64,000 nt of DNA. Origin: Acidobacteriota bacterium (GTDB lineage Bacteria > Actinomycetota > Acidimicrobiia > Acidimicrobiales > Microtrichaceae). The notes beneath the pieces were generated by a model. The model ran no database searches. It was not told the origin of the DNA and was given only the letters and a program-made list of their open reading frames with translations. The DNA is taken from positions 1-64,000 of the forward strand of contig QEUP01000002.1 in assembly GCA_003577145.1 (NCBI GenBank), given 5' to 3'. The position numbers were made by a program, and so were the translations under genes. This document shows, piece after piece, positions 1 through 64,000 of the stretch; position 1 is the stretch's first letter; the number at the start of each line of letters is the position of its first letter.

Positions 1-1766
1 GCTATCACCTCAACGCCGACCTCGCCGATCATGCCATCGACTTCATCAAGGACGCCCACGTCAACGCGCCCGAGAAGCCGTTCTTCTTGTACTACGCCAC
101 CGGCGCGGGTCACGCCCCCCATCAGGTCGAGCCCGAGTGGATCGAGCGCTACCGCGGCACCTTCGACATGGGCTGGGACGAATACCGACGGGTCGTGTTC
201 GAGCGGCAGGTCGAGGCCGGCATCGTGCCGGCCGGTACCGAGTTGTCCGAACGTGATCCCGACGTGCCCGCATGGGATTCGCTGTCGGAGGAAGCACGGC
301 ACATGTACGCCCGCCAGATGGAGACCTTCGCCGGCTTCCTCTCCCAGACCGACCATCACTTCGGGCGGGTGCTCGATTTCATCGAGCACCTCGGGGAGCT
401 CGACAACACCATCGTCGTGGTCTTGTCCGACAACGGGGCCAGCGCCGAGGGAGGCGTGCACGGTACCCGCAACGAGACGCTGTTCTTCAACAACGTGCCC
501 GAGACCCTCGAGGACAATCTCGAGGTGTTCGACGAGTGGGGAGGTGTAGACACCTTCCCCCATTACGCCTGGGGCTGGACCTGGGCCGGCGACACACCCT
601 TCCGGCGCTGGAAGCGCGAGACCTACCGTGGCGGAATCACCGATCCTTGCGTGGTGTTCTGGCCGCGAGGCATCACCGCAGTCGGGGAGGTACGGGACCA
701 GTATGTCCACGCCATCGACATCACACCGACGATCCTCGATGCGGTGGGCATGGAGCCGCCGGCAGCCCTGCGAGGGGTGAGCCAGTCCGAGCTGCACGGT
801 GTCAGCTTCACCCCGACCTTCGACGATGCCGGTGTCGAATCGCGACACGTGACCCAGTACTTCGAGATGTTCGGCCACCGCTCCATCTACCACGACGGCT
901 GGAAAGCGGTGTGCCCCTGGATCGGCCCCAGCTTCGCCGAGGGTCAGGAGAAGGGCCGGGTGTTCGGCCTCTCGAACATCACGCCGGAGGTGCTCGACGA
1001 CCTCGACGCCAACGACTGGGAGCTCTACGACCTGAGCACCGACCGCGCCGAGTGCCACAACGTCGCCGACCGCCACGCCGAGAAGCTCCGGGAGATGATC
1101 CAGCGATGGTGGATCGAGGCGGGCCGGTATGGAGCGCTGCCCGTAGCGGCAGTCGACCTCAACCGGCTGTTCTCGCGCCGACCGTCGATCGGGCGGGCTC
1201 GCAAGCGGTTCGTCTACTACCCGGGTGGCTCGCCGGTACCGTTCGCCGCCGCACCCTCGGTGTACAACCGCCCCTTTGCCATCACCGCCGCAGTCGCGGG
1301 CTATGACGGCTCAGAGGGGGTGCTGCTCGCCCATGGTGGCCGCCACGGCGGCCACGCGCTCTACGTGCAGCACGGCCGTCTCCACTACGTCCACAACTAC
1401 CTGAGCCTCCAGCGCTTCAAGGTCTCCTCGGTCGAGGCGGTGCCCGCAGGCGACGTGACACTGCGCTACGAGTTCGAGCCCACGGGAGCACTCGACATCC
1501 TCAACGGGCGGGGCACGCCGGGACAGGGCCGGCTGCTGTTCGGCGACCACCTGGTCGGGGTCATCGAGTTGCCTTACACGGTGCCGGGCATGTTCGGGGT
1601 GGCGGGCCTGAGCTGCGGCTACGACGCCTGCGACTCGGTCAACCCCGAGGACTACGCCGCTCCGTTCCCCTTCAGCGGCGATCTTGCTTCGGTCACGTTG
1701 GATCTTTCGGGGGAGCTGACCGTGGTGCCCGAAGTCGAGCTCCAGCGCCTGATGACCCAGCAGTGA
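1..1766 (+). CDS. Arylsulfatase, C-terminal part (5' end outside window)
   Basis: C-terminal ~587 residues of a type I sulfatase of the long (~800 aa) actinobacterial arylsulfatase kind, which hydrolyses sulfate esters. The reading frame is open from base 3, so the gene starts upstream of the window and the formylglycine motif is not visible. Visible family features are the SDNGASAEGG segment (metal-binding Asp-Asn of the sulfatase core) and the GWTWAGDTPFRRWKRETYRGG stretch split across the substrate-facing region, followed by a ~200-residue C-terminal beta-rich domain. A near-copy follows 91 bp downstream in the same orientation. Bases 1-88 are identical to 2462-2549 of that copy. The family assignment is firm; the substrate is unknown. 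Confidence 0.9.
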   Translation, partial: YHLNADLADHAIDFIKDAHVNAPEKPFFLYYATGAGHAPHQVEPEWIERYRGTFDMGWDEYRRVVFERQVEAGIVPAGTELSERDPDVPAWDSLSEEARHMYARQMETFAGFLSQTDHHFGRVLDFIEHLGELDNTIVVVLSDNGASAEGGVHGTRNETLFFNNVPETLEDNLEVFDEWGGVDTFPHYAWGWTWAGDTPFRRWKRETYRGGITDPCVVFWPRGITAVGEVRDQYVHAIDITPTILDAVGMEPPAALRGVSQSELHGVSFTPTFDDAGVESRHVTQYFEMFGHRSIYHDGWKAVCPWIGPSFAEGQEKGRVFGLSNITPEVLDDLDANDWELYDLSTDRAECHNVADRHAEKLREMIQRWWIEAGRYGALPVAAVDLNRLFSRRPSIGRARKRFVYYPGGSPVPFAAAPSVYNRPFAITAAVAGYDGSEGVLLAHGGRHGGHALYVQHGRLHYVHNYLSLQRFKVSSVEAVPAGDVTLRYEFEPTGALDILNGRGTPGQGRLLFGDHLVGVIELPYTVPGMFGVAGLSCGYDACDSVNPEDYAAPFPFSGDLASVTLDLSGELTVVPEVELQRLMTQQ

Positions 1767-1857
1767 CATACGTCAACTGGCCATGCCGCCAGGGAGTAGT
1801 AATATTACGACAGTCGTTACCCCTGTTGCGCAGCGTCCGGCCGAACAGGAGGAACGA

Positions 1858-4069
1858 ATGAACGACGCCATCGTCGAGTACGAGGCAGGCACTGCGTTCC
1901 CGGGGGTGATCGGGCGGACTCTGGACGAGTCCTCGCCGGCGTGGCCCGTCCCGCCACGAGCGCCCGAGGGTGCTCCCAACGTGGTGATCTTCGTCCTCGA
2001 CGACGTGGGCTACGGGCAGCTGTCGGCTTTCGGAGGCCTGTGCGAGACGCCCAACATCGACGGGCTGGCGAAGCGGGGGCTGAGGTACAGCAACTTCCAG
2101 ACCACGGCGCTGTGCTCCCCGACCCGTGGCTGCCTGCTGACCGGCCGCAACCACCACACGCTGGGGCTGTCTGCGGTGGTGGAGTTCTCCCTCGGCTTCC
2201 CCGGCCACAACGCGGTGATGGGCTTCGAGCACGGATTCTTGTCGGAGATGCTCGTCGACCGGGGCTACAACACCTTCGCGGTCGGCAAGTGGCACCTCAC
2301 CCCCTCACATGAGAGCACCGCCGCCGGGCCCTACGACCGCTGGCCGCTGGGGCGGGGGTTCGAGCGCTACTACGGCTTCCTCGGGGGGGAGACCGATCAG
2401 TGGTATCCGGATCTGATCCATGACAACCACGCGGTGATGCCACCGTCCACGCCCACCGACGGCTATCACCTCAACGCCGACCTCGCCGATCATGCCATCG
2501 ACTTCATCAAGGACGCCCACGTCAACGCGCCCGAGAAGCCGTTCTTCTTAACGCGACCCCGACGTCCCGCCGTGGGAGACGCTGTCGGATGAGGCCAAGT
2601 TCGTCTACGCCCGCCAGATGGAGACCTTCGCCGGCTTCCTCTCCCAGACCGACCATCACTTCGGGCGGGTGCTCGATTTCATCGAGCAACTCGGGGAACT
2701 CGACAACACCTTGGTCATCGTCGTCTCCGACAACGGCGCCAGTGCCGAGGGAGGCGTGCACGGCACCCGCAACGAGATGCTGATGGCCAACGCCTACCCC
2801 CAGCGCCTCGAGGACAACGTCGAGGTCATCGACGAATGGGGCGGGGTGAACCTCCACGCCCACTATGCCTGGGGCTGGACCTGGGCTGGTGACACCCCGT
2901 TCCGCCGCTGGAAGCGCGAGACCTACCGGGGCGGCATCACCGACCCGTGCGTCGTGTCCTGGCCCGACGGCATCTCATCGGCCAACGAGGTGCGTGACCA
3001 GTACACCCACGCCATCGACATCGTCCCCACGATCCTCGACGCCATCGGGCTCGAACCGCCGCAGGCCATCCGCGGCGTGAGCCAGTCGACCATCCAAGGG
3101 CACAGCTTCGCCCACACCTTCGATGCCCCGGACGCCGCCGGCCGCCACACGACCCAGTACTTCGAGATGATGGGGCACCGCTCGATCTTCGACGACGGTT
3201 GGAAGGCCGTGTGCCCCTGGCCGGCGCCGAGCATGACCGAGGCGGAGGAGATGGGACGACCCTTCCTGTTCACCGCCATCACCGCCGACATCATCGACGA
3301 GCTCGACGCCTCCGGATGGGAGCTCTACCACGTGTCCGAGGACCGGGCCGAATGCCACAACGTCGCCGACCAGCATCCTGAGAAGCTGGAGCAGATGATC
3401 CGGCGGTGGTGGACCGAGGCCGGGCGATACGACGCCTTGCCGGTGGCCAGCATCGACGTCGGGCGCTTCATCGCCGACAGGCCTTCCTACCAGGGTTCCC
3501 GTGATCGCTTCGTGTACCTGCCGGGTGCCTCGCCCATCCCCTACTTCGAGACGCCGCGCTTCTTCAACCGGACCTACGCCATCACAGCCGATGTCGCCGT
3601 CCCCGACGCGACAACCGAAGGGGTTCTGCTCGCCCACGGCAGCCGGCACGGTGGTCATGCCCTCTACGTCAAGGACCGCCGCCTGCACTACGTGTACAAC
3701 TTCCTCGGGTTCGAGGTCTTCAAGATCTCATCGGTCGAGCCGATCCCCGTCGGGCGTGTGCAGCTCCGCATGGAGTTCGAGCCGACCGGCTTCCTGGATC
3801 TCTCCAAGGGCACGGGAACACCGGGCTGTGTGAGGCTCCTCTGCGACAAGCGACTCGTCGGTGTCGGCGACCTCGAGCGAACGGTGCCGGCTTTCTTCGG
3901 GACGAGCACGCTGGCGTGCGGCTACGACGCCAACGGCTCCGTCAGCCCCGGGGACTACGAGGCCCCCTTCCGGTTCACCGGCGAGATCGATCAGGTCACG
4001 CTGGATCTCTCCGGCGAGCTCACGGTCCTGCCCGAGGCCGAGGTCCAGCGGGTCATGGCCCAGCAGTAG
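1858..4069 (+). pseudogene. Arylsulfatase, second tandem copy, disrupted by internal deletion/frameshift
   Basis: Starts at ATG 1858 behind a clear AGGAGG (about 1849). The N-terminal half carries the sulfatase signature C-S-P-T-R at residues 86-90; Cys86 would be matured to formylglycine. After the codons for PEKPFF the sequence jumps: compared with the first copy, the equivalent of bases 89-249 (161 bp) is missing. The frame shifts and the first half stops at 2592. The rest of the protein is intact in another frame up to the stop at 4069 (long open frame from about 2552, internal ATG 2618). Both halves otherwise look conserved, so this is a recent lesion or an assembly artefact. If real, the sulfatase core is split and probably inactive. 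Confidence 0.85.
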
Positions 4070-4150
4070 GCTCGCTCTGAGGAGCAGCCACGATCCGAGA
4101 CTGCCCGCACGCATCGGGCGCGTTGTAGCGGTCCCAGGACATGTGAAGCG

Positions 4151-4173
4151 ACCACCCGGACCGGTGGTGGTTT
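4151..4173 (+). terminator. Possible weak terminator hairpin after the sulfatase pair
   Basis: ACCACC and GGTGGT arms around a short GGACC-type loop, followed by TTT. It lies 80 bp past the sulfatase stop in the 245-bp gap before the SDR gene. Short stem and short T-run, so only tentative. Confidence 0.3.
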
Positions 4174-4224
4174 GGTGTGGATCGGCGACGGTGAGCCACA
4201 CTGACTGGCGTTCGAAGCGACGCC

Positions 4225-4236
4225 GTCAGCGCTGAC
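4225..4236. promoter_or_regulatory. 12-bp perfect palindrome upstream of SDR gene
   Basis: GTCAGCGCTGAC is a perfect palindrome 79 bp before the SDR start. It could be an operator for the SDR gene; no regulator gene lies next to it. The rest of the 4070-4314 gap shows no gene. Confidence 0.3.
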
Positions 4237-4314
4237 CGGTTGGTACCCGGCACTCAGAGCGGCCAGCGGCGCTACCGCGAACAGCGAGATCGAAACGAAG
4301 GGAAGACACGAGTC

Positions 4315-5235
4315 ATGAGCGGAATCTGCGAAGGGCGTGTAGCCATAGTGACCGGTGCAGGCCGGGGCATAGGGCGTGAGCACGCGCTGATGCTCGCCTC
4401 CGAAGGAGCCAGGGTCGTGGTCAACGACCTCGGGGGCGAGATGGACGGGACCGGCAAGCCCACCGAGGGGCCCGCGCTGGAGGTGGTCGAGGAGATCAAG
4501 GGCCTCGGCAGCGACGCAGTGGCCAACGGCGACGACGTCTCTTCCTGGGAGGGTGCGCAGCGCCTGGTGAACACCGCCGTCGAGACCTTTGGCGGCCTGG
4601 ACGTGCTCATCAACAACGCGGGGATCTTGCGTGATCGGATGCTCACCAACATGACCGAAGAGGAGTGGGACGCGGTCATCAAGGTCCACCTGAAGGGCAC
4701 CTACGCACCTACCCGATGGGCTGCGGCCTACTGGCGGGAGCGGACCAAGGCCGGCGAGTCGAACGATGCCCGCATCATCAACACAACTTCTCCGTCGGGG
4801 CTGTTCGGCAACGTCGGGCAGACGAACTACTCGGCTGCCAAAGCCGGCATTGCTGCCTTCACGCAAGTGGCGGCCCTCGAGTTGGCCCGCTACGGGGTCA
4901 CGGCGAACTGCCTGGCGCCGGTTGCCTACACCCGCATGACCGAGAACCTCATGCCGGGTGAGATGGCCGAGGGTCTTTCCCCGCGGTGGATCGCGGTCAT
5001 AGCCACGTGGCTGGCGAGCCCCGAAGCCGCCAAGGTCACCGGACGCGTGTTCCACGTCAACGGCCAGAACCTGGGCATCGCCGAAGGTTGGCACCTCGGT
5101 CCTGTTCAACAGCAGCCCGACGAGCCTTCGGAGCTGAGACCGGTGGTGGCCGACCTCATGAAGCAGGCGCGCCTGAACTCGAACATGTTCGGCTTCGACG
5201 CCGAAGGCGACGGGTACCCCGGACACGAGATCTAG
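4315..5235 (+). CDS. SDR family NAD(P)-dependent oxidoreductase
   Basis: 306-residue short-chain dehydrogenase/reductase. Rossmann motif TGAGRGIG at residues 13-20, NNAG at about 100-103, and catalytic Tyr172/Lys176 in YSAAK. The C-terminal extension (about 50 residues after the core) resembles the 3-hydroxyacyl-CoA/17-beta-HSD type 4-like SDRs of actinobacteria, which oxidise or reduce a hydroxyl on an acyl-CoA or steroid-like substrate. I chose ATG 4315, preceded by a GAAGGGAAG purine stretch, over an upstream in-frame GTG at 4240 because the alignment-like start (ICEGRVAIVTG) begins there. The gene stands alone, and the true substrate cannot be told from sequence. Confidence 0.85.
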   Translation: MSGICEGRVAIVTGAGRGIGREHALMLASEGARVVVNDLGGEMDGTGKPTEGPALEVVEEIKGLGSDAVANGDDVSSWEGAQRLVNTAVETFGGLDVLINNAGILRDRMLTNMTEEEWDAVIKVHLKGTYAPTRWAAAYWRERTKAGESNDARIINTTSPSGLFGNVGQTNYSAAKAGIAAFTQVAALELARYGVTANCLAPVAYTRMTENLMPGEMAEGLSPRWIAVIATWLASPEAAKVTGRVFHVNGQNLGIAEGWHLGPVQQQPDEPSELRPVVADLMKQARLNSNMFGFDAEGDGYPGHEI

Positions 5236-5327
5236 TGCTTCGGAGCGGCTCGCCCGATTGACCCAGCTGAGGCGGGCGCTGCGCCAACGCCCGTAGACTC
5301 CCCGCGTTCCTGGGGGGCAAGCGGCCC

Positions 5328-7073
5328 ATGTCGGGGCACGGTCCGCCGGGAACGGTGACGATCATGGCCGTTACCGAGCGATCCGTCCTGGACCGGCTGC
5401 TGCCGGGCATCGCCTGCGCGCGGAGCTACGAACCGGGTTGGCTGCGACCCGACATCATCGCCGGGTTGACAGTGGGTGCCGTGCTGGTTCCCCAATCCAT
5501 GGCTTACGCCGAGCTCGCCGGCCTGCCTGCCGTTGTCGGGCTCTACGCATCGGTCCTGCCGCTGGTGCTCTATGCGCTGTTCGGCTCTTCCCGGCAGCTC
5601 ATGGTCGGTCCCGAGTCGACGACTGCGGTGATGCTGGCCACCACCGTCGCTCCGTTGGCAGCGGGTGATCCGTCGTTGTACCTGGCGCTGGCCGGGGCTG
5701 CCGCTCTCGTGGTTGCCGGCGTCTGCGCGCTGGGCGCGATCGCCCGCCTGGGTTTCATCGCCGACCTGTTGTCACGCCCCGTGCTCCTCGGGTACCTGGC
5801 GGCTGTGGCCTTGATCATGGTCGCCAGCCAGCTCGGCCGTCTCACCGGGGTCCCGATCGGATCGGACGAGTTCGTGACCCAGATAGCCGACTTCTTCGGC
5901 GGACTCGATGCCATCGACTGGCCGACAACCGCGCTCGGCCTGTCGGTGCTCTCCGTGCTCCTAGTCGTCCGTTGGCGCTCCCCGCGCGCTCCCGGTGCGC
6001 TGATAGCGGTGGTGGCGGCCACGGCCGTCGTCGCTCTGTTCGACCTCGAGTCCGAGGGCATAGCTGTTGTCGGGAGCATTCCGGCGGGGCTTCCGTCGCT
6101 CGGGCTCCCGGCGGCAGGCATCGGCCAGATCGCCGAGGTGATCCCCGCGGCGGCCGCAATCGCCATTGTCGCCTACACCGACAACATGCTGACATCGCGC
6201 GCTTTTGCGTCGAGGAACGGTTACGAGGTCGACGCCAACCAGGAGCTAGCGGGTCTCGCCGCCGCCAACCTCGCTGCGGGGTTCTCCGGAGGCCTCGCCA
6301 TCGGGAGCAGCGCTTCCCGGACCGCCATCGGTGATGCAGTCGGCAGCCGTACCCAGCTCACCGGCGTCGTCGCCGCGGGCGTAGTGGTCGTGGTGGTCCT
6401 GTGGTTGCGGCCGGTCCTGGAGGTGTTTCCCCAGGCGGCGCTGGCAGCCGTCGTGATAGATGCTGCCTTCCGGCTGGTCGACCTCGGGGAGATCAGGAGG
6501 CTCGTACTGGTGGGTAGGTCCGAGCTGGTGTTGAGCCTGGTGACCCTCGCAGGCGTGCTGGTGGTCGGCATCCTCGCGGGGGTCCTCATCGCGGTCGGGC
6601 TCTCGGTGGCGGTGATCGTCGCACGGACCGCGCGCCCGCACGACGCGGTCCTGGGCAGGACACCCGATATCGACGGCTGGCACAGCATCGAGCGCTTCGA
6701 GGACGCCGAGACCATCCCCGGATTGGTCGTGTACCGGTTCGATGCCCCGTTGTTCTTCGCCAACGCCAGCTACTTCAAACGCCAGGTGCTCGGGGTTCTC
6801 GACCGGTCACCCGACGACATCGAGTGGTTTCTCCTCGACGCAGAAGCGATAAGCCTCGTCGACTCCACCGCCTTGAGGACCATGGTCGAGTTGGTGGACG
6901 AGCTCGACGAGCGCGAGATCGTCTTCGTCCTCGCTCGCGCACGCGACCGCCTGCGGGACATGATGGACCGGGCCGGATTCACGGGTGAGATCGGGGCCGA
7001 TCACTTCTTCCCCACGACGCGCGCGGCGGTCCAGGCATTCATGGAGCGGGGCCCCGGCGGCCGGATCTCCTGA
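5328..7073 (+). CDS. SulP family anion transporter with STAS domain
   Basis: About 581 residues. N-terminal signature (DIIAGLTVGAVLVPQSMAYAE region, residues 40-60), then 10-12 hydrophobic segments up to about residue 430, and a cytoplasmic STAS domain (about 450-570) with the typical LDAEAISLVDSTALRT segment. SulP/SLC26 proteins move sulfate, bicarbonate or other anions by proton or sodium coupling. Start is ATG 5328 (GGGGGG about 11 bp upstream) or ATG 5364; the membrane part is the same either way. It converges tail to tail with the MFS gene (19 bp). The sulfatase genes and the APS-kinase gene in the window make sulfate a reasonable but unproven substrate. Confidence 0.88.
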   Translation: MSGHGPPGTVTIMAVTERSVLDRLLPGIACARSYEPGWLRPDIIAGLTVGAVLVPQSMAYAELAGLPAVVGLYASVLPLVLYALFGSSRQLMVGPESTTAVMLATTVAPLAAGDPSLYLALAGAAALVVAGVCALGAIARLGFIADLLSRPVLLGYLAAVALIMVASQLGRLTGVPIGSDEFVTQIADFFGGLDAIDWPTTALGLSVLSVLLVVRWRSPRAPGALIAVVAATAVVALFDLESEGIAVVGSIPAGLPSLGLPAAGIGQIAEVIPAAAAIAIVAYTDNMLTSRAFASRNGYEVDANQELAGLAAANLAAGFSGGLAIGSSASRTAIGDAVGSRTQLTGVVAAGVVVVVVLWLRPVLEVFPQAALAAVVIDAAFRLVDLGEIRRLVLVGRSELVLSLVTLAGVLVVGILAGVLIAVGLSVAVIVARTARPHDAVLGRTPDIDGWHSIERFEDAETIPGLVVYRFDAPLFFANASYFKRQVLGVLDRSPDDIEWFLLDAEAISLVDSTALRTMVELVDELDEREIVFVLARARDRLRDMMDRAGFTGEIGADHFFPTTRAAVQAFMERGPGGRIS

Positions 7074-7092
7074 TGTGCCCGCGAGGGTGCCC

Positions 7093-8400
7093 TCACCCGA
7101 GGGATGTCCCCGATTCGGCCCGCGCGCCGAGCGGTAGCTCGACGGTGGGTTCATCGGCTGACACTGCGACGGGCGGGACGCTCGGCTCTTGTTCGGTTCC
7201 TGTAACCGGCCTGCCGGCACCGCTTGTCCGGGGCTTTCGCAGCACGAGCGCCACCCCCGCCAGGCCGACGAGAGCCACCGCCCCGGTGAGGGTCAGCGCC
7301 GCCGTGCGCACTGTCGACGTCGCCGCCAGCCAGCCCGCCAGCGGGAGGGCCAGCAGATGCGCCAGCCCTTCCACTGACCGGTCGAGGGCCAGCACCCGGC
7401 CTTGAGCCTGCTCGGGGGTGTTGCGTTGGAGGAGGGTCCGGGACGGGCCGGCCACGAAGGCGGTGACCGCCCCCCAGGCCATGACCCCCGTGTAGGACCA
7501 CGCAAGGGACGTCGTCCCGAGGTAGAGCATCGCTCCCAGCCCCGAGCCGACGACCGTGAGCGCAACCACTTCGAGGTGAGCGCTGCGTTCGCCCAGTCGG
7601 GCCACCAGCAGGCCCGCGCCGACGAGGAACACACCGAAGGCCGTCTGGAGCAACGCGAAGGTGCTGACAGGCTGATGGAGGACGTCACGGACGTAGATGG
7701 GCTCGATGACGAGCGCGGCTCCGTACAAGAAGTACACGGTTCCGGTGAGTAGCACTGTCATGCGCAGGCTCGGTCGCTGAACGATCAGGCGGAACCCTTC
7801 GAGCGCCTCGTGCCAGACCCGTCGGGAGGGGGGAGCCGCTTCGGGTGGGCGCATGCTCACCGGAAGGATGGCGGCGATCCCCACGAGGTAGGTCACCGCG
7901 TCGAAGGCGAACGCTCCCCGGAAGTCCCACAAGGCGATCGTGGCTGCGGCCGCGACGGGACCGAAGATGATCGCGGTGTCGGTGAACACGCGAACCAGAG
8001 CGTTGGTGCGCGCCAGGAGCTCGTCTGGTACCGCGCGCGGCGGCACCGCGTCGAGGGCGGGCTGGTAGAAGGCGTAGGCGATGCCGTGGCCGACGGACAG
8101 CAGGACCAGCCAGCCGTAGGAGTTGACGAAGATGAGCGCAACCGATGCGGCGGCCCCGACGCCTTTTGCTGCGATGAGCACCCGCTTCGGCCCCATGCTG
8201 TCGATGCCCAGGCCGGCCACGGGGGCGAGCGCCACGCCGGGCAGGAGCCAGGCCACACCGATGAAGCCGATCTCGGCTGCGCCGGAGTCAAAGGCGAAGG
8301 CGGCGTATCCCCAGACGGCGACGAGCGTGGCCCACGAGCCGATGGCGCTGAGGGCCTGGCCGCCCAGGAACACGCGGAGTCGCCAGCCGAGGGAGTGCAT
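7093..8400 (-). CDS. MFS transporter, multidrug exporter-like
   Basis: 435 residues with about 12 hydrophobic segments. The opening segment FLGGQALSAIGSWATLVAV and the central and C-terminal halves match the MFS_3/enterobactin-exporter-like (DHA3) group of single-component exporters. The ATG start leads directly into the first membrane helix. The basic, hydrophilic tail (from about residue 405) is cytoplasmic. No substrate can be assigned. Confidence 0.82.
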   Translation of the reverse strand: MHSLGWRLRVFLGGQALSAIGSWATLVAVWGYAAFAFDSGAAEIGFIGVAWLLPGVALAPVAGLGIDSMGPKRVLIAAKGVGAAASVALIFVNSYGWLVLLSVGHGIAYAFYQPALDAVPPRAVPDELLARTNALVRVFTDTAIIFGPVAAAATIALWDFRGAFAFDAVTYLVGIAAILPVSMRPPEAAPPSRRVWHEALEGFRLIVQRPSLRMTVLLTGTVYFLYGAALVIEPIYVRDVLHQPVSTFALLQTAFGVFLVGAGLLVARLGERSAHLEVVALTVVGSGLGAMLYLGTTSLAWSYTGVMAWGAVTAFVAGPSRTLLQRNTPEQAQGRVLALDRSVEGLAHLLALPLAGWLAATSTVRTAALTLTGAVALVGLAGVALVLRKPRTSGAGRPVTGTEQEPSVPPVAVSADEPTVELPLGARAESGTSLG

Positions 8401-8548
8401 CGGAGCAAGGTACCGGTTCCCCCTCGGATGGATCCTGCGATTTTGCCTTCTTTCGGGGCGTTCAACTGCCGCTGCCCCTCAACTGTTAGCGTGCCGTCGG
8501 CGGGTTTCGAGCTGCGGCGAGGCGGAGGGTTCCCGAGAAAGAAGACGG

Positions 8549-9058
8549 ATGTTCGTGAGACTGATATCCAAACGGGTACTCACCCTGCCGTTGGTGCTCC
8601 TTGTCGTCGGCATCTCCGCCTGCAGAGAGGACGTTTCCGGTGATTCGACCTCCACCTCGGAGACGACGGTATCGACAACGACGACGCAACCGCAGGCTTC
8701 GGATCTCGATAGCGCGAAGGCGTTGTGGGAAGCCGACGGTCCCGACTCGTACGAACTGACCTACGAGAAGCGCTGTTTCTGTCCGCAGACCGGACCGATC
8801 ACCGTGACGGTCGAGGATGGTGAGATCGCCGACGTGAGCGCGCCCGAGGCCGACGACGAAGCCGAGGTCGCAGAAGATGCTCTCACGGTCGAGGATCTCT
8901 TCGACAAGGCAGCCGATGCAGAGGAGAAGGCCGATGCCAGCGAGATCGCCTACGACGAGGAGTACGGCTATCCGACACTGATCGACGTCGACCACAGCTT
9001 CGACGCCTACGACGACGAGTACACCTATGAGGTGACCCGTTTCGAGAACCTGGACTGA
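8549..9058 (+). CDS. DUF6174-like lipoprotein
   Basis: 169-residue secreted lipoprotein. The N-terminus has two basic residues, a hydrophobic core and lipobox ISAC with Cys at about residue 25, followed by a Ser/Thr-rich linker. The mature part has YELTYEKRCFCPQ (a conserved Tyr and Cys-x-Cys pattern of DUF6174 proteins), an acidic middle and a DFD/DHSFDAYDDEY-like end. I chose ATG 8549 because it gives a full signal peptide; the frame is open far upstream. Convergent with the next gene (21 bp). The function of the family is unknown. Confidence 0.75.
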   Translation: MFVRLISKRVLTLPLVLLVVGISACREDVSGDSTSTSETTVSTTTTQPQASDLDSAKALWEADGPDSYELTYEKRCFCPQTGPITVTVEDGEIADVSAPEADDEAEVAEDALTVEDLFDKAADAEEKADASEIAYDEEYGYPTLIDVDHSFDAYDDEYTYEVTRFENLD

Positions 9059-9079
9059 CCCAGGAGCGCGTGGTCGCCC

Positions 9080-10186
9080 TCAGGCGCCTACCTCATCGAG
9101 GAGGCCGTCGATCAGATCGATCACCGGGTTGTCCCGCTCGGTGAACGCGAAGTCCGGGTCGTCCTCCCGCTGTTTCACGATGCGCAGGAAGATCACGCCA
9201 TAACGCAGCGCACCCCAAAGCAGGTACCAGCCGAAGTCGGTGACCGTGTGTCGTGATCGCTTTTCGTAGTGGTGGATCACCTCTTCCTCGCTGACGAAGC
9301 CGGGGAGCTCCGGTACGCCGAGGTTGCGGGTGAAGAAGCGGTGCATCATGCAGTACCAGGCGAGATCCACCTCTGGCGGGCCGAGCGTGACCATCTCCCA
9401 GTCGAGCACGGCGACCGGTTGGAAGTCGCGGTAGATGATGTTGCCGATGCGGCTGTCTCCCCAGTTGAGCACCGGTGGTGGCTCGTCGGGCAGGTTGGCG
9501 CCGAGCCAGCTGCGCGCCCTCTCCAGGGTTGGCTGGGGCCTGCCTTGCGTAGCCCAGTGGAGGTAGTGGTCGTAGTAGCCGAGTTGTTGTCGCAGACCGG
9601 TCGGGCCGAACTCCGGCTGGTCCACGATCTTCAGTCCGGCGGTGTCGAGATCGATGGCGTGCAGGTCTGCGAGCACGTCGATTCCCGACAGCTGGAGCCT
9701 GGACTGCTCTGCGGGACTGGCGTCGAGCACGAACCCCTGCATCGAGTAGGGGATGTTGTCGGGCGGTACCTCGCCTTCGACCCTCTCCATGACGAAGAAC
9801 GGCCGGCCCAGGGTCGACCGGTCCGGTTCGAACCACAGCAGCGGGGCGATCGGGACGTCGGAATGGCGGGCGACCGAGTCCATCACCCGGTACTGGAGGC
9901 CCAGGTCGTAGGACGGGAAGACCGTCTCGCCGGTTGGCTCGGTGCGGATCACCAGGTGGCGGTCCTGGAGCCCGTCACCGGCGGTGATCCTGGCATCGAC
10001 CAGCATCGTCTCGCTCGAGAACCCGCTCTCACCCGGCGCCTCGATGCCGGTGACCTCCACTTCTGACGCGTCCGCGACCCGACCCAGCCAGTTCTCGAGG
10101 CGGTGGGCCATCTCGTCGCGGTCGTAATCGCCTTGTGCCGGGATGACGCGCCCCCTGTCGCGATGCCGAACGGCTGAGATGGCCAC
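9080..10186 (-). CDS. APH/ACAD10-like phosphotransferase family protein
   Basis: 368-residue protein-kinase-like fold of the aminoglycoside phosphotransferase (Pfam APH) type. The catalytic-loop motif appears as NWGDSRIGN (about residue 240; the usual His is Trp but the Asp and Asn are kept) followed by the metal-binding DWE (about residue 260). Actinobacterial members near acyl-CoA genes are thought to phosphorylate hydroxyacyl or small-molecule substrates rather than antibiotics. It is monocistronic. An ATG further inside (MAHRLENWLG, residue 26) is an alternative start. Confidence 0.82.
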   Translation of the reverse strand: MAISAVRHRDRGRVIPAQGDYDRDEMAHRLENWLGRVADASEVEVTGIEAPGESGFSSETMLVDARITAGDGLQDRHLVIRTEPTGETVFPSYDLGLQYRVMDSVARHSDVPIAPLLWFEPDRSTLGRPFFVMERVEGEVPPDNIPYSMQGFVLDASPAEQSRLQLSGIDVLADLHAIDLDTAGLKIVDQPEFGPTGLRQQLGYYDHYLHWATQGRPQPTLERARSWLGANLPDEPPPVLNWGDSRIGNIIYRDFQPVAVLDWEMVTLGPPEVDLAWYCMMHRFFTRNLGVPELPGFVSEEEVIHHYEKRSRHTVTDFGWYLLWGALRYGVIFLRIVKQREDDPDFAFTERDNPVIDLIDGLLDEVGA

Positions 10187-10393
10187 TCTACCCGGGACGT
10201 CGATCGGGCCCTTCGAACCGGGCGCCGGCTGTGGAGCTGTACAAGAGTCAGAAAACGCTGGCGTCCTGTCCTCAGCATCTTCTCAGGGTTTCTATAGATG
10301 CGATTCACGAACCGCCCGCAGAATCGGCGTTGCACCCAACGACAGGGGTGGCGACGGGCGCCACCCGAGAGCGGGATGAAACGGGGGGTAGCC

Positions 10394-12028
10394 ATGTTTG
10401 CTGCGCGGCAGGCTCGTGCGAGCCGTGGTGTGTCGAGGTCATGGAAGTGGTTGATCCCGATGCTGGTGGTCGGGCTTCTGCTCGGTCTGATCGCACCCAC
10501 GGTCGCCGCTGATGAGATCTCGAGTGGAGATGACGGAAGTGGGGACACCGGACTCGGGGTCTCCGGAGATGGGGACACTGCGAGCGCCGCTATCTCGGGA
10601 TCGGACGCCGGCACGGTGAGCGTTCCTGAGCCGGCACCTCGGACCGAGCCGGGCGAGCAAGCCCAGGCGGGTACCGGCGGCCAAGAGGGTACTGGTGCTG
10701 TCGTCCCGAACGAGGTGCTCGTGGAGCTGGCGGTCCCCTTCGAGGTCGAAGCCGAGCTGGATCAGGACCGACAGCGTGAGCAACGCGAGGGGATCGCCGC
10801 GGCAAGAGCGGCTCTCGTTGCCGAACTGGAGGGCACCCAATACACGGTCACCCATTCCTACGACGTCTTCCCTTATGTGGCGGTTCGCGTCTCACCTGAG
10901 GCGGAGCAGATCCTTGCCGGCTCCCAGCAGGTAGCAGCCGTCCATGCTCTCCATTACGTCCGTCCCCTGCTCACAGAGAGCGTTCCCTTGATAGACGCCG
11001 ACAACGCGTGGGACACCTATGGGGCCACCGGCGAGGGAACGACCATAGCCGTCCTCGACACGGGCATCGACAAGAGCCACGCCAGCCTTCATGAATCCTG
11101 CCTCGTGGCGGCACCAGGTTTGGGTCCGTCGGTTCGAGCGGTCGGGCGACTCGGGCTCAACTGCAAGGTCGTGAACGAAGCCTGCTTCACCTCCCTGGCC
11201 GGCTGCCCCGACGGCTCGACCGAACAGCACGGGTCCGGATCAGCTGCGCCCTGTGACGGCCTGGGATGCTTCCACGGCACGTTTGTCGCCGGCATCGCCG
11301 CGAGCGACGGCGACGACTCACCGATCGGTGTGGCGCCAGACGCCGACATCCAAGCCGTTCAGGTCTTCGACACCATGGACAACTGGCTGCTCTGTGTTCT
11401 CTTCGTAGGCGCTTTGTATTCGCCCTGTGAGTACACGACAGAGGCTTCGGTCCTTGCGGGCCTCGAGCACGTGGTCGAGACCGCCGATGATCACAACACG
11501 GTTGCGGTGAACCTGAGCCTGGGCTCGGACGCGTACACGGCACCGTGCGGCCCCGACGCGGTCTCCTCGGCGGTCGACGTCCTCAAAGGAATGGGAATCG
11601 CGACCATTGCCGCTACCGGCAACGACGGGGAGAGAGAGGCAATCTCCTGGCCGGCCTGCCTCGAGAGCGTGATCAGTGTCGGTGCCTCTACCGATGTCGA
11701 TGAGGTCGCGAGCTTCTCCAACACGGCCTACTTCATGGACCTGTTCGCACCCGGTGAGGACATCACCTCTGCAGTGTCGGGAGGAGGTGACGGCACTTAC
11801 AGCGGGACATCAGCATCTGCCCCGCACGTTGCCGGCGCTTTCGCCATCGCTCGCGAGGAGGACGCGTCATTCGACTGCACGGTCTCCGAGATCGAGTACG
11901 CGATGGAGATCAGCGGCACGCCGATCACCGTCACCGGAACCTCCAGCTACGACATCCCACGTCTGGACGTGGACAACACGATCCTGTGGATGTACCTCGC
12001 CGCCTTCCTCGGCTACGCCTGCACATGA
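10394..12028 (+). CDS. Secreted S8 family serine peptidase (subtilase)
   Basis: 544 residues. The start chosen is ATG 10394, preceded by GGGGGG at a 6-bp spacing; two upstream in-frame ATGs (10298, 10376) lack this. Signal peptide: basic n-region, hydrophobic LIPMLVVGLLLGLIA, cleavage near TVAADE (about 38-41). Then a Gly/Ser/Glu linker, an inhibitor-I9-like propeptide (about 105-185) and the peptidase domain with Asp222 (AVLDTGID), His294 (CFHGTFVAG) and Ser473 (GTSASAPHVAG). The oxyanion Asn lies in AATGNDG. Eight or so Cys in the catalytic domain suggest disulfides in an exported enzyme. No C-terminal anchor is seen. Confidence 0.9.
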   Translation: MFAARQARASRGVSRSWKWLIPMLVVGLLLGLIAPTVAADEISSGDDGSGDTGLGVSGDGDTASAAISGSDAGTVSVPEPAPRTEPGEQAQAGTGGQEGTGAVVPNEVLVELAVPFEVEAELDQDRQREQREGIAAARAALVAELEGTQYTVTHSYDVFPYVAVRVSPEAEQILAGSQQVAAVHALHYVRPLLTESVPLIDADNAWDTYGATGEGTTIAVLDTGIDKSHASLHESCLVAAPGLGPSVRAVGRLGLNCKVVNEACFTSLAGCPDGSTEQHGSGSAAPCDGLGCFHGTFVAGIAASDGDDSPIGVAPDADIQAVQVFDTMDNWLLCVLFVGALYSPCEYTTEASVLAGLEHVVETADDHNTVAVNLSLGSDAYTAPCGPDAVSSAVDVLKGMGIATIAATGNDGEREAISWPACLESVISVGASTDVDEVASFSNTAYFMDLFAPGEDITSAVSGGGDGTYSGTSASAPHVAGAFAIAREEDASFDCTVSEIEYAMEISGTPITVTGTSSYDIPRLDVDNTILWMYLAAFLGYACT

Positions 12029-12111
12029 TCGGATGGACATGACGAGGTCGGACTTTGCTCTGAGATCCGCCGACCGCGACACCCCCAGCCTGCTCATTTG
12101 CGGTGGTTCTA

Positions 12112-12154
12112 TACACCAAGTGATGTGTACGAAATGGCCGGTTATGTGTATGCT
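12112..12154 (+). promoter_or_regulatory. Probable vapBC promoter/operator
   Basis: Inverted repeat TACAC-N8-GTGTA (12112-12129) with a further GTGTA at 12146-12150, 21 bp (two helical turns) from the previous one. A TATGCT -10-like hexamer at 12149-12154 would place transcription start within a few bases of the ATG at 12163, which fits a leaderless mRNA with autoregulation by the antitoxin. The assignment is from pattern and position only. Confidence 0.45.
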
Positions 12155-12162
12155 GGCAGTTG

Positions 12163-12372
12163 ATGAGGACGAACATCGACATCGACGACGAACTGCTGGC
12201 CGCAGCTCAGCGCCTTGCCGGTACCCGCACCAAGAAGGCCACCGTCGAGCACGCGCTGCGCGAGCTCGTGCGGCGCCGGCAGCGGCAGCGGGTCCTCGAG
12301 CTGCGGGGGTCCGTCGAATGGGTCGGTGACCTCGACGAGACCAGGAAGGGCCGGGTGCAGGAGCGGGGATGA
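12163..12372 (+). CDS. vapB: VapB-type antitoxin
   Basis: 69-residue protein beginning MRTNIDIDDELL, the ribbon-helix-helix N-terminus of VapB antitoxins, with TKKATVEHALRELV as the second helix region and a charged C-terminal tail (RGSVEWVGDLDETRKGR) that should wrap the toxin active site. No Shine-Dalgarno is visible; a TTG sits immediately upstream at 12160. The stop overlaps the toxin start (ATGA), the usual coupling that keeps antitoxin in excess. It binds VapC and represses its own promoter. Confidence 0.88.
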   Translation: MRTNIDIDDELLAAAQRLAGTRTKKATVEHALRELVRRRQRQRVLELRGSVEWVGDLDETRKGRVQERG

Positions 12373-12764
12373 TCGTGGTCGATACCAGCGTCTGGGTCGA
12401 CTTCTTCCGGGGACGGAACACCCCCCAGGTCGAGTTCTTCGTGCATGCCGTGGAGAGCGACGCAGAGCTGGCCCTCACAGACGTGGTGCTCACCGAGGTC
12501 CTCCAAGGCGTGGTCAGCGACCAGGAGGCCGACCGTGTCGAGCGGCGTCTGTCCGCTTTCGAGCTCCTCCGCCTCGATTCGGTCGACGACTTCCGGAGTG
12601 CCGCGGCCCTGTATCGCCAAGCCCGCCGCGCCGGGTTCACGGTGCGGCGCACGCTGGACTGCCTCATCGCCGCGGTGTGCCTGCGTGAGAGGGCCCCCCT
12701 CCTCCATGCTGATGCCGACTTCGATCGACTGGCTGAGTGCACCCCGCTTCGTACGGTGATGTGA
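12369..12764 (+). CDS. vapC: VapC-type PIN-domain ribonuclease toxin
   Basis: 131-residue PIN domain. Acidic active-site residues are in place: Asp5 (MIVVDTSVW), Glu43 (LTEVLQG), Asp97 (TLDCLIA) and Asp115/Asp117 (HADADFD), so the toxin looks catalytically intact. VapC enzymes cleave tRNA or rRNA in a Mg-dependent way when free of VapB. Starts inside the antitoxin stop (ATGA overlap). A second, decayed vapBC lies near 39.7 kb. Confidence 0.9.
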   Translation: MIVVDTSVWVDFFRGRNTPQVEFFVHAVESDAELALTDVVLTEVLQGVVSDQEADRVERRLSAFELLRLDSVDDFRSAAALYRQARRAGFTVRRTLDCLIAAVCLRERAPLLHADADFDRLAECTPLRTVM

Positions 12765-12825
12765 TCCGCCGAGCAGCTCGGCCCTGATCCCGTTTGCGAT
12801 GGTCCCTGCCCGGTCGAACGCCACA

Positions 12826-12858
12826 GCGAGGCGAAGGCGAGGCGAAGGCGAGGCGAAG
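12826..12858. repeat. Three perfect 11-bp tandem repeats
   Basis: GCGAGGCGAAG repeated three times in the gap between vapC and ppa. No coding role; probably a slippage-prone simple repeat. Confidence 0.8.
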
Positions 12859-12927
12859 CCCTGCCGCCGAGCGCCCCAGAAAGGCGGCAAACGCCCCCGG
12901 TGCGGCGCCGGCTGCTAAAAGGTCCGC

Positions 12928-13410
12928 ATGGAGATCGCCGTGACGGTGGAGATCCCCAAGGGATCGGCCAACAAGTACGAGGCGAATCACGAGACCGGTG
13001 AGATCTGGCTCGATCGCCACCTGTTCACCGCAACCCGCTACCCCGCCGACTACGGCTTCATGCCCGACACGCTCGCCGAGGACGGGGACCCCCTCGACGT
13101 GCTGGTCCTGCTCGAGGAGCCCACCTTCCCCGGGTGCCGCATACGCGCGCGGCCCGTAGCGGTGTTCTGGATGCGAGACGAGCACGGCCCCGACGCCAAG
13201 ATCCTGGCCGTGCCGTGCGACCCACGCTTCGAGCACCTCCACGACATCGGCGATCTCCCCGATCATCTCCTGCGCGAGATCAAGCACTTCTTCACCGTGT
13301 ACAAGGATCTCGAGCCCACCAAGTACAGCGACACCCGGGAGTGGGCGGGTCGTGGCGAAGCCGAAGCCGAGATCGCGGCGTCGATAGAGAGGTACGAGCG
13401 GCAGCCCTGA
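12928..13410 (+). CDS. ppa: Inorganic diphosphatase
   Basis: 160-residue family I soluble pyrophosphatase, hydrolysing PPi to two phosphates in the cytoplasm and pulling biosynthetic reactions forward. The signature DGDPLDV (about residues 51-57) carries the metal-binding Asp residues. The N-terminus (VTVEIPKGSANKYE) and YPADYGFMPDT are diagnostic. Length is normal for actinobacteria. ATG 12928 is the natural start. Convergent with the CBS gene, 6 bp apart. Confidence 0.96.
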   Translation: MEIAVTVEIPKGSANKYEANHETGEIWLDRHLFTATRYPADYGFMPDTLAEDGDPLDVLVLLEEPTFPGCRIRARPVAVFWMRDEHGPDAKILAVPCDPRFEHLHDIGDLPDHLLREIKHFFTVYKDLEPTKYSDTREWAGRGEAEAEIAASIERYERQP

Positions 13411-13416
13411 GCGGGC

Positions 13417-13848
13417 TCAGCGCCCCGTGGTTATGTACTCGTGCATCCGGTTGTTCTCGAGCTCGAGCTCGTCCACCCGGTACTTCACGATGTCGCCGAT
13501 GCTCACGATGCCGGCGAGCCGTCCCTCGCTGAGCACCGGCAGGTGTCGTATCCGTCGCTCGGTCATGGTGGCCATCAGGTGATCGATGCTGTCGCGGGGG
13601 GTGCAGGTCATGACCTCTCGGGTCATGACCTCGGCCACCGGATGGCCCAACAGCCCGGGCCCGTGTGCGGTGAGACCCCTCACGACGTCGCGTTCGGAGA
13701 TGATACCGATGATCTGATCGGCTTCGATGACCACGAGGGCGCCTATGCCGTGCGCCTCGAGCGAGTCGATGACGTCCTTCACGGTGTCGTGACGGCCGAT
13801 GGTGGCGACCGAACTACCCTTGCGGCTGAGGATGTTCCTGACCTGCAC
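13417..13848 (-). CDS. CBS domain-containing protein
   Basis: 143 residues made of two CBS motifs (about 8-65 and 73-130), each ending in the GIISERDVVRG or GIVSIGDIVK type segment that contacts the nucleotide ribose. Such stand-alone CBS pairs bind adenine nucleotides and act as energy sensors, often with hidden partners. It lies tail to tail with ppa. Confidence 0.88.
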   Translation of the reverse strand: MQVRNILSRKGSSVATIGRHDTVKDVIDSLEAHGIGALVVIEADQIIGIISERDVVRGLTAHGPGLLGHPVAEVMTREVMTCTPRDSIDHLMATMTERRIRHLPVLSEGRLAGIVSIGDIVKYRVDELELENNRMHEYITTGR

Positions 13849-13865
13849 GCTCTCACCCCGCTTGT

Positions 13866-14035
13866 CTAGCCCTGATTATTCACGGTGAGGGCCCGAGCCC
13901 CGCCAGACCCCGACAGCACAAGCGTTCTTGGACGGCGTGACGCTCGAGAACATTCACCTCCGAGTCCAAGGCTGAGAGGGTTGTAACCGTCCTGCTGCGA
14001 GTTGCTCGTGCGAGCTCGTGAATGATCAGGGCTAG
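13866..14035. mobile_element. MITE-like element or IS relic with 19-bp terminal inverted repeats
   Basis: CTAGCCCTGATTATTCACG at 13866-13884 is matched by the reverse complement of 14017-14035 with a single mismatch. The 170-bp unit sits in the 365-bp gap between the CBS and TetR genes and has no coding potential of its own, as expected of a miniature inverted-repeat element or a gutted insertion sequence. No clear target-site duplication is seen. The remainder of the gap (14036-14213) holds no gene I can support. Confidence 0.55.
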
Positions 14036-14213
14036 GCCGAGACGCGCGCCGTTGAGCGTCGCTGGTGCCCTCCATGGTGGCACCAAATGCGCGCTTCGGC
14101 TCGCGATCTGAGGTTTCGAGTCCGTTTCAGGTGTCGGGCAACTGCAAAGAGTGGTGGGACCGGGTGGCCGCGCCGCTCACGGCAGCGGCGCAAGGTGAGC
14201 GGTGAATCCAAGC

Positions 14214-14879
14214 TCACAAGGCGGCCAGCAGAGCCCGGGTATCGGCCGAGACCGGTCCCTCCATGGCGGCCACCGCCATGTCGATCTGGTTGGAGATGAA
14301 GATCTCGGTGGGGAGGAGGCGACGCTTGGGTCTCCGGGCGCTCTCGAGACGGGCCCGGTAGGCCACGGCCTCGACCGCTTGGATCATGGCCAGTTCGATC
14401 CGCTCCCCGAGCAGGACCGCGGGCAGGTCGAGGTCCAGTTCTCCGATGAGGCGGGTGGCGCGGTGGACGACGGGATCCTCGACCATGGCCAGGACCTCCT
14501 CGAAGCTGATGTCGGGATCGGAGATCAACTGGGCAGCGACGAGAGTGAAAGCCCGTTCACTGCCCGACTCGTCCAGCATCTCCGCCAGAGGGCGGATCAT
14601 CACCTCGACGAGCGAGCGCAGGTCCGTAGTGCGGCCCTCGGACTCCACGGCTTCCATGAGCTCGCGGCGGCGCTGGTGATGTGCCTGCTGGTGCTTGTCG
14701 ACTATGGCACGCAGCAGGCCTTCCTTCGAGCCGAAGTGGTAGTGCAGCGCCGCGGTGTTTCGCTGGCCGGCCGCGATGTTGATCTCGCGCGTGGACACCC
14801 CGTTGATTCCCCGCTCGGCCATGAGCCGCTCGCCGGCCTCGATGAGGGCCGTCTTGGTGTCATTGCCTCGGTCGCCCAC
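14214..14879 (-). CDS. TetR family transcriptional regulator
   Basis: 221 residues. N-terminal helix-turn-helix (about 10-56) with GVSTREINIAAGQRNTAALHYHFGSKEGLL, which matches the TetR signature. The C-terminal ligand domain (about 70-210) is of the acyl-CoA/lipid-responsive size. It is 69 bp downstream of the GH3 gene on the same strand, but its own function may be unrelated; no clear operator was found in the short upstream gap. Confidence 0.88.
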   Translation of the reverse strand: MGDRGNDTKTALIEAGERLMAERGINGVSTREINIAAGQRNTAALHYHFGSKEGLLRAIVDKHQQAHHQRRRELMEAVESEGRTTDLRSLVEVMIRPLAEMLDESGSERAFTLVAAQLISDPDISFEEVLAMVEDPVVHRATRLIGELDLDLPAVLLGERIELAMIQAVEAVAYRARLESARRPKRRLLPTEIFISNQIDMAVAAMEGPVSADTRALLAAL

Positions 14880-14948
14880 GGACTGACTCCTCGCGCCTGC
14901 CCAAGCCCCTGCCCGGGCCGAGTTCCGGTCGGATTGAAGCGTACGCTT

Positions 14949-17327
14949 TCACCGGAGCGGCCGGAGCCGCACTTCGGTGGCGACAACGCTGCTCTGACGG
15001 AGTTCGCTCGCCTCACCGGTGATGTCCACGATCCGTTCGAGTCGCAGATCGTCAGCGGACGCTCCCACCATCACGGTGAGTGCTCCCGGCTCCACCACGA
15101 ACCTCATCTGCGGGTCATAGAAGGCGAGTTGGGAGGGGTGGACGATGAACTGCACCCGCCGTGACTCGCCGGCGCCGAGCTCGACGCGGTGGAAGCCGAC
15201 GAGCTGCTTGTCGGGCCGGGGGGTCGAAGCCACCTCGTCACGAACGTAGAGCTGGACCACCTCGGTCCCGGCACGGTCCCCCGAGTTGGTGAGCGTCACG
15301 GCGATCGACAGCGGGTCGTCCGTAGTGGCCGCGTCGACCTCCAGATCCGAGTACTCGAACGAGGTGTAGGAGAGGCCGTGACCGAAGCAGAACAGCGGTG
15401 TGGTGGGCGAGTCGGTGTAATCCAGGTGGAAGAGGCTCTTGCCCCCTCCGGCTCGATGCCGGTAGTAGACGGGGACCTGTCCGACGTTTCGCGGGATGGA
15501 GACCGGCAACCGTCCCGAGGGGTCGCGCCTACCGAAGAGGACGTCGGCGACGGCGTTGCCACCCTCCTCTCCGGGCAGCCAAGCCTGCAGCAGTGCGGCA
15601 GCGTGCTCGGCGATCCAGGGGAGTGTGTGCACGCGACCGCTGACCAGCACCACGACGGTGGGTGTCCCGGTGGCGACGATGCGTTCGACCAGCTCGTGCT
15701 GCTTGCCGGTGAGCCCGAGGTCGGTGGCGTCTCGTGCCTCACCGACCGTGCAGGGGCGGATCAGGCCGGACCTGCCGCCTACGCAGACGATCGCGACCGA
15801 CGCATCTGCTGCTGCTTGCACCGCGGCGTCGATGTCCTCGCTGTCGTCAGCCAACACGCCACATCCCCTCACATGGGTGATTGTCGTGGTTGCCGATGAC
15901 GCGGCCCGGATGCCCTCGAGCGGTGTGACCGTCCGCACGAAGTGGGGACCGGGTGCGAACGCACCGCCTGCCTCGGGCAGATAGGGGCTGTCGTGCGCGG
16001 TAGCAGCAGCGGAGGTCGCGTAGCTGTCACCGAAGATGATCTCGGCGTGGGTCGGGTAGTGGTAGTCGCCTTGCAGCAAACGGATGTCGTCGGCTGCCGG
16101 TCCGATCACCGCCAGCGAGTCGATGTCACCAGCGAGAGGGAGAGTCCCGTCGTTGCTCAACATGACGAGGGACTCGGCGGCCGCTCGGCGAGCCAGCGCG
16201 CGGTCCTCGGCAGTGTCGTAGACCTGCGCCGCCCTCGACTCGTCGACGAAGGGCTTCTCGAACAGGCCGAGGCGGAACTTCTGGTCGAGCACCCGCCTCA
16301 CCGAGCGGTCCACGACATCGATGGGGAAGCGCCCTTCATCGAGCATTTCCTCGAGCCCCGAATAGCAGTCGAGAGCGGGCAGCTCCATGTCAAGGCCCGC
16401 GGACAGCGCTGTCGCCGCGGCCTCGGGCTTCCCGGCGGCCACGCGATGATGGGTTTGCAGGAGCTCGACCGAGAAGTAGTCCGCCACCACGACGCCATCG
16501 AAGCCCAGCTCGTCCCGCAGCAGGGCGGTGAGGACCTGTGGCGCGCCCGCACAAGGCAGCCCGTCGACCGAGCTGTAGGAGTTCATCATCGTCGCCAGCC
16601 CGGCGTCGCGTATGGCGGCGGCGAACGGCTCGGCGAACACCTCGCGTAGCTCCCGCGGCCCGAGTTGCACAGGGGCGTGGTTCATCCCTCCCTCGGGCAG
16701 CCCGTAGCCGAGGAAGTGCTTGCCGGTGGCGGCGACGCCGTTGGCGAGCTCGCCGGTCTGGACCCCCCGGACGTAGGCCACGCCGAGCCGGCCGGCGAGA
16801 TACGGGTCCTCGCCGTAGGTCTCCTCTACCCGCCCCCAGCGGGGATCGCGCCCGATGTCGAGGACGGGGGACAACGTCAACCGAGCTCCGACGGCCATCA
16901 TCTGACGCCGGATGACGTCCCCGACGGCTTCGAGGAGGTCCGGGTCCCACGTGCTCGCCAAGCCGATCGCCTGGGGGAACTGGGTCGCGTCCCGCGCGCA
17001 GAAGCCCGCCACCGCCTCTTCGTGGACGATGGCGGGTACACCTAGGCGGGTCCCCTCGACGAGAACCCGCTGGATGTCGTTCACGAACCGGGCGCTGGCT
17101 GCGGGACGCAGCCCGGTCGAGCCGCCCACCCGTGTCACGTGGCCCGTTCCGTTGCGAAGGACCTCACGAGCGACGTCCTCGTCGAAGCGATCGTCCACGA
17201 CCAGCGCCGTGGACCACACGCAGCCCAGCTGAGCCAGCTTCTCGGCAACAGTCATGCGGTCGAGGAGGTCCTCGACGCGCTCGGGGACAGGACGCTTTGG
17301 ATCCTGATAGGGAAGTATCTCGGTCAC
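14949..17327 (-). CDS. Glycoside hydrolase family 3 (beta-glucosidase/xylosidase-like)
   Basis: 792 residues, no signal peptide, so probably cytoplasmic. GH3 N-domain with KHFLGYG (substrate-binding Lys-His) and the nucleophile Asp283 in VVADYF; GH3 C-domain (about 370-600); C-terminal fibronectin-III-like domain (about 660-740) with GTEVVQLYVRD. GTG 17327 is chosen as the start because a GAGGG lies about 10 bp upstream and the first conserved segment (ERVEDLLDRMTVAEKLAQLG) follows directly; the open frame continues much further upstream but there it is only the shadow of the thioesterase gene. It releases terminal beta-linked sugars from oligosaccharides. Confidence 0.9.
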   Translation of the reverse strand: MTEILPYQDPKRPVPERVEDLLDRMTVAEKLAQLGCVWSTALVVDDRFDEDVAREVLRNGTGHVTRVGGSTGLRPAASARFVNDIQRVLVEGTRLGVPAIVHEEAVAGFCARDATQFPQAIGLASTWDPDLLEAVGDVIRRQMMAVGARLTLSPVLDIGRDPRWGRVEETYGEDPYLAGRLGVAYVRGVQTGELANGVAATGKHFLGYGLPEGGMNHAPVQLGPRELREVFAEPFAAAIRDAGLATMMNSYSSVDGLPCAGAPQVLTALLRDELGFDGVVVADYFSVELLQTHHRVAAGKPEAAATALSAGLDMELPALDCYSGLEEMLDEGRFPIDVVDRSVRRVLDQKFRLGLFEKPFVDESRAAQVYDTAEDRALARRAAAESLVMLSNDGTLPLAGDIDSLAVIGPAADDIRLLQGDYHYPTHAEIIFGDSYATSAAATAHDSPYLPEAGGAFAPGPHFVRTVTPLEGIRAASSATTTITHVRGCGVLADDSEDIDAAVQAAADASVAIVCVGGRSGLIRPCTVGEARDATDLGLTGKQHELVERIVATGTPTVVVLVSGRVHTLPWIAEHAAALLQAWLPGEEGGNAVADVLFGRRDPSGRLPVSIPRNVGQVPVYYRHRAGGGKSLFHLDYTDSPTTPLFCFGHGLSYTSFEYSDLEVDAATTDDPLSIAVTLTNSGDRAGTEVVQLYVRDEVASTPRPDKQLVGFHRVELGAGESRRVQFIVHPSQLAFYDPQMRFVVEPGALTVMVGASADDLRLERIVDITGEASELRQSSVVATEVRLRPLR

Positions 17328-17483
17328 CGCTCGCTCCCTCGGGGTTCCGCCGTCGGACTGGGACGTTACAGCGGGGCGCGGCAACGACGCGGCGTCCGGT
17401 GGTCGGGGAGGCCAACGCCGCCTTGCGGGCCGGCCAGTGCTCGGGCGATGGTGGCTGTTCGCCCAACCCTCAGGAGGAAGACG

Positions 17484-17933
17484 GTGAGCGACGCCGAAAC
17501 CGTCGTGTTCGATCGGCCCGGCAACGTCTGCTTCGGGTGCAGCCCGACCAACGACAGGGGTCTGCAGCTCCAGTTCGTCCCCGTTGAGGCAGGGGTGATC
17601 GAGTCGCGCTATGTCGTCCCCGGTCACTTCGCCGGTGCACCGGGAATCGTGCACGGCGGCATCCAGGCGGCGCTGCTCGACGAGATCATGGGAGCCACCA
17701 TCTCGTTGACCGTCGGACGCAAGGACTTCGAGCGCGAGCCCATCGTCACGGTCGATCTGTCGGTGCACTACCTGCGTCCGGTCAAGACAGGTGTGCCGCT
17801 CACCATCCGCGGCAGGATCGTCGATCGGGACAAGGAGTTCTTCTTCCTCGAAGCCGAGATCTGCGGGGAGGACGGCCGCAGCTGCACCAAGGCCGAGGGC
17901 CGCTGGAAGATGGTGTCGCACCGGCGGAGGTAA
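17484..17933 (+). CDS. PaaI/hotdog-fold thioesterase
   Basis: 149 residues. The opening NVCFGCSPTNDRGL and the hotdog core GIVHGGIQAALLDEIMG (central helix with the HGG motif) are typical of the acyl-CoA thioesterase PaaI/4HBT superfamily, which hydrolyses acyl-CoA to free acid and CoA. GTG 17484 has AGGAGG 7 bp upstream and is preferred to an in-frame ATG at 17448. Divergent from the GH3 gene; convergent with the next gene. Confidence 0.85.
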   Translation: MSDAETVVFDRPGNVCFGCSPTNDRGLQLQFVPVEAGVIESRYVVPGHFAGAPGIVHGGIQAALLDEIMGATISLTVGRKDFEREPIVTVDLSVHYLRPVKTGVPLTIRGRIVDRDKEFFFLEAEICGEDGRSCTKAEGRWKMVSHRRR

Positions 17934-17980
17934 GAGGCAGCGCGGGTAGGTCGAGCTTGTCGCGCCGGGAGATTCGTCTC

Positions 17981-17997
17981 GCCAAGCTGCGCTTGGC
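17981..17997. terminator. Hairpin between convergent genes
   Basis: GCCAAGC and GCTTGGC arms with a 3-nt loop, nested inside a second pair of arms (GTCGAGC 17950-17956 and GCTCGAC 17996-18002). Placed in the 120-bp gap between the convergent thioesterase and dehydrogenase genes, it could terminate from both sides; there is no T-run. Confidence 0.4.
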
Positions 17998-18053
17998 TCG
18001 ACACGGCACTGAGCGCCGCCTGTCGGCGGACGCTTTGAGCTGAGCCCAGGCGC

Positions 18054-19022
18054 CTACGGCGAGGGCGGCCAGTCGATGTCGCAGAGCTGTGCCAGCGCGA
18101 CCACGAGCGACTGGGTGCCGCTGCGAGAGTGCCCCTGTGCGGCGACCGCCTGGTAGAGCTGCCTCACCAGCGCCAGACCGGGCATTGCGAGGTTCATCCG
18201 CTCGGCCTCGGCCAGCGCGATGCCCATGTCCTTGATGAAGTGCTCGACGTAGAAGCCGGGCCGGTAGTCGCCGTCGATGATCCTCGGCCCGAGGTTCGAC
18301 AGCGCCCAACTTGCCGCCGCGCCCGACGAGACCGACCGGAGCACCTCGTGGAGATCGAGGCCGGCCCGGTGGGCATACAGCAGTGCTTCGCACACCCCCA
18401 CCATCCCCGCTGCCACCAGGGTCTGGTTCACCATCTTGGCGTGCTGGCCGGCGCCCGCTGCTCCCTGGTGAACGAACGTATCGCCCATCGCCTCCCAGCA
18501 GGGTCGCAGGGCTGTGACGGTTTGGGGGTTGCCGCCGATCATGATCGAAAGGGTCGCCTCGCGTGCGCCCAAGTCCCCACCGGAGACGGGTGCATCGACC
18601 GCCGTTGCGCCCCGGATGGCTGCCGCTTCGGAGATCTCCACTGCCAGGGACGGTTCGCTGGTCGTCATGTCGACCACCACGCCGCCTTCGGTGACGCCGG
18701 ACAAGACACCGTCGTCGGCGAGGATGACCTCGCGGACCTCGCTCGGATAGCCGACCATGGTGAACACCACGTCGCTGGCTCGTGCCACCTCCCGCGGCGA
18801 GTGCGCCCAGTCGGCCCCCATGGCCAAGTGGCCGTCGGCCTTCTCGGGCGAGCGGGTGTGAAGCGTCATGTCGAACCCGGCCTCCATCAGGTGCCGGCAC
18901 ATGGGTGAACCCATGACGCCGAGCCCGATCCATCCGAGTCTGGTCGTTCCCGGCTCGATCTCCATGCCTTCTTGGTAGTCGATCCTGGGAGCGAACGCCG
19001 GATCCCCGGCCGTCGTGGCCAC
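18054..19022 (-). CDS. NAD(P)-dependent 3-hydroxyisobutyrate dehydrogenase-like oxidoreductase
   Basis: Up to 322 residues. Rossmann motif [12 protein letters not shown], substrate-binding DAPVSGG and catalytic-Lys region [13 protein letters not shown] mark the beta-hydroxyacid dehydrogenase family (3-hydroxyisobutyrate/tartronate semialdehyde/6-phosphogluconate-like). These enzymes oxidise beta-hydroxyacids to semialdehydes. ATG 18965 ([11 protein letters not shown]) is a likely alternative start that fits the family length better. It sits 36 bp downstream of the rhamnosidase on the same strand, so co-transcription is possible. Confidence 0.87.
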
Positions 19023-19058
19023 GGGCCGGGCCGAAGTGACGGCCAGGTGGCAGGCTGA

Positions 19059-21755
19059 TCAGCTCGATTCGAGCCGGTACCGGCCGCCTCCGACCCTCAT
19101 CACGAGATCGCCCCGCTCGGCCCTGAGCCCGCTCACGCCTTCGGCTTCGCTGAGCGCCACACCTCCCTCGGTGACCTCCCCGCCTGCAGCCCCGGGTATC
19201 CGGATCTCGGCGTCGACACCGGTCGGGATCGAGACCTCGAGTTCCAGCGCCTCACCCTGGCGCTTCCATGAGCTCTCGAAGCGGCCCCGCACCGAGTCGT
19301 AGACGGCGTGGACCTCGTTGAGGGAGCCCCCTGGCTGCGGCCTGATGCTGACCGACCGGAATCCCGGTGCCGTCGGCTGGAGCCCGGCCACATACCGGAA
19401 GAGGAAGTCACCCACCGAGCCCATGGCGTAGTGGTTGAACGAGTTCATCAACGGGTCCTGGAAGCCGCGCCCGGGCGTCCAGCCGTCCCAGCGCTCCCAG
19501 ATTGTCGTGGCTCCTTTGTCGATGGTGAAGCCCCAGGAGGGGTAGGAGCGGTTCTCCAGCAAGCGGTAGGCGAGCTCGAGGTGGCCGTGGTCGGCGAGTG
19601 CCGGCAGGGCGAGACCGATGCCGAGGAACCCGCAACAGAGGTGGCCGGGCCTGAACTCGCTGCTGACGGTGCGGGGCCGGGTGACCCGCTCGACGAGGTG
19701 CTCCACGGCGGCCGGGACGAGTCGGGGCGGGAGCAGGCCGAAGGCGAGGGCCAGCGCGTAGGCGGTCTGGGTGTGCCCGACGATTCGGCCGCTCGAGGTG
19801 ACATAGGCCTCGTTGAAGGCGTTCTTGACGTCCTCCCAGAGGCTGAGGTGCTCCCTTTCGACCTGGCGCTCGCCGATGGCGGCAGCGCTGCGCGCGGTGA
19901 TCTCGGCGCTGCGCGCGAAGTACGCGGTTGCCACTACATCGGCCGGCGTCTCCTCGAACACGGCGAGCCAGTCACCGAAGTCCATGCCCCGCTCGTTGGT
20001 CCACAACAGGTCCGGATTGGCGCCCCTGACGATCTCGATCCAGCGCACCATGCTCGGCAGCGCCTCGACGAGCAACTGCTCGTCGCCGTAGCGCTCGAAC
20101 AGCGTCCACGGGACGAGCACGCCGGCATCGCTCCACGCCGGTGCCTGCATCTCGCCCAGCGCGTCGACATGCGGTGCGTACAACCCGAAGCGTCCGTCCC
20201 GCCGGGCCCGGCGGAAGTCCTCGAGCCAGCGAGCCAGAAAGGTCCTCACATCGGCGTTCCAGCAGGCGGTAGGCGCGAACACCTGGATGTCGGCTGCCCA
20301 GCCGAGCCGCTCGTCCCTTTGAGGGCAATCCGTCGGGGCTTCGAGGAAGTTCCCTCGCTGCCCCCACTCGATGTTGTGCTGCAACTGGTCGACGAGGTCG
20401 GAGTCGGTGGACAACCAGCCCGTTCGGGGAAGGTCCTGGGAGACCACCACACCGGTGACCTCGGGTTCGCACCCGGCGGGCAAGCCGGTGACCTCGGCGT
20501 AGCGGAACCCGTGGAAGCTGAACCGGGGCTCGAGCGTGTGCTGCCCGTCGCCCTCGACGAGGTACCAGTCCTCCGAGACCGCGCCCCGCAGGTTGTCCCG
20601 GTAGAGGGAGCCGTCGTCGTCGAGGACCTCGGCGTGGCGGACACCGATCGCCGCGTCCGCGGCGTGGGCGAGATCGAGCCGGAGCCAACCGACCATGTTC
20701 TGACCCATGTCCACGCGAAGGGTGTCGCCGGATCTCTCGATCGTCGCCGGTCGCAGCTCTTCGACGGTGCGAACCGGTGGCGTGGCTGTTCCGAGCAACT
20801 CGATGCCCGGATCAGCGAGGATCTCGGCACGGTGCCTGTCGTTTCGCGCCGGAGCCCTCGACCCGACATCCGTAGCCGTGCCGAGGATCAGGTCGGCCCA
20901 CAGCAGGTCGGAGTGCTCGCACTGCCAGGCACTGTCGGTGCCGATGACGACCCGGTCGCCGTCGGTGTCGACCGTGAGCTCGGCGAGCAGGGCGGGGCGC
21001 TCACCGTAGACCTCTACCTGCCAGGCGAGACGTCCCGCGTACCACCCTGGGGCGAGCGTCACCTCCAGCCTGTTCGCGCCGGCTGCGAGGAGGCCGGTCA
21101 CGTCGTGGACCTGGTACTGGACGCGGCTGCGGTAGTCGGTCCACCCCGGCGTGAAGTGCGCGTCACCCACCCGTACCCCGTTGATGCGGGCCTCGTAGAG
21201 GCCCAGGGCGGTGAGGCAGAGGCGAGCGCTCTGCGGTGCGGCGCCGAGTTCGAGCTCGCGAGTCAACCGAGCCGGCCGGCGTGGACGCCAGGCGGTGATG
21301 TCCTGCGCCTGCAGGTGGGGGGCCGGGCCGACCGGCTCGAAGCTCGGCCCCGCCGGGATGTCGGCCGGTGCAGTCAACGAGACCGGGGCACTGATCCACT
21401 CCGCCTCCCAAGGTCTTCCCATCCTGGCCGTCTCCCACCAAGTCGGTTCGGACCACGAAGCAGGCTCGCGGCCCTCGCCGCCGGCCTCGTCGAGGCGGAC
21501 CGTCCACCAGTACCGGGTGAGGGGCTCCAGGTCGGGTCCGTCGTACCTCACGGTCCCGTTGTCGGCGGGTGCGGTGCATGACCAGACGTCGGCTGTGGCA
21601 GGCAGCAGGGACGGGTCGGTGGCCACGCGAACCTCCGCTGTTTCCGGAACCGAGCCCCGGCGCTCGTCCGTGGCGCACCAGCTCAGCCGTGGGCGTGGCA
21701 CGTCCAGGCCGAGAGGTCGGTCGAGGTGCTCGGTCCGTAGCCGCTCGGCACGCAT
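19059..21755 (-). CDS. Alpha-L-rhamnosidase (GH78)
   Basis: 898 residues without a signal peptide. Layout follows bacterial GH78: N-terminal fibronectin-III-like and beta-sandwich domains (about 1-330), linker, (alpha/alpha)6 catalytic barrel (about 420-790) and a C-terminal beta domain. The catalytic region contains EAPTDCPQRDERLGWAAD (near residue 480), whose Asp/Glu residues act as general acid and substrate ligands, and WSDAGVLVPW. It removes terminal alpha-L-rhamnose from glycosides or polysaccharides. The ATG is only 3 bp past the stop of a truncated enoyl-CoA hydratase remnant, so its promoter must lie within that remnant. Confidence 0.9.
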   Translation of the reverse strand: MRAERLRTEHLDRPLGLDVPRPRLSWCATDERRGSVPETAEVRVATDPSLLPATADVWSCTAPADNGTVRYDGPDLEPLTRYWWTVRLDEAGGEGREPASWSEPTWWETARMGRPWEAEWISAPVSLTAPADIPAGPSFEPVGPAPHLQAQDITAWRPRRPARLTRELELGAAPQSARLCLTALGLYEARINGVRVGDAHFTPGWTDYRSRVQYQVHDVTGLLAAGANRLEVTLAPGWYAGRLAWQVEVYGERPALLAELTVDTDGDRVVIGTDSAWQCEHSDLLWADLILGTATDVGSRAPARNDRHRAEILADPGIELLGTATPPVRTVEELRPATIERSGDTLRVDMGQNMVGWLRLDLAHAADAAIGVRHAEVLDDDGSLYRDNLRGAVSEDWYLVEGDGQHTLEPRFSFHGFRYAEVTGLPAGCEPEVTGVVVSQDLPRTGWLSTDSDLVDQLQHNIEWGQRGNFLEAPTDCPQRDERLGWAADIQVFAPTACWNADVRTFLARWLEDFRRARRDGRFGLYAPHVDALGEMQAPAWSDAGVLVPWTLFERYGDEQLLVEALPSMVRWIEIVRGANPDLLWTNERGMDFGDWLAVFEETPADVVATAYFARSAEITARSAAAIGERQVEREHLSLWEDVKNAFNEAYVTSSGRIVGHTQTAYALALAFGLLPPRLVPAAVEHLVERVTRPRTVSSEFRPGHLCCGFLGIGLALPALADHGHLELAYRLLENRSYPSWGFTIDKGATTIWERWDGWTPGRGFQDPLMNSFNHYAMGSVGDFLFRYVAGLQPTAPGFRSVSIRPQPGGSLNEVHAVYDSVRGRFESSWKRQGEALELEVSIPTGVDAEIRIPGAAGGEVTEGGVALSEAEGVSGLRAERGDLVMRVGGGRYRLESS

Positions 21756-21758
21756 GAC

Positions 21759-21992
21759 TCAGCGCGAACCGCGGAATGAGGTGCCGGTGATGACCAGACC
21801 GGCGATGCCGGCACGGCGGTTGACCACATGGACGGCGCGACGGGTGCCGCATTGCGTCGAAGTCGTCAGGCTGGTGCGGGATTCACGTCGATCGACGGTG
21901 ACTCGTGCCAGGCTCCCGTCACGCTCGAGGCGCAGGCAGGGGGTGTCGAGGTCGTCCCCTTCCAGGGAGGTCGGTTCCGATTGGTCAGACAC
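21759..21992 (-). pseudogene. Truncated enoyl-CoA hydratase/isomerase (N-terminal remnant)
   Basis: 77 codons from GTG 21992. After a short lead, LRLERDGSLARVTVDRRESR followed by a Leu-Thr-rich helix and AGLVITGT match the first strand-helix-strand of crotonases (compare LARVTLDRPESRNALT and VVITGTG). The conserved Asn after the Arg-Glu-Ser-Arg motif is replaced, and the frame ends at the point where the oxyanion-hole glycine loop (usually FAPGG) should begin. The remaining ~190 residues are absent; the rhamnosidase gene begins 3 bp later. The 22020-22138 stretch upstream holds no further gene. Confidence 0.6.
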
Positions 21993-22138
21993 GCCGCACC
22001 CCCTCTGGCTGGGCGGCACCCGCCCGAGTTCCGGCCGAACGGGGTCTCACCGTAGCCAACGGGTGCCATCAGTTCGACCTGCGAGCGGCATTGCAGCGGT
22101 ACCCTTCGTGATCGGCCGCCGGGTCTGCGGAGAGGGCG

Positions 22139-22744
22139 CTACGGCGCGAAGGCAAGAAGGTCGAGGCCCAGCTCGGCGACCAGCCTAGCGGTCAGCGCCA
22201 GCGGTAGCCCCACCACGTTGCTGTAGCTGCCGCTGATCGACTCGACGAACAGCCCGCCTGCGCCCTGGATGCCGTAGCAGCCTGCCTTGTCGAGGGGCTC
22301 GCCGGTCGAGACGTACCAGTCGATGTCGTGATCGGTCATGTCGGTGAGCCGGACCGTAGTGGTCTCGACTCCGGTGGCCCGCCGCGGCGGCTGGCGGCTC
22401 TCACGGACCACCGCGGCCACGCCGGTCTTGACGAGGTGCTCCCGACCGGCGAGCGCCCGGAGGGTCTCACGTGCCGCGGCGGCATCAGACGGTTTGCCGA
22501 TCAGCCGGGAGTCGAGGACCACCGCCGTGTCGGCACCCACAACCAGCTCGCGCCCGCGGGCAACGGTGATCGCCTTGTCGAGCGCCAGCCGTTCTACGTG
22601 CCGGTCGGGGGTCTCGCCCGGTCTGTACGACTCGTTGACCTGCGGCTCGCGGACCTCGGGATCGAGCCCCAAGCCCGAGAGGAGCCGGTGGCGGCGTGGC
22701 GATGCCGAAGCCAGCACCAGCCGGAGTGGCGGCCGGGCGCTCAC
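22139..22744 (-). CDS. maf: Maf family nucleotide pyrophosphatase
   Basis: 201 residues. ASASPRR at the N-terminus, KPSDAAAARETLRALAG, and YGIQGAGGLFVESISGSYSNVVGLPL are Maf/YhdE signatures. Maf proteins hydrolyse dTTP, UTP and modified nucleotides to monophosphates, acting in house-cleaning and linked to septum control. GTG 22744 overlaps the dus stop (GTGA), so it is translationally coupled; a longer start at 22786 would lie inside dus. Confidence 0.92.
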   Translation of the reverse strand: MSARPPLRLVLASASPRRHRLLSGLGLDPEVREPQVNESYRPGETPDRHVERLALDKAITVARGRELVVGADTAVVLDSRLIGKPSDAAAARETLRALAGREHLVKTGVAAVVRESRQPPRRATGVETTTVRLTDMTDHDIDWYVSTGEPLDKAGCYGIQGAGGLFVESISGSYSNVVGLPLALTARLVAELGLDLLAFAP

Positions 22745-23892
22745 CCGCCGGACACCATGGCTTCGCTTGCGGAGGTCGACGTCCACTCACCACCGGTCTG
22801 CTGCGGGTAGCGACGGGGGAGGGCAACCTTGCGCGGGCCACTGGTATGACCCCGCGGCATGCGGGCGGCCTCAGGAGGGAGCGTCTGGGTCAGGTCCAGC
22901 GTGTGGAGGAGCCGCGCGAGCTCGGCGATGCTCTCCACCTGGTTCAATCGCCGCCGCGTCTCCCGACCGACCCTGTAGCCGGTCAGGTACCAGGAGGTGT
23001 GCTTGCGGAAGTCCCGCAAGGCCCGTTGCGTCCCGAACCAGTCGACCAGGAGGTTCGCGTGCTCGATCATCACCGTGACCACCTCGCCGATGGTCGCCGG
23101 GCCCTGTGGCTGCCGGCCGTCGAAGGCATCGGCCAGGTCGCGGAACAGCCACGGCCGACCCAGGCAACCCCGACCGACTACGGCACCGTCACACCCTGTC
23201 TCACGAATCATCCGTAGGGCATCACCGGCTTCCCAGATGTCGCCGTTGCCGAGGACGGGGATGGTGGTGACCGCCTGCTTCAACTCGGCTATCGCGGACC
23301 AGTCGGCCGTGCCGGAGTAGTGCTGCTCGGCGGTGCGCGCATGAAGGGTCACCGCTGAACAGCCCTCGGACTCTGCGATCAGCCCCGTCTCGATGAACGT
23401 GAGGTGCTCGTCGTCGATGCCCTTCCGGAACTTGGCTGTCACCGGCACCGAGCCGGCGGCGGCGACCGCAGCCCCGAGGACCGCGGCCAACAGCGGCCGG
23501 TGGAGGGGTAGAGCGGCACCACCCCCGTTGCGGGTGATGCGACTCGCAGGGCAACCGAGGTTGAAGTCGATGTGGTCGACCCCGACCGCCTCGGTGAGCA
23601 TCGCAACGGCGTCGTGAACCGCCCGGGGGTCGGCGCTGTAGAGCTGCACGCTGCGGGGAGCCTCGCCGGGCGCGAACTCGACCATCCGGAGTGTGGGCCG
23701 GTGGCCTTCTAGCAGTGCCCGGGCCGTCAGCATCTCGCTGACGTACAGGCCGGCGCCGAATCGCCGGCACAGGGTCCGGAAGGCGGCGTTGGTCACTCCC
23801 GCCATGGGTGCCAGCACGACAGGCGGCCAGACCGACAGGCCACCGATCTCGAGCCTCCGGAACTCACCCGCGGCCGCCACATCCGGTTTCAC
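22741..23892 (-). CDS. dusB: tRNA-dihydrouridine synthase
   Basis: 383-residue FMN-dependent enzyme reducing specific uridines in the tRNA D-loop. TIM-barrel N-terminus VVLAPMAGVTNAAFR, the catalytic-Cys segment FNLGCPASRITRNGGGAAL (proton donor Cys), TAKFRKG, HARTAEQHYSG and PVLGNGDI are all present, and a C-terminal helical tRNA-binding domain follows (about 260-345). The last ~35 residues are a lineage-specific tail. It forms a two-gene unit with maf. Confidence 0.92.
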   Translation of the reverse strand: MKPDVAAAGEFRRLEIGGLSVWPPVVLAPMAGVTNAAFRTLCRRFGAGLYVSEMLTARALLEGHRPTLRMVEFAPGEAPRSVQLYSADPRAVHDAVAMLTEAVGVDHIDFNLGCPASRITRNGGGAALPLHRPLLAAVLGAAVAAAGSVPVTAKFRKGIDDEHLTFIETGLIAESEGCSAVTLHARTAEQHYSGTADWSAIAELKQAVTTIPVLGNGDIWEAGDALRMIRETGCDGAVVGRGCLGRPWLFRDLADAFDGRQPQGPATIGEVVTVMIEHANLLVDWFGTQRALRDFRKHTSWYLTGYRVGRETRRRLNQVESIAELARLLHTLDLTQTLPPEAARMPRGHTSGPRKVALPRRYPQQTGGEWTSTSASEAMVSGG

Positions 23893-23907
23893 AGTGCTCC
23901 CTTCTCA

Positions 23908-23959
23908 CGTTTTGTGAACGCGGATGGCCCCTATAGGGGCCATTTCGGTTCACAAAACG
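23908..23959. terminator. 52-bp near-perfect palindrome between phosphodiesterase and dusB
   Basis: Arms CGTTTTGTGAAC...ATGGCCCCTAT pair with their reverse complement around the centre CTATAG; only a 4-bp block in each arm does not pair. It lies just after the stop of the phosphodiesterase gene and 16 bp before the dusB start on the same (minus) strand. The GC-rich inner stem could terminate the upstream transcript, but there is no T-run, so a protein-binding or structural role is also possible. Confidence 0.5.
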
Positions 23960-23965
23960 CGCTTC

Positions 23966-25465
23966 TCACTGGAGGTAGATGAATCCTTCGGCGATGTCGC
24001 GAAGCGGCACACCGGATTCCTCCAGCGCGGCCCCGTAGCCCCCGTTGTTGTCGGGGTCGTTCAGCTCCATGCCATGGTCGGCGAACAAGAAGACCGCGGT
24101 GTCCTCGAGGGCTCCCGCCAGCTCCACCGCTTCGAGCACGGCCCCGACCCTGGCGTCGGAGTCGCGAATGGATGCCAGCGCCATGTCGGAATGGGGGCCA
24201 CCGGTGTGGGACGCCTCGTCGGTGAGGCTCAGGCTCACCCAGCAGAACTTGGGCAGCGGATGGCCGCTCGCGGGATCCCACTGCTCACAGGCGTGGATCA
24301 CGCTGGTCGTGTCCACCCTCGACATCCAGTGGTAGCCGGAGCAGGACTCGACGAACTCCCGGCTGGCGTTGGGAAGCTCCTCGTCGTGTGACGGGAAGTA
24401 AGCCTGGACGTGCTCCCGCACCAGCGCGAACGACGAGAAGTCCGCTCCGCGGTCGACGAACTCGAAGCACACAGCGGTGTGAGCACCGGTGAAGCAGCGA
24501 TGGACCGCTTCGTGGACCGTCTCCACGTCGTCCCTGAGGTGCTGCATCGTCGTGAACAGCTGGTCGGGTAGCAACAGGTCGGGTGTGGCTCCCGTCTGGC
24601 GATCGAGCCAGGCGTTGTGGACTATGCCGGTGCTACCGGGATGAACGCCGGTGAAGGCGGTGGTGTGGTTCGCCAGCGTCGCTGTGGGAAGCGAGGCCAG
24701 CACACCCTCCCGGTAGGTGGTTCCCCGCTTCGCCAGGGCGGCAATGGCGGGCGCATCGCCATTTTCGATCGCGTCGTACAGCACGTTGGCGTTGACACCG
24801 TCGAGGAGGAACACCAGCACGTGCTGCGCGCGGCTCCCGTCGAGGAGGTCGACGAGAACGTCGCCGTCCTGGCGTGACAGCAAGGCGTCGTCGCGACTCT
24901 CGCCGGTGGGCCCGGTGCCTTCGCGAGGTTCGGCACCGAGAACCGCGAGGAAGGTGGGTGCCATGTCGACCATCCGGGCGTGCCGCGGGATGATCCCCTG
25001 TTGTTCGATGCCTGCTCCGGCGGCGATGAACGGGCCCCGTGCCTGCACCACGCCAAGCGATCCGTGCTCGCCGATGTTGCCGTGGAAGTGGTGACTGGCG
25101 GTGTGGACCACAGCCAGGTCGGGCGCAACGGGTGAGTCGAACAGCTGCGACACCTGCTCGTAGGCGTACGGGTAGGCGTTCTGCTCCCGTGTCGGGTACA
25201 GGTTGGCCAGCTCGGATTCGAGCCCGAGAAACCGATCGGTGGCCTGGTCGCCGAGGGGGTTGCGTCCGGTTGTGTCGGTGACCTCGAAGTGCCAACGGAG
25301 ATCCTTCGGCCGCCGCGTGAACTCCACGGCACCATCGGGGGCCGCGACCCGGTAGCGCTCGGCTGCCCTCCGGGACAGGACCATCTCGATCTGATGCTGC
25401 ACCGCCGGGTCGGTGAGGGCCGCCTCGATCCGGTCGAGAGCAGCGAGTCTCTCCCCGCTGTTCAT
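23966..25465 (-). CDS. Alkaline-phosphatase-superfamily phosphodiesterase, apparently circularly permuted
   Basis: 499 residues. From about residue 215 the sequence reads like the N-terminus of type I phosphodiesterase/nucleotide pyrophosphatases: HVLVFLLDGVNANVL (first metal Asp), LPTATLANHTTAFTGVHPG (nucleophile Thr region), and finally FLFADHGMEL (metal Asp-His) close to the C-terminus. The segment that normally follows ADHG, HG...ARGPFIAAGAGI and MVDMAPTFLAVLG, is instead at residues 120-185, ahead of the start motif. The order is therefore permuted or the protein is a fusion of two partial modules. No signal peptide. It hydrolyses phosphodiester or phosphomonoester bonds if active; substrate unknown. 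Confidence 0.75.
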   Translation of the reverse strand: MNSGERLAALDRIEAALTDPAVQHQIEMVLSRRAAERYRVAAPDGAVEFTRRPKDLRWHFEVTDTTGRNPLGDQATDRFLGLESELANLYPTREQNAYPYAYEQVSQLFDSPVAPDLAVVHTASHHFHGNIGEHGSLGVVQARGPFIAAGAGIEQQGIIPRHARMVDMAPTFLAVLGAEPREGTGPTGESRDDALLSRQDGDVLVDLLDGSRAQHVLVFLLDGVNANVLYDAIENGDAPAIAALAKRGTTYREGVLASLPTATLANHTTAFTGVHPGSTGIVHNAWLDRQTGATPDLLLPDQLFTTMQHLRDDVETVHEAVHRCFTGAHTAVCFEFVDRGADFSSFALVREHVQAYFPSHDEELPNASREFVESCSGYHWMSRVDTTSVIHACEQWDPASGHPLPKFCWVSLSLTDEASHTGGPHSDMALASIRDSDARVGAVLEAVELAGALEDTAVFLFADHGMELNDPDNNGGYGAALEESGVPLRDIAEGFIYLQ

Positions 25466-25556
25466 GGGAACACCCTACGGGAATCCGTTCCCACCCCGCC
25501 GGGTGGAGGGGGCCACTCGACCCTGCCTCCGAGCTGCATCCCTCGAGTAGTCCGCC

Positions 25557-26690
25557 TCACCGTACGAGGATCGTGACCGACGCGTTGGCACCGCGTCCCA
25601 CGTTGTGGGCGAGCGCGGTGCGAGCCCCTTGCACCTGGCGTGGCCCGGCCTCGCCTCGCAGCTGCCAGGTCAGCTCCACCACGTGACCGATGGCCGAGGC
25701 ACCCAGAGGCTCGCCTTTGGACAGGAGCCCGCCGCTGGTGTTGACCGGCAGGGTCCCGGTCGGCTGGGAGCTGCCTGCCCGGAACCACTCGGCGCTTCCG
25801 CCCCGTTCGCAGAAACCCAGCTCCTCGTAGGCGAGAAGCTCCCGGGCGGCGTCGGTGTCCTGCACCTCGGCCAGGTCGATCTCGCCGGGCCCGACACCGG
25901 CCGCTTCGTAGGCCGCGGCGGCCGCCGACTCGGTTGGCGTGGGGATGGCGGCGTCCTCGACGACACCCGACATGGGGGTTCCCTCGCTCAAGATGTCGCC
26001 TGGCAGGTGTGAGCGCAGGACCGAGGACCGCAGCCGCACGGTGCTCCGTGCCGACGGCTTGGACAGCACGACAGCAGCTGCGCCCTCGTTCGGCGAGCAC
26101 AGCATCCAGAGGTGAAGGGGTTCACAGATCAGGCGGGACTCGAGCACGGCGTGCGCCTCGACCTCCTCCTGGAACATGGCGTAGGGGTTGGACGCCCCGT
26201 TCCGACGGTTCTTGACCACCACCCCGGCGAGGTCCGCGGCGCTCACTCCTGACTTGCGCATCAGACGCTGGGCACGTAGCGCGAAGTAGGCGGGAGCGGG
26301 GCTGAGACCGGCTTGTTCCATCCACGGGTCGAAGAACGACGAGCGGATCATGCCTCGGGGCATCTTCTCGATCCCGAACACCAGGACCGTGTCGTACTGG
26401 CCGGCCTCGATGGCCCCGGCGGCGAGCATCATCGCGGCGGCGCCGCTCGCGCAACCGGCTTCCATGTCGACGATCGGCCCTCCGGTGAGGCCCAGGGCGC
26501 CCAGCACCTTGTGCCCGGCGGCCACACCGCCGTACGCGGTCCCGCAGAAGGCGGCCTGGAAGTCGTGGCGGCTCCCGAATCCCGCATCAGCGAGAGCGGC
26601 GCGGACAGCGACTGCACCGAGATCGGTCAAGCTCTTGTCGTCGAAGCGGCCGTAGGGGTGCATTCCCACACCGGCGATCGCGACGGTCAT
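25557..26690 (-). CDS. Thiolase family protein (acetyl-CoA acetyltransferase / lipid-transfer type)
   Basis: 377 residues. Thiolase fold with the nucleophile Cys80 in MEAGCASGAAA and a C-terminal HNVGRGANASVTIL in place of the classical CGGGG ending. This is the SCP-x/lipid-transfer thiolase branch that works together with a DUF35 partner in degradation of steroid side chains or branched acyl-CoAs. The DUF35 gene sits directly upstream (70 bp) on the same strand, supporting a heteromeric complex. Confidence 0.87.
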   Translation of the reverse strand: MTVAIAGVGMHPYGRFDDKSLTDLGAVAVRAALADAGFGSRHDFQAAFCGTAYGGVAAGHKVLGALGLTGGPIVDMEAGCASGAAAMMLAAGAIEAGQYDTVLVFGIEKMPRGMIRSSFFDPWMEQAGLSPAPAYFALRAQRLMRKSGVSAADLAGVVVKNRRNGASNPYAMFQEEVEAHAVLESRLICEPLHLWMLCSPNEGAAAVVLSKPSARSTVRLRSSVLRSHLPGDILSEGTPMSGVVEDAAIPTPTESAAAAAYEAAGVGPGEIDLAEVQDTDAARELLAYEELGFCERGGSAEWFRAGSSQPTGTLPVNTSGGLLSKGEPLGASAIGHVVELTWQLRGEAGPRQVQGARTALAHNVGRGANASVTILVR

Positions 26691-26760
26691 GATCCCTCCG
26701 CCCCGGCGCGTTCGCCACCTCGCACCGGTGAAGGCCTGCGTCCGGCGGCGACCGTGGCGG

Positions 26761-27177
26761 TCATCGCTCTCCGTCCGCGCTGAAGGCCCAGGTGAGCACT
26801 GCCGTACCCTCCTCGTCGGTGTGGAGCCGGTCGATGACGAGGTGCATCGGCTGGCCGAAACGGAGGCGGCTCGGGTCGCTCTCGGTGAGCCGCGTCACCA
26901 ACCGCAGCCCCTCGGGCAGTTCGACCACGCCGAACCCGTAGGGCACCTCCCCCCGGTAGCCGGGGGGAGCGGCGTTGACCGCGGTCCAGCCCCACAGCGT
27001 CGCGCCGTCGCCGCCTACGAGGACCTCTTCGGTCGTGGCCGCCCCGCACATCTGACAGGTCGACGCAAGAGGGAACTGGATCGCGGTGCAGTTCGGGCAT
27101 CGTCCGGCCAGCAGGCGGGGTGAGCCGTCGGCGGCGGTGGTGAACAGCCCCTCCCGGACAGGGATCCCATCGTGCAC
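26761..27177 (-). CDS. Zn-ribbon OB-fold protein (DUF35), thiolase partner
   Basis: 138 residues. N-terminal rubredoxin-like zinc ribbon with CPNC and CQMC pairs (about residues 28-46), then an OB-fold typical of DUF35/ChsH2-type acyl-CoA-associated proteins (VPYGFGVVELPEGLRLVTRL). GTG 27177 is the start in a short divergent gap; longer readings of the frame run antisense through the TetR gene. It likely binds the acyl-CoA substrate and stabilises the downstream thiolase. Confidence 0.85.
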   Translation of the reverse strand: MHDGIPVREGLFTTAADGSPRLLAGRCPNCTAIQFPLASTCQMCGAATTEEVLVGGDGATLWGWTAVNAAPPGYRGEVPYGFGVVELPEGLRLVTRLTESDPSRLRFGQPMHLVIDRLHTDEEGTAVLTWAFSADGER

Positions 27178-27247
27178 CGGGCCATTGTCGTTCGCCCACC
27201 TCGGCCCGTCGAAACAGCCCCCGGCGCATTTGCCCGGGCCTACGAGA

Positions 27248-27271
27248 GATATATAGCCTTGCCTATATATC
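27248..27271. promoter_or_regulatory. TetR-type operator in divergent promoter
   Basis: GATATATAG and CTATATATC form perfect 9-bp arms around a 6-bp spacer. This AT-rich palindrome stands out in GC-rich surroundings, 15 bp before the TetR start and 70 bp before the divergent DUF35-thiolase operon. It is the natural binding site of the adjacent TetR protein, controlling both directions. Confidence 0.65.
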
Positions 27272-27285
27272 CAGGGGGAAACTCT

Positions 27286-27888
27286 TTGGGCCGTACCCAA
27301 CTCGAGCGCAAGGCCGACACGCGTGAGCGCCTCGTCCGCGCGGCAGCGGAGCTGTTCGGCAGCTTGGGCTTCCACTCGGTGTCGACCGACGCGGTCGCAG
27401 CCCGCGCCGATCGGACCTCCGGCGCCGTCTACGCCCATTTCGGCAGCAAGCAGGGTCTCCTCCTGGCGGTGCTGGAGGAGTGGCGGAGCGAGACAGCGGC
27501 CGACGCAGAGGTGGAGCTCGACGCCGCGACCGACCTCGACGCGCGTACCGAAGCGCTGTGGCGAACGCTGTCGAGCAGAACCGGCGAGCGGGGTGACGCC
27601 TGGCTGATGCTCGAGATGGAGCTCTGGCTCCACGCCGCCCGGCAGCCCGAGCTGCGGCAGCTGCTGGCTGAGCGCTATGACGAGATCCGCCACGAGATGG
27701 CGCACGCCTTCGAGGAATGGGCCGCCACCGCCGGATCGAGTCTCGCTTCTCCTCCCGACGAGATGAGCACCCTCGTCCTCGCCTTGCTGCTGGGCCTCGG
27801 TCTGCAGCGCCGGATGGAGCCCGAGTCGGTGTCCGACGAGCTGGCTGGGCGCGGCATCAGGTCACTACTCGGGCTGGGGGCCGGGTGA
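27286..27888 (+). CDS. TetR family transcriptional regulator
   Basis: 200 residues. HTH region ADTRERLVRAAAELF...VSTDAVAARA...GAVYAHFGSKQGLL (about 10-57) is clearly TetR. TTG 27286 is chosen: AGGGGG lies 7 bp upstream and the conserved LERKADTRERLV follows at once; no ATG or GTG fits. It is divergent from DUF35-thiolase with an intervening palindromic operator, so it probably represses that operon and itself until an acyl-CoA-like ligand binds. Confidence 0.88.
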   Translation: MGRTQLERKADTRERLVRAAAELFGSLGFHSVSTDAVAARADRTSGAVYAHFGSKQGLLLAVLEEWRSETAADAEVELDAATDLDARTEALWRTLSSRTGERGDAWLMLEMELWLHAARQPELRQLLAERYDEIRHEMAHAFEEWAATAGSSLASPPDEMSTLVLALLLGLGLQRRMEPESVSDELAGRGIRSLLGLGAG

Positions 27889-28045
27889 AGCTCGCCCGGG
27901 CAGACCTCGACCGAAGCGCCCCTCCGGATGTGCCGCGACACCTCGACGGCATCAACCGGCTGCCGGTCCACTTCTCCTTTGCCCAGGCAGGCCCTGCGGC
28001 ATGACCCCCCCCACCGTTCACGAGCACCCGACCAGGAGTGATCCC

Positions 28046-29173
28046 ATGCGAACCGAGATCTGCGAGCAGCTCGGATTGGAGTTCCCGATCTTCGCCTTCA
28101 CCCATTGCCGCGACGTCGTGGCGGCGGTGAGCAATGCGGGGGGCTATGGCGTGTTGGGGGCAGTCGGGTTCACCCCCGACCAGCTCGCCATCGAGCTCGA
28201 CTGGCTCGACGAGCACGTCGGCGACAAGAACTACGGGGTCGACATCGTGATCCCCGGGAAGTACGAGGGCATGGACGAGCTCGACGCCGACAAGCTCGAA
28301 GCCGACCTCAAGGCGATGGTTCCCCAGGGGCACCGTGACTTCGCCAGGAGCCTCCTCGCCGAGCGCGGTGTGCCCGAGATCCCCGCGGGGGAGGAGCCTC
28401 ACGAGCTGCTGGGCTGGACTGCGGCGACCGCCGGACCTCAGGTAGACGTAGCGCTGGAGCACGACAAGGTGACCCTCGTCGCCAACGCCTTGGGGACACC
28501 TCCTGAGGACGTGGTCGAACAGATCCATGGCTCGGGGCGCCTGGTCGCGGCGTTGTGCGGCTCGGCCAAGCACGCGCTGAGCCACCGGGCCGCCGGTGTC
28601 GACGTCATCATCGCTCAGGGAACCGAGGGCGGCGGCCACACCGGCGATGTGGGCAGCATGGTGCTGTGGCCCGAGGTCATCGACGCGGTGGCTCCCGCGC
28701 CGGTGCTTGCCGCCGGCGGCATCGGGAACGGCCATCAGATGGCGGCCGCCATGGCCCTCGGGGCTCAAGGAGTGTGGACGGGCTCACTGTGGCTCACGGT
28801 CGAGGAGGCCGACATCCCGCCGGCTCAGATGCAGAGCTACCTCGCGGCGGGCAGCAGGGACACCATCCGCTCCCGTTCCTTCACCGGGAAGCCGGCGAGG
28901 ATGCTGCGCAACGCCTGGACCGAGGCCTGGGAGAGGGACGACACCCCCGACCCCCTGGGCATGCCGTTGCAGATGATGGTCGCCATCGACGCCGTCGTGC
29001 GCGGCCATCGCTATCCCGAGCAGGCCAGAGACGTGCAGTTCAGCCCGTGTGGCCAGGTGATCGGCCAGTTCACCAAGGTCCGCAAGACCCGCGACGTGAT
29101 CTTCGAGATGGTCGAGCAGTACGTCGAGGCAGTCGAGCGGCTCAACGTGCTGATGCCCACCATCGGTGCCTGA
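28046..29173 (+). CDS. Nitronate monooxygenase / FMN-dependent dehydrogenase
   Basis: 375 residues of the 2-nitropropane dioxygenase-like TIM barrel: LEFPIFAFTHCRDVVAAVSNAGGYGVLG at the N-terminus, QGTEGGGHTGDVGSM and VLAAGGIGNG for FMN phosphate binding. Such enzymes oxidise alkyl nitronates or act as NAD(P)H:flavin/quinone reductases; near lipid genes they may reduce enones. ATG 28046 has AGGAG at 7 bp and is preferred to ATG 28001. The 27889-28045 gap holds no supported gene. Confidence 0.85.
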   Translation: MRTEICEQLGLEFPIFAFTHCRDVVAAVSNAGGYGVLGAVGFTPDQLAIELDWLDEHVGDKNYGVDIVIPGKYEGMDELDADKLEADLKAMVPQGHRDFARSLLAERGVPEIPAGEEPHELLGWTAATAGPQVDVALEHDKVTLVANALGTPPEDVVEQIHGSGRLVAALCGSAKHALSHRAAGVDVIIAQGTEGGGHTGDVGSMVLWPEVIDAVAPAPVLAAGGIGNGHQMAAAMALGAQGVWTGSLWLTVEEADIPPAQMQSYLAAGSRDTIRSRSFTGKPARMLRNAWTEAWERDDTPDPLGMPLQMMVAIDAVVRGHRYPEQARDVQFSPCGQVIGQFTKVRKTRDVIFEMVEQYVEAVERLNVLMPTIGA

Positions 29174-29253
29174 GCGTACGGGAGGTCACCGCGCCCGGAT
29201 GTCGGAGCGTGCCGATGCGCAAGGCGGCAGGCCGGCAAGGCGGTGGGCGGTCT

Positions 29254-29697
29254 TCACTTCTGATGTCGCACGACCAGCACCGGGCAGGGCGCGTGCTGGA
29301 GGATGTGGTGGCTCACCGACCCCAGGAACGTCCGCTTCAAGGCGCCTTTGCCGTGGGAGCCGACCACGATCACGTCGACCCCGTGGTCCTGTGCGGCCTG
29401 GCAGATGGCAGGGCCTGCTTCACCCTCGATGACGAGCTGGTCGGTGTGGGTGCCGGCGATGGCGTCAGCAGTGCGGGCGAGCTCACCCTCGGCGGTGATG
29501 GTCGCCTCGGTGTTGAACTCGTCGGCCTCCTCCGGCGACATGAGCGGACCCGCGAAACCGCCGGCCATCTCGCCGGGCACGAACTCGTCGGCCCGGGCGG
29601 TGACGAGCGTCAACTGGGCGCCGGGGAACAACTGCACCCCCTGCCTGGCTGCCTCGATTGAGACATCTGACCCGTCGGTCGCGATGAACACCTTCAT
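29254..29697 (-). CDS. Universal stress protein (UspA family)
   Basis: 147 residues. MKVFIATDGSDVS at the N-terminus and the ATP-binding pattern VVGSHGKGALKRTFLGSVSHHILQHAPCPVLVV (G-2x-G-9x-G-S type) at the C-terminus identify a single-domain nucleotide-binding USP. ATG 29697 is the family start. Cytoplasmic; monocistronic and convergent with the preceding gene. Confidence 0.92.
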   Translation of the reverse strand: MKVFIATDGSDVSIEAARQGVQLFPGAQLTLVTARADEFVPGEMAGGFAGPLMSPEEADEFNTEATITAEGELARTADAIAGTHTDQLVIEGEAGPAICQAAQDHGVDVIVVGSHGKGALKRTFLGSVSHHILQHAPCPVLVVRHQK

Positions 29698-29781
29698 TTG
29701 GTACGGCTCCTGGATCGCCCTGCCACCCGCCGAGCGTAGTACCCGCCCGCAGACGGGCTGCACAGCTCCCCGGGCGAAGCA

Positions 29782-30564
29782 TCAGCGGCCCCGCCAGACC
29801 GGTGCTCGGCCCTCGGCGACGGCGCTGAGCCCCTCCTTGGCGTCGTCGGTCGCGGCGGCAACCCGTCGCATCGTCTCGCCCATCCGCACGGCCTCCAGCC
29901 AAGGCAGATAGCGGGCCCGCCAGGCCATCTCCTTGGTCGCCCTCACCGCGAGGGGAGCTCCGGCGCACAGACGTCGGGCCAGGGAACGAGCCTGCGCCAT
30001 GAGCTCATCAGCGGGAACGACCTTCCACACCAGGCCCATCTCCCGGGCTCTTTCGGCGCTGATCCGTTCGCCGGTGAGCAGCAGCTCCATGGCGTCCTGC
30101 CAGCCGATCCGGGGTGGTAGCCGAATGGCGCCGACGATGGTGGGAAGCCCGAGCCTGACCTCGGGAAAGCCGAACTCGGCGTTCTCGCCGGCCAGGACGA
30201 AGTCGCACGCCGTCACTGCTGTGAGGGCGTAACCGAGGCAGTAGCCGTTCACCGCGGCGATGATCGGCTTCCAGATCTCCAGTCCCGATTCCATGGAGTT
30301 GATCGTCGGGATCTCCCAGAACGACCCTGGCCACGAGCCGACCGCCCCCTCCCCGTCTTTGACGTCGGCCCCGGCGCAGAAGGCGCGCCCGGCTCCGGTG
30401 ACGATCGCGACCCAAGCGTCGTCGTCCTCGCGGAAACGGTTCCAAGCCGCGTTCAGGTCCTGTCGCAGCTCGGCGTTGATGGCGTTCAGAGCCTCGGGCC
30501 GGTTGTAGGTGATGGTGGCGATGTGTTCGTCGCGCTCGTAGAGGACCTTGCCGGTCATGACCAT
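29782..30564 (-). CDS. Enoyl-CoA hydratase/isomerase family protein
   Basis: 260-residue crotonase. ATITYNRPEALNAIN, GAGRAFCAGADVKD (first oxyanion-hole loop) and KPIIAAVNGYCLGYALT (second oxyanion loop) are all present, and FGFPEVRLGL positions the usual catalytic Glu. It hydrates 2-enoyl-CoA or catalyses a related reaction in acid degradation. Start at ATG 30564 or 30558. Complete, unlike the remnant at 21.8 kb. Confidence 0.9.
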   Translation of the reverse strand: MVMTGKVLYERDEHIATITYNRPEALNAINAELRQDLNAAWNRFREDDDAWVAIVTGAGRAFCAGADVKDGEGAVGSWPGSFWEIPTINSMESGLEIWKPIIAAVNGYCLGYALTAVTACDFVLAGENAEFGFPEVRLGLPTIVGAIRLPPRIGWQDAMELLLTGERISAERAREMGLVWKVVPADELMAQARSLARRLCAGAPLAVRATKEMAWRARYLPWLEAVRMGETMRRVAAATDDAKEGLSAVAEGRAPVWRGR

Positions 30565-30685
30565 CTCCTCGCTGTGCCCGTGTGGGCCGTGACCGTAGCC
30601 CGGCCGGGCCGGATCGTTCAGGTCCCACCGGGGCGGGCTCAGGGCTAAGGTCGCGGGTCGGCTCTTGTCTCAGAGGAGGTGAACG

Positions 30686-31294
30686 ATGTCCGACTCGACC
30701 GCCGGCCAGGAGGCCGAGCTGGCGCTCAGCGAGTCCCAGAGGTGGATGATCGAGTCCGCAGCCCGCAGCTGGGGCCTCCTGCTCGTCACCGGGATCATCT
30801 GGCTCATCTTCGGCTTCGTCGTCTTGTCCTTCGACTACACCACGGTTTGGGCGCTGGCCATCTTCGCCGGTGTGTGGTTCGTGTTCGCCGCCGTCCAGCA
30901 GTTCGCCCGGGCGACCGTCACCAAGGACTACGAGTGGCTGTGGATCGTGGGCGGGGTGGTATCCCTCATCGCGGCCACCTTCGCGTTCGCCTGGCCCGAC
31001 TCGACCGTGGTGGTGCTGGCGACCATCCTCGCCTGGTTCCTCCTGTTCAGCGGGATCTTCGACATCGTGATGTCGCTGGGCAACCGCGACCTCGATCTGT
31101 GGTGGCTGGTCCTGATTCGCGGCGTCCTGGCGCTGGGGCTCGGGTTGTGGGCGGTCGGTCACCCCAACCGGTCGCTGCTGGTGCTGGCCGTCATCGTCGG
31201 CGTGCATGCGGTGTTCACCGGTGTGGTCGAGGTCGTCACCGCGTTCGAGCTGCGCCAGATCCGCAGGGAGGGCCTGGCCGTCCCTGCGCCGTGA
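30686..31294 (+). CDS. DUF308/HdeD-like membrane protein
   Basis: 202 residues with about six hydrophobic helices in three pairs, the pattern of HdeD-like DUF308 proteins, starting WGLLLVTGIIWLIFGFVVLSF after a 28-residue hydrophilic lead. AGGAGG lies 8 bp before ATG 30686. HdeD in enterobacteria helps acid resistance; in actinobacteria the role is unknown. Ends 3 bp from the convergent SDR. Confidence 0.85.
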   Translation: MSDSTAGQEAELALSESQRWMIESAARSWGLLLVTGIIWLIFGFVVLSFDYTTVWALAIFAGVWFVFAAVQQFARATVTKDYEWLWIVGGVVSLIAATFAFAWPDSTVVVLATILAWFLLFSGIFDIVMSLGNRDLDLWWLVLIRGVLALGLGLWAVGHPNRSLLVLAVIVGVHAVFTGVVEVVTAFELRQIRREGLAVPAP

Positions 31295-31297
31295 GGG

Positions 31298-32137
31298 TCA
31301 GGTCCGCTCGAGCCTCTTGGTGGAGCGGGCCCGACCCACGAAGTCCTCCATGGACCGGTTGACGCCCAGGAAGTTCGCCACGACGTCGAACAGCTTCGGT
31401 GGCAGCAGCCTCGTCACCGGAACCAGCTTGAGGAACGGTGGCATGACGACGCGGCTGCGATTGCGTTGGACTGCACCGAGGACTCGCTCCGCCACATCGT
31501 CCTCCTCGAGGATGGGCAGCAGCCAGGAGAACCGGGTCTTGACCCCTTCGAACATGCCGGTGTTGATGTAGTAGGGGCACACCACCGTCGTCCGCACGCC
31601 CGGGGCGATCTGGTGCAGTTCGACCCTGAGGGACTCGTCGAACCCGATGACCGCCCACTTGCTGGCTGCGTAGTCGCTCAGCTTGGCCACTCCGGTGAAC
31701 CCCGACGCCGACGCGATGTTGACGATGTGACCTGCGTTGCGTTCGACCATCGAAGGCAGCACCGCCCGCGCCATCCAGAAAAGCGAGAGGGTGTTGACCT
31801 CGAACGTGCGCCGGATCTGCTCGTCGGTGAGGGCGAGAAGGTAGTCGCCGCTCACCACGCCGGCGTTGTTGATGAGCACGTCGACATCGCCCACTTCGGC
31901 ATGGACCTGCGAGATCCTCTCCGAGATCATCCCGGTGTCGGTGACGTCGCACTGGTAGGCGTGCGCGTCACCACTGCCGGCCGCCTTGAGCTCGGCAACC
32001 GTCGCCTCCAGCCCCGCCGGGTTGATGTCCCAGATGACGACGCGGGCGCCCCGCCGGGCGAACCTCAGCGCCATGTTCCGGCCGATTCCACTCGCTCCAC
32101 CCGTTACGAGGACGGTGGCGTTCTGGATCGTCGTCAT
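31298..32137 (-). CDS. SDR family oxidoreductase (SDR16C-like)
   Basis: 279 residues. TGGASGIG (about 12-19), NNAG (about 90), catalytic Ser in IASASG and Tyr-Lys in YAASK (about 155-159). The long C-terminal part with hydrophobic patches (FLKLVPVTRLLPPKLFDVV) resembles 17-beta-HSD11/retinol dehydrogenase-like SDRs that work on lipophilic alcohols at membranes. Monocistronic. Confidence 0.87.
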   Translation of the reverse strand: MTTIQNATVLVTGGASGIGRNMALRFARRGARVVIWDINPAGLEATVAELKAAGSGDAHAYQCDVTDTGMISERISQVHAEVGDVDVLINNAGVVSGDYLLALTDEQIRRTFEVNTLSLFWMARAVLPSMVERNAGHIVNIASASGFTGVAKLSDYAASKWAVIGFDESLRVELHQIAPGVRTTVVCPYYINTGMFEGVKTRFSWLLPILEEDDVAERVLGAVQRNRSRVVMPPFLKLVPVTRLLPPKLFDVVANFLGVNRSMEDFVGRARSTKRLERT

Positions 32138-32238
32138 TGCCGCCTCCTACCCGTTCGCTCCGGAGCAGGGTAGAGCATCATCTCTGCGGCCTGCTTCTCG
32201 GTGGGCGTGCCTCGGCGGATGCCGCTTACTCTGGCACG

Positions 32239-33543
32239 ATGCCCGATCGCGTGCTCGAGCGTTTGGCAGAGTTGGCCGACCACCTCGACGCTTCCGATCG
32301 GGGCGACCCGGTGGTCCGGGCCTGCGCCCTCGCCAAGATGGGCGCATCGGTCATCGCAGCGCCGTTCATCGGCGCTTTCATAGGTGCCTCCAGCGTTCGG
32401 CGGACCCGCAGGATGCGCCAGGGGATCGCGTCGTTCCCCCGCCTCATCGCCGACGTTGCTGCCGGCCGCCTACCGGACCTGGCACCCACCAGGATCATCC
32501 GGTTGCCCGCAGCGGGCCGGTACCTGATCACGTCCGATCTCCATCGCTCCACGCCCGGCCCCGGCGACTGGCCCACGATTCAGCAGGTCACCGGCCTCTA
32601 CGCCGAGATGCTCGACTCGTACGGCGAGCGGGAATGGACCCTCGTCGAGAACGGCGACGTCGAGGACTTCTGGGTGGTGGGCGGGTCGGTTTGGGGGTGC
32701 GTCTACGACGCGGCCAGGATCGTCCAGCGACTCGGCGGTGGCTCCGAGTTGTGGTCCGAGATGGTGCGGTGTCACCTCGATCGGATCGTCTCCCACAACG
32801 AAGCGGTGTACGAGCGCATCGAACGGCATTTCTCCGACCGGGGCCGGTACTTCCGGACCGTGGGGAACCACGATGACGTGTACCTGCACGACGAGGGCGT
32901 CGCCCAGCTGCGCCGTCACCACCCCGGGGTGGGAGTGGCCGACTTCGTCGTCCTCGAAGCGGCACCGGGTCCTCAGGCCGTGATCACCCACGGCCACCAG
33001 ACCGACAGCTGGAACGCTCCCTTCCAGGACGGCCTCGGCAAGCTGATGACCTGGATGGGCTCGCTTTCCAACGACTTGCCCTTCGGGCCCAGCAACCCCG
33101 ATCTTCCCTCGCCGGCCGTCACCGCGCGGATGCTCGACGGCACCTGGCCCGACCTGTTGACGCCGGTGAGTCACCTGTACGGCGCCAACGGCGAGTTCGA
33201 CTCGACCAACGAGGTCCAGATGCACAAGGCCTGGTTGAAGCGCTGGGGCGGCGATACCGACGAGCCGTGGCTGTTCCTCGGGCACACCCACCATCCGTTG
33301 CGGTCCCCCGGCCGGCCCGACGACAGCGGGTCGAGGTGGTCGAAGTACCTGAACTCGGGGAGCGGGATAACCCACCGGCTCATCACCGCGATCGAATGGG
33401 ACGGAACCGGTGACCCCCTCAGGCCGCGTCTACGGCTGGTGGCCTGGCACCGCGACGGCGACGGCGCAACGCAGCGCTTCAGGCTCGAAGCCGACGGCGA
33501 TCGCTTGCGACCGGTCCCACTCGGGCGGGAGGGCGTGGCGTGA
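32239..33543 (+). CDS. Calcineurin-like metallophosphoesterase
   Basis: 434 residues. All metal motifs of the calcineurin fold are visible in order: SDLH (Asp100, His102), NGDVED (about 138), GNHDDVY (about 217), ITHGHQ (about 260) and LGHTHHP (about 347). A hydrophobic, Ala/Gly-rich segment at about 36-52 precedes the catalytic domain and could be a membrane hairpin. Start chosen at ATG 32239. Substrate unknown. Confidence 0.86.
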   Translation: MPDRVLERLAELADHLDASDRGDPVVRACALAKMGASVIAAPFIGAFIGASSVRRTRRMRQGIASFPRLIADVAAGRLPDLAPTRIIRLPAAGRYLITSDLHRSTPGPGDWPTIQQVTGLYAEMLDSYGEREWTLVENGDVEDFWVVGGSVWGCVYDAARIVQRLGGGSELWSEMVRCHLDRIVSHNEAVYERIERHFSDRGRYFRTVGNHDDVYLHDEGVAQLRRHHPGVGVADFVVLEAAPGPQAVITHGHQTDSWNAPFQDGLGKLMTWMGSLSNDLPFGPSNPDLPSPAVTARMLDGTWPDLLTPVSHLYGANGEFDSTNEVQMHKAWLKRWGGDTDEPWLFLGHTHHPLRSPGRPDDSGSRWSKYLNSGSGITHRLITAIEWDGTGDPLRPRLRLVAWHRDGDGATQRFRLEADGDRLRPVPLGREGVA

Positions 33544-33707
33544 TCCGGGACGGCCAAGGCGCGCCCAGCGTGAGCTGACGATCCCGCATCAGGCGCCCCC
33601 GGACGGCCTGCGGCAACCAGCGCACGACGCAGGCCGCTACGGCGTCGGGACCATAGGCTCTGGCCCGGCTGCGGTTGGGTCCGCTGAGATTGACCAGGAG
33701 GTATCCG

Positions 33708-33863
33708 ATGGGGGTCGGTCAGATCATCCTGGTCGTGCTTGCCGGCGTGGTCACGGCCGCGGCGTTGTGCTGGTTCATCGTTGCGACCGCGGTTCGCCGC
33801 GCACGGCCTCCGGTGGACATGCCCCGGCGTGGAACCCGCCCTCACGTCCGCGGCGGGCATTGA
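33708..33863 (+). CDS. Single-pass membrane microprotein coupled to P-type ATPase
   Basis: 51 residues: one transmembrane helix (about residues 4-26, IILVVLAGVVTAAALCWFIV) followed by an Arg/Pro-rich tail. ATG 33708 has a perfect AGGAGG six bases upstream, and its TGA overlaps the ATPase ATG (TGATG). The strong ribosome site and coupling argue that it is translated. It could be a small accessory subunit, as KdpF is for KdpFABC, but no homology is recognised. Confidence 0.65.
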   Translation: MGVGQIILVVLAGVVTAAALCWFIVATAVRRARPPVDMPRRGTRPHVRGGH

Positions 33864-36523
33864 TGGCCGAACCGCCGGCGCTACCAGCCGCCGGGCTCAG
33901 CTCCGCCGAGGCGGCAGCGCGCCTGGCTGCCGGCGGCGCGAACGTGTTGCCGACGCCGCGCCGGACACCGGTGTGGCGGCGGTTCGTCGCCGAGCTGGTG
34001 CACTTCTTCGCTTTGCTGTTCTGGGTGGCGGGCGCCCTGGCGGTGATCGCCGGTCTTCCGCAGCTCGGCATCGCGGTCTTCGTGGTGGTGGTGCTGAACG
34101 GTGTGTTCGCGTTCATCCAGGAGCAGCGCGCCGAGCACGCCGCCGAGCGCCTGCGTGACCTTCTCCCCCGGCGGGCAACCGTCGTGCGCGACGGGGTGGC
34201 GGTGGAGGTGGCGGCGGATGAGCTGGTGGTCGGTGATCTCGTGGTGCTCGCCGAAGGGGATCGCGTATCGGCGGACCTGCGCCTCGATCGGGTGCACGCC
34301 CTGGCGGTGGACACCTCGACCCTCACCGGCGAGAGCGTTCCTGCGCACCCGAGCAGCGGGGAGCAGGTATTCGCCGGCTGCTTCGTGGTCGAGGGTGAGG
34401 CTCACGCGACGGTCGTCGCCACCGGGCCTGGGACCCGTCTCGCCGGGATCGCCAGGCTGACTCGCTCCCAGCGGCCTGCGCCGAGCCCTCTACGGGCGGA
34501 GCTGAACCGCGTATCACGGATCATCGCGTTCGTGGCTGTCGCGGTCGGCGTCGTGTTCTTCGGGGCGGCCCTGCTGGTCGGGACACCGGCATCGGGTGGG
34601 TTCCTCTTCGCCATCGGTGTGACAGTGGCGGTCGTACCCTGTGGGCTGCTGCCGACAGTCACGTTGTCGCTGGCCATGGGTGCCCAACGCATGGCCTCAC
34701 GCCACGCTCTGGTCCGCCACCTCGAGGCCGTGGAGACCCTCGGGTCGACCACGTTCATCTGCACGGACAAGACCGGCACGCTCACCCGCAACGAGATGGC
34801 GGCCGTGGAGGTGTGGATGCCCGGTGGGGAGGCGACGATCGACGGCAACGGCTACGAACCGTCGGCCGTTGTCGGCTGCACCCCGCTCTCGTGCCGATCA
34901 GACCTGGTAGAGCTGGCCCGTGTGGCGGCCCGCTGCTCGAACGGTCGGATCGCCTGCCATGACGGCGAATGGCTCGCCCGGGGGGACCCGATGGAGGCAG
35001 CCCTGCATGCGCTCGCCCGGCGGGTCGGCGTAGATGAGGAGGCCGATGCGGTCGAGCGTCCCGAGACGGCGAGGTTCCCCTTCGACGCCCGCCGCCGGCG
35101 GATGTCGGTGATTGCCGGGGGTTCGGTGTTGGTCAAGGGTGCACCCGACGCGGTGCTGCCGTGCTGCGACGATGTGCCGGGAGTGCACGAGGCGCTGCAC
35201 GATCTGGCGAGACGGGGCTTGAGGGTGCTGGCGATCGCGAGCCGTCCCACGGGCACCGCGCTACCCGCCTCCGCCGCCGAGGCCGAGGAAGGCTTGACCC
35301 TGCTCGGGCTGGTCGGGTTGGAGGACCCACCCCGTCGTGGCGCAGCCGAAGCCATCGCGGCATGCCGCCGCTCGGGGATTCGCGTCGCGATGGTCACCGG
35401 TGATCACCCCGAGACGGCCCGCGCGATCGCCGACGAAGTCGGCCTGGCCGGCGACGACGCCACAGTGGTGGTCGGAGCGGAGCTCCCGACCGATGACGAC
35501 GAGCTCGGAGAGCTCATCGACCGGGACGACCTCGTCGTCGCGAGGGTCTCGCCCGAGGACAAGTTGCGTATCGCCACCGTCCTCACGGGCCGGGGGCACG
35601 TCGTGGCCATGACCGGTGACGGGGTCAACGACGCCCCCGCGTTGCGGGAGGCTGCCATCGGTGTGGCCATGGGGCGTAGCGGTACCGACGTGGCACGCGA
35701 GGCCGCCGACCTGGTGCTGCTCGAAGACGACTTCGCCACCATCGTCGCGGCCATCGAGCAGGGACGCTCGACTTTCGCCAACATCCGGCGGTTCCTCACC
35801 TATCACCTCACCGACAACGTCGCCGAACTGGCACCGTTCGTGGTGTGGGCCCTGTCAGGCACCACGATCCCCTTGGCGATCGGGGTGCTGCAGGTCCTGG
35901 CCCTGGACATCGGGACCGACGTCCTGCCCGCCCTGGCACTAGGTGCCGAGCCGCCTGCGCCACGTGTGCTCGATCAGCCTCCGACAAACCGGCTCCACCT
36001 GCTCGACCGTAGCGTCTTCGTTCGCGCCTTCGGGGTGCTCGGCCCGGTGGAGGCGCTCGTGGAGCTCGCCGCGTTCATGACGACCTTCCTCGCCCTGGGG
36101 TGGCGCCCGGGCGACGACTTCCCTGATGGTGCGCCGCTGCTTGCCGCATCCGGCGCCGCCTTCACCGCCGTCGTGCTCGGTCAGGTCGCAAACGCGTTCG
36201 CCTGTCGCAGCACCACCGCATTTGCCTGGCGCCTCCCACTCGGTCGCAACCGGCTCCTACCGTTCGCGATCGCCACCGAGCTGGCGATGCTGGTCGCGTT
36301 CTTGTTCATCGGGCCGCTCGCGAGGCTCCTCGAGCAGGCACCGCCGACCGCGGTGGGCCTGTTGGTCGCGCTGCTCGCGATGCCGGCCGTGCTCGTCGCC
36401 GACACAGTGCAGAAGGCAGCCAAGCGCGTCCGCGATAGGGGGCGCTCCGCAAGGACCTGCTTCACGCGCTCGTCGAGCGCTCGTCGCGACCGGGGAGAAC
36501 TGGCTGGTCGAGCGCGAGGGTGA
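33863..36523 (+). CDS. Cation-transporting P-type ATPase with PCGLLP in place of PEGL
   Basis: 886 residues, P2/P3-like architecture: N-terminal cation ATPase domain, actuator with LTGESVPA, phosphorylation site Asp302 in CTDKTGTLT, nucleotide domain, hinge MTGDGVNDAP (about 583-592) and a six-helix C-terminal membrane block (about 660-870). In M4, where Ca/Na/K pumps read PEGL, this protein has P-C-G-L-L-P with Cys260 at the ion-binding Glu position. That departs from CPx metal pumps too. No N-terminal heavy-metal domain. The ion is therefore unknown. Its 3' end overlaps the convergent cbiO by 62 bp. Confidence 0.88.
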   Translation: MAEPPALPAAGLSSAEAAARLAAGGANVLPTPRRTPVWRRFVAELVHFFALLFWVAGALAVIAGLPQLGIAVFVVVVLNGVFAFIQEQRAEHAAERLRDLLPRRATVVRDGVAVEVAADELVVGDLVVLAEGDRVSADLRLDRVHALAVDTSTLTGESVPAHPSSGEQVFAGCFVVEGEAHATVVATGPGTRLAGIARLTRSQRPAPSPLRAELNRVSRIIAFVAVAVGVVFFGAALLVGTPASGGFLFAIGVTVAVVPCGLLPTVTLSLAMGAQRMASRHALVRHLEAVETLGSTTFICTDKTGTLTRNEMAAVEVWMPGGEATIDGNGYEPSAVVGCTPLSCRSDLVELARVAARCSNGRIACHDGEWLARGDPMEAALHALARRVGVDEEADAVERPETARFPFDARRRRMSVIAGGSVLVKGAPDAVLPCCDDVPGVHEALHDLARRGLRVLAIASRPTGTALPASAAEAEEGLTLLGLVGLEDPPRRGAAEAIAACRRSGIRVAMVTGDHPETARAIADEVGLAGDDATVVVGAELPTDDDELGELIDRDDLVVARVSPEDKLRIATVLTGRGHVVAMTGDGVNDAPALREAAIGVAMGRSGTDVAREAADLVLLEDDFATIVAAIEQGRSTFANIRRFLTYHLTDNVAELAPFVVWALSGTTIPLAIGVLQVLALDIGTDVLPALALGAEPPAPRVLDQPPTNRLHLLDRSVFVRAFGVLGPVEALVELAAFMTTFLALGWRPGDDFPDGAPLLAASGAAFTAVVLGQVANAFACRSTTAFAWRLPLGRNRLLPFAIATELAMLVAFLFIGPLARLLEQAPPTAVGLLVALLAMPAVLVADTVQKAAKRVRDRGRSARTCFTRSSSARRDRGELAGRARG

Positions 36524-37247
36524 CCGCCCGTGGCAGTTCGAGGCGGTGCGAGGCCAGCAGCTCCGCATCCGAGAGAAGGGTGGGGGTCGGGCCGTCGGCG
36601 ACGATGGTCCCGTTGTCGATGATGACTGACCGGGGACACAACTCGGCGGCGTACAGCAGGTCGTGAGTGACGACCAGGGTCGTCCGGCGCGTGTCGTCGA
36701 GGATCTCAGCGAGCTCTCGGCGGGCGAAGGGATCGAGGTTGGCCGAGGGTTCGTCGAACACGAGCATGGTCGGTTCCATGGCAAGGACGGTGGCGAGGGC
36801 GACCCGGCGGCGTTCTCCCAGGCTGAGGTGATGCGGAGCTCGTTCGGCCGCCCCGGTCATCCCGACGCTGGCGAGGGCACGCGTCACTCGGTCATCGAGG
36901 TCCGCTCCGGTGAGGCCGAGGTTGGCAGGACCGAAGGCCACGTCCTGGCGAACGGTGGGCATGAACAGCTGATCGTCGGGGTCCTGGAACACGATCCCGA
37001 CCCGTCGCCGGACCTCTGTCAGGTTTGCGGAGTCGATGGGCATCCCGTCGATCTCGACCCGGCCGGCGGTGGGGCGCAGGATCCCGTTGAGGTGGAGTAC
37101 CAGCGTTGTCTTGCCCGACCCGTTGGGCCCGAGCAGCGCGACCCGTTCGCCGACGCCGACGCTGAGGTTGACGTCCCGGAGTGCGGTGTGCCCGTCGGGG
37201 TAGTCGAACCCGACTCCCCTGAGCCGCAACGCGGGTCCGTCGCTCAT
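36462..37247 (-). CDS. cbiO: Cobalt/nickel ECF transporter ATPase
   Basis: 261-residue ABC ATPase. Walker A GPNGSGKTT (40-48), Q-loop FQDPDDQLF (the energy-coupling-factor hallmark), signature LSLGERRRVAL, Walker B MLVFDEPSANLD and switch His in VVTHDLLYA. It powers the CbiMQ membrane unit. ATG 37247 overlaps the cbiQ stop (ATGA). The GC-rich C-terminal tail overlaps the end of the P-type ATPase gene on the other strand. Confidence 0.93.
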   Translation of the reverse strand: MSDGPALRLRGVGFDYPDGHTALRDVNLSVGVGERVALLGPNGSGKTTLVLHLNGILRPTAGRVEIDGMPIDSANLTEVRRRVGIVFQDPDDQLFMPTVRQDVAFGPANLGLTGADLDDRVTRALASVGMTGAAERAPHHLSLGERRRVALATVLAMEPTMLVFDEPSANLDPFARRELAEILDDTRRTTLVVTHDLLYAAELCPRSVIIDNGTIVADGPTPTLLSDAELLASHRLELPRAVTLALDQPVLPGRDERSTSA

Positions 37248-38008
37248 CGCATGATCGCGACGAGAGCTACGGCCCAGGCGGCGCAGGGCCAGGCAGCGGC
37301 AGGGAACCAGCTGAGTGGTTCGCGGCCCGTCAATGCGGTGGGAAGCCGGCCGGTGAAGCCGCGGGCGAGCATGGCGCGATGTACCCGCTCGCCGCGTTCG
37401 AATGACCTGACGAACAGGGTGCCGGCGGTCGCGGCTACGGCGCGTCCCTGCCAGAGCCAGAGGGGATTGTCGCATCTCGAGAGCCGAGCCACCTGGAGAC
37501 GGTGCAGTTGGCCGACGATGACGTCGAGGTAGCGGATCATGAACGCAGCGATGGCCGTGATCACCCGCGGGCAGCGCAGCCGTTCGAGGCCGTGGAGAAT
37601 GTCGGGGACGCGTGTCGACCAGGCCAGCACCACTGTCGCAGCCGTCCCCAACGTGGCTTTGGCCAGGATCGACCACGCCGTCCAGCAGCCGTTGATCGAG
37701 ACGCTGACGCCGAGGATCTCACGCTCGGGCCCGCTGCCGGTGAACGGCAGGGCGAGGGCGAACACCACGAAGGGGATCTCGATCAGCAGTCGGCGACCCA
37801 GCACCTTCAACGGGAGTCGCGCTCCCACGGCCGCCACGGCGACAAGCAACGCGTAGGCGCTGAACGCCGGGACGGCCCGGGAGGGAGTCGCGACCACTGC
37901 GAGCAAGAAGCCACAGAGACACACGAGTTTGACGGTCGCGTCGATCGAGTGCACCCGCGTGTCGAGCGGTGTGTGGAGAGAATCGGTGGAATGGTGGCCG
38001 CCGCTCAT
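37244..38008 (-). CDS. cbiQ: Cobalt/nickel ECF transporter transmembrane protein
   Basis: 254 residues. Five or six hydrophobic helices with the two ATPase-coupling Ala-Arg-Gly motifs, the second seen as AMLARGFTG. VHSIDATVKL near the start and ERLRCPRVITAIAAFMIRY are typical of CbiQ/EcfT. The N-terminus is His-rich (MSGGHHSTDSLHT). ATG 38008 overlaps the PDGLE stop (ATGA); the longer frame upstream is a shadow. Confidence 0.92.
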   Translation of the reverse strand: MSGGHHSTDSLHTPLDTRVHSIDATVKLVCLCGFLLAVVATPSRAVPAFSAYALLVAVAAVGARLPLKVLGRRLLIEIPFVVFALALPFTGSGPEREILGVSVSINGCWTAWSILAKATLGTAATVVLAWSTRVPDILHGLERLRCPRVITAIAAFMIRYLDVIVGQLHRLQVARLSRCDNPLWLWQGRAVAATAGTLFVRSFERGERVHRAMLARGFTGRLPTALTGREPLSWFPAAAWPCAAWAVALVAIMR

Positions 38009-38376
38009 GTGGTGGCCGCAGGCCGGTTGCGGTTCGAGCGACAACGCGTTGAGCGGCGCGACGAACGACTGGACGAGCGGGGCGATGCGCGCGACGCCGC
38101 CCACACCAGCCCTAGGGTGATGGCGAAGGTGGTGATCACGCCGACCACCCCGGCGAGCCCGGTGGCGAGCCCAGGGTCGTCGACGCTCCTGGCGGTGTAG
38201 TCCGCGAACGGAGCACCATCCAGTGCGTGGGGTTGCTCGCCTGTGTCCAGGGCGTTGTCTGCGGCGACCTTTTCGAGCCCGTCGGGTTGGGAGCTCGCGT
38301 AACGGCTCACGACGAACGCAGAAACGAGCGCGACCGCCAACCCGGCCACCAGGAACCAGGACATGCGACGGCTCAT
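38005..38376 (-). CDS. PDGLE-domain protein, CbiN-like component
   Basis: 123 residues: an N-terminal transmembrane helix (about 7-24), then SSQPDGLEKVAAD which gives the domain its name, a periplasm-facing loop, and a second helix (about 73-93). PDGLE proteins replace or accompany CbiN next to CbiM in cobalt/nickel uptake systems and are needed for transport in studied cases. Overlaps both neighbours by ATGA. Confidence 0.88.
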   Translation of the reverse strand: MSRRMSWFLVAGLAVALVSAFVVSRYASSQPDGLEKVAADNALDTGEQPHALDGAPFADYTARSVDDPGLATGLAGVVGVITTFAITLGLVWAASRASPRSSSRSSRRSTRCRSNRNRPAATT

Positions 38377-39053
38377 GCCTGCACCGCCGACAGCTGCGCC
38401 TGCTTCTCGATACCCCTGGCTCCATGGATCAGGTCCGGTCGGGATGCCAGCACCGCCCCGACGGTCAGCGTGGTGATGAGCGCCTCACCGACGCCTATCA
38501 GGACGTGCACGCCGAGCATTGCTGCAGCGACGGTGCTCACCGGTGCAGCGCCGTTGCCGCCGATGGCGAACTCGAGCGTGAAGGCTGCGGCCGCGAGCAC
38601 CACCGACGTGAAAGCGGCGAACGCCGTGGCCGTCATCACGCCGATACGGGAGGCCGGCAACACCCGGCGCGCGAGCCAGAACAGCCCGTAACCGGCGAAG
38701 GCGGGCACAAAGGCCATGTTGATGACGTTCAGCCCCAGTGCGCTGACCCCGCCGTCGGCGAACAGCAGGCTCTGCACGACGAGCACGGTCGTGAGCGCCA
38801 ACGCTCCCAACCAGGGTCCCACGAGGACAGCCGCGAGCAGCCCGCCCATGAGGTGGCCAGAGGTTCCGCCGGCCACCGGGAAGTTCAGCATCTGTGCCGA
38901 GAAGACGAACGCCGCGACCAGCCCTGTCATCGGCGCTCGCGACTCGAGCGTGTCACGGCCGGCCTGGCGTAGCGATGCCGCCGTGGCTCCGATGGCGACG
39001 ACTCCCGCGGCGATCGAACTCTGCGCATCGAGGAACCCGTCAGGTATGTGCAT
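38373..39053 (-). CDS. cbiM: Cobalt/nickel ECF substrate-binding membrane protein
   Basis: 226 residues beginning MHIPDGFLD. The Met1-His2 N-terminus chelates the metal in CbiM/NikM, which fixes the start at ATG 39053 rather than the longer frame; AGGAGGG lies upstream. A second conserved His is in GTSGHLMGG. Six to seven helices. First gene of cbiM-PDGLE-cbiQ-cbiO. No cobalamin riboswitch is seen in the 95-bp divergent gap, so metal control is probably by the adjacent Fur-family protein. Confidence 0.93.
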   Translation of the reverse strand: MHIPDGFLDAQSSIAAGVVAIGATAASLRQAGRDTLESRAPMTGLVAAFVFSAQMLNFPVAGGTSGHLMGGLLAAVLVGPWLGALALTTVLVVQSLLFADGGVSALGLNVINMAFVPAFAGYGLFWLARRVLPASRIGVMTATAFAAFTSVVLAAAAFTLEFAIGGNGAAPVSTVAAAMLGVHVLIGVGEALITTLTVGAVLASRPDLIHGARGIEKQAQLSAVQA

Positions 39054-39148
39054 CAGACTCCCTCCTGCAAGCAAATCGCAGCAGAGTCTGCCACACCAGG
39101 GCCCGCCGGTGGGGCGGCGCAGCGGACCGGCGCGGCATACTCGTCGGC

Positions 39149-39583
39149 GTGAGCGCTACCGGCATCACCCTCGAGGATCTCGTCGCCGAGCTACGCGACC
39201 GGGGGCAGCGAGCGACCACCGCGCGGCGCGCTGTGCTCGCCGAGATCCTCGCAGCCGGTGACACCCACCTCTCAGCGGAGGACCTCGCTCGTCGGATCCA
39301 GCGACAGCACCCGGCGATCCACCTCTCGACCGTCTACCGAACGCTCGACGCCCTCACTGAAGCCGGGCTGATCGCCGTGGCACGGTTCCGTGACCAACCT
39401 GTCACCTACCACCTCGCAGTCGACGTCCATCATCACGCTCTGTGCACGAACTGCGGGGCGACCATCAACCTCCCGCCTGGGGCCCTGGACCCGCTGCGGC
39501 GCCGGCTCCGGCGTGACCACGGCTTTCGTGCCGACCCCCGTCACCTCACCATCCCGGGGGTGTGCGAACGCTGCGCGAGGTGA
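39149..39583 (+). CDS. Fur family metal-responsive regulator
   Basis: 144 residues from GTG 39149. Winged helix (about 8-80) with HLSTVYRTLDALTEAGLI; metal and dimer site residues VDVHHHALCTNCG; a second Cys pair (CERC) at the C-terminus for structural zinc. It could be Zur, Nur or Fur; divergence from a cobalt/nickel importer suggests a nickel or cobalt response. The shared upstream region is 95 bp; I found no convincing palindromic box in it. Confidence 0.88.
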   Translation: MSATGITLEDLVAELRDRGQRATTARRAVLAEILAAGDTHLSAEDLARRIQRQHPAIHLSTVYRTLDALTEAGLIAVARFRDQPVTYHLAVDVHHHALCTNCGATINLPPGALDPLRRRLRRDHGFRADPRHLTIPGVCERCAR

Positions 39584-39633
39584 GCAGAACATCGCCATAT
39601 CGCAGTGGTGCGACATCGGGGACGAGGTGGCGG

Positions 39634-39702
39634 CATCAGCCGGTCGTCGCGCTCGGCCGCGATCAGCGCTCCTGTGTCGTAGGTGAGCCCTCCGGCGCTC
39701 AC
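39634..39702 (-). pseudogene. Truncated PIN-domain toxin (VapC) N-terminal remnant
   Basis: From GTG 39702 the frame reads VSAGGLTYDTGALIAAERDDR, the first beta-strand of a PIN toxin with its catalytic Asp (YDTGALIAAE). The similarity stops abruptly after about 22 residues and the rest of the PIN domain is missing before the Fur gene end. The GTG overlaps the antitoxin-remnant stop (GTGA), the standard vapBC arrangement. Confidence 0.6.
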
Positions 39703-39911
39703 GCGGTCTTCGCGATTCGGTCACCCAGGAGCCGATCGAGAAGCGCTTCTCCGGCCGCCCGCTCCTCGGCGGTTCAGTTCACCAGCCTCGGCTTCCCACT
39801 CACGGATGCCGAGCATGCCCTCGCGGAGGAGCAGCTTGTCCTCCGCCGCCGCTGACAGCCATGACGAGAACGACACCCCGTCCTCGTCAGCCGCCTGTTC
39901 TTCGGCGGTCA
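39699..39911 (-). pseudogene. Decayed antitoxin (VapB/RHH type), frameshifted
   Basis: Reads LTAEEQAADEDGVSFSSWL, AAAEDKLLLREG, REWEAEAGEL, then continues in another frame as EERAAGEALLDRLLGDRIAK to a stop at 39699. A single extra base near 39773 explains the frame change: without it the junction would read GELTAEERAAG, as in many intact antitoxins of this type. The DNA-binding N-terminal strand is also missing where the arsR-rhodanese gene ends. 39584-39908 therefore holds a dying toxin-antitoxin locus and no intact gene. Confidence 0.62.
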
Positions 39912-40595
39912 GGTGGTGACGGGAGCGGTCTTTGACCCGGTGTCGACGGGTAGCCCGGCTCGGCGCCATTCGGGGAATCCCTCTTCGAGGCGGCGGGCGG
40001 TGACGCCGTCGGATTCGAGGGCGCGTACGGCCTCGCAGGCGTAGGCGCAGAACGGGCCCCGGCAGTATGCGACGACCTGGGCGTCGCGGGGAACCTTGCG
40101 GAGCTGGTCGTAGAGGCGCAAGGGGTCGATGGGCACCGCGGTGGGGATGTGGCCCGCTTCGTACTCCGCGAGTGGGCGGACGTCGAGGACGACCACGTTG
40201 CCGGTGTCGAGGTCGCCGGCCAGTTCCTCGCGGGTGACCGTGGCGATGTCGTCCCGGGGACCGAGGTAGGCGTCGACGTAGTCGGAGATCCCGGCGACGT
40301 GGCGTGATGCGACATCGCGCAGAGCAGACCACAGCTCGGCGACGCGCTCGCTCGTCAGTCGGTAGTAGACGTGGTTGCCTTCCCTGCGCGTGGCGACGAG
40401 CCCCGAGCGGGCGAGGACCTGGAGGTGGTGCGAGGTGTTGGCGGTGGTCTGGCCGATCTCGCCGGCCAGCACCTCGACGGATCGCTCGCCTTGGGAGAGC
40501 ACGTCGACCAACTCGGCGCGGCGCCCGTGGCCGAGCGCCTTGGCCACCTCGGCCAACCGGTCGAACAACGCCTCCTTCGCTGCTCGGTCTGCCAT
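39909..40595 (-). CDS. ArsR family regulator fused to a rhodanese domain
   Basis: 228 residues. ArsR winged helix (about 8-92) with TTANTSHHLQVLARSGLVATRREGNHVYY, then a rhodanese domain (about 115-222) with the active-site loop YCRGPFCAYAC: Cys178, Cys183 and Cys187. The HTH part has no Cys, so classic metal sensing through CxC is unlikely; the sulfur-accepting Cys178 is the obvious sensor of persulfide or another reactive sulfur species. ATG 40595 has GAGGAGG upstream. Divergent from the methyltransferase operon across a region with two operator-like repeats. Confidence 0.9.
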   Translation of the reverse strand: MADRAAKEALFDRLAEVAKALGHGRRAELVDVLSQGERSVEVLAGEIGQTTANTSHHLQVLARSGLVATRREGNHVYYRLTSERVAELWSALRDVASRHVAGISDYVDAYLGPRDDIATVTREELAGDLDTGNVVVLDVRPLAEYEAGHIPTAVPIDPLRLYDQLRKVPRDAQVVAYCRGPFCAYACEAVRALESDGVTARRLEEGFPEWRRAGLPVDTGSKTAPVTT

Positions 40596-40658
40596 CGGCT
40601 CCTCCTCTTGGTCACCAACCGGTCGGACGCAGCCCGTGAGCCTAGCTGCTGTCATCAG

Positions 40659-40678
40659 CTATTCAAACAACTACTTGA
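40659..40678. promoter_or_regulatory. ArsR operator-like site 1
   Basis: CTATTCAAACAACTACTTGA; an imperfect TTCA-N10-TGA(A) dyad, AT-rich against the background, 63 bp from the arsR-rhodanese start. It matches site 2 at 18 of 20 positions. Confidence 0.6.
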
Positions 40679-40707
40679 CGAGTCGGCTCATTCGGGTTAG
40701 AACTCAT

Positions 40708-40727
40708 CTATTCATACAATTACTTGA
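40708..40727. promoter_or_regulatory. ArsR operator-like site 2
   Basis: CTATTCATACAATTACTTGA, followed by A, giving the dyad TTCA-N10-TGAA. It is 49 bp from site 1 and immediately upstream of the methyltransferase translation signals. Two near-identical sites in a divergent promoter fit autoregulation and control of the operon by the ArsR-rhodanese protein. Confidence 0.6.
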
Positions 40728-40733
40728 ACAAAC

Positions 40734-40779
40734 GAGGGGGAATCGTGATCGAGAAGGAGGGGGAATCGTGATCGAGAAG
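40734..40779 (+). repeat. Perfect 23-bp tandem duplication covering RBS and GTG start
   Basis: A 23-bp unit (40734-40756) containing GAGGGGG, a GTG and the next three codons is repeated exactly at 40757-40779. Since 23 is not a multiple of three, the first GTG (40745) opens a separate 8-codon frame, V-I-E-K-E-G-E-S-stop, whose TGA (40769-40771) overlaps the real GTG at 40768. Each GTG has its own ribosome site. Confidence 0.9.
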
Positions 40780-41559
40780 ACGACGACGGCAACTCGGATC
40801 ACCGTCGATCCCGAAGCGCTGCGGGCCGAGGTCCGGGTGAAGTACAGCGAGGTGGCGACCAACCCCGAGGGGCAGTTCCACTTCCACACCGGCCGCCGGC
40901 TCGCTGAGCTGCTCGACTACCCGGCGGACATCTGTGCCGCCCTCCCAGACGAGGCGTTGGCCAGCTTCGCCGGTGTGGACAATCCCTTTGGTGCGGGGCG
41001 CCTGCCGGTGGGAGGTCGCGTCGTCGACTTGGGTTCGGGCGGTGGGTTCGACTGCTTCGTGGCGGCCGAGCTGGTCGGGGCGACCGGCTCGGTGATCGGC
41101 GTGGACATGACCCCGGCCATGTTGGAACGGTCGCGACGGGTCGCAGAGCAGCTCGAGGCCGGCAACGTCGAGTTCCGGGAAGGCATCCTCGAGGCCCTGC
41201 CAGTGCCCGACGGCTGGGCCGACGTGGTGATCAGCAACGGTGTGCTCAACCTCGTGGCCGACAAGGCAAAGGTCCTGGCTGAGGCGCATCGGGTGCTGCG
41301 TCCGGGCGGCGTCCTGCAGTTCGCCGACATCGCCGTCGGGGGCGAGGTCCCCGAAGCGGCCAAGTGCGACATCGAGCTGTGGACCGACTGCATCGCCGGT
41401 GGGTTGTCGGTCGACGAGTGGTGCCGGCTCATCGAGGACGCGGGGTTCGCCGACCTCGCCGTGGGCCTGGCGACCGACACCTTCGGCGGCGCCGCCGGCG
41501 AGGGACGAGCCAGGGCCTTCGACGTCTACGCCCACACCTTCCGGGCGGGCAGGCCATGA
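40768..41559 (+). CDS. ArsM-like SAM-dependent methyltransferase
   Basis: 263 residues. Motif I VVDLGSGGGFDCF (about 90-102), GVDMTPAMLERSR, EGILEALPVPDGWADVVISNGVLNL, and HRVLRPGG. The overall layout is that of arsenite methyltransferase ArsM, but the arsenite-binding Cys of the SNCVxN motif is Gly here (SNGVLN), although a later Cys pair (AKCDIELWTDCIAGG) is kept. So the methyl acceptor may be a sulfur, selenium or tellurium compound or a thiol rather than As(III). First gene of a four-gene operon; stop overlaps the TusA-like start (ATGA). Confidence 0.82.
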   Translation: MIEKTTTATRITVDPEALRAEVRVKYSEVATNPEGQFHFHTGRRLAELLDYPADICAALPDEALASFAGVDNPFGAGRLPVGGRVVDLGSGGGFDCFVAAELVGATGSVIGVDMTPAMLERSRRVAEQLEAGNVEFREGILEALPVPDGWADVVISNGVLNLVADKAKVLAEAHRVLRPGGVLQFADIAVGGEVPEAAKCDIELWTDCIAGGLSVDEWCRLIEDAGFADLAVGLATDTFGGAAGEGRARAFDVYAHTFRAGRP

Positions 41560-41828
41560 CCGCTCCGGAACGGCTGCCGGATCGCGTGCTCGACGCGCCC
41601 GGGGTGGCGTGTGTGGACCTCACCCCGCTCATCGCCGGGGTCATGAGAGAGCTCCCACCGGGCGCGCTGCTCGAGGTTCGCAGCGACGACCCCGCTGCCC
41701 GCATGGGCATGCCGGCATGGTGCCGCCTCACCAGCAATCCGCTGCACCGCAGCGTCGAGGGACCCGATCCCGACGCCGGCCTCACATCCGACCAGACCAT
41801 CTTCTACGTCACCAAGAAGGAGCACTGA
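41556..41828 (+). CDS. TusA-like sulfur-carrier protein
   Basis: 90 residues. LDAPGVACVDLTPLIAGVM...LPPGALLEVRSDDPAARMGMPAWCRLT follows the TusA/SirA pattern (LDxxGxxCxxP, then a two-layer beta-alpha sandwich with SDDPAA and PxWC). Cys19 corresponds to the persulfide-carrying Cys; the usual CPxP is CVDL here, so the loop is divergent. Coupled by ATGA to the methyltransferase and 3 bp from the DsrE-like gene. Confidence 0.75.
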   Translation: MTAPERLPDRVLDAPGVACVDLTPLIAGVMRELPPGALLEVRSDDPAARMGMPAWCRLTSNPLHRSVEGPDPDAGLTSDQTIFYVTKKEH

Positions 41829-41831
41829 GCC

Positions 41832-42200
41832 ATGTCCACCAGCCCCACCCTTCTGATCCAGGGCACCAAGGGTGCCGAAGACGCCGAGAAAGCCAGCCTG
41901 CCGTTCATCGTCGGCAACGTCGCCGCGACCGCCGAGCAGGACGCGGTGATCTTCCTGACCTCCGAGGCCGTGCGTATGGCGACCGTCGGCTACGCCGACT
42001 CGGTCCAGTACGCGGAGAACCCGCCGACCGGCAAGATCCTGGCCGACTTCGTCGCCAACGGCGGGCGTATCTGGGCATGCGGCGCCTGCACGGGCCCGCG
42101 GGGTATCACCGCCGACGACCTTGTCGACGGGGCCAGCATCGTGACCGCGGCCAACCTCGTCGAAGCGCTCGTCGACGGAGCCTCGGCCGTCGCCTTCTGA
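41832..42200 (+). CDS. DsrE family protein
   Basis: 122 residues. DsrE/F fold with TLLIQGTKGAEDAEKASLPFIVGNVAA, AVIFLTSEAVRMAT and a C-terminal WACGACTGPRGI loop: Cys83/Cys86 occupy the position of the active Cys of DsrE-like sulfur-transfer proteins. It would exchange persulfide with the TusA-like partner directly upstream. Soluble and cytoplasmic. Confidence 0.85.
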   Translation: MSTSPTLLIQGTKGAEDAEKASLPFIVGNVAATAEQDAVIFLTSEAVRMATVGYADSVQYAENPPTGKILADFVANGGRIWACGACTGPRGITADDLVDGASIVTAANLVEALVDGASAVAF

Positions 42201-42229
42201 GCGGGGCCGACCATCCCTGGTGAATGTGA

Positions 42230-43552
42230 GTGCTCCACCGACCGGTGACGGTCACCCCACACGAACCGCCAGCCGTGGCATCGCCGCGGTTGGGGCTGCG
42301 CGAGAACCTCGGTCAGTTCCTGCTGCTGGTCGCGATCAACGCCTTGGTCGGCGGGATGATCGGCCAGGAGCGCACCGTGCTCCCGCTGCTCGCCGAGGAG
42401 ACCTTCGGTCTCGCCGCGTTCTCCTCGACCCTCACGTTCATCGTGGCGTTCGGGATCGTCAAGGCCGCCACCAACTTCTTCGCCGGCACCCTCTCGGACC
42501 GGTTCGGCCGCAAGCCGGTCCTGGTTGCCGGCTGGCTGATAGGTCTCCCGGTGCCGCTGCTGTTGATCTGGGCGCCCTCATGGGGCTGGGTGATCGCCGC
42601 CAACGTCCTGTTGGGCATCAACCAGGGGCTCACGTGGTCGACGACGGTGATCATGAAGATCGACCTCGTCGGCCCGGCCAAGCGCGGCCTGGCCATGGGC
42701 TTCAACGAAGCCGCCGGTTACGGCGCCGTCGCCCTCACCGCGCTGGCCACCGGGCTCATCGCGTCGAACTACGGGCTGCGGCCCGAGCCGTTCTACCTCG
42801 GGCTCGCCTTCGCCGCGCTGGGCCTCGGCCTCTCGACCGTGCTCGTGCGCGAGACCCACGGCCACGCCCGCCACGAAGCCGCCACCCATACCACCATCGC
42901 CGACCACCTCCGCGGCGAGCTCACCACCGGTGAGATCTTCCGGCTCACCTCGTTCCGAGAGAGGGCGCTGTCGTCGTGCAGCCAAGCCGGGCTGGTCAAC
43001 AACCTCAACGACGGCCTCGCCTGGGGCCTGTTCCCCCTCTACTTCGCCGCCGCCGGTCTCCCGGTGGCGCGTATCGGGATCCTCGCCGCGCTCTACCCGG
43101 CCGTGTGGGGCCTGGGTCAGCTCGTCACCGGTGGAGTGTCGGACCGGATAGGACGCAAGCCCCTCATCGCCGGTGGCATGTTGCTCCAGGCCGCCGCCCT
43201 CGCTCTTGTCGCCGCGACGGAAGGCTTCGCCACCTGGGCAGCCGGCGCGTTGCTGCTCGGTGTCGGCACCGCCATGGTGTACCCGACTCTGCTCGCCGCC
43301 GTCGGCGACGTCGCCCACCCCACCTGGCGGGCCCGCTCGGTCGGCGTATACCGGCTGTGGCGCGACGGGGGCTTCGCCGTCGGCGCCCTCCTCGCCGGTG
43401 TCGTCGCCGACATCCTCGGGCCCACCGCAGCGATCTATGCGGTCGCCGCCATCACCGCCGCCTCCGGGATCGTCGTCGTCGTGCGGATGTATGAGACCCA
43501 CCCCCGTCACGAACGGGTGACGATCCCTGTCGAGGCCGACTTCGAGAGCTGA
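42230..43552 (+). CDS. MFS transporter of the ArsR-rhodanese operon
   Basis: 440 residues, 12 predicted helices. DRFGRKPVLVAGW (loop 2-3 motif A) and DRIGRKPLIAGG in the second half are classical MFS motifs. It follows the DsrE gene by 29 bp and is the last gene of the operon. GTG 42230 or GTG 42245 may be the start; no strong ribosome site is visible. Context suggests export of the methylated or sulfur-bearing product, but that is inference. Confidence 0.83.
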   Translation: MLHRPVTVTPHEPPAVASPRLGLRENLGQFLLLVAINALVGGMIGQERTVLPLLAEETFGLAAFSSTLTFIVAFGIVKAATNFFAGTLSDRFGRKPVLVAGWLIGLPVPLLLIWAPSWGWVIAANVLLGINQGLTWSTTVIMKIDLVGPAKRGLAMGFNEAAGYGAVALTALATGLIASNYGLRPEPFYLGLAFAALGLGLSTVLVRETHGHARHEAATHTTIADHLRGELTTGEIFRLTSFRERALSSCSQAGLVNNLNDGLAWGLFPLYFAAAGLPVARIGILAALYPAVWGLGQLVTGGVSDRIGRKPLIAGGMLLQAAALALVAATEGFATWAAGALLLGVGTAMVYPTLLAAVGDVAHPTWRARSVGVYRLWRDGGFAVGALLAGVVADILGPTAAIYAVAAITAASGIVVVVRMYETHPRHERVTIPVEADFES

Positions 43553-43668
43553 TTCCTCAGGCGCAGACGCCATGCGGAGCCCGGCACCGGTCGAGCTTCG
43601 CCACATCTGCCGACGGCCGGCGGGGTGTCGTTTCGTGTAACCACCTGGCTTGTCATTAGGGTGCGCGC

Positions 43669-44859
43669 ATGCCCGAATCGCAGTTTCCCGAGGGGTTCCG
43701 CTGGGGTGTTGCCACCGCTGCGCATCAGGTCGAAGGGGGCAACACCAACAACGACTGGTGGGCCTGGGAGCACGACCCGGAATCGCCGTGTGCGGAATCG
43801 AGCGGCGACGCGTGCGACCAGTGGAACCGGTACCGCTCCGACATCGAGATGCTGGCGGCTCTCGGCTTCGACAACTACCGGTTCTCCGTCGAGTGGAGCC
43901 GCATCGAGCCCGCCGACGGCGAGTTCTCCAAGTCTGCTCTCGACCACTACCGCTCGGTTTGCGCCACCTGCCTGGAGCACGGCATCGAACCAGTGGTCAC
44001 CTACCACCACTTCACCACGCCGCTGTGGCTGACCCAGCGAGGCGGTTGGCTCAGCGACGACGCGCCCGAGGTGTTCGCGCGCTTCTGCGAACGGGTGACG
44101 CAGGCACTCGGCGACCTGACCGGCCGGGTGTGCACCATCAACGAGCCCAACGTCGTTGCCTTCGTCGGCTACATGCTGGGGCTGTTCCCCCCGGGGCACT
44201 CCGACATGGACGAGTGCCTGCGGGTCCAGCAGGCCTTCATCGAAGCCCACCGGCGGGCTGTCGACGCCGTCAAGTCGGTAGCCGACCTGCCGGTCGGGCT
44301 GACCCTGGCCATGAGCGACTACCAGGCTGTGCCTGCGGATGACCCCCAGGCCATCAACAGCTGCAACGAAGCCCGCCGGCTCATGGAGGACCCCTTCCTC
44401 GAAGCGGTCAAGGGCGACGACTTCATGGGCGTGCAGACCTACTCCCGGATGAGGTTCGGGCCCGCCGGCCTGATCGGTCCGGAGGAGGGTGTCGAGGTCG
44501 TCGAGTACATGGGCTACGAGTTCTGGCCCGACTCCCTGGAGGCGACCATCCGCCGTGCCTGGGACGTCAGCGACGGTGTACCCCTCATCGTGACCGAGAA
44601 CGGCCTCTCCCACACCGACGACCGCCGGCGCATCGAGTACGTGGAGCAGGCCCTCCAAGGGGTGTTGCGCTGCATCGCCGACGGTATCGACGTCGGCGGC
44701 TACACCTACTGGAGCCTGCTCGACAACTTCGAATGGGCGTTCGGCTACGGACCCCGTTTCGGCCTGGTGGCAGTCGACCGGTCGACCCAGCAGCGCACCC
44801 CGAAGGCCAGTGCCCGCTGGCTCGGTGACATCGCCCGGACCAACGCGATCAGGGCCTGA
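43669..44859 (+). CDS. Glycoside hydrolase family 1 beta-glucosidase
   Basis: 396 residues. GH1 TIM barrel with FRWGVATAAHQVEG at the N-terminus, acid/base Glu159 in TINEPN, nucleophile Glu310 in VTENGLS and the C-terminal WSLLDNFEWAFGY substrate loop. Slightly shorter than the usual ~450 residues but complete. No signal peptide, so it hydrolyses imported beta-glucosides in the cytoplasm. Monocistronic. Confidence 0.93.
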   Translation: MPESQFPEGFRWGVATAAHQVEGGNTNNDWWAWEHDPESPCAESSGDACDQWNRYRSDIEMLAALGFDNYRFSVEWSRIEPADGEFSKSALDHYRSVCATCLEHGIEPVVTYHHFTTPLWLTQRGGWLSDDAPEVFARFCERVTQALGDLTGRVCTINEPNVVAFVGYMLGLFPPGHSDMDECLRVQQAFIEAHRRAVDAVKSVADLPVGLTLAMSDYQAVPADDPQAINSCNEARRLMEDPFLEAVKGDDFMGVQTYSRMRFGPAGLIGPEEGVEVVEYMGYEFWPDSLEATIRRAWDVSDGVPLIVTENGLSHTDDRRRIEYVEQALQGVLRCIADGIDVGGYTYWSLLDNFEWAFGYGPRFGLVAVDRSTQQRTPKASARWLGDIARTNAIRA

Positions 44860-44961
44860 CACGCACCGGCGTCGTCGCAGGAACACGGCTTTTCGAGCAG
44901 GAGACACCATTCGGTAATAGCGTCTCCAGTCGCTGGGGGTGTCCTGAAGCGAGGGAGAGCG

Positions 44962-45282
44962 ATGCCGAAGTACCTGTACACGGTCAGTTACACCAGCGAC
45001 GGAGTGAGGGGACTGCTCAAGGAGGGGGGTTCGAGCCGCCGTTCCCTCATCGAGCACTTGGCGAAGGATCTCGGTGGCAAGCTGGAGAGCTTCTACTACG
45101 CGTTCGGCAATGACGACGTGTTCGCCATAGTCGATCTGCCTGACGACGAGACTGCCGCGGCGATCGCGTTGACCATCGGGGCCAGCGGCGCGATCGAGGC
45201 CAAGACGACCGTTCTGTTGACACCCGAGCAGGTCGACGCGGCGACCGAGAAGTCCATCGCATACCGTCCCCCCGGGGGCTGA
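44962..45282 (+). CDS. GYD domain-containing protein
   Basis: 106 residues. YLYTVSYTSDGVRGLLKEGGSSRR, the GGKLESFYYAFGNDDVFAIVDLPDD core and the C-terminal TTVLLTPEQVD match the GYD domain, a small ferredoxin-like dimeric alpha-beta fold of unknown function. ATG 44962 is preceded by a GAGGGAGAG purine run. Confidence 0.85.
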   Translation: MPKYLYTVSYTSDGVRGLLKEGGSSRRSLIEHLAKDLGGKLESFYYAFGNDDVFAIVDLPDDETAAAIALTIGASGAIEAKTTVLLTPEQVDAATEKSIAYRPPGG

Positions 45283-45378
45283 GCCGCCGCCGGAGATCTC
45301 GGGCACCGCGCGGCGCTCATTCCGACTTCAACCGGGGAATCGCTAAACCGTGGCTTGTCGGTGCCGAAAGGACTGACG

Positions 45379-46269
45379 ATGGCTGACACGCAAGTTCCTC
45401 GCGCTGAGCCAGACCATCCCCGCCAGGGGCGGTTCTCGCGCACCTGGTCGATCGCCAAGATCTCCTGGCACGTGATCAAAGATGCGCGCTCCCTGGTGGT
45501 GGTCCCCATCCTCTCGGCCATCGCTTGCGCCGTCCTGCTGGCCGCACTGTCGATCCCGCTGCTACCGGCCGCGGGCAGCTCGGACGAGAGCTCGTACCAA
45601 GGGCTGGCCATCATCTTGGGCGTCATCGCCTTGTTCGGCACCAGCGTCATCACGATCTTCTTCAGCGCCGCCGTGGTGTCGGGTGCCTACCAGTACTTCA
45701 GCGGGGAGCAACCGACCCTGGGAAGCTCGCTCGGTGGGGCCGTGCGACGATTTCCCCGTATCCTCGGCTGGGCGCTGGTCACCACCGTCGTCTCGGCGAT
45801 CCTGCAGTTCATCGAGCAGAAGCTGGGCTTCATCGGTGACCTGATCGCCGGGATACTGGGCGTGGCCTGGCGGGTGGCCACCTTCCTCGTCGTCCCCGTG
45901 CTCGTCATCGAAGACGCCGGGCCCATCAAGTCACTCAAGCGATCCGGTCACCTGCTGCGCCAGACCTGGGGGGAGAACATCATCGGGCAGGTCGGCTTCG
46001 GCCTGATCGGTTTGGTTCTCCTGTTGCCCGCCATCCTCGTGGGGGTGGTCGCCGCCGCCACCAACGTGGCTGCAATCGGCATCGCCGGCATCGCCGTGGC
46101 CGTCGTGTGGGCGGTGATTGTCATCTCGGTCCTCTCGGCGATGTCCAAGGTGTTCCAGACCGCGCTGTACCTGTATGCGGTGAACGGCTCCGCGCCGGCC
46201 GAGTTCGCCGGTACCGACATGGCCCACGCCTTCCGTCCCCGGCTCCGGCGGCGCAGCGCCACGGTTTGA
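45379..46269 (+). CDS. DUF6159-like integral membrane protein
   Basis: 296 residues with about six hydrophobic segments (about 40-65, 80-110, 130-165, 175-195, 215-245, 245-270). TWSIAKISWHVIKDARSLVVVPILS near the start and the central LKRSGHLLRQTWGENIIGQ helix pair are characteristic of the DUF6159 family. ATG 45379 has an AAAGGA upstream and is preferred to GTG 45355. Function unknown. Confidence 0.75.
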   Translation: MADTQVPRAEPDHPRQGRFSRTWSIAKISWHVIKDARSLVVVPILSAIACAVLLAALSIPLLPAAGSSDESSYQGLAIILGVIALFGTSVITIFFSAAVVSGAYQYFSGEQPTLGSSLGGAVRRFPRILGWALVTTVVSAILQFIEQKLGFIGDLIAGILGVAWRVATFLVVPVLVIEDAGPIKSLKRSGHLLRQTWGENIIGQVGFGLIGLVLLLPAILVGVVAAATNVAAIGIAGIAVAVVWAVIVISVLSAMSKVFQTALYLYAVNGSAPAEFAGTDMAHAFRPRLRRRSATV

Positions 46270-46482
46270 CCAGCGGGCACATCGAGCCCGGGCGCCTGCG
46301 GCCACCGCGACGTACGCGCCTCTGCTGGGCGGCTCCTGCGGGTGCCAGGAGCGTCCGCCGGTAGGCGGTACTCCGATGTGGCGGTGCCGTGTCGAGCGGC
46401 AGGCTCGACCTGTCCCCGCAGCCCCTGAAGCGCCGGTGCGGGTAGCGTCGGGTTCCCGAGGAGCTGGCCCCGGAGGGGAGAT

Positions 46483-48204
46483 GTGGTCCCCTGGGGGCAG
46501 GAAGTGGAGGAGCCGCTGTTGTCCGACCACCTGATCGCCCCGCACGGTGGCGAGCTGGTCGATCTCTCAACGAGCGCCGCGCGGGCCGCCGAGCTACGCG
46601 AGGCATCACGCGACTGGCCTTCGTGGGATTTGACGCCCCGGCAGCTCGTCGAGCTCGAGCTGCTGGCCGGCGGCGCCTACTCGCCTCTCTGCGGTTACCT
46701 GAGCGAGTCGGACTACCTGGCGGTTCGCGACAGGATGCGCCTGGTCGACGGGACCCTGTGGCCGTTGCCGACGTCGCTCGACGTCACCGAGGAGATGGCC
46801 GAGGTGCTCGAGCCGGGCATGCGCCTGGCGCTGCGTGACTCCGAGGGTGTGATGTTGGGGTGTCTCGACATCGCAGACATCTACCAACCCGACCTCTTGG
46901 CCGAGGCCGATCTGTTGGCCCGACTTCCCGGTGACGGGACATCAGGTCGGCCACCGGCTGCACGCCGTCGGCCGGTCTACCTCGGTGGCGCCATCGAATC
47001 CGTGCAGCCGCCCGTCCACTACGACTTCGGTGATCTGCGGCACACACCCGCCGAGCTGCGACGCGAGCTAGCCAAGCTCGGATGGCGCCGCGTCGTGGCC
47101 TACCCCACCCACAGCCCCATGCACCGTGTCCATTTCGAGCAGACACTGCGAGCGGTCAAGGAACTGGAGGCCGGCCTCTTGATCCATTCCCTCGTCGGTC
47201 CCGAGGAGGACAGCTACATCGATCACTTCACACGGGTCAGGTGTCACCGGGCGATCGTGAAGCGCTATCCACCCGGTACTGCGACGCTCTCGGTTCTCCC
47301 GGTTGCCGCCACATCCGGCGGACCACGCGAGCTGCTGTTGAGCGCCCTCGTTCACAGGAACTTCGGCGTCACCGACGTGATGGTCGGTCAGGAGGTCGGA
47401 AACCCAGCCGTTGCGAACGAGTCGATCGAAGCTGTCGGGAGTTACATGGACGAAGCCGGTGTTGCGCTGGTGAGCAGTGAGACGCTGGTCTACCTGCCTG
47501 ACGACGACCGCTTCGTGGCCGGGGAGCAGGCCCCTTTACGTGCCAGGGTCCTGGAGATCGACGAGGTCGAGCTCCGGCAGCGCCTGGTAGAGGGTCGCCG
47601 GCTGCCCGCCTGGTTCACGTTCCCGGAGGTAGCCGACATCCTCGAACCGGCGTTCCCGCCCCGGTCGCGCCAGGGGTTCACGGTGTTCTTCACCGGGTTG
47701 AGCGGCTCGGGCAAGTCGACCATCGCCAACGCCTTGAAGGTGCGGCTGCTCGAGATGGGGGGGAGGTCGGTCACGCTCCTCGACGGCGACCTGGTGCGCA
47801 AGCACCTGTCGTCCGAACTGGGTTTCTCCCGTGAGCACCGCGACCTCAACATCCGCCGTATCGGTTTCGTCGCCTCGGAGATCACCAAGAACGGCGGGGT
47901 GGCCATCTGCGCTCCCATCGCCCCCTATGACGCGACCCGCAAGGACGTCCGTAGCATGATCAGCCGCGCCGGCGGTTTCGTCCTCGTTCACGTGGCGACG
48001 CCCCTGGACATCTGCGAGCAGCGTGATCGCAAGGGCCTGTATGCCAAGGCTCGCGAAGGTGTCATCAAGGAGTTCACCGGTATCAGCGACCCCTACGAGG
48101 AGCCCGCGGACGCCGAGATGGTGATGGACACCAGCGAGACGACGCCCGAGGAGGCAGCCCAAGAGGTGATCCTGCACCTCGAACGGGAGGGCTACCTCGG
48201 TTGA
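46483..48204 (+). CDS. ATP-sulfurylase-like/adenylylsulfate kinase fusion with degenerate sulfurylase motifs
   Basis: 573 residues. N-terminal part (about 1-385) has the PUA-like and catalytic layout of ATP sulfurylase, but the active motif QxRNPxHxxH reads YPTHSPMHRVH (207-217): Gln-x-Arg-Asn is lost while the two His are kept, and GRDHxG appears as GQEVGN (302-307). The C-terminal APS kinase domain (about 395-573) is intact: P-loop GLSGSGKST, DGDLVRKHLSSELGFSREHRDLNIRR, GVAICAPIAPYD. So APS phosphorylation to PAPS is likely, sulfurylase activity doubtful. Start GTG 46483 follows GGAGGGG closely; GTG 46504 is an alternative. Confidence 0.85.
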   Translation: MVPWGQEVEEPLLSDHLIAPHGGELVDLSTSAARAAELREASRDWPSWDLTPRQLVELELLAGGAYSPLCGYLSESDYLAVRDRMRLVDGTLWPLPTSLDVTEEMAEVLEPGMRLALRDSEGVMLGCLDIADIYQPDLLAEADLLARLPGDGTSGRPPAARRRPVYLGGAIESVQPPVHYDFGDLRHTPAELRRELAKLGWRRVVAYPTHSPMHRVHFEQTLRAVKELEAGLLIHSLVGPEEDSYIDHFTRVRCHRAIVKRYPPGTATLSVLPVAATSGGPRELLLSALVHRNFGVTDVMVGQEVGNPAVANESIEAVGSYMDEAGVALVSSETLVYLPDDDRFVAGEQAPLRARVLEIDEVELRQRLVEGRRLPAWFTFPEVADILEPAFPPRSRQGFTVFFTGLSGSGKSTIANALKVRLLEMGGRSVTLLDGDLVRKHLSSELGFSREHRDLNIRRIGFVASEITKNGGVAICAPIAPYDATRKDVRSMISRAGGFVLVHVATPLDICEQRDRKGLYAKAREGVIKEFTGISDPYEEPADAEMVMDTSETTPEEAAQEVILHLEREGYLG

Positions 48205-48211
48205 GGGGCGC

Positions 48212-49537
48212 TCAACCGGCGGCCGGTAGGCGGTCCCTCAGCGCTATGGCTCCCTCCACCAGAGCGGCGAAGTCCTCGTCCGCAGCGGCGGACTCGAGGG
48301 TCTCGACGGCTTCGTCGATGCCCGACGGGTCGCTCACCGATCCCGAGCCACGGGCCCACAGCGAGGCGATCATCGCAACGGTGTTGGCCGCCGCGCCGGG
48401 ATCCTCGGCGGTGGCTTCGAGCTCGAGGCGACGACTGAGAGCGCCGATGCGCTGCACATCCTCGGGGTCACCGTGGGTCATCATCACGTCGACGACGCCA
48501 AGTTCGAGTGCGACCGCCGCCTCGGCCGCGGCTTCGGGGTCGTGGTCCGTCGTCGCCGTGTCGAGCGCCGTGAGCGCTTGGTCGACGGCTGACACGAAGG
48601 CCTCGGGCAACACCGACCTGCTACCCGGGTCGTAGGTCTCCCAGTCCGACTGCAGGTCGGCGAACGCCGCGGTGAGGGCCTCCCAGTCCTCGCCGACTGC
48701 CTGGTCGTAGGCTTCTGCGGCGCCCTGCTGGAGGTCGCGCAGCTCGGGCGGCACCGGTTCGGCCTGGGCGTCGTTGGGCAGGGCGAAGACGACCTTGACG
48801 TCCTCGGTCCCGGGCACGATGGCGTGGAACTCGCCGTAGCCGGGCGCCCAGTACTTCTCCTCGATCGTCCCCTCGACGGTCTCCTGGACCAGCATGGCGC
48901 CCTCGATGGGACCCGAGGGCCCCTCGACGGTCTCGCTGGTCGAGACGACGAGGTCCTCCTCGTAGACCAGATCGGGGATGTTCTCCGGGTGATAGATGTC
49001 CCCCACTCGGGGGTCGGCCGGCATGATCATGCCGGGAGGGCCGTCCTCGCCGGCGATCCAGGTGCCGTCCATGTTGGCGACCACGCCGGCCTCGTAGTTG
49101 AACACGTCCTCACCGAAGTACCACACGTTGCCTGCATCGTCCTGGGCGAACCAGTCGTAGGCGACCTCGGTCAGCTGGCCGTCGATCAACCCGATGAATT
49201 GAGATACGACGGTTTCAGTCGAGGAGTCCGCCCACTCGATCGTCTTGACGTCGGGGGTGAGCGCCACCTCGACACGCAGCGGCTCGCCCTCGTCCTCGCC
49301 CAGCATCACCGCATAGGTCACCTCCGATACCGGGTAGAGGCTGTTGGTGACCTGGGTCGGGTTCGTGAAGTCGCCGGGGTTGATGTCGACGTCGTCGATC
49401 ACCCGTCCGTCCACCGAGGTGGACGTGGTCGACCCCGACTGCTGCTCGCTGGTGTCGGTTGTCGAGGTGTCGTCGCCACTGCAGGCCGCAGCGACGAGCA
49501 GGATGGTGGTTGTCACGATCAGCAGTCGTGTCTTCAT
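48212..49537 (-). CDS. Secreted lipoprotein of unknown function
   Basis: 441 residues. Signal peptide MKTRLLIVTTTILLVAAAC gives a lipobox ending in Cys19, followed by a Ser/Thr/Gln linker. The mature N-terminal domain (about 55-270) contains YDWFAQDDAGNVWYFGEDVFNY and WIAGEDGPPGMIMPADPRVGD, a pattern found in uncharacterised exported proteins; a helical, Ala/Glu-rich C-terminal part follows. ATG 49537 is fixed by the signal peptide. Divergent from a two-component system with shared repeats, so it may be its target. Confidence 0.78.
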   Translation of the reverse strand: MKTRLLIVTTTILLVAAACSGDDTSTTDTSEQQSGSTTSTSVDGRVIDDVDINPGDFTNPTQVTNSLYPVSEVTYAVMLGEDEGEPLRVEVALTPDVKTIEWADSSTETVVSQFIGLIDGQLTEVAYDWFAQDDAGNVWYFGEDVFNYEAGVVANMDGTWIAGEDGPPGMIMPADPRVGDIYHPENIPDLVYEEDLVVSTSETVEGPSGPIEGAMLVQETVEGTIEEKYWAPGYGEFHAIVPGTEDVKVVFALPNDAQAEPVPPELRDLQQGAAEAYDQAVGEDWEALTAAFADLQSDWETYDPGSRSVLPEAFVSAVDQALTALDTATTDHDPEAAAEAAVALELGVVDVMMTHGDPEDVQRIGALSRRLELEATAEDPGAAANTVAMIASLWARGSGSVSDPSGIDEAVETLESAAADEDFAALVEGAIALRDRLPAAG

Positions 49538-49610
49538 GGGTGCCCCTTCATCGTTGGTGTCGGCGGGTTCGGGTTGCCGACCTCTGGGTACGAAGCTCAC
49601 CATCCCCCTG

Positions 49611-49644
49611 CTGAACTGCGGCTGAACGTTCAGCAACCGTTCAG
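49611..49644. promoter_or_regulatory. Phased GTTCAG repeats, lipoprotein side (response-regulator sites)
   Basis: CTGAAC at 49611 and 49622, and CGTTCAG at 49627 and 49638: each pair is spaced exactly 11 bp, on opposite strands, meeting in the palindrome CTGAACGTTCAG (49622-49633). They lie 74-107 bp upstream of the lipoprotein start. Helically phased direct repeats are the typical binding pattern of OmpR-family regulators such as the one encoded next door. Confidence 0.6.
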
Positions 49645-49726
49645 CTTCGCTCGGCGAGCCTGGGGTGCGGGACAGTTCGGTGCCGGAGGGACAGCCTTCC
49701 CGTTTGCCGGGGCTAGCTTCAGGATT

Positions 49727-49744
49727 CGTTCAGTCTGCGTTCAG
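49727..49744. promoter_or_regulatory. Phased CGTTCAG direct repeat, response-regulator side
   Basis: CGTTCAG at 49727 and 49738, again 11 bp apart and exactly 100 bp from the matching pair at 49627/49638. It is 49-66 bp upstream of the response regulator start and probably mediates autoregulation. Confidence 0.6.
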
Positions 49745-49792
49745 CTGGGGCCGATCACAATCGAGGAGTGAAGGAACGGCGACAGGACAGCC

Positions 49793-50470
49793 ATGAGGGT
49801 TCTGGTAGTAGAGGATGACAAGCGGGTCGCCTCAGCGGTACGGCGCGGCCTGGAAGCAGAGGGGTTCGCTGTCGACGTTGCCCTCGATGGGGTGGACGGG
49901 CTGCATCTCGCGCGGGAGAACAACTACGACTCGATCGTGCTCGACATCATGCTTCCGGGCATCAACGGCTATCGGCTCTGCGCCCAGCTGCGGGAGGAAG
50001 GGGACTGGACGCCGATCCTGATGCTCACCGCCAAGGATGGCGAGCTCGACGAGGCCGAGGCGCTCGACACCGGAGCAGATGACTTCCTCACCAAGCCGTT
50101 CAGCTTCGTGGTCCTCGTCGCGCGGCTGCGGGCGCTGCTGCGCCGGGGGGCCAGGTCGGCGCCCGCTCCGGTGGAGGCCGGTGACCTGCACCTCGACCCG
50201 GCCGCCCACCGCTGCGGCCGCGGCGAGATCGACATCGAGCTGACCGCTCGGGAGTTCGCGGTGCTCGAGTTCCTGGTCCGTCGCCGGGGCGAGGTCGTCG
50301 CCAAGTCCGAGATCCTCGAGAACGTATGGGACTTCGACTTCGACGGAGACCCGAACATCGTCGAGGTCTACATCCGTCGCCTGCGCAAGAAGATCGACGA
50401 GCCCTTCGCCCGCGAGGCGATCACCACGATCCGCGGTGCCGGGTACAGGCTCGCCGCCGACGGCGGCTGA
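49793..50470 (+). CDS. OmpR-family response regulator
   Basis: 225 residues. Receiver domain (1-115) with acidic pocket EDD (7-9), phospho-acceptor Asp51 (VLDIMLPG) and Lys in TKPFSF; winged-helix DNA-binding domain (about 128-222) ending TTIRGAGYRL. Followed by the sensor kinase 9 bp downstream. It probably binds the CGTTCAG repeats flanking it. Confidence 0.95.
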   Translation: MRVLVVEDDKRVASAVRRGLEAEGFAVDVALDGVDGLHLARENNYDSIVLDIMLPGINGYRLCAQLREEGDWTPILMLTAKDGELDEAEALDTGADDFLTKPFSFVVLVARLRALLRRGARSAPAPVEAGDLHLDPAAHRCGRGEIDIELTAREFAVLEFLVRRRGEVVAKSEILENVWDFDFDGDPNIVEVYIRRLRKKIDEPFAREAITTIRGAGYRLAADGG

Positions 50471-50479
50471 GGCTCGGCC

Positions 50480-51850
50480 ATGCCCCGGCTCGATCACCTC
50501 GGAGGTGTGAGGGTCCGGACCACCCTTGCCGCGACGCTGATCGTGGCGCTCGTGTTCGCGGTGGGCGGCCTCGCGTTGGTGCGCCTGCAACGGAGCCTGC
50601 TCGTCTCCAACCTCGATGACACGCTCATCACCCGCGCCGAGGACATCGCCCTGCTCGTGGAGGCCGGTTCGGATCTGGAGAGCCTGGGCACCCCGAGCCG
50701 GGAGGAGGCGCTGGCTCAGGTAGTGGGCCCTGACGGGTCGGTGGTGGCCTCCTCGGAGAACGTGACCGGTCAGCCTCCCGTCACCGGGAGGGAAGCAGCC
50801 GGGATCACAACCGTTGACAGCTTGCCCATAGAGGACGACCCGTTTCGCCTTCTGGTCGAGACAGCCGCCGGCTCCGACGGTCCTTACAGGATCATCATCG
50901 CAGGCGGCCTCGACCCGATAGAAGAGAGCCTCGACGCGCTCAGCAGGAGCCTGCTGCTGATCGCCCCCATCCTTCTCGTCGTCGTGGCCGGGGTGACCTG
51001 GCTGATCGTCGGTCGGGCTCTTCGGCCGGTCGAATCCATCCGTGCGGAGGTGGCTGCCATCAGCGGGCAGCGCCTCGACCGGCGCGTCCCCGAACCGTCG
51101 TCGGGCGACGAGATCGGCAGGCTCGCCCGGACCATGAACCTGATGCTCGACCGGCTCCAGGCAGCCTGGGCCCGGCAGGATCGCTTCGTTGCCGATGCCT
51201 CACACGAGCTGCGGAGCCCGCTCACGAGCATCCGTTCACAGCTCGAGGTCGATCTCGCCCACCCCACCTCGGCAGACTGGCAGGACACCCATGCCGAGGT
51301 GCTCGAGGAGGTCGACAACCTCCAGCAACTCGTGGACGACCTGCTGTTCCTCGCCCGCACGGATGCCGGTGTCCGATCCCGTAGCGAGCCGGTGGACCTC
51401 GATGACATCGTCCTGCGTGAAGCCGAGCGGATCAGGCTTCAGACCGATCTGGATGTCGTGACCAGGGCGGTCTCGGCCGGGCAGGTCGCCGGCGACCGGT
51501 ACCAGCTCCAGCGTCTGGTGCGGAACCTGATGGAGAACGCCGCCCATCACGGGGAGACGAAGGTGGAGATCGGGCTGCGGGAGGCCGAGGACGGCGCCGA
51601 ACTGACGGTGTCCGACGACGGGCCCGGGATTCCGGTTGAGGCGAGGGAGGCGATCTTCGAGCGCTTCGTGACCCTCGACGACGCCCGGACGCGAGGCGGC
51701 GTCGGAACCGGTCTCGGGCTGGCGATCGTCCACGAGATCGTCGCGCAGCACGGCGGGGCGATCAGCGTCGTTGGGGACCCAGGGCACGGAACGGTGTTCA
51801 CGGTTCGCTTCCCGCCATGCATCACGACCAATTCCGTGCGTACAACGTGA
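50480..51850 (+). CDS. Sensor histidine kinase
   Basis: 456 residues. Two membrane helices (about 14-34 and 152-175) bracket a ~115-residue extracytoplasmic sensor; HAMP (about 175-228); HisKA with His242 in DASHELRSPL; HATPase with NLMENAAHH (N box), DDGPGIP (G1) and GVGTGLGLAIV (G2). It phosphorylates the upstream response regulator. The signal is unknown; its 3' end overlaps a GNAT remnant on the other strand. Confidence 0.95.
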   Translation: MPRLDHLGGVRVRTTLAATLIVALVFAVGGLALVRLQRSLLVSNLDDTLITRAEDIALLVEAGSDLESLGTPSREEALAQVVGPDGSVVASSENVTGQPPVTGREAAGITTVDSLPIEDDPFRLLVETAAGSDGPYRIIIAGGLDPIEESLDALSRSLLLIAPILLVVVAGVTWLIVGRALRPVESIRAEVAAISGQRLDRRVPEPSSGDEIGRLARTMNLMLDRLQAAWARQDRFVADASHELRSPLTSIRSQLEVDLAHPTSADWQDTHAEVLEEVDNLQQLVDDLLFLARTDAGVRSRSEPVDLDDIVLREAERIRLQTDLDVVTRAVSAGQVAGDRYQLQRLVRNLMENAAHHGETKVEIGLREAEDGAELTVSDDGPGIPVEAREAIFERFVTLDDARTRGGVGTGLGLAIVHEIVAQHGGAISVVGDPGHGTVFTVRFPPCITTNSVRTT

Positions 51851-51983
51851 ATCGCAGCAGCCGGAGGTAGCCCACCTTCTCGTAGACGGGCTGGCCGTCA
51901 TCGCTGGCGATCAGAACCGCTGGGGCATCAGGGTCCGCAACCGTCGCAACCCAGGTGAGCGCCGCTCCGAGGCGATCGTCGGT
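51822..51983 (-). pseudogene. GNAT acetyltransferase C-terminal remnant
   Basis: The minus-strand frame reads AALTWVATVADPDAPAVLIA and SDDGQPVYEKVGYLRLLRFTL before a stop at 51822. This matches the end of GNAT acetyltransferases (the GxPxYExxGY beta-bulge region) but nothing of the acetyl-CoA-binding part remains. It lies in frame directly behind the stop of the DUF385 gene (51984), so a deletion probably fused the two loci. It fills the 133-bp gap and overlaps the kinase end. Confidence 0.55.
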
Positions 51984-52421
51984 TCACGGCGATCGCTGCA
52001 GGAGGACGACCGGGATGTCGCGGGCGGCCTCGGCCTCGTAGGTCCGCCAGTGCCTGTTGTAATCGAGCGCCAGTTGCAGCAGCTCGCGCCCTTCCTCGCC
52101 GCCGGCGCGACGGGCGACGACCGGGATGGCCCTGCCACTCACATACACCGTCGCGGCCGGCTCCGCATCCAGGTTGTAGAGCCACGCTGGGGCCTGCTCG
52201 GAGCCGAAGTTGGAGGCGAGAACGACGAAGTCCCTCCCGGCGGGCATGTACACGAGAGTCACGCGGCGCTCCCTTCCGGTCCGACGTCCGGTCGTGACCA
52301 GCACCAGGACCCGCAGCTTCGGTGTCAACAGGCGAGGTCGCCCGTTCGTCCGCACGAGAACCCTGTTGTGCCAATGCGCGAACGAGCGGGAGAACCGAAT
52401 GCGGCGCGATCCGTGGCTCAT
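51984..52421 (-). CDS. Nitroreductase/deazaflavin-dependent oxidoreductase (DUF385)
   Basis: 145 residues. VLVTTGRRTGRERRVTLVYMPAGRDFVVLASNFGS and PAWLYNL are hallmarks of the F420H2-dependent Ddn-like family (split beta-barrel), which reduces quinones, enones or nitro compounds. Overlaps the alcohol dehydrogenase stop by ATGA, so it is the last gene of the five-gene operon starting with the aminotransferase-SCP2 fusion. Its presence implies coenzyme F420 in the host. Confidence 0.87.
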   Translation of the reverse strand: MSHGSRRIRFSRSFAHWHNRVLVRTNGRPRLLTPKLRVLVLVTTGRRTGRERRVTLVYMPAGRDFVVLASNFGSEQAPAWLYNLDAEPAATVYVSGRAIPVVARRAGGEEGRELLQLALDYNRHWRTYEAEAARDIPVVLLQRSP

Positions 52422-53626
52422 CGGTGCGGCTGCATCGGCTCGAGCAGGACCTTCACCGAGCGGGTCCGCTTACGTCGGGCGATGGTGAGCACTGCTTTGC
52501 GCCAGTCCTCGAGGGCGAACCGGTGGGTGATCATGGCCGTCACGTCGAAACCGTCCCGGACGAGGTCGAAGTAGTGGTCGAAGGCGTGCTTGCGTTGGTC
52601 GCCGAGCAGTTCCACCCCGAAGGCGTTGGAGCCGATGACGTTGATCTCCTTGAAGTAGAGAGGGGTCCACTCGAACCGCTTGGGCGGTTCGACGCCGGAG
52701 ATCACGACACTCCCGCGGGTGTTGACGATTCGCAGCGAGGTCTCGACGGTCTGCGGGCTGCCAACCGTGTCGTAGATGACACCGGGCCCGTCCTGGAGCC
52801 AGGTCTTGCGGCTCCAGGGGACCAGCGGGGTGGCACCCGTGCGTGACACCACCCCCGCAACCAGTGCTTCCGGGTCAGGCTTGAACACCGCATCGGCGCC
52901 GCAGTCCTCGGCGAGGAGGGCAGCATGGTCGTACTTGCTGACCGCCCAGACCTCCAGGTCCGGGTGCAGGTGACGGAGGAGGGCGATCGCGCTCAGCCCC
53001 AGCGCGCCGCAGCCGTACACCAGGGCCGGCAACCCTGGTTCGGGCGGGTTGCGAAGCAGCGAGTGCAGCGAGACGCTGACAGGATCGGCCAGGACGGCTT
53101 GTTCGATCGTGACGCCCTCAGGGATGCGGTGGAGTTGGCGTCGGTGAGCGTAGAACCTCTCGCCATGGGTGCCGGGCGCTGCGGCGCAGTTCCCGAGATG
53201 CACCGACGGGGGTAGGGCCCCTCGCCCGAAGTTGCGGCACTCTGCATATTGGCCCTGCTCACAGGCGGGACACAGCGGCGTGATCTGCCTCGGTTCACAC
53301 CACAGCCAGGGGTTCAGGACGACCAGTTCGCCGGTGTCGAGTCGGCGGGCGACGGCTTCGTGGCCGAGGACGTGAGGGAACGAGATCAGAGCCGTCATGG
53401 GGTTGTCGCGGGCGCCGTTGAGGAAGATCTGCTTGGAGTCCGACCCGCAGATCCCGGTGAGGACCGTCTCGCACTCCACCCAGTCGGACCCGGGTGCCAC
53501 CGGCTCGGCGATCGACTCGACCCCGACAGGGGCCCAACGGGAGACGAACGCCGCAGGCGTCAGCGCACCGGCGATCTTGGCGAACGCCTGGCGGGGACGG
53601 GAGTTCCGGAAGATGACCGACCTCAT
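52418..53626 (-). CDS. Zinc-type alcohol dehydrogenase (MDR family)
   Basis: 402 residues. Catalytic zinc ligands in TGICGSDSKQ and GHEAVAR; structural-zinc lobe LCPACEQGQYAEC; nucleotide-binding VYGCGALGLSAIALLRHL. Similar in layout to threonine/sorbitol dehydrogenase-like MDRs. The N-terminal ~45 residues are longer than usual. Overlaps the SDR stop (ATGA) upstream and the DUF385 start downstream. It likely interconverts an alcohol and an aldehyde or ketone in the pathway. Confidence 0.88.
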   Translation of the reverse strand: MRSVIFRNSRPRQAFAKIAGALTPAAFVSRWAPVGVESIAEPVAPGSDWVECETVLTGICGSDSKQIFLNGARDNPMTALISFPHVLGHEAVARRLDTGELVVLNPWLWCEPRQITPLCPACEQGQYAECRNFGRGALPPSVHLGNCAAAPGTHGERFYAHRRQLHRIPEGVTIEQAVLADPVSVSLHSLLRNPPEPGLPALVYGCGALGLSAIALLRHLHPDLEVWAVSKYDHAALLAEDCGADAVFKPDPEALVAGVVSRTGATPLVPWSRKTWLQDGPGVIYDTVGSPQTVETSLRIVNTRGSVVISGVEPPKRFEWTPLYFKEINVIGSNAFGVELLGDQRKHAFDHYFDLVRDGFDVTAMITHRFALEDWRKAVLTIARRKRTRSVKVLLEPMQPHR

Positions 53627-54426
53627 GCCAGCTCCTCGCTGTTCCTCTCAGCCTGTACCCATGCGGCCATCCCGGCGATGAACCCCTCGACGTCGTTGGC
53701 CTTCTCCTTGGCCAGGTCCTCGAAGTAGTCCGGGATGTAGGTGGTCAGCCTCCCGGTGTCGAGAGCACCGAGAACCGCTCTGGCCGCTTCGTCCACCGGG
53801 ATCGGGTCGACTGGGTTGGCGAGGTCATCGTTGTCGGGCAGGTCGAACAGCCCGGTCTCGACGACGCCGGGGTGTATCAGGTGAACGCCGACGCCGGTTG
53901 CCCACAGGTCCACCGCGGCCGTCTCGGTGAACACGGTCAGAGCTGCCTTGGATGCGTTGTAGGCGGCCTCGCCCGGGGAGCTCAGTACAGCCGCGACCGA
54001 CGAGACGTTGATGATGTGACCCTGGCGTCGCCTCAACATGCCGGGAAGCAGTGCCAGGCTGAGTCGCACCGGGGCGCGGTAGTTCACCAGCATCACCTGG
54101 TCCACTTCATCGGCGGTGAGGGCGGTGACGAGGCGCCGCTTCGGGATCCCGGCGTTGTTGACGAGCACGTCAATGCGCCCGAAGGCCTCCTCTGCCTCGG
54201 ACGCCAAGCGATCGACCTGTTCGGGATCGGCCAGGTCGACGACCCACATCCGGGAGTCGGGCGCGCCGCCCCGGCATTCCTCGAGTACTCGAGCGAGTCT
54301 CGCTCCGCGGCGGGCGCAGATCCCGACGGTCGCGCCGCGGCGCGCGGCCTCGGTCGCCACCGCGGCCCCTATTCCAGAGGACGCTCCGGTCACCAGTACG
54401 ACACGTTGCGTCAGGTCGAACGGCAC
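53623..54426 (-). CDS. SDR family oxidoreductase
   Basis: 267 residues. TGASSGIG (13-20), NNAG (about 92), Ser in NVSSVAAV and YNASK (about 155-159). The C-terminal 60 residues (DTGRLTTYIPDYFEDLAKEKAND) are a variable substrate lid. Coupled by ATGA to the alcohol dehydrogenase and 22 bp after the EthD gene; third gene of the operon. Confidence 0.88.
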   Translation of the reverse strand: MPFDLTQRVVLVTGASSGIGAAVATEAARRGATVGICARRGARLARVLEECRGGAPDSRMWVVDLADPEQVDRLASEAEEAFGRIDVLVNNAGIPKRRLVTALTADEVDQVMLVNYRAPVRLSLALLPGMLRRRQGHIINVSSVAAVLSSPGEAAYNASKAALTVFTETAAVDLWATGVGVHLIHPGVVETGLFDLPDNDDLANPVDPIPVDEAARAVLGALDTGRLTTYIPDYFEDLAKEKANDVEGFIAGMAAWVQAERNSEELA

Positions 54427-54448
54427 AACCTCCTCCGTCGCGTGTCCG

Positions 54449-54820
54449 TCAGGCGATGATTTCGTGGTGGTCCGTGAACCAGATCAGGCTGCGCTGGTGG
54501 TCGATGAAGTTCTTCTCGTCCTCCAGCAGTTCATCGCTGGCGGCCAACGCCTCGGGCTGGGCGCCGTTGGCGGCCATGTCGTCGAGGCTGTCGAAGCTGA
54601 TGACGGCAACCCCGTCGAAATCCTCATGGTTGCATCCACGGGAGTCCTGCACGATCGCCTCGAGTCCCGTCTCGTTGGCGTGGTGCTGTACGTAGCGTCG
54701 TATCCCCAGCTTCGGGGCGTGTTGTCTCACCAGGGGGCCGTGGGTGTTGCGCCAGTAATCGTGGAACTCCTCCGGGGAGATGTCCTCTCTTCGTCGAATG
54801 CACATGATGACGTCGATCAT
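54449..54820 (-). CDS. EthD domain protein
   Basis: 123 residues. MIDVIMCIRRREDISPEEFHDYWRNTHGPLVR is the EthD ferredoxin-like opening; ALEDW-type helices and the C-terminal FTDHHEIIA follow. EthD proteins are small dimeric helpers found in cytochrome P450 (ethR/ethBCD) and polyketide loci. Here it lies between the aminotransferase-SCP2 and the SDR genes, supporting a role in handling a hydrophobic substrate. Confidence 0.85.
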   Translation of the reverse strand: MIDVIMCIRRREDISPEEFHDYWRNTHGPLVRQHAPKLGIRRYVQHHANETGLEAIVQDSRGCNHEDFDGVAVISFDSLDDMAANGAQPEALAASDELLEDEKNFIDHQRSLIWFTDHHEIIA

Positions 54821-54875
54821 CGCTCCACTCCTTCCAGCACCCGCCGATGGGCGGCGCTGCGATGTGAGATCCCGG

Positions 54876-56636
54876 TCACAGGATGCCCAGGGTCAGCAGG
54901 TTGGTCGCCCGGTCCATGTCGCCTTCGAAGGCGAGCTTGCCGGTGACGAAGGCCTGGTCGCCGGTGAGGTCCCCGTTGGCCAGCCTGACGTAGTCGGCCC
55001 TCGACATCCGCACCGTACAGGTCGCGTCACCCAACTCACCGTCCGGCTGGGTGATCTCGAGCGTCCCGTCGGCGATGTCGAGGGCCCAGATCTCCTCGCC
55101 GTCGAGCACGATCTGGACGACCATCTCCATGCCCGCTGCCTTCGCCGGGTCGAACCTGGCAGGCAGGATCTCCTCGAAGAACTGGCTGGGCTCCTCGATG
55201 CGGGGTCCCGAGCCGGCGAGCGTCTCCCCGGGCATCAACTCGGCCTCCATGTCTTCGATCGCCTGGGCCAGGATGTCCACGACCCGGTCGACGGTCCCGG
55301 TGTCGATGCCGAGCGGCGGTGCCAGCCCGACTGTCTCGATGCCCAGGGAGCGGCAGTAGAGGCCGAGCTGCCAGGCGCGGTCGGTGACGAAGCCGGCAGC
55401 CGAATGGGGCAGGGGGAAGCCGCGCTTGGTCGACTTGTCGGTCACCAGCTCGACGGCTTGCATCAGGCCCACTCCTCGAACGTCGCCGACCGAGTCGAAA
55501 CGACGCAGCTCCTCCATCCGGCGGCGCAGGTGGGCACCGACGTGATCGGCGTTCCCCGGCAGGTCCTCGCGCTCGATGATCGAGATGTTGGCGATGGCGG
55601 CGGCGCAGCAGGTGGGATGACCCATGTAGGTGAAGCCGTGGCTGAACGGCATGTGCTCGGGCAACCTCTCGGTGATCACCGACCAGATGTCTTCGGAGAC
55701 CACCGCCGCCCCCAACGGAAGGTAGCCACTGGTGAGGCCCTTGGCGAGGGTCACCATATCGGGCCGGAAGCGATACCGCTCGAAGCCGAACATCGTGCCG
55801 GTGCGACCGAACCCGGTGACGACCTCGTCGGCGATGAGCAAGATGCCGTGCCGGTCGCAGATCTCACGGACCCTGGTGAAGTAACCCTCCGGAGGAGGGA
55901 TGATCCCGCCCGCCCCGATCACGGGCTCGGCTATGAAGGCCGCCACACGAGCAGGTCCCACCTCCTCGACGAGGGCTTCGAGCCGGTTGGCGCAGGCCAG
56001 CTCACACGACGGGTACTCGAGGTCGAGCTCGCAGCGGTAGCAGTAGGGGGCCGCCACCTGCGCGAACCCCTCTGGCTCGGGCTCGAAGTTCCAATGCATG
56101 GGCCTGATCCCCGTGGCGGCCATCGTGGCGATCGTCAGCCCGTGGTAACCGTGGGTCCGGGAGACGATCAGGTCGCGATCCCGCTCGCCCCGCAGGTGCC
56201 AGTACATCCGCACGACCTTGAACAACGTCTCGTTCGCTTCGGAGCCTCCGGCTGCGAACATCACCCGTTTGAGGCCGTGCTCGGGGGGGAACATGGACGC
56301 CAGCTTCTCGGCGAGCTCGATCGGCGGCGGTGTCGACAGTCCGTGGAACGTCGTGTGGTACTCGAGGCGCTCCATCTGGTCACGGACGGCCGCGATGATC
56401 TCGGACCGACCGTGCCCCACCGCCACGCACCACAGACCCGCGAAACCGTCGATGAGGCGGTTGCCGTCGCCGTCGGTGATCCACCAGCCGTCGCCCTCGG
56501 TGACCACCCGAGGCCCGCCTCGGGCGGCCAGGTCCCGCGGTTCGGTCACTGGGTGGATGAGGTGCGCCAGATCTCGTCTGGCAAGGGTTTCGCGTCGGTC
56601 CACGGTGACTCCCCCGGTGGTGACCCAGCGGGTCAT
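54876..56636 (-). CDS. Class III aminotransferase fused to SCP2 sterol-carrier domain
   Basis: 586 residues. Residues about 25-465 form a PLP-dependent class III (omega) aminotransferase: GGSEANE, THGYHG, IAEPVIGAGG, LIADEVVTGFGRTG and Schiff-base Lys near 299 in TLAKGLTSGYLPLGA. Residues about 478-586 are an SCP2 domain (FFEEILPARF, EIWALDIADG, CTVRMSRADYVRLANGDL, AFVTGKLAFEGDMDRATNL). SCP2 domains bind sterols or fatty acyl groups; fusion to a transaminase is unusual. A Cys cluster (PYCYRCELDLEYPSCELAC) lies in the insertion at about 196-215. The ATG overlaps a palindromic operator. First gene of the operon. Confidence 0.88.
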   Translation of the reverse strand: MTRWVTTGGVTVDRRETLARRDLAHLIHPVTEPRDLAARGGPRVVTEGDGWWITDGDGNRLIDGFAGLWCVAVGHGRSEIIAAVRDQMERLEYHTTFHGLSTPPPIELAEKLASMFPPEHGLKRVMFAAGGSEANETLFKVVRMYWHLRGERDRDLIVSRTHGYHGLTIATMAATGIRPMHWNFEPEPEGFAQVAAPYCYRCELDLEYPSCELACANRLEALVEEVGPARVAAFIAEPVIGAGGIIPPPEGYFTRVREICDRHGILLIADEVVTGFGRTGTMFGFERYRFRPDMVTLAKGLTSGYLPLGAAVVSEDIWSVITERLPEHMPFSHGFTYMGHPTCCAAAIANISIIEREDLPGNADHVGAHLRRRMEELRRFDSVGDVRGVGLMQAVELVTDKSTKRGFPLPHSAAGFVTDRAWQLGLYCRSLGIETVGLAPPLGIDTGTVDRVVDILAQAIEDMEAELMPGETLAGSGPRIEEPSQFFEEILPARFDPAKAAGMEMVVQIVLDGEEIWALDIADGTLEITQPDGELGDATCTVRMSRADYVRLANGDLTGDQAFVTGKLAFEGDMDRATNLLTLGIL

Positions 56637-56658
56637 ACGATTCGTATGCTAAACATAC
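56634..56658. promoter_or_regulatory. Overlapping palindromes (TetR operator) at the aminotransferase start
   Basis: CATACGA-T-TCGTATG (56634-56648) shares its right arm with GTATG-N5-CATAC (56644-56658). The first CAT is the complement of the aminotransferase ATG, so a repressor bound here would cover the start codon of that gene; its mRNA may be leaderless or very short-leadered. The divergent TetR gene begins 115 bp away. Confidence 0.6.
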
Positions 56659-56772
56659 TCAGAGTACGAAACCCTGGCCAGCAGAGCCGAGGCCGGCCAT
56701 CAGGATCGGGGCCGGCAGCAGACTTGAAGCGACGGCCGGCACAGCGTTGGTTGCGCCGATGGAGGTGCGGCA

Positions 56773-57363
56773 GTGGCCAAACGTGAACCCGTGGTGTCCG
56801 ACACCAAGCAGCGGATCCTCGACGCTGCCCTCGCCGTGTTCGGCGAGCGCGGATATCGCGGTGCATCCGTCGACGAGGTCGCAGCTGCTGCGGGGGTGAC
56901 CAAAGGTGCGGTCTACTACTGGTTCGAGGACAAGGAGGACCTTGCGCGGGACCTCCAGCACCTGCTCTGGCAGCGGCTGGCCGAGACCGCCCTGGACGTA
57001 TACGACCCGCAGCAGCCGGCGCTGCAGAACCTAACGACCTGCTTCGAAGCGTTCCTCGAGGCCGTCCGCGAGGTACCCGCAGCGAGGGGTTTCCTGCGAG
57101 AGGCCTGGTTCTCGCCGGAGCTCGATGCGGCCGGTCGGGCTGATCACGAGGCCTGGCTGGAGGTGGTGAGGACTCTCCTGCAGGACGGGATCTCGCGAGG
57201 CGAGTTGGTTGTCGTGGATGTGGAGGCCGCGGCCCGCATCCTTGCCGGTGCCCTGATGGAGGCCACGTTGCACGTGCTCGGATCCGGTGACATAGCGTCC
57301 ACCCTCGACGTCATCGGCCGCATCCTCGAGGCCTTTGCCGCCGCGCCGGCGCCGTCGGCATGA
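56773..57363 (+). CDS. TetR family transcriptional regulator
   Basis: 196 residues from GTG 56773 (GGAGGTG upstream). HTH TKQRILDAALAVFGERGYRGASVDEVAAAAGVTKGAVYYWFEDKEDL (about 11-58), then a TetR_C ligand domain. Divergent from the aminotransferase-SCP2 operon and coupled by ATGA to the amidohydrolase. It is the obvious repressor of both transcripts; its ligand may be the pathway substrate. Confidence 0.9.
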   Translation: MAKREPVVSDTKQRILDAALAVFGERGYRGASVDEVAAAAGVTKGAVYYWFEDKEDLARDLQHLLWQRLAETALDVYDPQQPALQNLTTCFEAFLEAVREVPAARGFLREAWFSPELDAAGRADHEAWLEVVRTLLQDGISRGELVVVDVEAAARILAGALMEATLHVLGSGDIASTLDVIGRILEAFAAAPAPSA

Positions 57364-58946
57364 GCGCCTCACAGACCCGATCCGGGCGTCTCGTGCTCAC
57401 CGGTGGCCGGGTACGCTCCATGGACCCGACCCTGCCCCGGGCCGAGGTGGTCGTGCTCGAAGGCGACCGGATCCTCGATGTCGGCCCCTCCGCCCTCGCT
57501 GAGGTCCACCACGACGCCGAACGTCGCGATCTCGCCGGCCATGCGCTCGTTCCCGGGTTCATCGACGCTCACTGCCACCTCTCCATCGCCGCCCTTCACC
57601 CTGTGTGGGGCGACTGCTCGGCGGTGCGGGCACCGAGCGAGCTGGCGAAGGTGCTGCACCGCATGTCACAGGAGGATCCCGAGGCGGAGTGGCTTCGCGT
57701 GTGCGGCTGGGACGAGACGACCACGGGGCTCACCCTCGACCGGCACGATCTGGACGAGATGACCGGTGACCGGCCGGCGATCGTCGTCCACATGACCTAT
57801 CACCAAGGGGTCGTGAACTCGGCTGGTCTCGATCGGTTGGGCATCGGGCGGGCGTCGGCTGCGCGAGACGACCTCATAGTCACCGATGAGACGGGTGAGC
57901 CGACCGGGCTGCTGATCGAGAGAGCGTTCGGTCTTGCCCACACCGCTTCGATGGCTCCGTTCACCGATCCGGACCGCTGGACTGCACTGGTTGCTGCGCG
58001 GGCACGACTGCTGCAGCGCCATGGGATCACCGCGGTCCACGATGCCGCCTGCGACCCGGCTGCCGAGGCCATGTACGCCCTGATGGCTCGTGAGGACCTC
58101 CTGCCGGTGTCGGTGCTGGTCCTGCCGCATCCGGCGCCATTCCTGACCCACGGGTTCGGCGCGCGTCTCGACGGCCCCACCACCGGCGAGGGAGACGAGT
58201 GGCTCGGGGTGGGCCCCCTGAAGCTCTTCGCCGACGGTGGCGCGGCGCCGGCTGTGGACGTGCACTTCGGCGGGGAGCACGTGGCCTTCGGCTATCGCCA
58301 ACCCGATCTGTTGCCACGCTTGGTGGAAGCCGTAGACCGCGGCTTCAGGGTCGCTGTCCATGCGATGGGCAACGCCGGCATCGGCGATGCGCTCGAGGCA
58401 TTCCGTGCTGCGGAGCGACGCAACCCCGATGACGACCATCGTTTCCGGCTGGAGCACGCAGGGCTGGCCGGACCGGCGCTGGCCACCGAGATTGCCGAGC
58501 TCGGAGCGGTGGGCGTCATCCAGCCCGGCTTCGTCGATCACGTGGGCGAGCAGACCGGCGATTTCCAGCCCGACGACGCCACCTGGCTGCCCTTCGCCAC
58601 GCTTGCGGAGGCCGGTGTTCGCCTTGCCGGGTCCTCCGACGATCCGTGCTCGTACGTGGCACCGCTGCGCAGCGCGCGCTTCGGGTTGGAGCGGCGCACC
58701 CGCACCGGGGTGTCGTTCGCGCCGGAGCAATCGCTGCCGCTGGATACCTGGCTGGAGGCCTACACGAGCGGAGCGGCCCACGCCGGGGGCCAAGAGGCGG
58801 CGCGGGGAACCATCACCCCCGGCAAGCGAGCCGACCTCGTGGTCCTCGACGTGGGCGGTGACTGGCCCGAGGTCGTCGAGACCTGGGTTGCCGGCGAACT
58901 GGTCTACGAGCGCGCAACCTCAGGTGCCTGGTCGTCTCCCGCCTGA
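57360..58946 (+). CDS. Amidohydrolase family protein (YtcJ-like)
   Basis: 528 residues. Metal-binding HxH in PGFIDAHCHLS (about 66-74), a later LKLFADGGAAPA loop, VHAMGNAGI (metal His), LEHAGL (metal His) and SSDDPC (catalytic Asp). This is the YtcJ/NfdA type, enzymes that hydrolyse N-formyl or other amide bonds. The ATG overlaps the TetR stop (ATGA), placing it in the same regulon as the aminotransferase operon, where it could free an amine for transamination. The last 43 bp overlap the convergent next gene. Confidence 0.88.
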   Translation: MSASQTRSGRLVLTGGRVRSMDPTLPRAEVVVLEGDRILDVGPSALAEVHHDAERRDLAGHALVPGFIDAHCHLSIAALHPVWGDCSAVRAPSELAKVLHRMSQEDPEAEWLRVCGWDETTTGLTLDRHDLDEMTGDRPAIVVHMTYHQGVVNSAGLDRLGIGRASAARDDLIVTDETGEPTGLLIERAFGLAHTASMAPFTDPDRWTALVAARARLLQRHGITAVHDAACDPAAEAMYALMAREDLLPVSVLVLPHPAPFLTHGFGARLDGPTTGEGDEWLGVGPLKLFADGGAAPAVDVHFGGEHVAFGYRQPDLLPRLVEAVDRGFRVAVHAMGNAGIGDALEAFRAAERRNPDDDHRFRLEHAGLAGPALATEIAELGAVGVIQPGFVDHVGEQTGDFQPDDATWLPFATLAEAGVRLAGSSDDPCSYVAPLRSARFGLERRTRTGVSFAPEQSLPLDTWLEAYTSGAAHAGGQEAARGTITPGKRADLVVLDVGGDWPEVVETWVAGELVYERATSGAWSSPA

Positions 58947-59836
58947 CCCTCGCCAACGGAGCCGAACACCCCGCGATCGATCTCCTCGAGCACTCCCAGG
59001 AGCGGGCTCGGATCGACGGTGATCGGGCCCTGATACGGAGCGGTGACGGCTACCACGAGCGCCAGGTCCAAGGCGACGATGACCACCAGCCCGCTGATGG
59101 CCGCCGCGATCCAGGCCTGGTGGTGCAGGGCGAGCAGGATGGCGTCGAGGCAGACGAACACCCCGCTCGACAGCACCAGCAGGAGCAGCGCGGGTGGGAT
59201 GTTCCGCGCCGCCAGCGAGAGCCGGTCCCTCCGGTAGCCGGCGAGCTCGTCGGTGGCGTCGAGGAGGTCGGCGGCCAGCGGGGGTGCCACGTCCGGGCCC
59301 GCAGACACAGACCTGCGGGCCTGTTTCCCCAGCGAAGCAAGGGCGTTTCGCGCGGTCTTGCTCCCGAATCCGCGTTCGAGGCCGGGCCACTCCTCGGCGA
59401 TGACGAGCCGCAGGTAGGAGCGGAGGCTGTCGCGAAGCGCCAGACCGTCGAGCCCCGGCGTGTCGGCTATCCAAGCCAGGCGGGCGGCAGCATCAGCCTC
59501 GTGGTCGAGGGACTGCTGGGCATCTCGCAGCTGGTTCCACTCGGTGTTGATGGCGAACGCGGTGAGGAAGGCGAAGAGCCCGCCGAGGACCGGCATGAGC
59601 GGTGCCGCCAGCGTGGCGATCTGCTCCTCGCCCTCCCGGCTGATCACCGCGTCCAACACGAACGTGCCGGCCAGCGACCCGGTCAGGAAGCACACCAAGA
59701 AGCCGACGAACAGATTGGTGCTGGGCTGCCGGGTGAGGAAGCGCACCGCCCGGTCCGGCCAGGACTCGGGCCGTCGGAGTGGATCTCGCTCGGTCACGCC
59801 CAAACCGTAGGCCGACGAGAAGCCCTGTTCGGTCAT
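58904..59836 (-). CDS. DUF4239/bestrophin-like membrane protein
   Basis: 310 residues. Four hydrophobic segments in two pairs (about 42-62, 75-95 and 215-240, 242-265) with a cytoplasmic helical region between (LRDAQQSLDHEADAAARLAWIADTPG). This is the DUF4239 pattern, distantly bestrophin-like. ATG 59836, or GTG 59797 just before the conserved part, is the start; the frame upstream is not coding. No partner gene is evident. Confidence 0.7.
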   Translation of the reverse strand: MTEQGFSSAYGLGVTERDPLRRPESWPDRAVRFLTRQPSTNLFVGFLVCFLTGSLAGTFVLDAVISREGEEQIATLAAPLMPVLGGLFAFLTAFAINTEWNQLRDAQQSLDHEADAAARLAWIADTPGLDGLALRDSLRSYLRLVIAEEWPGLERGFGSKTARNALASLGKQARRSVSAGPDVAPPLAADLLDATDELAGYRRDRLSLAARNIPPALLLLVLSSGVFVCLDAILLALHHQAWIAAAISGLVVIVALDLALVVAVTAPYQGPITVDPSPLLGVLEEIDRGVFGSVGEGQAGDDQAPEVARS

Positions 59837-59892
59837 CCCGACGCCGGCGTCTCCGGCGGAGAAGACGGCACATCCGGTGAACCGCGAACCAG

Positions 59893-61302
59893 TCAGCCGG
59901 TGCTCTCGAGCGCGCCTCGAGCCGTCCCGCCGCCTCCCTCTCCGGGCCGGGCGGAGCGGGCCGCCGCGACGAATGCGCGGTGGTCCTCTTCGTTCTGGTC
60001 GGCGTAGGTCGCGGAGAACTCCGTGACGGCCCGATCGAAGACGTCGCTGGATCCCAGGTATGCGGAGATGGCAACCGGGTCGCCCGAGCGGGCGTGGGCG
60101 CGAGCCAGAGCCCACCCGCAGATGCGAGCGTAGGCCGACATCTGCGGCGCCGACATCGACTCGACCGGGGCCGCCCCCTTCATGTCTCGCAACTGCCGCC
60201 AGTAGTAGTCACGCCCCTGGGGCCCCCTGATCCAACCCAGGAAGATGTCACTGCTGGTTTGCATGAGGCGCTGCCCTTCGACGACACGCTGCCCGTGATT
60301 GGGGTAGGGGCTCGCCTCGGTGTGGTCCTCCAGCACGGAGCGGCTGGCCTCCTTGATCTGGAGGAACAGCGGATCTTCGGAGTCGCGGCCTTCGAGCAGG
60401 ACTATGAAGCAGCGAGTTCCGACGCTTCCGACTCCTACGACCTTGAGCGCGGCATCCACGATACGGAAACGCCTTAGGAGCACCTTCCTGTCGTCCTGGA
60501 GAGACTCGAGGTAGGAGTCGAAGCTCTCGCGGACCAGGTTGTCCACCTCGCTCGGGTCGAGAAGCTCGGACAGGTCGCGGAGCGGGACGAGCAGCGGTGG
60601 GTTGCTGACGATCCGGTGCTTGCCGTCGATCATCACCGTCAGCTTGGCGAGCGCCTGGAGGTTGTCGTGTCGCCTGGCCTTGGCGAGTGTGTGCTCGATC
60701 AGGTGCCGGACATCTGGCCGGGGAGTTTCGTCGAGGAGGGTCACCGGGTCCATGTGCGAGTGCCAGACCTCCAGGGTCGTCATCTTGGCGAAGGCGCTCA
60801 TGGCCCTGCGGTATCCGTGGACCACACCACTGGTCGCCTCGCTGCACTCGGTGCTGTCATGACCGTTGCCGCGTGCTGCCACCGTGAAGCTCGCAGCCAG
60901 ACGTTTGACGTCCCATTCCCATGGCGCTTCGGCGGTCTCGTCGAAGTCGTTGAGGTCGAACACCTGGGCACGTTCGGGTGAGGCGTACAGGCCGAGGTTG
61001 AGCAGGTGTGCGTCCCCGCAAGCCTGAACGTTCAGGCCCGAGACGGGCGTGTCGGCCAGATCGGCAGCCATGAGCTTGGCGGCCCCGCGGTAGAAGGTGA
61101 ACGGCGTAGCGGCCATCCGGTCGTGGCGAACGCCCCTGAGCCGGGGCAACCGATCGGCGTCCTGGCTGAGCACGGTCGCTACCGGATCACGTCCGCTGCC
61201 TGGGCGCCAAGCGGCGTGGCTCGACCGTGGTACTGCGCGGCGGGCCTCCTTGCCGATGTGGCGGCGCTCGTCCAGCGACGAGTGGACGTCTGTCGTGTTC
61301 AC
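59893..61302 (-). CDS. DUF2252 family protein
   Basis: 469 residues. RMAATPFTFYRGAA, CGDAHLLNLGLYASPE, FDLNDFDETAEAPWEWDVKRLA and LLFLQIKEASRS-type segments are the DUF2252 signatures. The NDFDE and GDAH motifs resemble the catalytic loops of kinase-like folds, so a phosphotransferase activity has been supposed for the family but is not established. Its C-terminal Gly-rich tail is lineage specific. Confidence 0.9.
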   Translation of the reverse strand: MNTTDVHSSLDERRHIGKEARRAVPRSSHAAWRPGSGRDPVATVLSQDADRLPRLRGVRHDRMAATPFTFYRGAAKLMAADLADTPVSGLNVQACGDAHLLNLGLYASPERAQVFDLNDFDETAEAPWEWDVKRLAASFTVAARGNGHDSTECSEATSGVVHGYRRAMSAFAKMTTLEVWHSHMDPVTLLDETPRPDVRHLIEHTLAKARRHDNLQALAKLTVMIDGKHRIVSNPPLLVPLRDLSELLDPSEVDNLVRESFDSYLESLQDDRKVLLRRFRIVDAALKVVGVGSVGTRCFIVLLEGRDSEDPLFLQIKEASRSVLEDHTEASPYPNHGQRVVEGQRLMQTSSDIFLGWIRGPQGRDYYWRQLRDMKGAAPVESMSAPQMSAYARICGWALARAHARSGDPVAISAYLGSSDVFDRAVTEFSATYADQNEEDHRAFVAAARSARPGEGGGGTARGALESTG

Positions 61303-61369
61303 GATCGTCTATTCGACCACAGCCGCGCCGCCATGAGACCTCCTCACCGGCGGTGGGTCACGGCCGCGA

Positions 61370-61996
61370 TCAGTTGGTGTTACAGGCGCTCTGGAGCGAA
61401 GGTGGGAAGTCGCTGCAGTCGTCGTTCTCGACCCAGGCGCCTCCCTGCGCCTCGTAGCGAAGGGTCTCGTCGTAGTCGGGGGTGCTGGCTGCCACGACCG
61501 CGAAGCCGTCTTCACACTGCACGCTCTCGACTGTCACGCCCTCGCCGACGATGCTCTGGAACTCCTGCTCGGTGCACGCTGGGGTACCGCCACCGCCGGT
61601 GGTGGACGTCGAGGAGCCGCCTCCACCTCCGGACAACGCCCTTTCCATGGCGGCTTCGGTGTTGGGTCCCCACTTGCCGTCAGCGGTGAGGCCCTCGGCC
61701 TCCTGGAAGGCGATCAGCGCCGATTCGGTCTCGTCGCCGCACTCGCCGTCGATCTCGCCGTCGTAGTAGCCGAGCGTCTCGAGGTCCTGCTGGATCGTCT
61801 CGACCGTGTCTTTCGACAAGTCGCCGCATTCCTGGAGGTCCTCGACGGTCGAGGACGTAGTCGATTCCTCGGTTGTCGAGGTTGTGGTCTCCTCGGTGGT
61901 CGTCGTGGTCGGCGACGAGTCGTCGCTGCTGCAAGCTGCCGCGAGCAGTACTGCGAACAGCATTACGGCCGATGAGCGGACGATACGAGAGGTCAT
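61370..61996 (-). CDS. Peptidoglycan-binding-domain lipoprotein
   Basis: 208 residues. Signal peptide with lipobox LAAAC (Cys about 22), a Thr/Glu-rich linker, a PG_binding_1 domain (about 62-118: IQQDLETLGYYDGEIDGECGDETESALIAFQEAEGL in pieces, WGPNTEAAM), a Gly/Ser linker and a ~70-residue C-terminal domain with four Cys (PACTEQ, VQCEDG, DDCSDF, SACNTN) likely forming disulfides. Exported and wall-associated. Confidence 0.85.
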   Translation of the reverse strand: MTSRIVRSSAVMLFAVLLAAACSSDDSSPTTTTTEETTTSTTEESTTSSTVEDLQECGDLSKDTVETIQQDLETLGYYDGEIDGECGDETESALIAFQEAEGLTADGKWGPNTEAAMERALSGGGGGSSTSTTGGGGTPACTEQEFQSIVGEGVTVESVQCEDGFAVVAASTPDYDETLRYEAQGGAWVENDDCSDFPPSLQSACNTN

Positions 61997-62078
61997 GGCA
62001 GTCTCCTGAGCTCCGGGTCAGGGCGGGACATTACCCGACTGCGCTCACACGTGACGTCTGCACCTCACCGACGGGTGT

Positions 62079-63068
62079 TCAGCCGTGCTGCCAGATGCGG
62101 TGCTGGAGCTTGCGCTGTCCCTCGAGCCCGATCTGATCGAGGGCGGCGATCTCGGGGCCGTCGAGCTGCCAGCCGAGTGCACCGGCGTTCTCGGTTGCCT
62201 GCTCGGCGTTCTTGGCACCTGGTATAGGCACCGCGCCCTTGGCGATGATCCAGTTGAGTGCCACCTGCGAGGGTGTGCGGCCGTGCTCCTCGCCTATGCG
62301 TTGCAGTTCACCCACGATCCGATCCACCTGCTCCATGGGGTGCCCGGAGAAGTTGCGTTTGCCGGGCGGCGGGTTGGAGACCGAGTACTTGCCCGTCAAC
62401 CGGCCCTGTCCGATCGGCGAATAGGCGAGGGGGACGACTCCCAGCCGGCGGCAGGCCGCTAGCAGGCCGGTCGACTCCGGTCGGCGCCGCAGCAGCGAGT
62501 ACTCGATCTGGTTCGACGCGAGCGCCATCCCTCGGGCGGCAAGCTCCGAGTGAATGGCCCCCATCTCCCGATTCGAGTAGTTGGAGACGCCAGCAGCTCG
62601 GATGAGCCCCTCCTGGTGAGCCGCGGCGAGCGCGTCGGCCATGGCGGCGTGAGAGCGCAGGCTGATGGGGCCGTGGATCTGGTAGAGGTCGATCGTCTCG
62701 ACTCCCAGCCGGTCCCGTGACGCTCTGGCAGCGGACAGCAGGGCTGTCCTCACGTTGAGCTTCCATGGCGAAGGCATGAACTTGGTGGCGATCACGAGCT
62801 GGTGGCGTCGCGTGGGATCCTCGGCTATGAGCCGGCCGATGATCCGCTCGCTGCGGCCGCCGCCGTAGACCTCTGCGGTGTCGAAGAGGCTTATTCCGGC
62901 GTCGAGGGACACCTCCCACGCGTCCCTGATGGTGTCCTCGGTGAAATCGGCGTCGTAGCCGCCCATGCCCCACGTGGCCTTGTCCCCCCATGCCCAGGTA
63001 CCCACACCCAACCGGATGCTGGGCGTGGGGCAGCCGGCGAAGGTGATCTGGTCCTCGCTCATGGGCAC
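62079..63068 (-). CDS. Aldo/keto reductase
   Basis: 329 residues. Tetrad residues lie in LFDTAEVYGGG (Asp and Tyr), IATKF (Lys) and LYQIHGP (His). NADPH-binding C-terminal segment AVPIPGAKNAEQATENAGA. It reduces aldehydes or ketones with NADPH in the cytoplasm. Start ATG 63068 or 63062. Divergent from gabD2 across a 119-bp gap. Confidence 0.92.
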   Translation of the reverse strand: MPMSEDQITFAGCPTPSIRLGVGTWAWGDKATWGMGGYDADFTEDTIRDAWEVSLDAGISLFDTAEVYGGGRSERIIGRLIAEDPTRRHQLVIATKFMPSPWKLNVRTALLSAARASRDRLGVETIDLYQIHGPISLRSHAAMADALAAAHQEGLIRAAGVSNYSNREMGAIHSELAARGMALASNQIEYSLLRRRPESTGLLAACRRLGVVPLAYSPIGQGRLTGKYSVSNPPPGKRNFSGHPMEQVDRIVGELQRIGEEHGRTPSQVALNWIIAKGAVPIPGAKNAEQATENAGALGWQLDGPEIAALDQIGLEGQRKLQHRIWQHG

Positions 63069-63146
63069 TCGACGCTACTACCCCCGATTTGGGATCGTTG
63101 GAGCGCGCCAGGCGAGGCCTTTCGATCCCGGAGCCTGTACTTTCGG

Positions 63147-63171
63147 GACCGACGAGACCGACGAGACCGAC
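63147..63171. repeat. Short 9-bp tandem repeat in divergent gap
   Basis: GACCGACGA repeated about 2.8 times, 17 bp before the gabD2 start. Simple repeat in the promoter or leader of gabD2. Confidence 0.7.
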
Positions 63172-63187
63172 AACCGCGGAGGATGCC

Positions 63188-64000
63188 ATGTCCACTCAGC
63201 CAGATGTCGCTTGGCAGCAGTCCCGGGCGGATTCCGAGCCGATGCTTTCCGAACGTATCGATCCCGCCATGCTGGAGCGGCTGGCGAGCCGGGTCACGCT
63301 GGCCGATCCGGACCGCGCTGGCACCACTGTGCACACGCCGCTGACCGACGCGGTGATCGGCCGTGTTCCCGACGGGCAGCCCGATGACGTCATCGAGGCG
63401 GTACGGCGCGCCCGCGCGGCGCAGCAGGACTGGGCGCAGCGCAGCTTCGGTGACCGGGGAGCGGTCCTGGTGCGCTTCCATGACCTCGTGCTCGAGCGCC
63501 AGGACGAGGTGCTCGACTTGATCCAGCTCGAGTCGGGCAAGGCCCGGGCGCACGCATTCGAGGAGGTAGCAGACGCGGCGATCGTGGCGCGCTACTACGC
63601 GCACCACTCCGAGAAGCACCTCCGTCCTCGACGGCGCCAGGGTGCGCTCCCGCTGCTCACGACCACCACCGAATATCGCCACCCCAAGGGTGTGGTCGGC
63701 TTCATCGCGCCTTGGAACTACCCACTGAGCATGTCGATCACCGACGCTCTCCCGGCGCTGATGGCCGGCAACGGAGTGGTGCTCAAGCCTGATGCCATGA
63801 CCCCCTTCACCGCCCTGTGGGCCGTCGAGCTGTTGACCGAGGCGGGGCTACCCCGGGAGCTGTTCGGCGTGGTGAGCGGTCGCGGCACGGTCATCGGCAC
63901 ACCGATGATCGAGAACGTCGATTTCATCTGCTTCACCGGGAGCACCCGCACGGGTCGCATCATCGGCAGTCAGGCGGGTGAGCAGCTGATCGCCTGCTCG
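63188..64000 (+). CDS. gabD2: Succinate-semialdehyde dehydrogenase, N-terminal part (3' end outside window)
   Basis: 271 codons, still open at the right edge. ATG 63188 has GGAGGA upstream. The protein follows mycobacterial GabD2 closely in layout: ARAAQQDWAQRSFGDRGAVLVRFHDLVLE, LESGKARAHAFEEV, GFIAPWNYPLSMSITDALPALMAGNGVVLKPD and the NAD-binding FTGSTRTGR. Catalytic Glu and Cys lie beyond the window. It oxidises succinic semialdehyde to succinate; other aldehyde substrates are possible. Confidence 0.9.
   Translation, partial: MSTQPDVAWQQSRADSEPMLSERIDPAMLERLASRVTLADPDRAGTTVHTPLTDAVIGRVPDGQPDDVIEAVRRARAAQQDWAQRSFGDRGAVLVRFHDLVLERQDEVLDLIQLESGKARAHAFEEVADAAIVARYYAHHSEKHLRPRRRQGALPLLTTTTEYRHPKGVVGFIAPWNYPLSMSITDALPALMAGNGVVLKPDAMTPFTALWAVELLTEAGLPRELFGVVSGRGTVIGTPMIENVDFICFTGSTRTGRIIGSQAGEQLIACS

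Follow-up and report, generated by a model that had tools for sequence, protein, structure and literature searches.

What does a rhodanese-fused ArsR regulator control when it is encoded opposite a methyltransferase (MT) gene that is followed by genes for two sulfur carriers and a transporter? The question is raised by a locus in the window, which is the whole 64,000-nt stretch of contig QEUP01000002.1 analyzed here. A sequence-only reading had proposed that the set senses persulfide (or selenium/tellurium), relays the chalcogen atom through TusA- and DsrE-like proteins, methylates it, and exports it. Our results supported this interpretation in part, namely in the plausibility of the sensor, the divergent control, the link between MT, TusA, and DsrE, and the loss of arsenite ligands. 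The best reading appears to be a sulfane-sulfur-responsive disposal operon, with TusA and DsrE as suppliers of a sulfur methyltransferase (probability of about 0.4).

Gene Content of the Locus

All five genes described earlier were confirmed at 39909-43552 (table 1). The MT and TusA genes overlap, the TusA and DsrE genes are separated by 3 nt, and the DsrE and MFS genes by 29 nt; the MT start codon was corrected to GTG at 40768. The TusA-like protein retains Cys19 and has lost the Pro motif of CPxP (CVDL), and its score falls just below the Pfam cut-off, while the TusA homologue of locus L110 clears it (43.6 bits). C19 is kept in all 8 homologues and C56 in 7 of them. The CxxC of the DsrE-like protein (C83/C86) is conserved in 23/23 homologues, as expected of a DsrE protein with a conserved cysteine. 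Only weak relatives of the MFS protein (E up to 1e-4) were found among solved structures, the first being the drug exporter NorA; members of its family are encoded beside rhodanese-ArsR and metallo-beta-lactamase/rhodanese (MBL-rhodanese) genes in loci such as L178.

Table 1. Genes and Candidate Regulatory Sites of the Locus
Feature	Positions	Strand or placement	Evidence
ArsR-rhodanese regulator, 228 aa	40595-39909	minus	Pfam HTH_5 28.2 bits and rhodanese 59.1 bits
Methyltransferase (MT), ArsM-fold (predicted), SAM-dependent, 263 aa; Gly158 in SNG, Cys208	40768-41559	plus	Pfam Methyltransf_31 110.2 bits
TusA-like carrier, 90 aa, C19 and C56	41556-41828	plus	Pfam TusA 28.0 bits, cut-off 28.6
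DsrE-like carrier, 122 aa, C83 and C86	41832-42200	plus	Pfam DsrE 44.6 bits, cut-off 22.7
MFS transporter, 440 aa	42230-43552	plus	Pfam MFS_1 155.8 bits
Probable operator TCAAACAACTACTTGA, TCAA-N8-TTGA	40663-40678	between divergent regulator and MT genes	dyad recurrence, sequence only
Imperfect second dyad copy, TCAT-N8-TTGA	40712-40727	49 nt on, MT-ward	direct-repeat comparison

The Regulator and Its Probable Operator

The window regulator contains three cysteines (178, 183, and 187) and none in its HTH part. C178 and C183 belong to the rhodanese loop CRGPFC and C187 lies just past it, so the earlier statement that the only cysteines sit in this loop holds for two of the three and fails for the third. 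Both loop cysteines are kept in 37/37 rhodanese-ArsR homologues, and the sulfane-sulfur-type sensing suggested before is plausible on this conservation. An HTH part and a rhodanese domain with an active-site Cys, the combination that characterizes ArsR-type rhodanese fusions, are both present. The regulator scored above the NCBIfam HTH_metalloreg cut-off (74.8 bits vs. 55) and below that of NCBIfam BigR (55.8 bits vs. 155). Although the metalloregulator profile was passed, a metal-sensing ArsR was disfavored because Cys is absent outside the rhodanese part.

The dyad TCAA-N8-TTGA was found 5' of 22 of the 37 rhodanese-ArsR genes, against 0.1 expected in single-base shuffles. The same dyad sits in the divergent promoter of the window, where a direct repeat with 88% identity (40655-40678 and 40704-40727) spans both of its copies, and it also occurs shortly 5' of MT or MBL-rhodanese genes. 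The genome of the window has 11 dyad sites, and its two rhodanese-ArsR genes account for two of these; genome-wide enrichment was absent there (11 sites vs. 16 for the reversed control). The shared dyad backs the proposal that the regulator controls the divergent operon. Co-regulation and gene association both have support from the sequences compared.

A Cysteine Form in a Mostly Selenocysteine Family

The MT was modeled with AlphaFold2 (pLDDT 92), and the predicted structure has the ArsM fold: ArsM is its closest match (4fr0; Z 26.9, rmsd 2.4, 215 aligned, 36% identity), and ArsM profiles are also its best NCBIfam matches, although the score stays below the curated cut-off of PRK11873 (215.4 bits vs. 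263). In the alignment with CmArsM, where the numbering of C72 and C224 follows PDB titles, C72 is replaced by Val and C174 by Gly (SNGVLN), and C224 is kept as Cys208. C72, C174, and C224 are the As(III)-binding cysteines of CmArsM; of these three ligands, the MT retains only the last. The missing arsenite cysteine reported earlier is one of two that are gone, while the third ligand position is invariant in 44 aligned relatives.

The Gly of SNGVLN was likewise read correctly, and it proved to be a trait of the family. Among the best 80 related loci, out of at least 580 confirmed places in the genome scan, SNG occurs in 75 and SNC in 2 (L117 and L123), with the motif unread in the other 3 (L056, L065, and L093); this distribution ruled out both an error and the loss of a Sec codon as the origin of the Gly. 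In the same best 80, TGA stands at the exact Cys208 codon in 42 loci and TAG in 1, from Modestobacter, where it is matched by a tRNA-Sec(CTA). Errors or pseudogenes were ruled out as the source of the TGA codons by their position in one column, their occurrence in many phyla, the presence of SelB and a fitting tRNA-Sec, and the TAG/CTA pair. As aligned, the window MT is therefore a Cys form inside a mostly selenocysteine family, a membership not seen in the sequence-only reading. The MT clade comprises 57 rows, with Sec at the 208 position in 47 and Cys in 10, within a 93-row set that omits L040 (partial) and L093 (frame-shifted). L042 bears the pattern label C1, yet it clusters with the second subfamily in this set. 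We define as type-1 the Sec/Cys methyltransferases with SNG and W-T-x-[C/U]-I-A-G, to which the window MT belongs through Cys208.

Linkage across Genomes

Partner genes were counted within 7.5 kb of 59 type-1 MTs; some of these loci lie on short contigs, and some come from genomes related to one another. Rhodanese-ArsR was present near 15, MFS and DsrE near 12 each, MBL-rhodanese near 9, and TusA near 5. None of the five partner types was found at 35 of the 59; 14 of those 35 have <5 kb of sequence on a side. Zero partners were likewise found within 7.5 kb at 57 of all 92 MT loci. The 15 sensors compare with 0.27 expected under a rough model and are beyond chance; these odds treat the loci as independent, allow for 1-3 copies per genome, and were computed for four genes, TusA being left out.

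The MT-TusA-DsrE triad occurs in 5 loci, including the window, from Actinomycetota, Chloroflexota, and Bacteroidota. The full five-gene set was found again once, in the Chloroflexota locus L073, and L080 encodes an MT-TusA fusion of 359 aa whose TusA part scores 29.7 bits (cut-off 28.6). These triads and the fusion argue for the earlier link of MT, TusA, and DsrE, and the lack of conserved linkage that was to count against the set was not observed, since L073 repeats all five genes and partial sets are common. At the triads L065, L080, and L110, neither sensor nor dyad was found at the MT. In L033 and L048, the loci most closely related to that of the window, sensor and MT are present and a DUF4395 protein takes the place of DsrE. 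The sensor and MFS genes are often accompanied by an MBL-rhodanese protein, which had gone unnoticed; this gene is absent from the window, and the nearest homologue in the same genome is 34% identical and lies on another contig. By gene neighborhood, then, the linkage of the set is real but modular.

A Candidate Operon for Sulfane-Sulfur Disposal

From the genes, conserved thiols, recurrent linkage, MT-TusA fusion, shared dyad, and Sec/Cys exchange, all read from sequence, together with the predicted ArsM fold, we infer an inducer, repression, a relay into the MT, sulfur methylation, and a transported compound as follows. The rhodanese-ArsR would bind TCAA-N8-TTGA between the divergent genes and repress both sides, until sulfane sulfur (persulfide or polysulfide) is transferred to C178, with C183 as the resolving thiol, and the repressor is released. 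TusA (C19) and DsrE (C83/C86) would take up sulfane sulfur and pass it on. The MT would receive the chalcogen at Cys208, its one conserved cysteine (Sec in most close relatives), and methylate it with SAM, so that methylated sulfur species, for example methanethiol, are freed, and the MFS protein may export the product or a related sulfur compound.

We favor this reading because the thiols are fully conserved in sensor, DsrE, and TusA; because the dyad recurs at sensor genes, including both of those in the same genome; because the triad and the five-gene set recur in other loci and one locus fuses MT with TusA; because an MBL-rhodanese protein is often encoded close to sensor and MFS; and because two arsenite ligands are lost while the third is invariant. 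Two published cases point the same way: the excerpts of PMC5823870 describe the inactivation of the ArsR repressor BigR by polysulfides, and those of PMC12904073 describe small SAM methyltransferases of Actinomycetota that act on H2S and methanethiol. The reading is weakened by the 35 partnerless type-1 loci, the DUF4395 protein in L033 and L048, the three triads with neither sensor nor dyad, the missing genome-wide enrichment of the dyad, the TusA without CPxP just below its cut-off, and the absence of an MBL-rhodanese gene from the window.

It is unlikely that the MT instead caps organic thiols or persulfides, as a small-molecule thiol S-methyltransferase, while TusA and DsrE merely clear persulfide in parallel. 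Such an enzyme would suit the many MT loci without sulfur carriers, and the known H2S/methanethiol S-methyltransferases also take ethanethiol and propanethiol, with no carrier described beside them in the excerpts of PMC12904073; however, the MT-TusA fusion, the triad across three phyla, and the one invariant Cys/Sec of the MT speak against it. Rather unlikely is also a methylation of selenium or tellurium species for volatilization, with TusA and DsrE carrying selenium. Its soft-chalcogen logic is identical, the genome of the window has SelB and tRNA-Sec, and G015 encodes its MT about 4 kb away from SelB, but Cys-form MTs also occur in genomes without SelB above the cut-off (G002, G010, G021, and G075), and the MBL-rhodanese proteins that often adjoin sensor and MFS appear sulfur-related.

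A reading as an arsenic methyltransferase operon, with methylarsenite or thioarsenic as substrate and a regulator of unusual type, has in its favor the closest fold and the best named profiles, as well as an ArsM selenoprotein entered as experimentally verified in Table 1 of PMC9312934. We regard it as improbable, given that two of three As(III) ligands are missing across the MT family, the PRK11873 cut-off is not reached, the HTH part of the regulator has no Cys, and the same genome encodes a separate MT homologue with all three cysteines. No arsenic transporter was recognized by eye among the 45 ORF clusters examined.

If the sulfane-sulfur reading is true, an MT family that profiles name arsenite methyltransferase would gain a function, and sulfur-carrier relays would become tied to the formation of volatile sulfur. 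Given that profile name, environmental surveys that count arsM might then be including non-arsenic enzymes. It would also become easier to see why a methyltransferase should use selenocysteine. Sulfane-sulfur methylation would be the activity of a selenoprotein family that is widespread and largely unnamed (Actinomycetota, Chloroflexota, Pseudomonadota, Acidobacteriota, and others), and methanethiol-type volatiles would have an additional biological source. With the shared dyad, the fusion, and the natural Cys form, the proposal can be tested in laboratory Escherichia coli without engineered selenium insertion.

Comparison with Known Systems

TusA/DsrE sulfur relays serve sulfur oxidizers and tRNA thiolation. 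The window operon resembles them in two small carriers with conserved cysteines, encoded side by side, and differs in that the neighboring, once fused, partner is a methyltransferase. No description of the five-gene set or of a rhodanese-fused ArsR sensor was found in the titles and abstracts listed by full-text searches of an open-licence PMC library. Tentatively, and with some doubt, the methylation of TusA/DsrE-carried sulfane sulfur on an ArsM-fold MT, at its only thiolate or selenolate and under rhodanese-ArsR control, may represent an undescribed pathway.

The MT shares with ArsM/AS3MT its predicted fold (4fr0) and its best NCBIfam profiles, but it has V, G, and C at C72, C174, and C224, its neighbors are of sulfur type, and most close relatives carry Sec in place of its C208. 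The activity proposed for the window MT, methylation of reduced sulfur with SAM, is known from MddM1/MddM2, MddH, and MddA; according to the excerpts of PMC12904073, H2S and methanethiol are substrates of small SAM methyltransferases in Actinomycetota, and both compounds induce the MddM genes. By size and family label, however, MddM1/M2 (204-210 aa, UbiG/UbiE-type) are set apart from the window MT (263 aa, ArsM-type), and carrier proteins are not described with the Mdd enzymes in those excerpts. The closest parallel in layout is found in the bigR operon, which, in the excerpts of PMC5823870, consists of the ArsR-type repressor BigR, the sulfurtransferase/dioxygenase Blh, and a TauE-type sulfite transporter. 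In both operons, an ArsR-type repressor that has two reactive cysteines is encoded together with enzymes of sulfur handling and a transporter, and the MBL-rhodanese gene in relatives of the window operon is comparable to Blh. In contrast to BigR, whose Cys42 and Cys108 lie in a winged-helix protein, the window regulator has its thiols in a fused rhodanese domain, and its operon has no dioxygenase, contains TusA, DsrE, and a methyltransferase, and has an MFS protein as the transporter.

Linkage of the Methyltransferase with Sulfur-Carrier Genes

The window derives from contig C33 of a 4.05-Mb genome in 68 contigs, and the distances along the plus-strand genes of the operon (an overlap, 3 nt, and 29 nt) fit a single transcript. 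ORFs around 92 methyltransferase (MT) loci were clustered, and 117 loci were then annotated with profiles built for this analysis. Among 59 type-1 MTs (SNG and W-T-x-[C/U]-I-A-G motifs), the number with a given partner gene no farther than 7.5 kb away was 15 for rhodanese-ArsR, 12 for MFS, 12 for DsrE, 9 for metallo-beta-lactamase/rhodanese (MBL-rhodanese), and 5 for TusA; a rough chance model expects <1 for each of the first four. The second subfamily (WA[AS]CIGG, also SNG; 31 loci) gave 4, 5, 8, 6, and 1, respectively. All five partner types were absent within 7.5 kb at 57 of the 92 MT loci and at 35 of the 59 type-1 loci, 14 of these 35 having <5 kb of sequence on one side.

The MT-TusA-DsrE triad occurred in the window and in loci of Acidimicrobiales (L065), Chloroflexota (L073), Anaerolineae (L080), and Bacteroidota (L110), and a single 359-aa frame in L080 fuses MT and TusA. 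Outside the window, the complete five-gene set was found only in L073, with an extra MBL-rhodanese gene. Sensor, MBL-rhodanese, and MFS genes also group in L178 and L179 with no MT in view, so that the MT has the look of a component added to a broader regulon. Such MTs also neighbor sigma factors or OsmC-type genes; therefore, the family is not tied to the window-type operon.

Two further contexts were observed. In L094, L098, L101, L103, L105, L121, and L124, second-subfamily MTs have a distinct conserved setting, with adjoining genes that encode a sigma factor and another methyltransferase. A DUF4395 membrane protein adjoins the MT in L032, L033, L048, L100, L116, L120, and L127; it takes the place of TusA and DsrE in those loci most closely related to that of the window.

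Coordinates of features in the window and in fetched loci
Sequence	Positions	Feature	Remark
Window	36462-39583	Cobalt/nickel-type ECF transporter (ABC, CbiQ, CbiM by Pfam)	Opposite Fur-family regulator; a short way upstream of operon
Window	39909-43552	Five-gene cluster	ArsR-rhodanese divergent from MT, TusA-like, DsrE-like, MFS
Window	40663-40678	Dyad	Imperfect copy 49 nt further
Window	40731-40776	23-nt tandem duplication	Ribosome-binding site and GTG start of MT gene present twice; first copy predicted to encode 8-codon leader, its stop overlapping MT start
Window	46483-48204	Bifunctional ATP sulfurylase/APS kinase	~3 kb downstream of operon
L037	7869-8642	Second, different SAM methyltransferase (Pfam)	Adjoins rhodanese-ArsR
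L062	1749-2519	Second, different SAM methyltransferase	Adjoins rhodanese-ArsR
L073	3730-4503	Second, different SAM methyltransferase	Adjoins rhodanese-ArsR
L039 (G015)	6903-7679	Sec-form MT	SelB ~4 kb away, same contig
L048	9683-10417	DUF4395 protein (Pfam)	Adjoins MT
L060 (Modestobacter sp. DSM 44400)	9001-9759	MT	TAG as Sec codon
L204 (genome of L060)	1501-1596	tRNA-Sec, anticodon CTA	Rfam 66.9 bits; ARAGORN label tRNA-Pyl

Cysteine and Selenocysteine Forms

The predicted fold of the window MT is that of ArsM (pLDDT 92; match to the ArsM structure 4fr0 with Z 26.9, rmsd 2.4, 215 aligned). At C72, C174, and C224 of CmArsM, the arsenite cysteines, the alignment places V, G, and C. Gly158 and position 208 (Cys or Sec) were invariant across 44 aligned relatives, among which no further cysteine was invariant. 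An additional, SNC-type homologue in the same genome has all three cysteines.

Homologues with at least 56% identity occurred in 9 of 99 related genomes. Four are Cys forms; the other five carry a single in-frame TGA, located, in those genes that were read, at the WT[x][C/U]IAGG position. Among the best 80 of at least 580 scan loci, this codon was TGA in 42, TAG in 1, Cys in 36, and unreadable in 1. SelB exceeded the curated cut-off in all five Sec-form genomes, one of five Cys-form genomes (the window's own), and one of two second-subfamily genomes. In seven Sec-form genomes searched, the tRNA-Sec anticodon was TCA in the six TGA genomes and CTA in the TAG genome. The window's genome has tRNA-Sec(TCA) despite its Cys-form MT; the Cys-form genomes of L048 and L050 gave Rfam matches that ARAGORN named tRNA-Ser, and that of L069 gave none above the cut-off.

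UAG as Sec was reportedly described earlier for the family of Modestobacter. In Modestobacter sp. DSM 44400, UAG is apparently decoded as selenocysteine, since TAG at the Sec codon and tRNA-Sec(CTA) co-occur.

The type-1 clade of a 93-row tree held 47 Sec and 10 Cys rows; eight Cys rows form the window clade (support 98/96), placed among Sec rows, and the other two lie elsewhere. The most parsimonious interpretation is that Sec was exchanged for Cys repeatedly. The listing of ArsM-type selenoproteins is said to originate with Fomenko and co-workers. Their existence is already published, in Table 1 of PMC9312934. Every cut-off of the corresponding NCBIfam models is well above the window MT scores.

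Sensor Thiols and Probable Operator

The window sensor has cysteines 178, 183, and 187, none in its HTH part. C178 and C183, in the rhodanese loop, were kept in all 37 homologues (at least 240 bits within the fetched loci). TCAA-N8-TTGA lies upstream of 22 of these 37 genes, for 0.1 expected from base shuffles. The dyad had 57 sites in 1.586 Mb of loci; counts within 350 bp of gene starts were 29 for sensor, 10 for type-1 MT, and 8 for MBL-rhodanese genes, where one site may count for two genes. The window's genome showed no genome-wide excess (11 sites vs. 16 for a reversed control pattern), but its two rhodanese-ArsR genes account for 2 of the 11 (P ~8e-7, uniform model). No exact dyad was found near the MT of the sensor-less triads L065, L080, and L110.

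Proposed Mechanism and Comparison with Known Systems

BigR is inactivated by H2S and polysulfides (PMC5823870); by analogy, the operon should be derepressed once sulfane sulfur reaches the rhodanese loop of the sensor. The conserved thiols of TusA and DsrE, together with the MT-TusA fusion, suggest that sulfane sulfur would be passed by these carriers to Cys208 and would there receive a methyl group from SAM. A lone soft nucleophile, often a selenolate, would be better matched to a single chalcogen atom than to three-coordinate arsenic. The MFS protein would move some compound, the least certain step of the scheme. Methylation fed by a carrier relay, if shown, would be categorically new.

The window operon would work similarly to a bigR-type regulon; however, its sensor falls outside BigR, with 55.8 bits against a cut-off of 155 and a cysteine-free HTH part. 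The MT likewise differs from ArsM in two features tested, the NCBIfam profile cut-off and the three-cysteine set. It may perform the activity that PMC12904073 describes for MddM1/MddM2.
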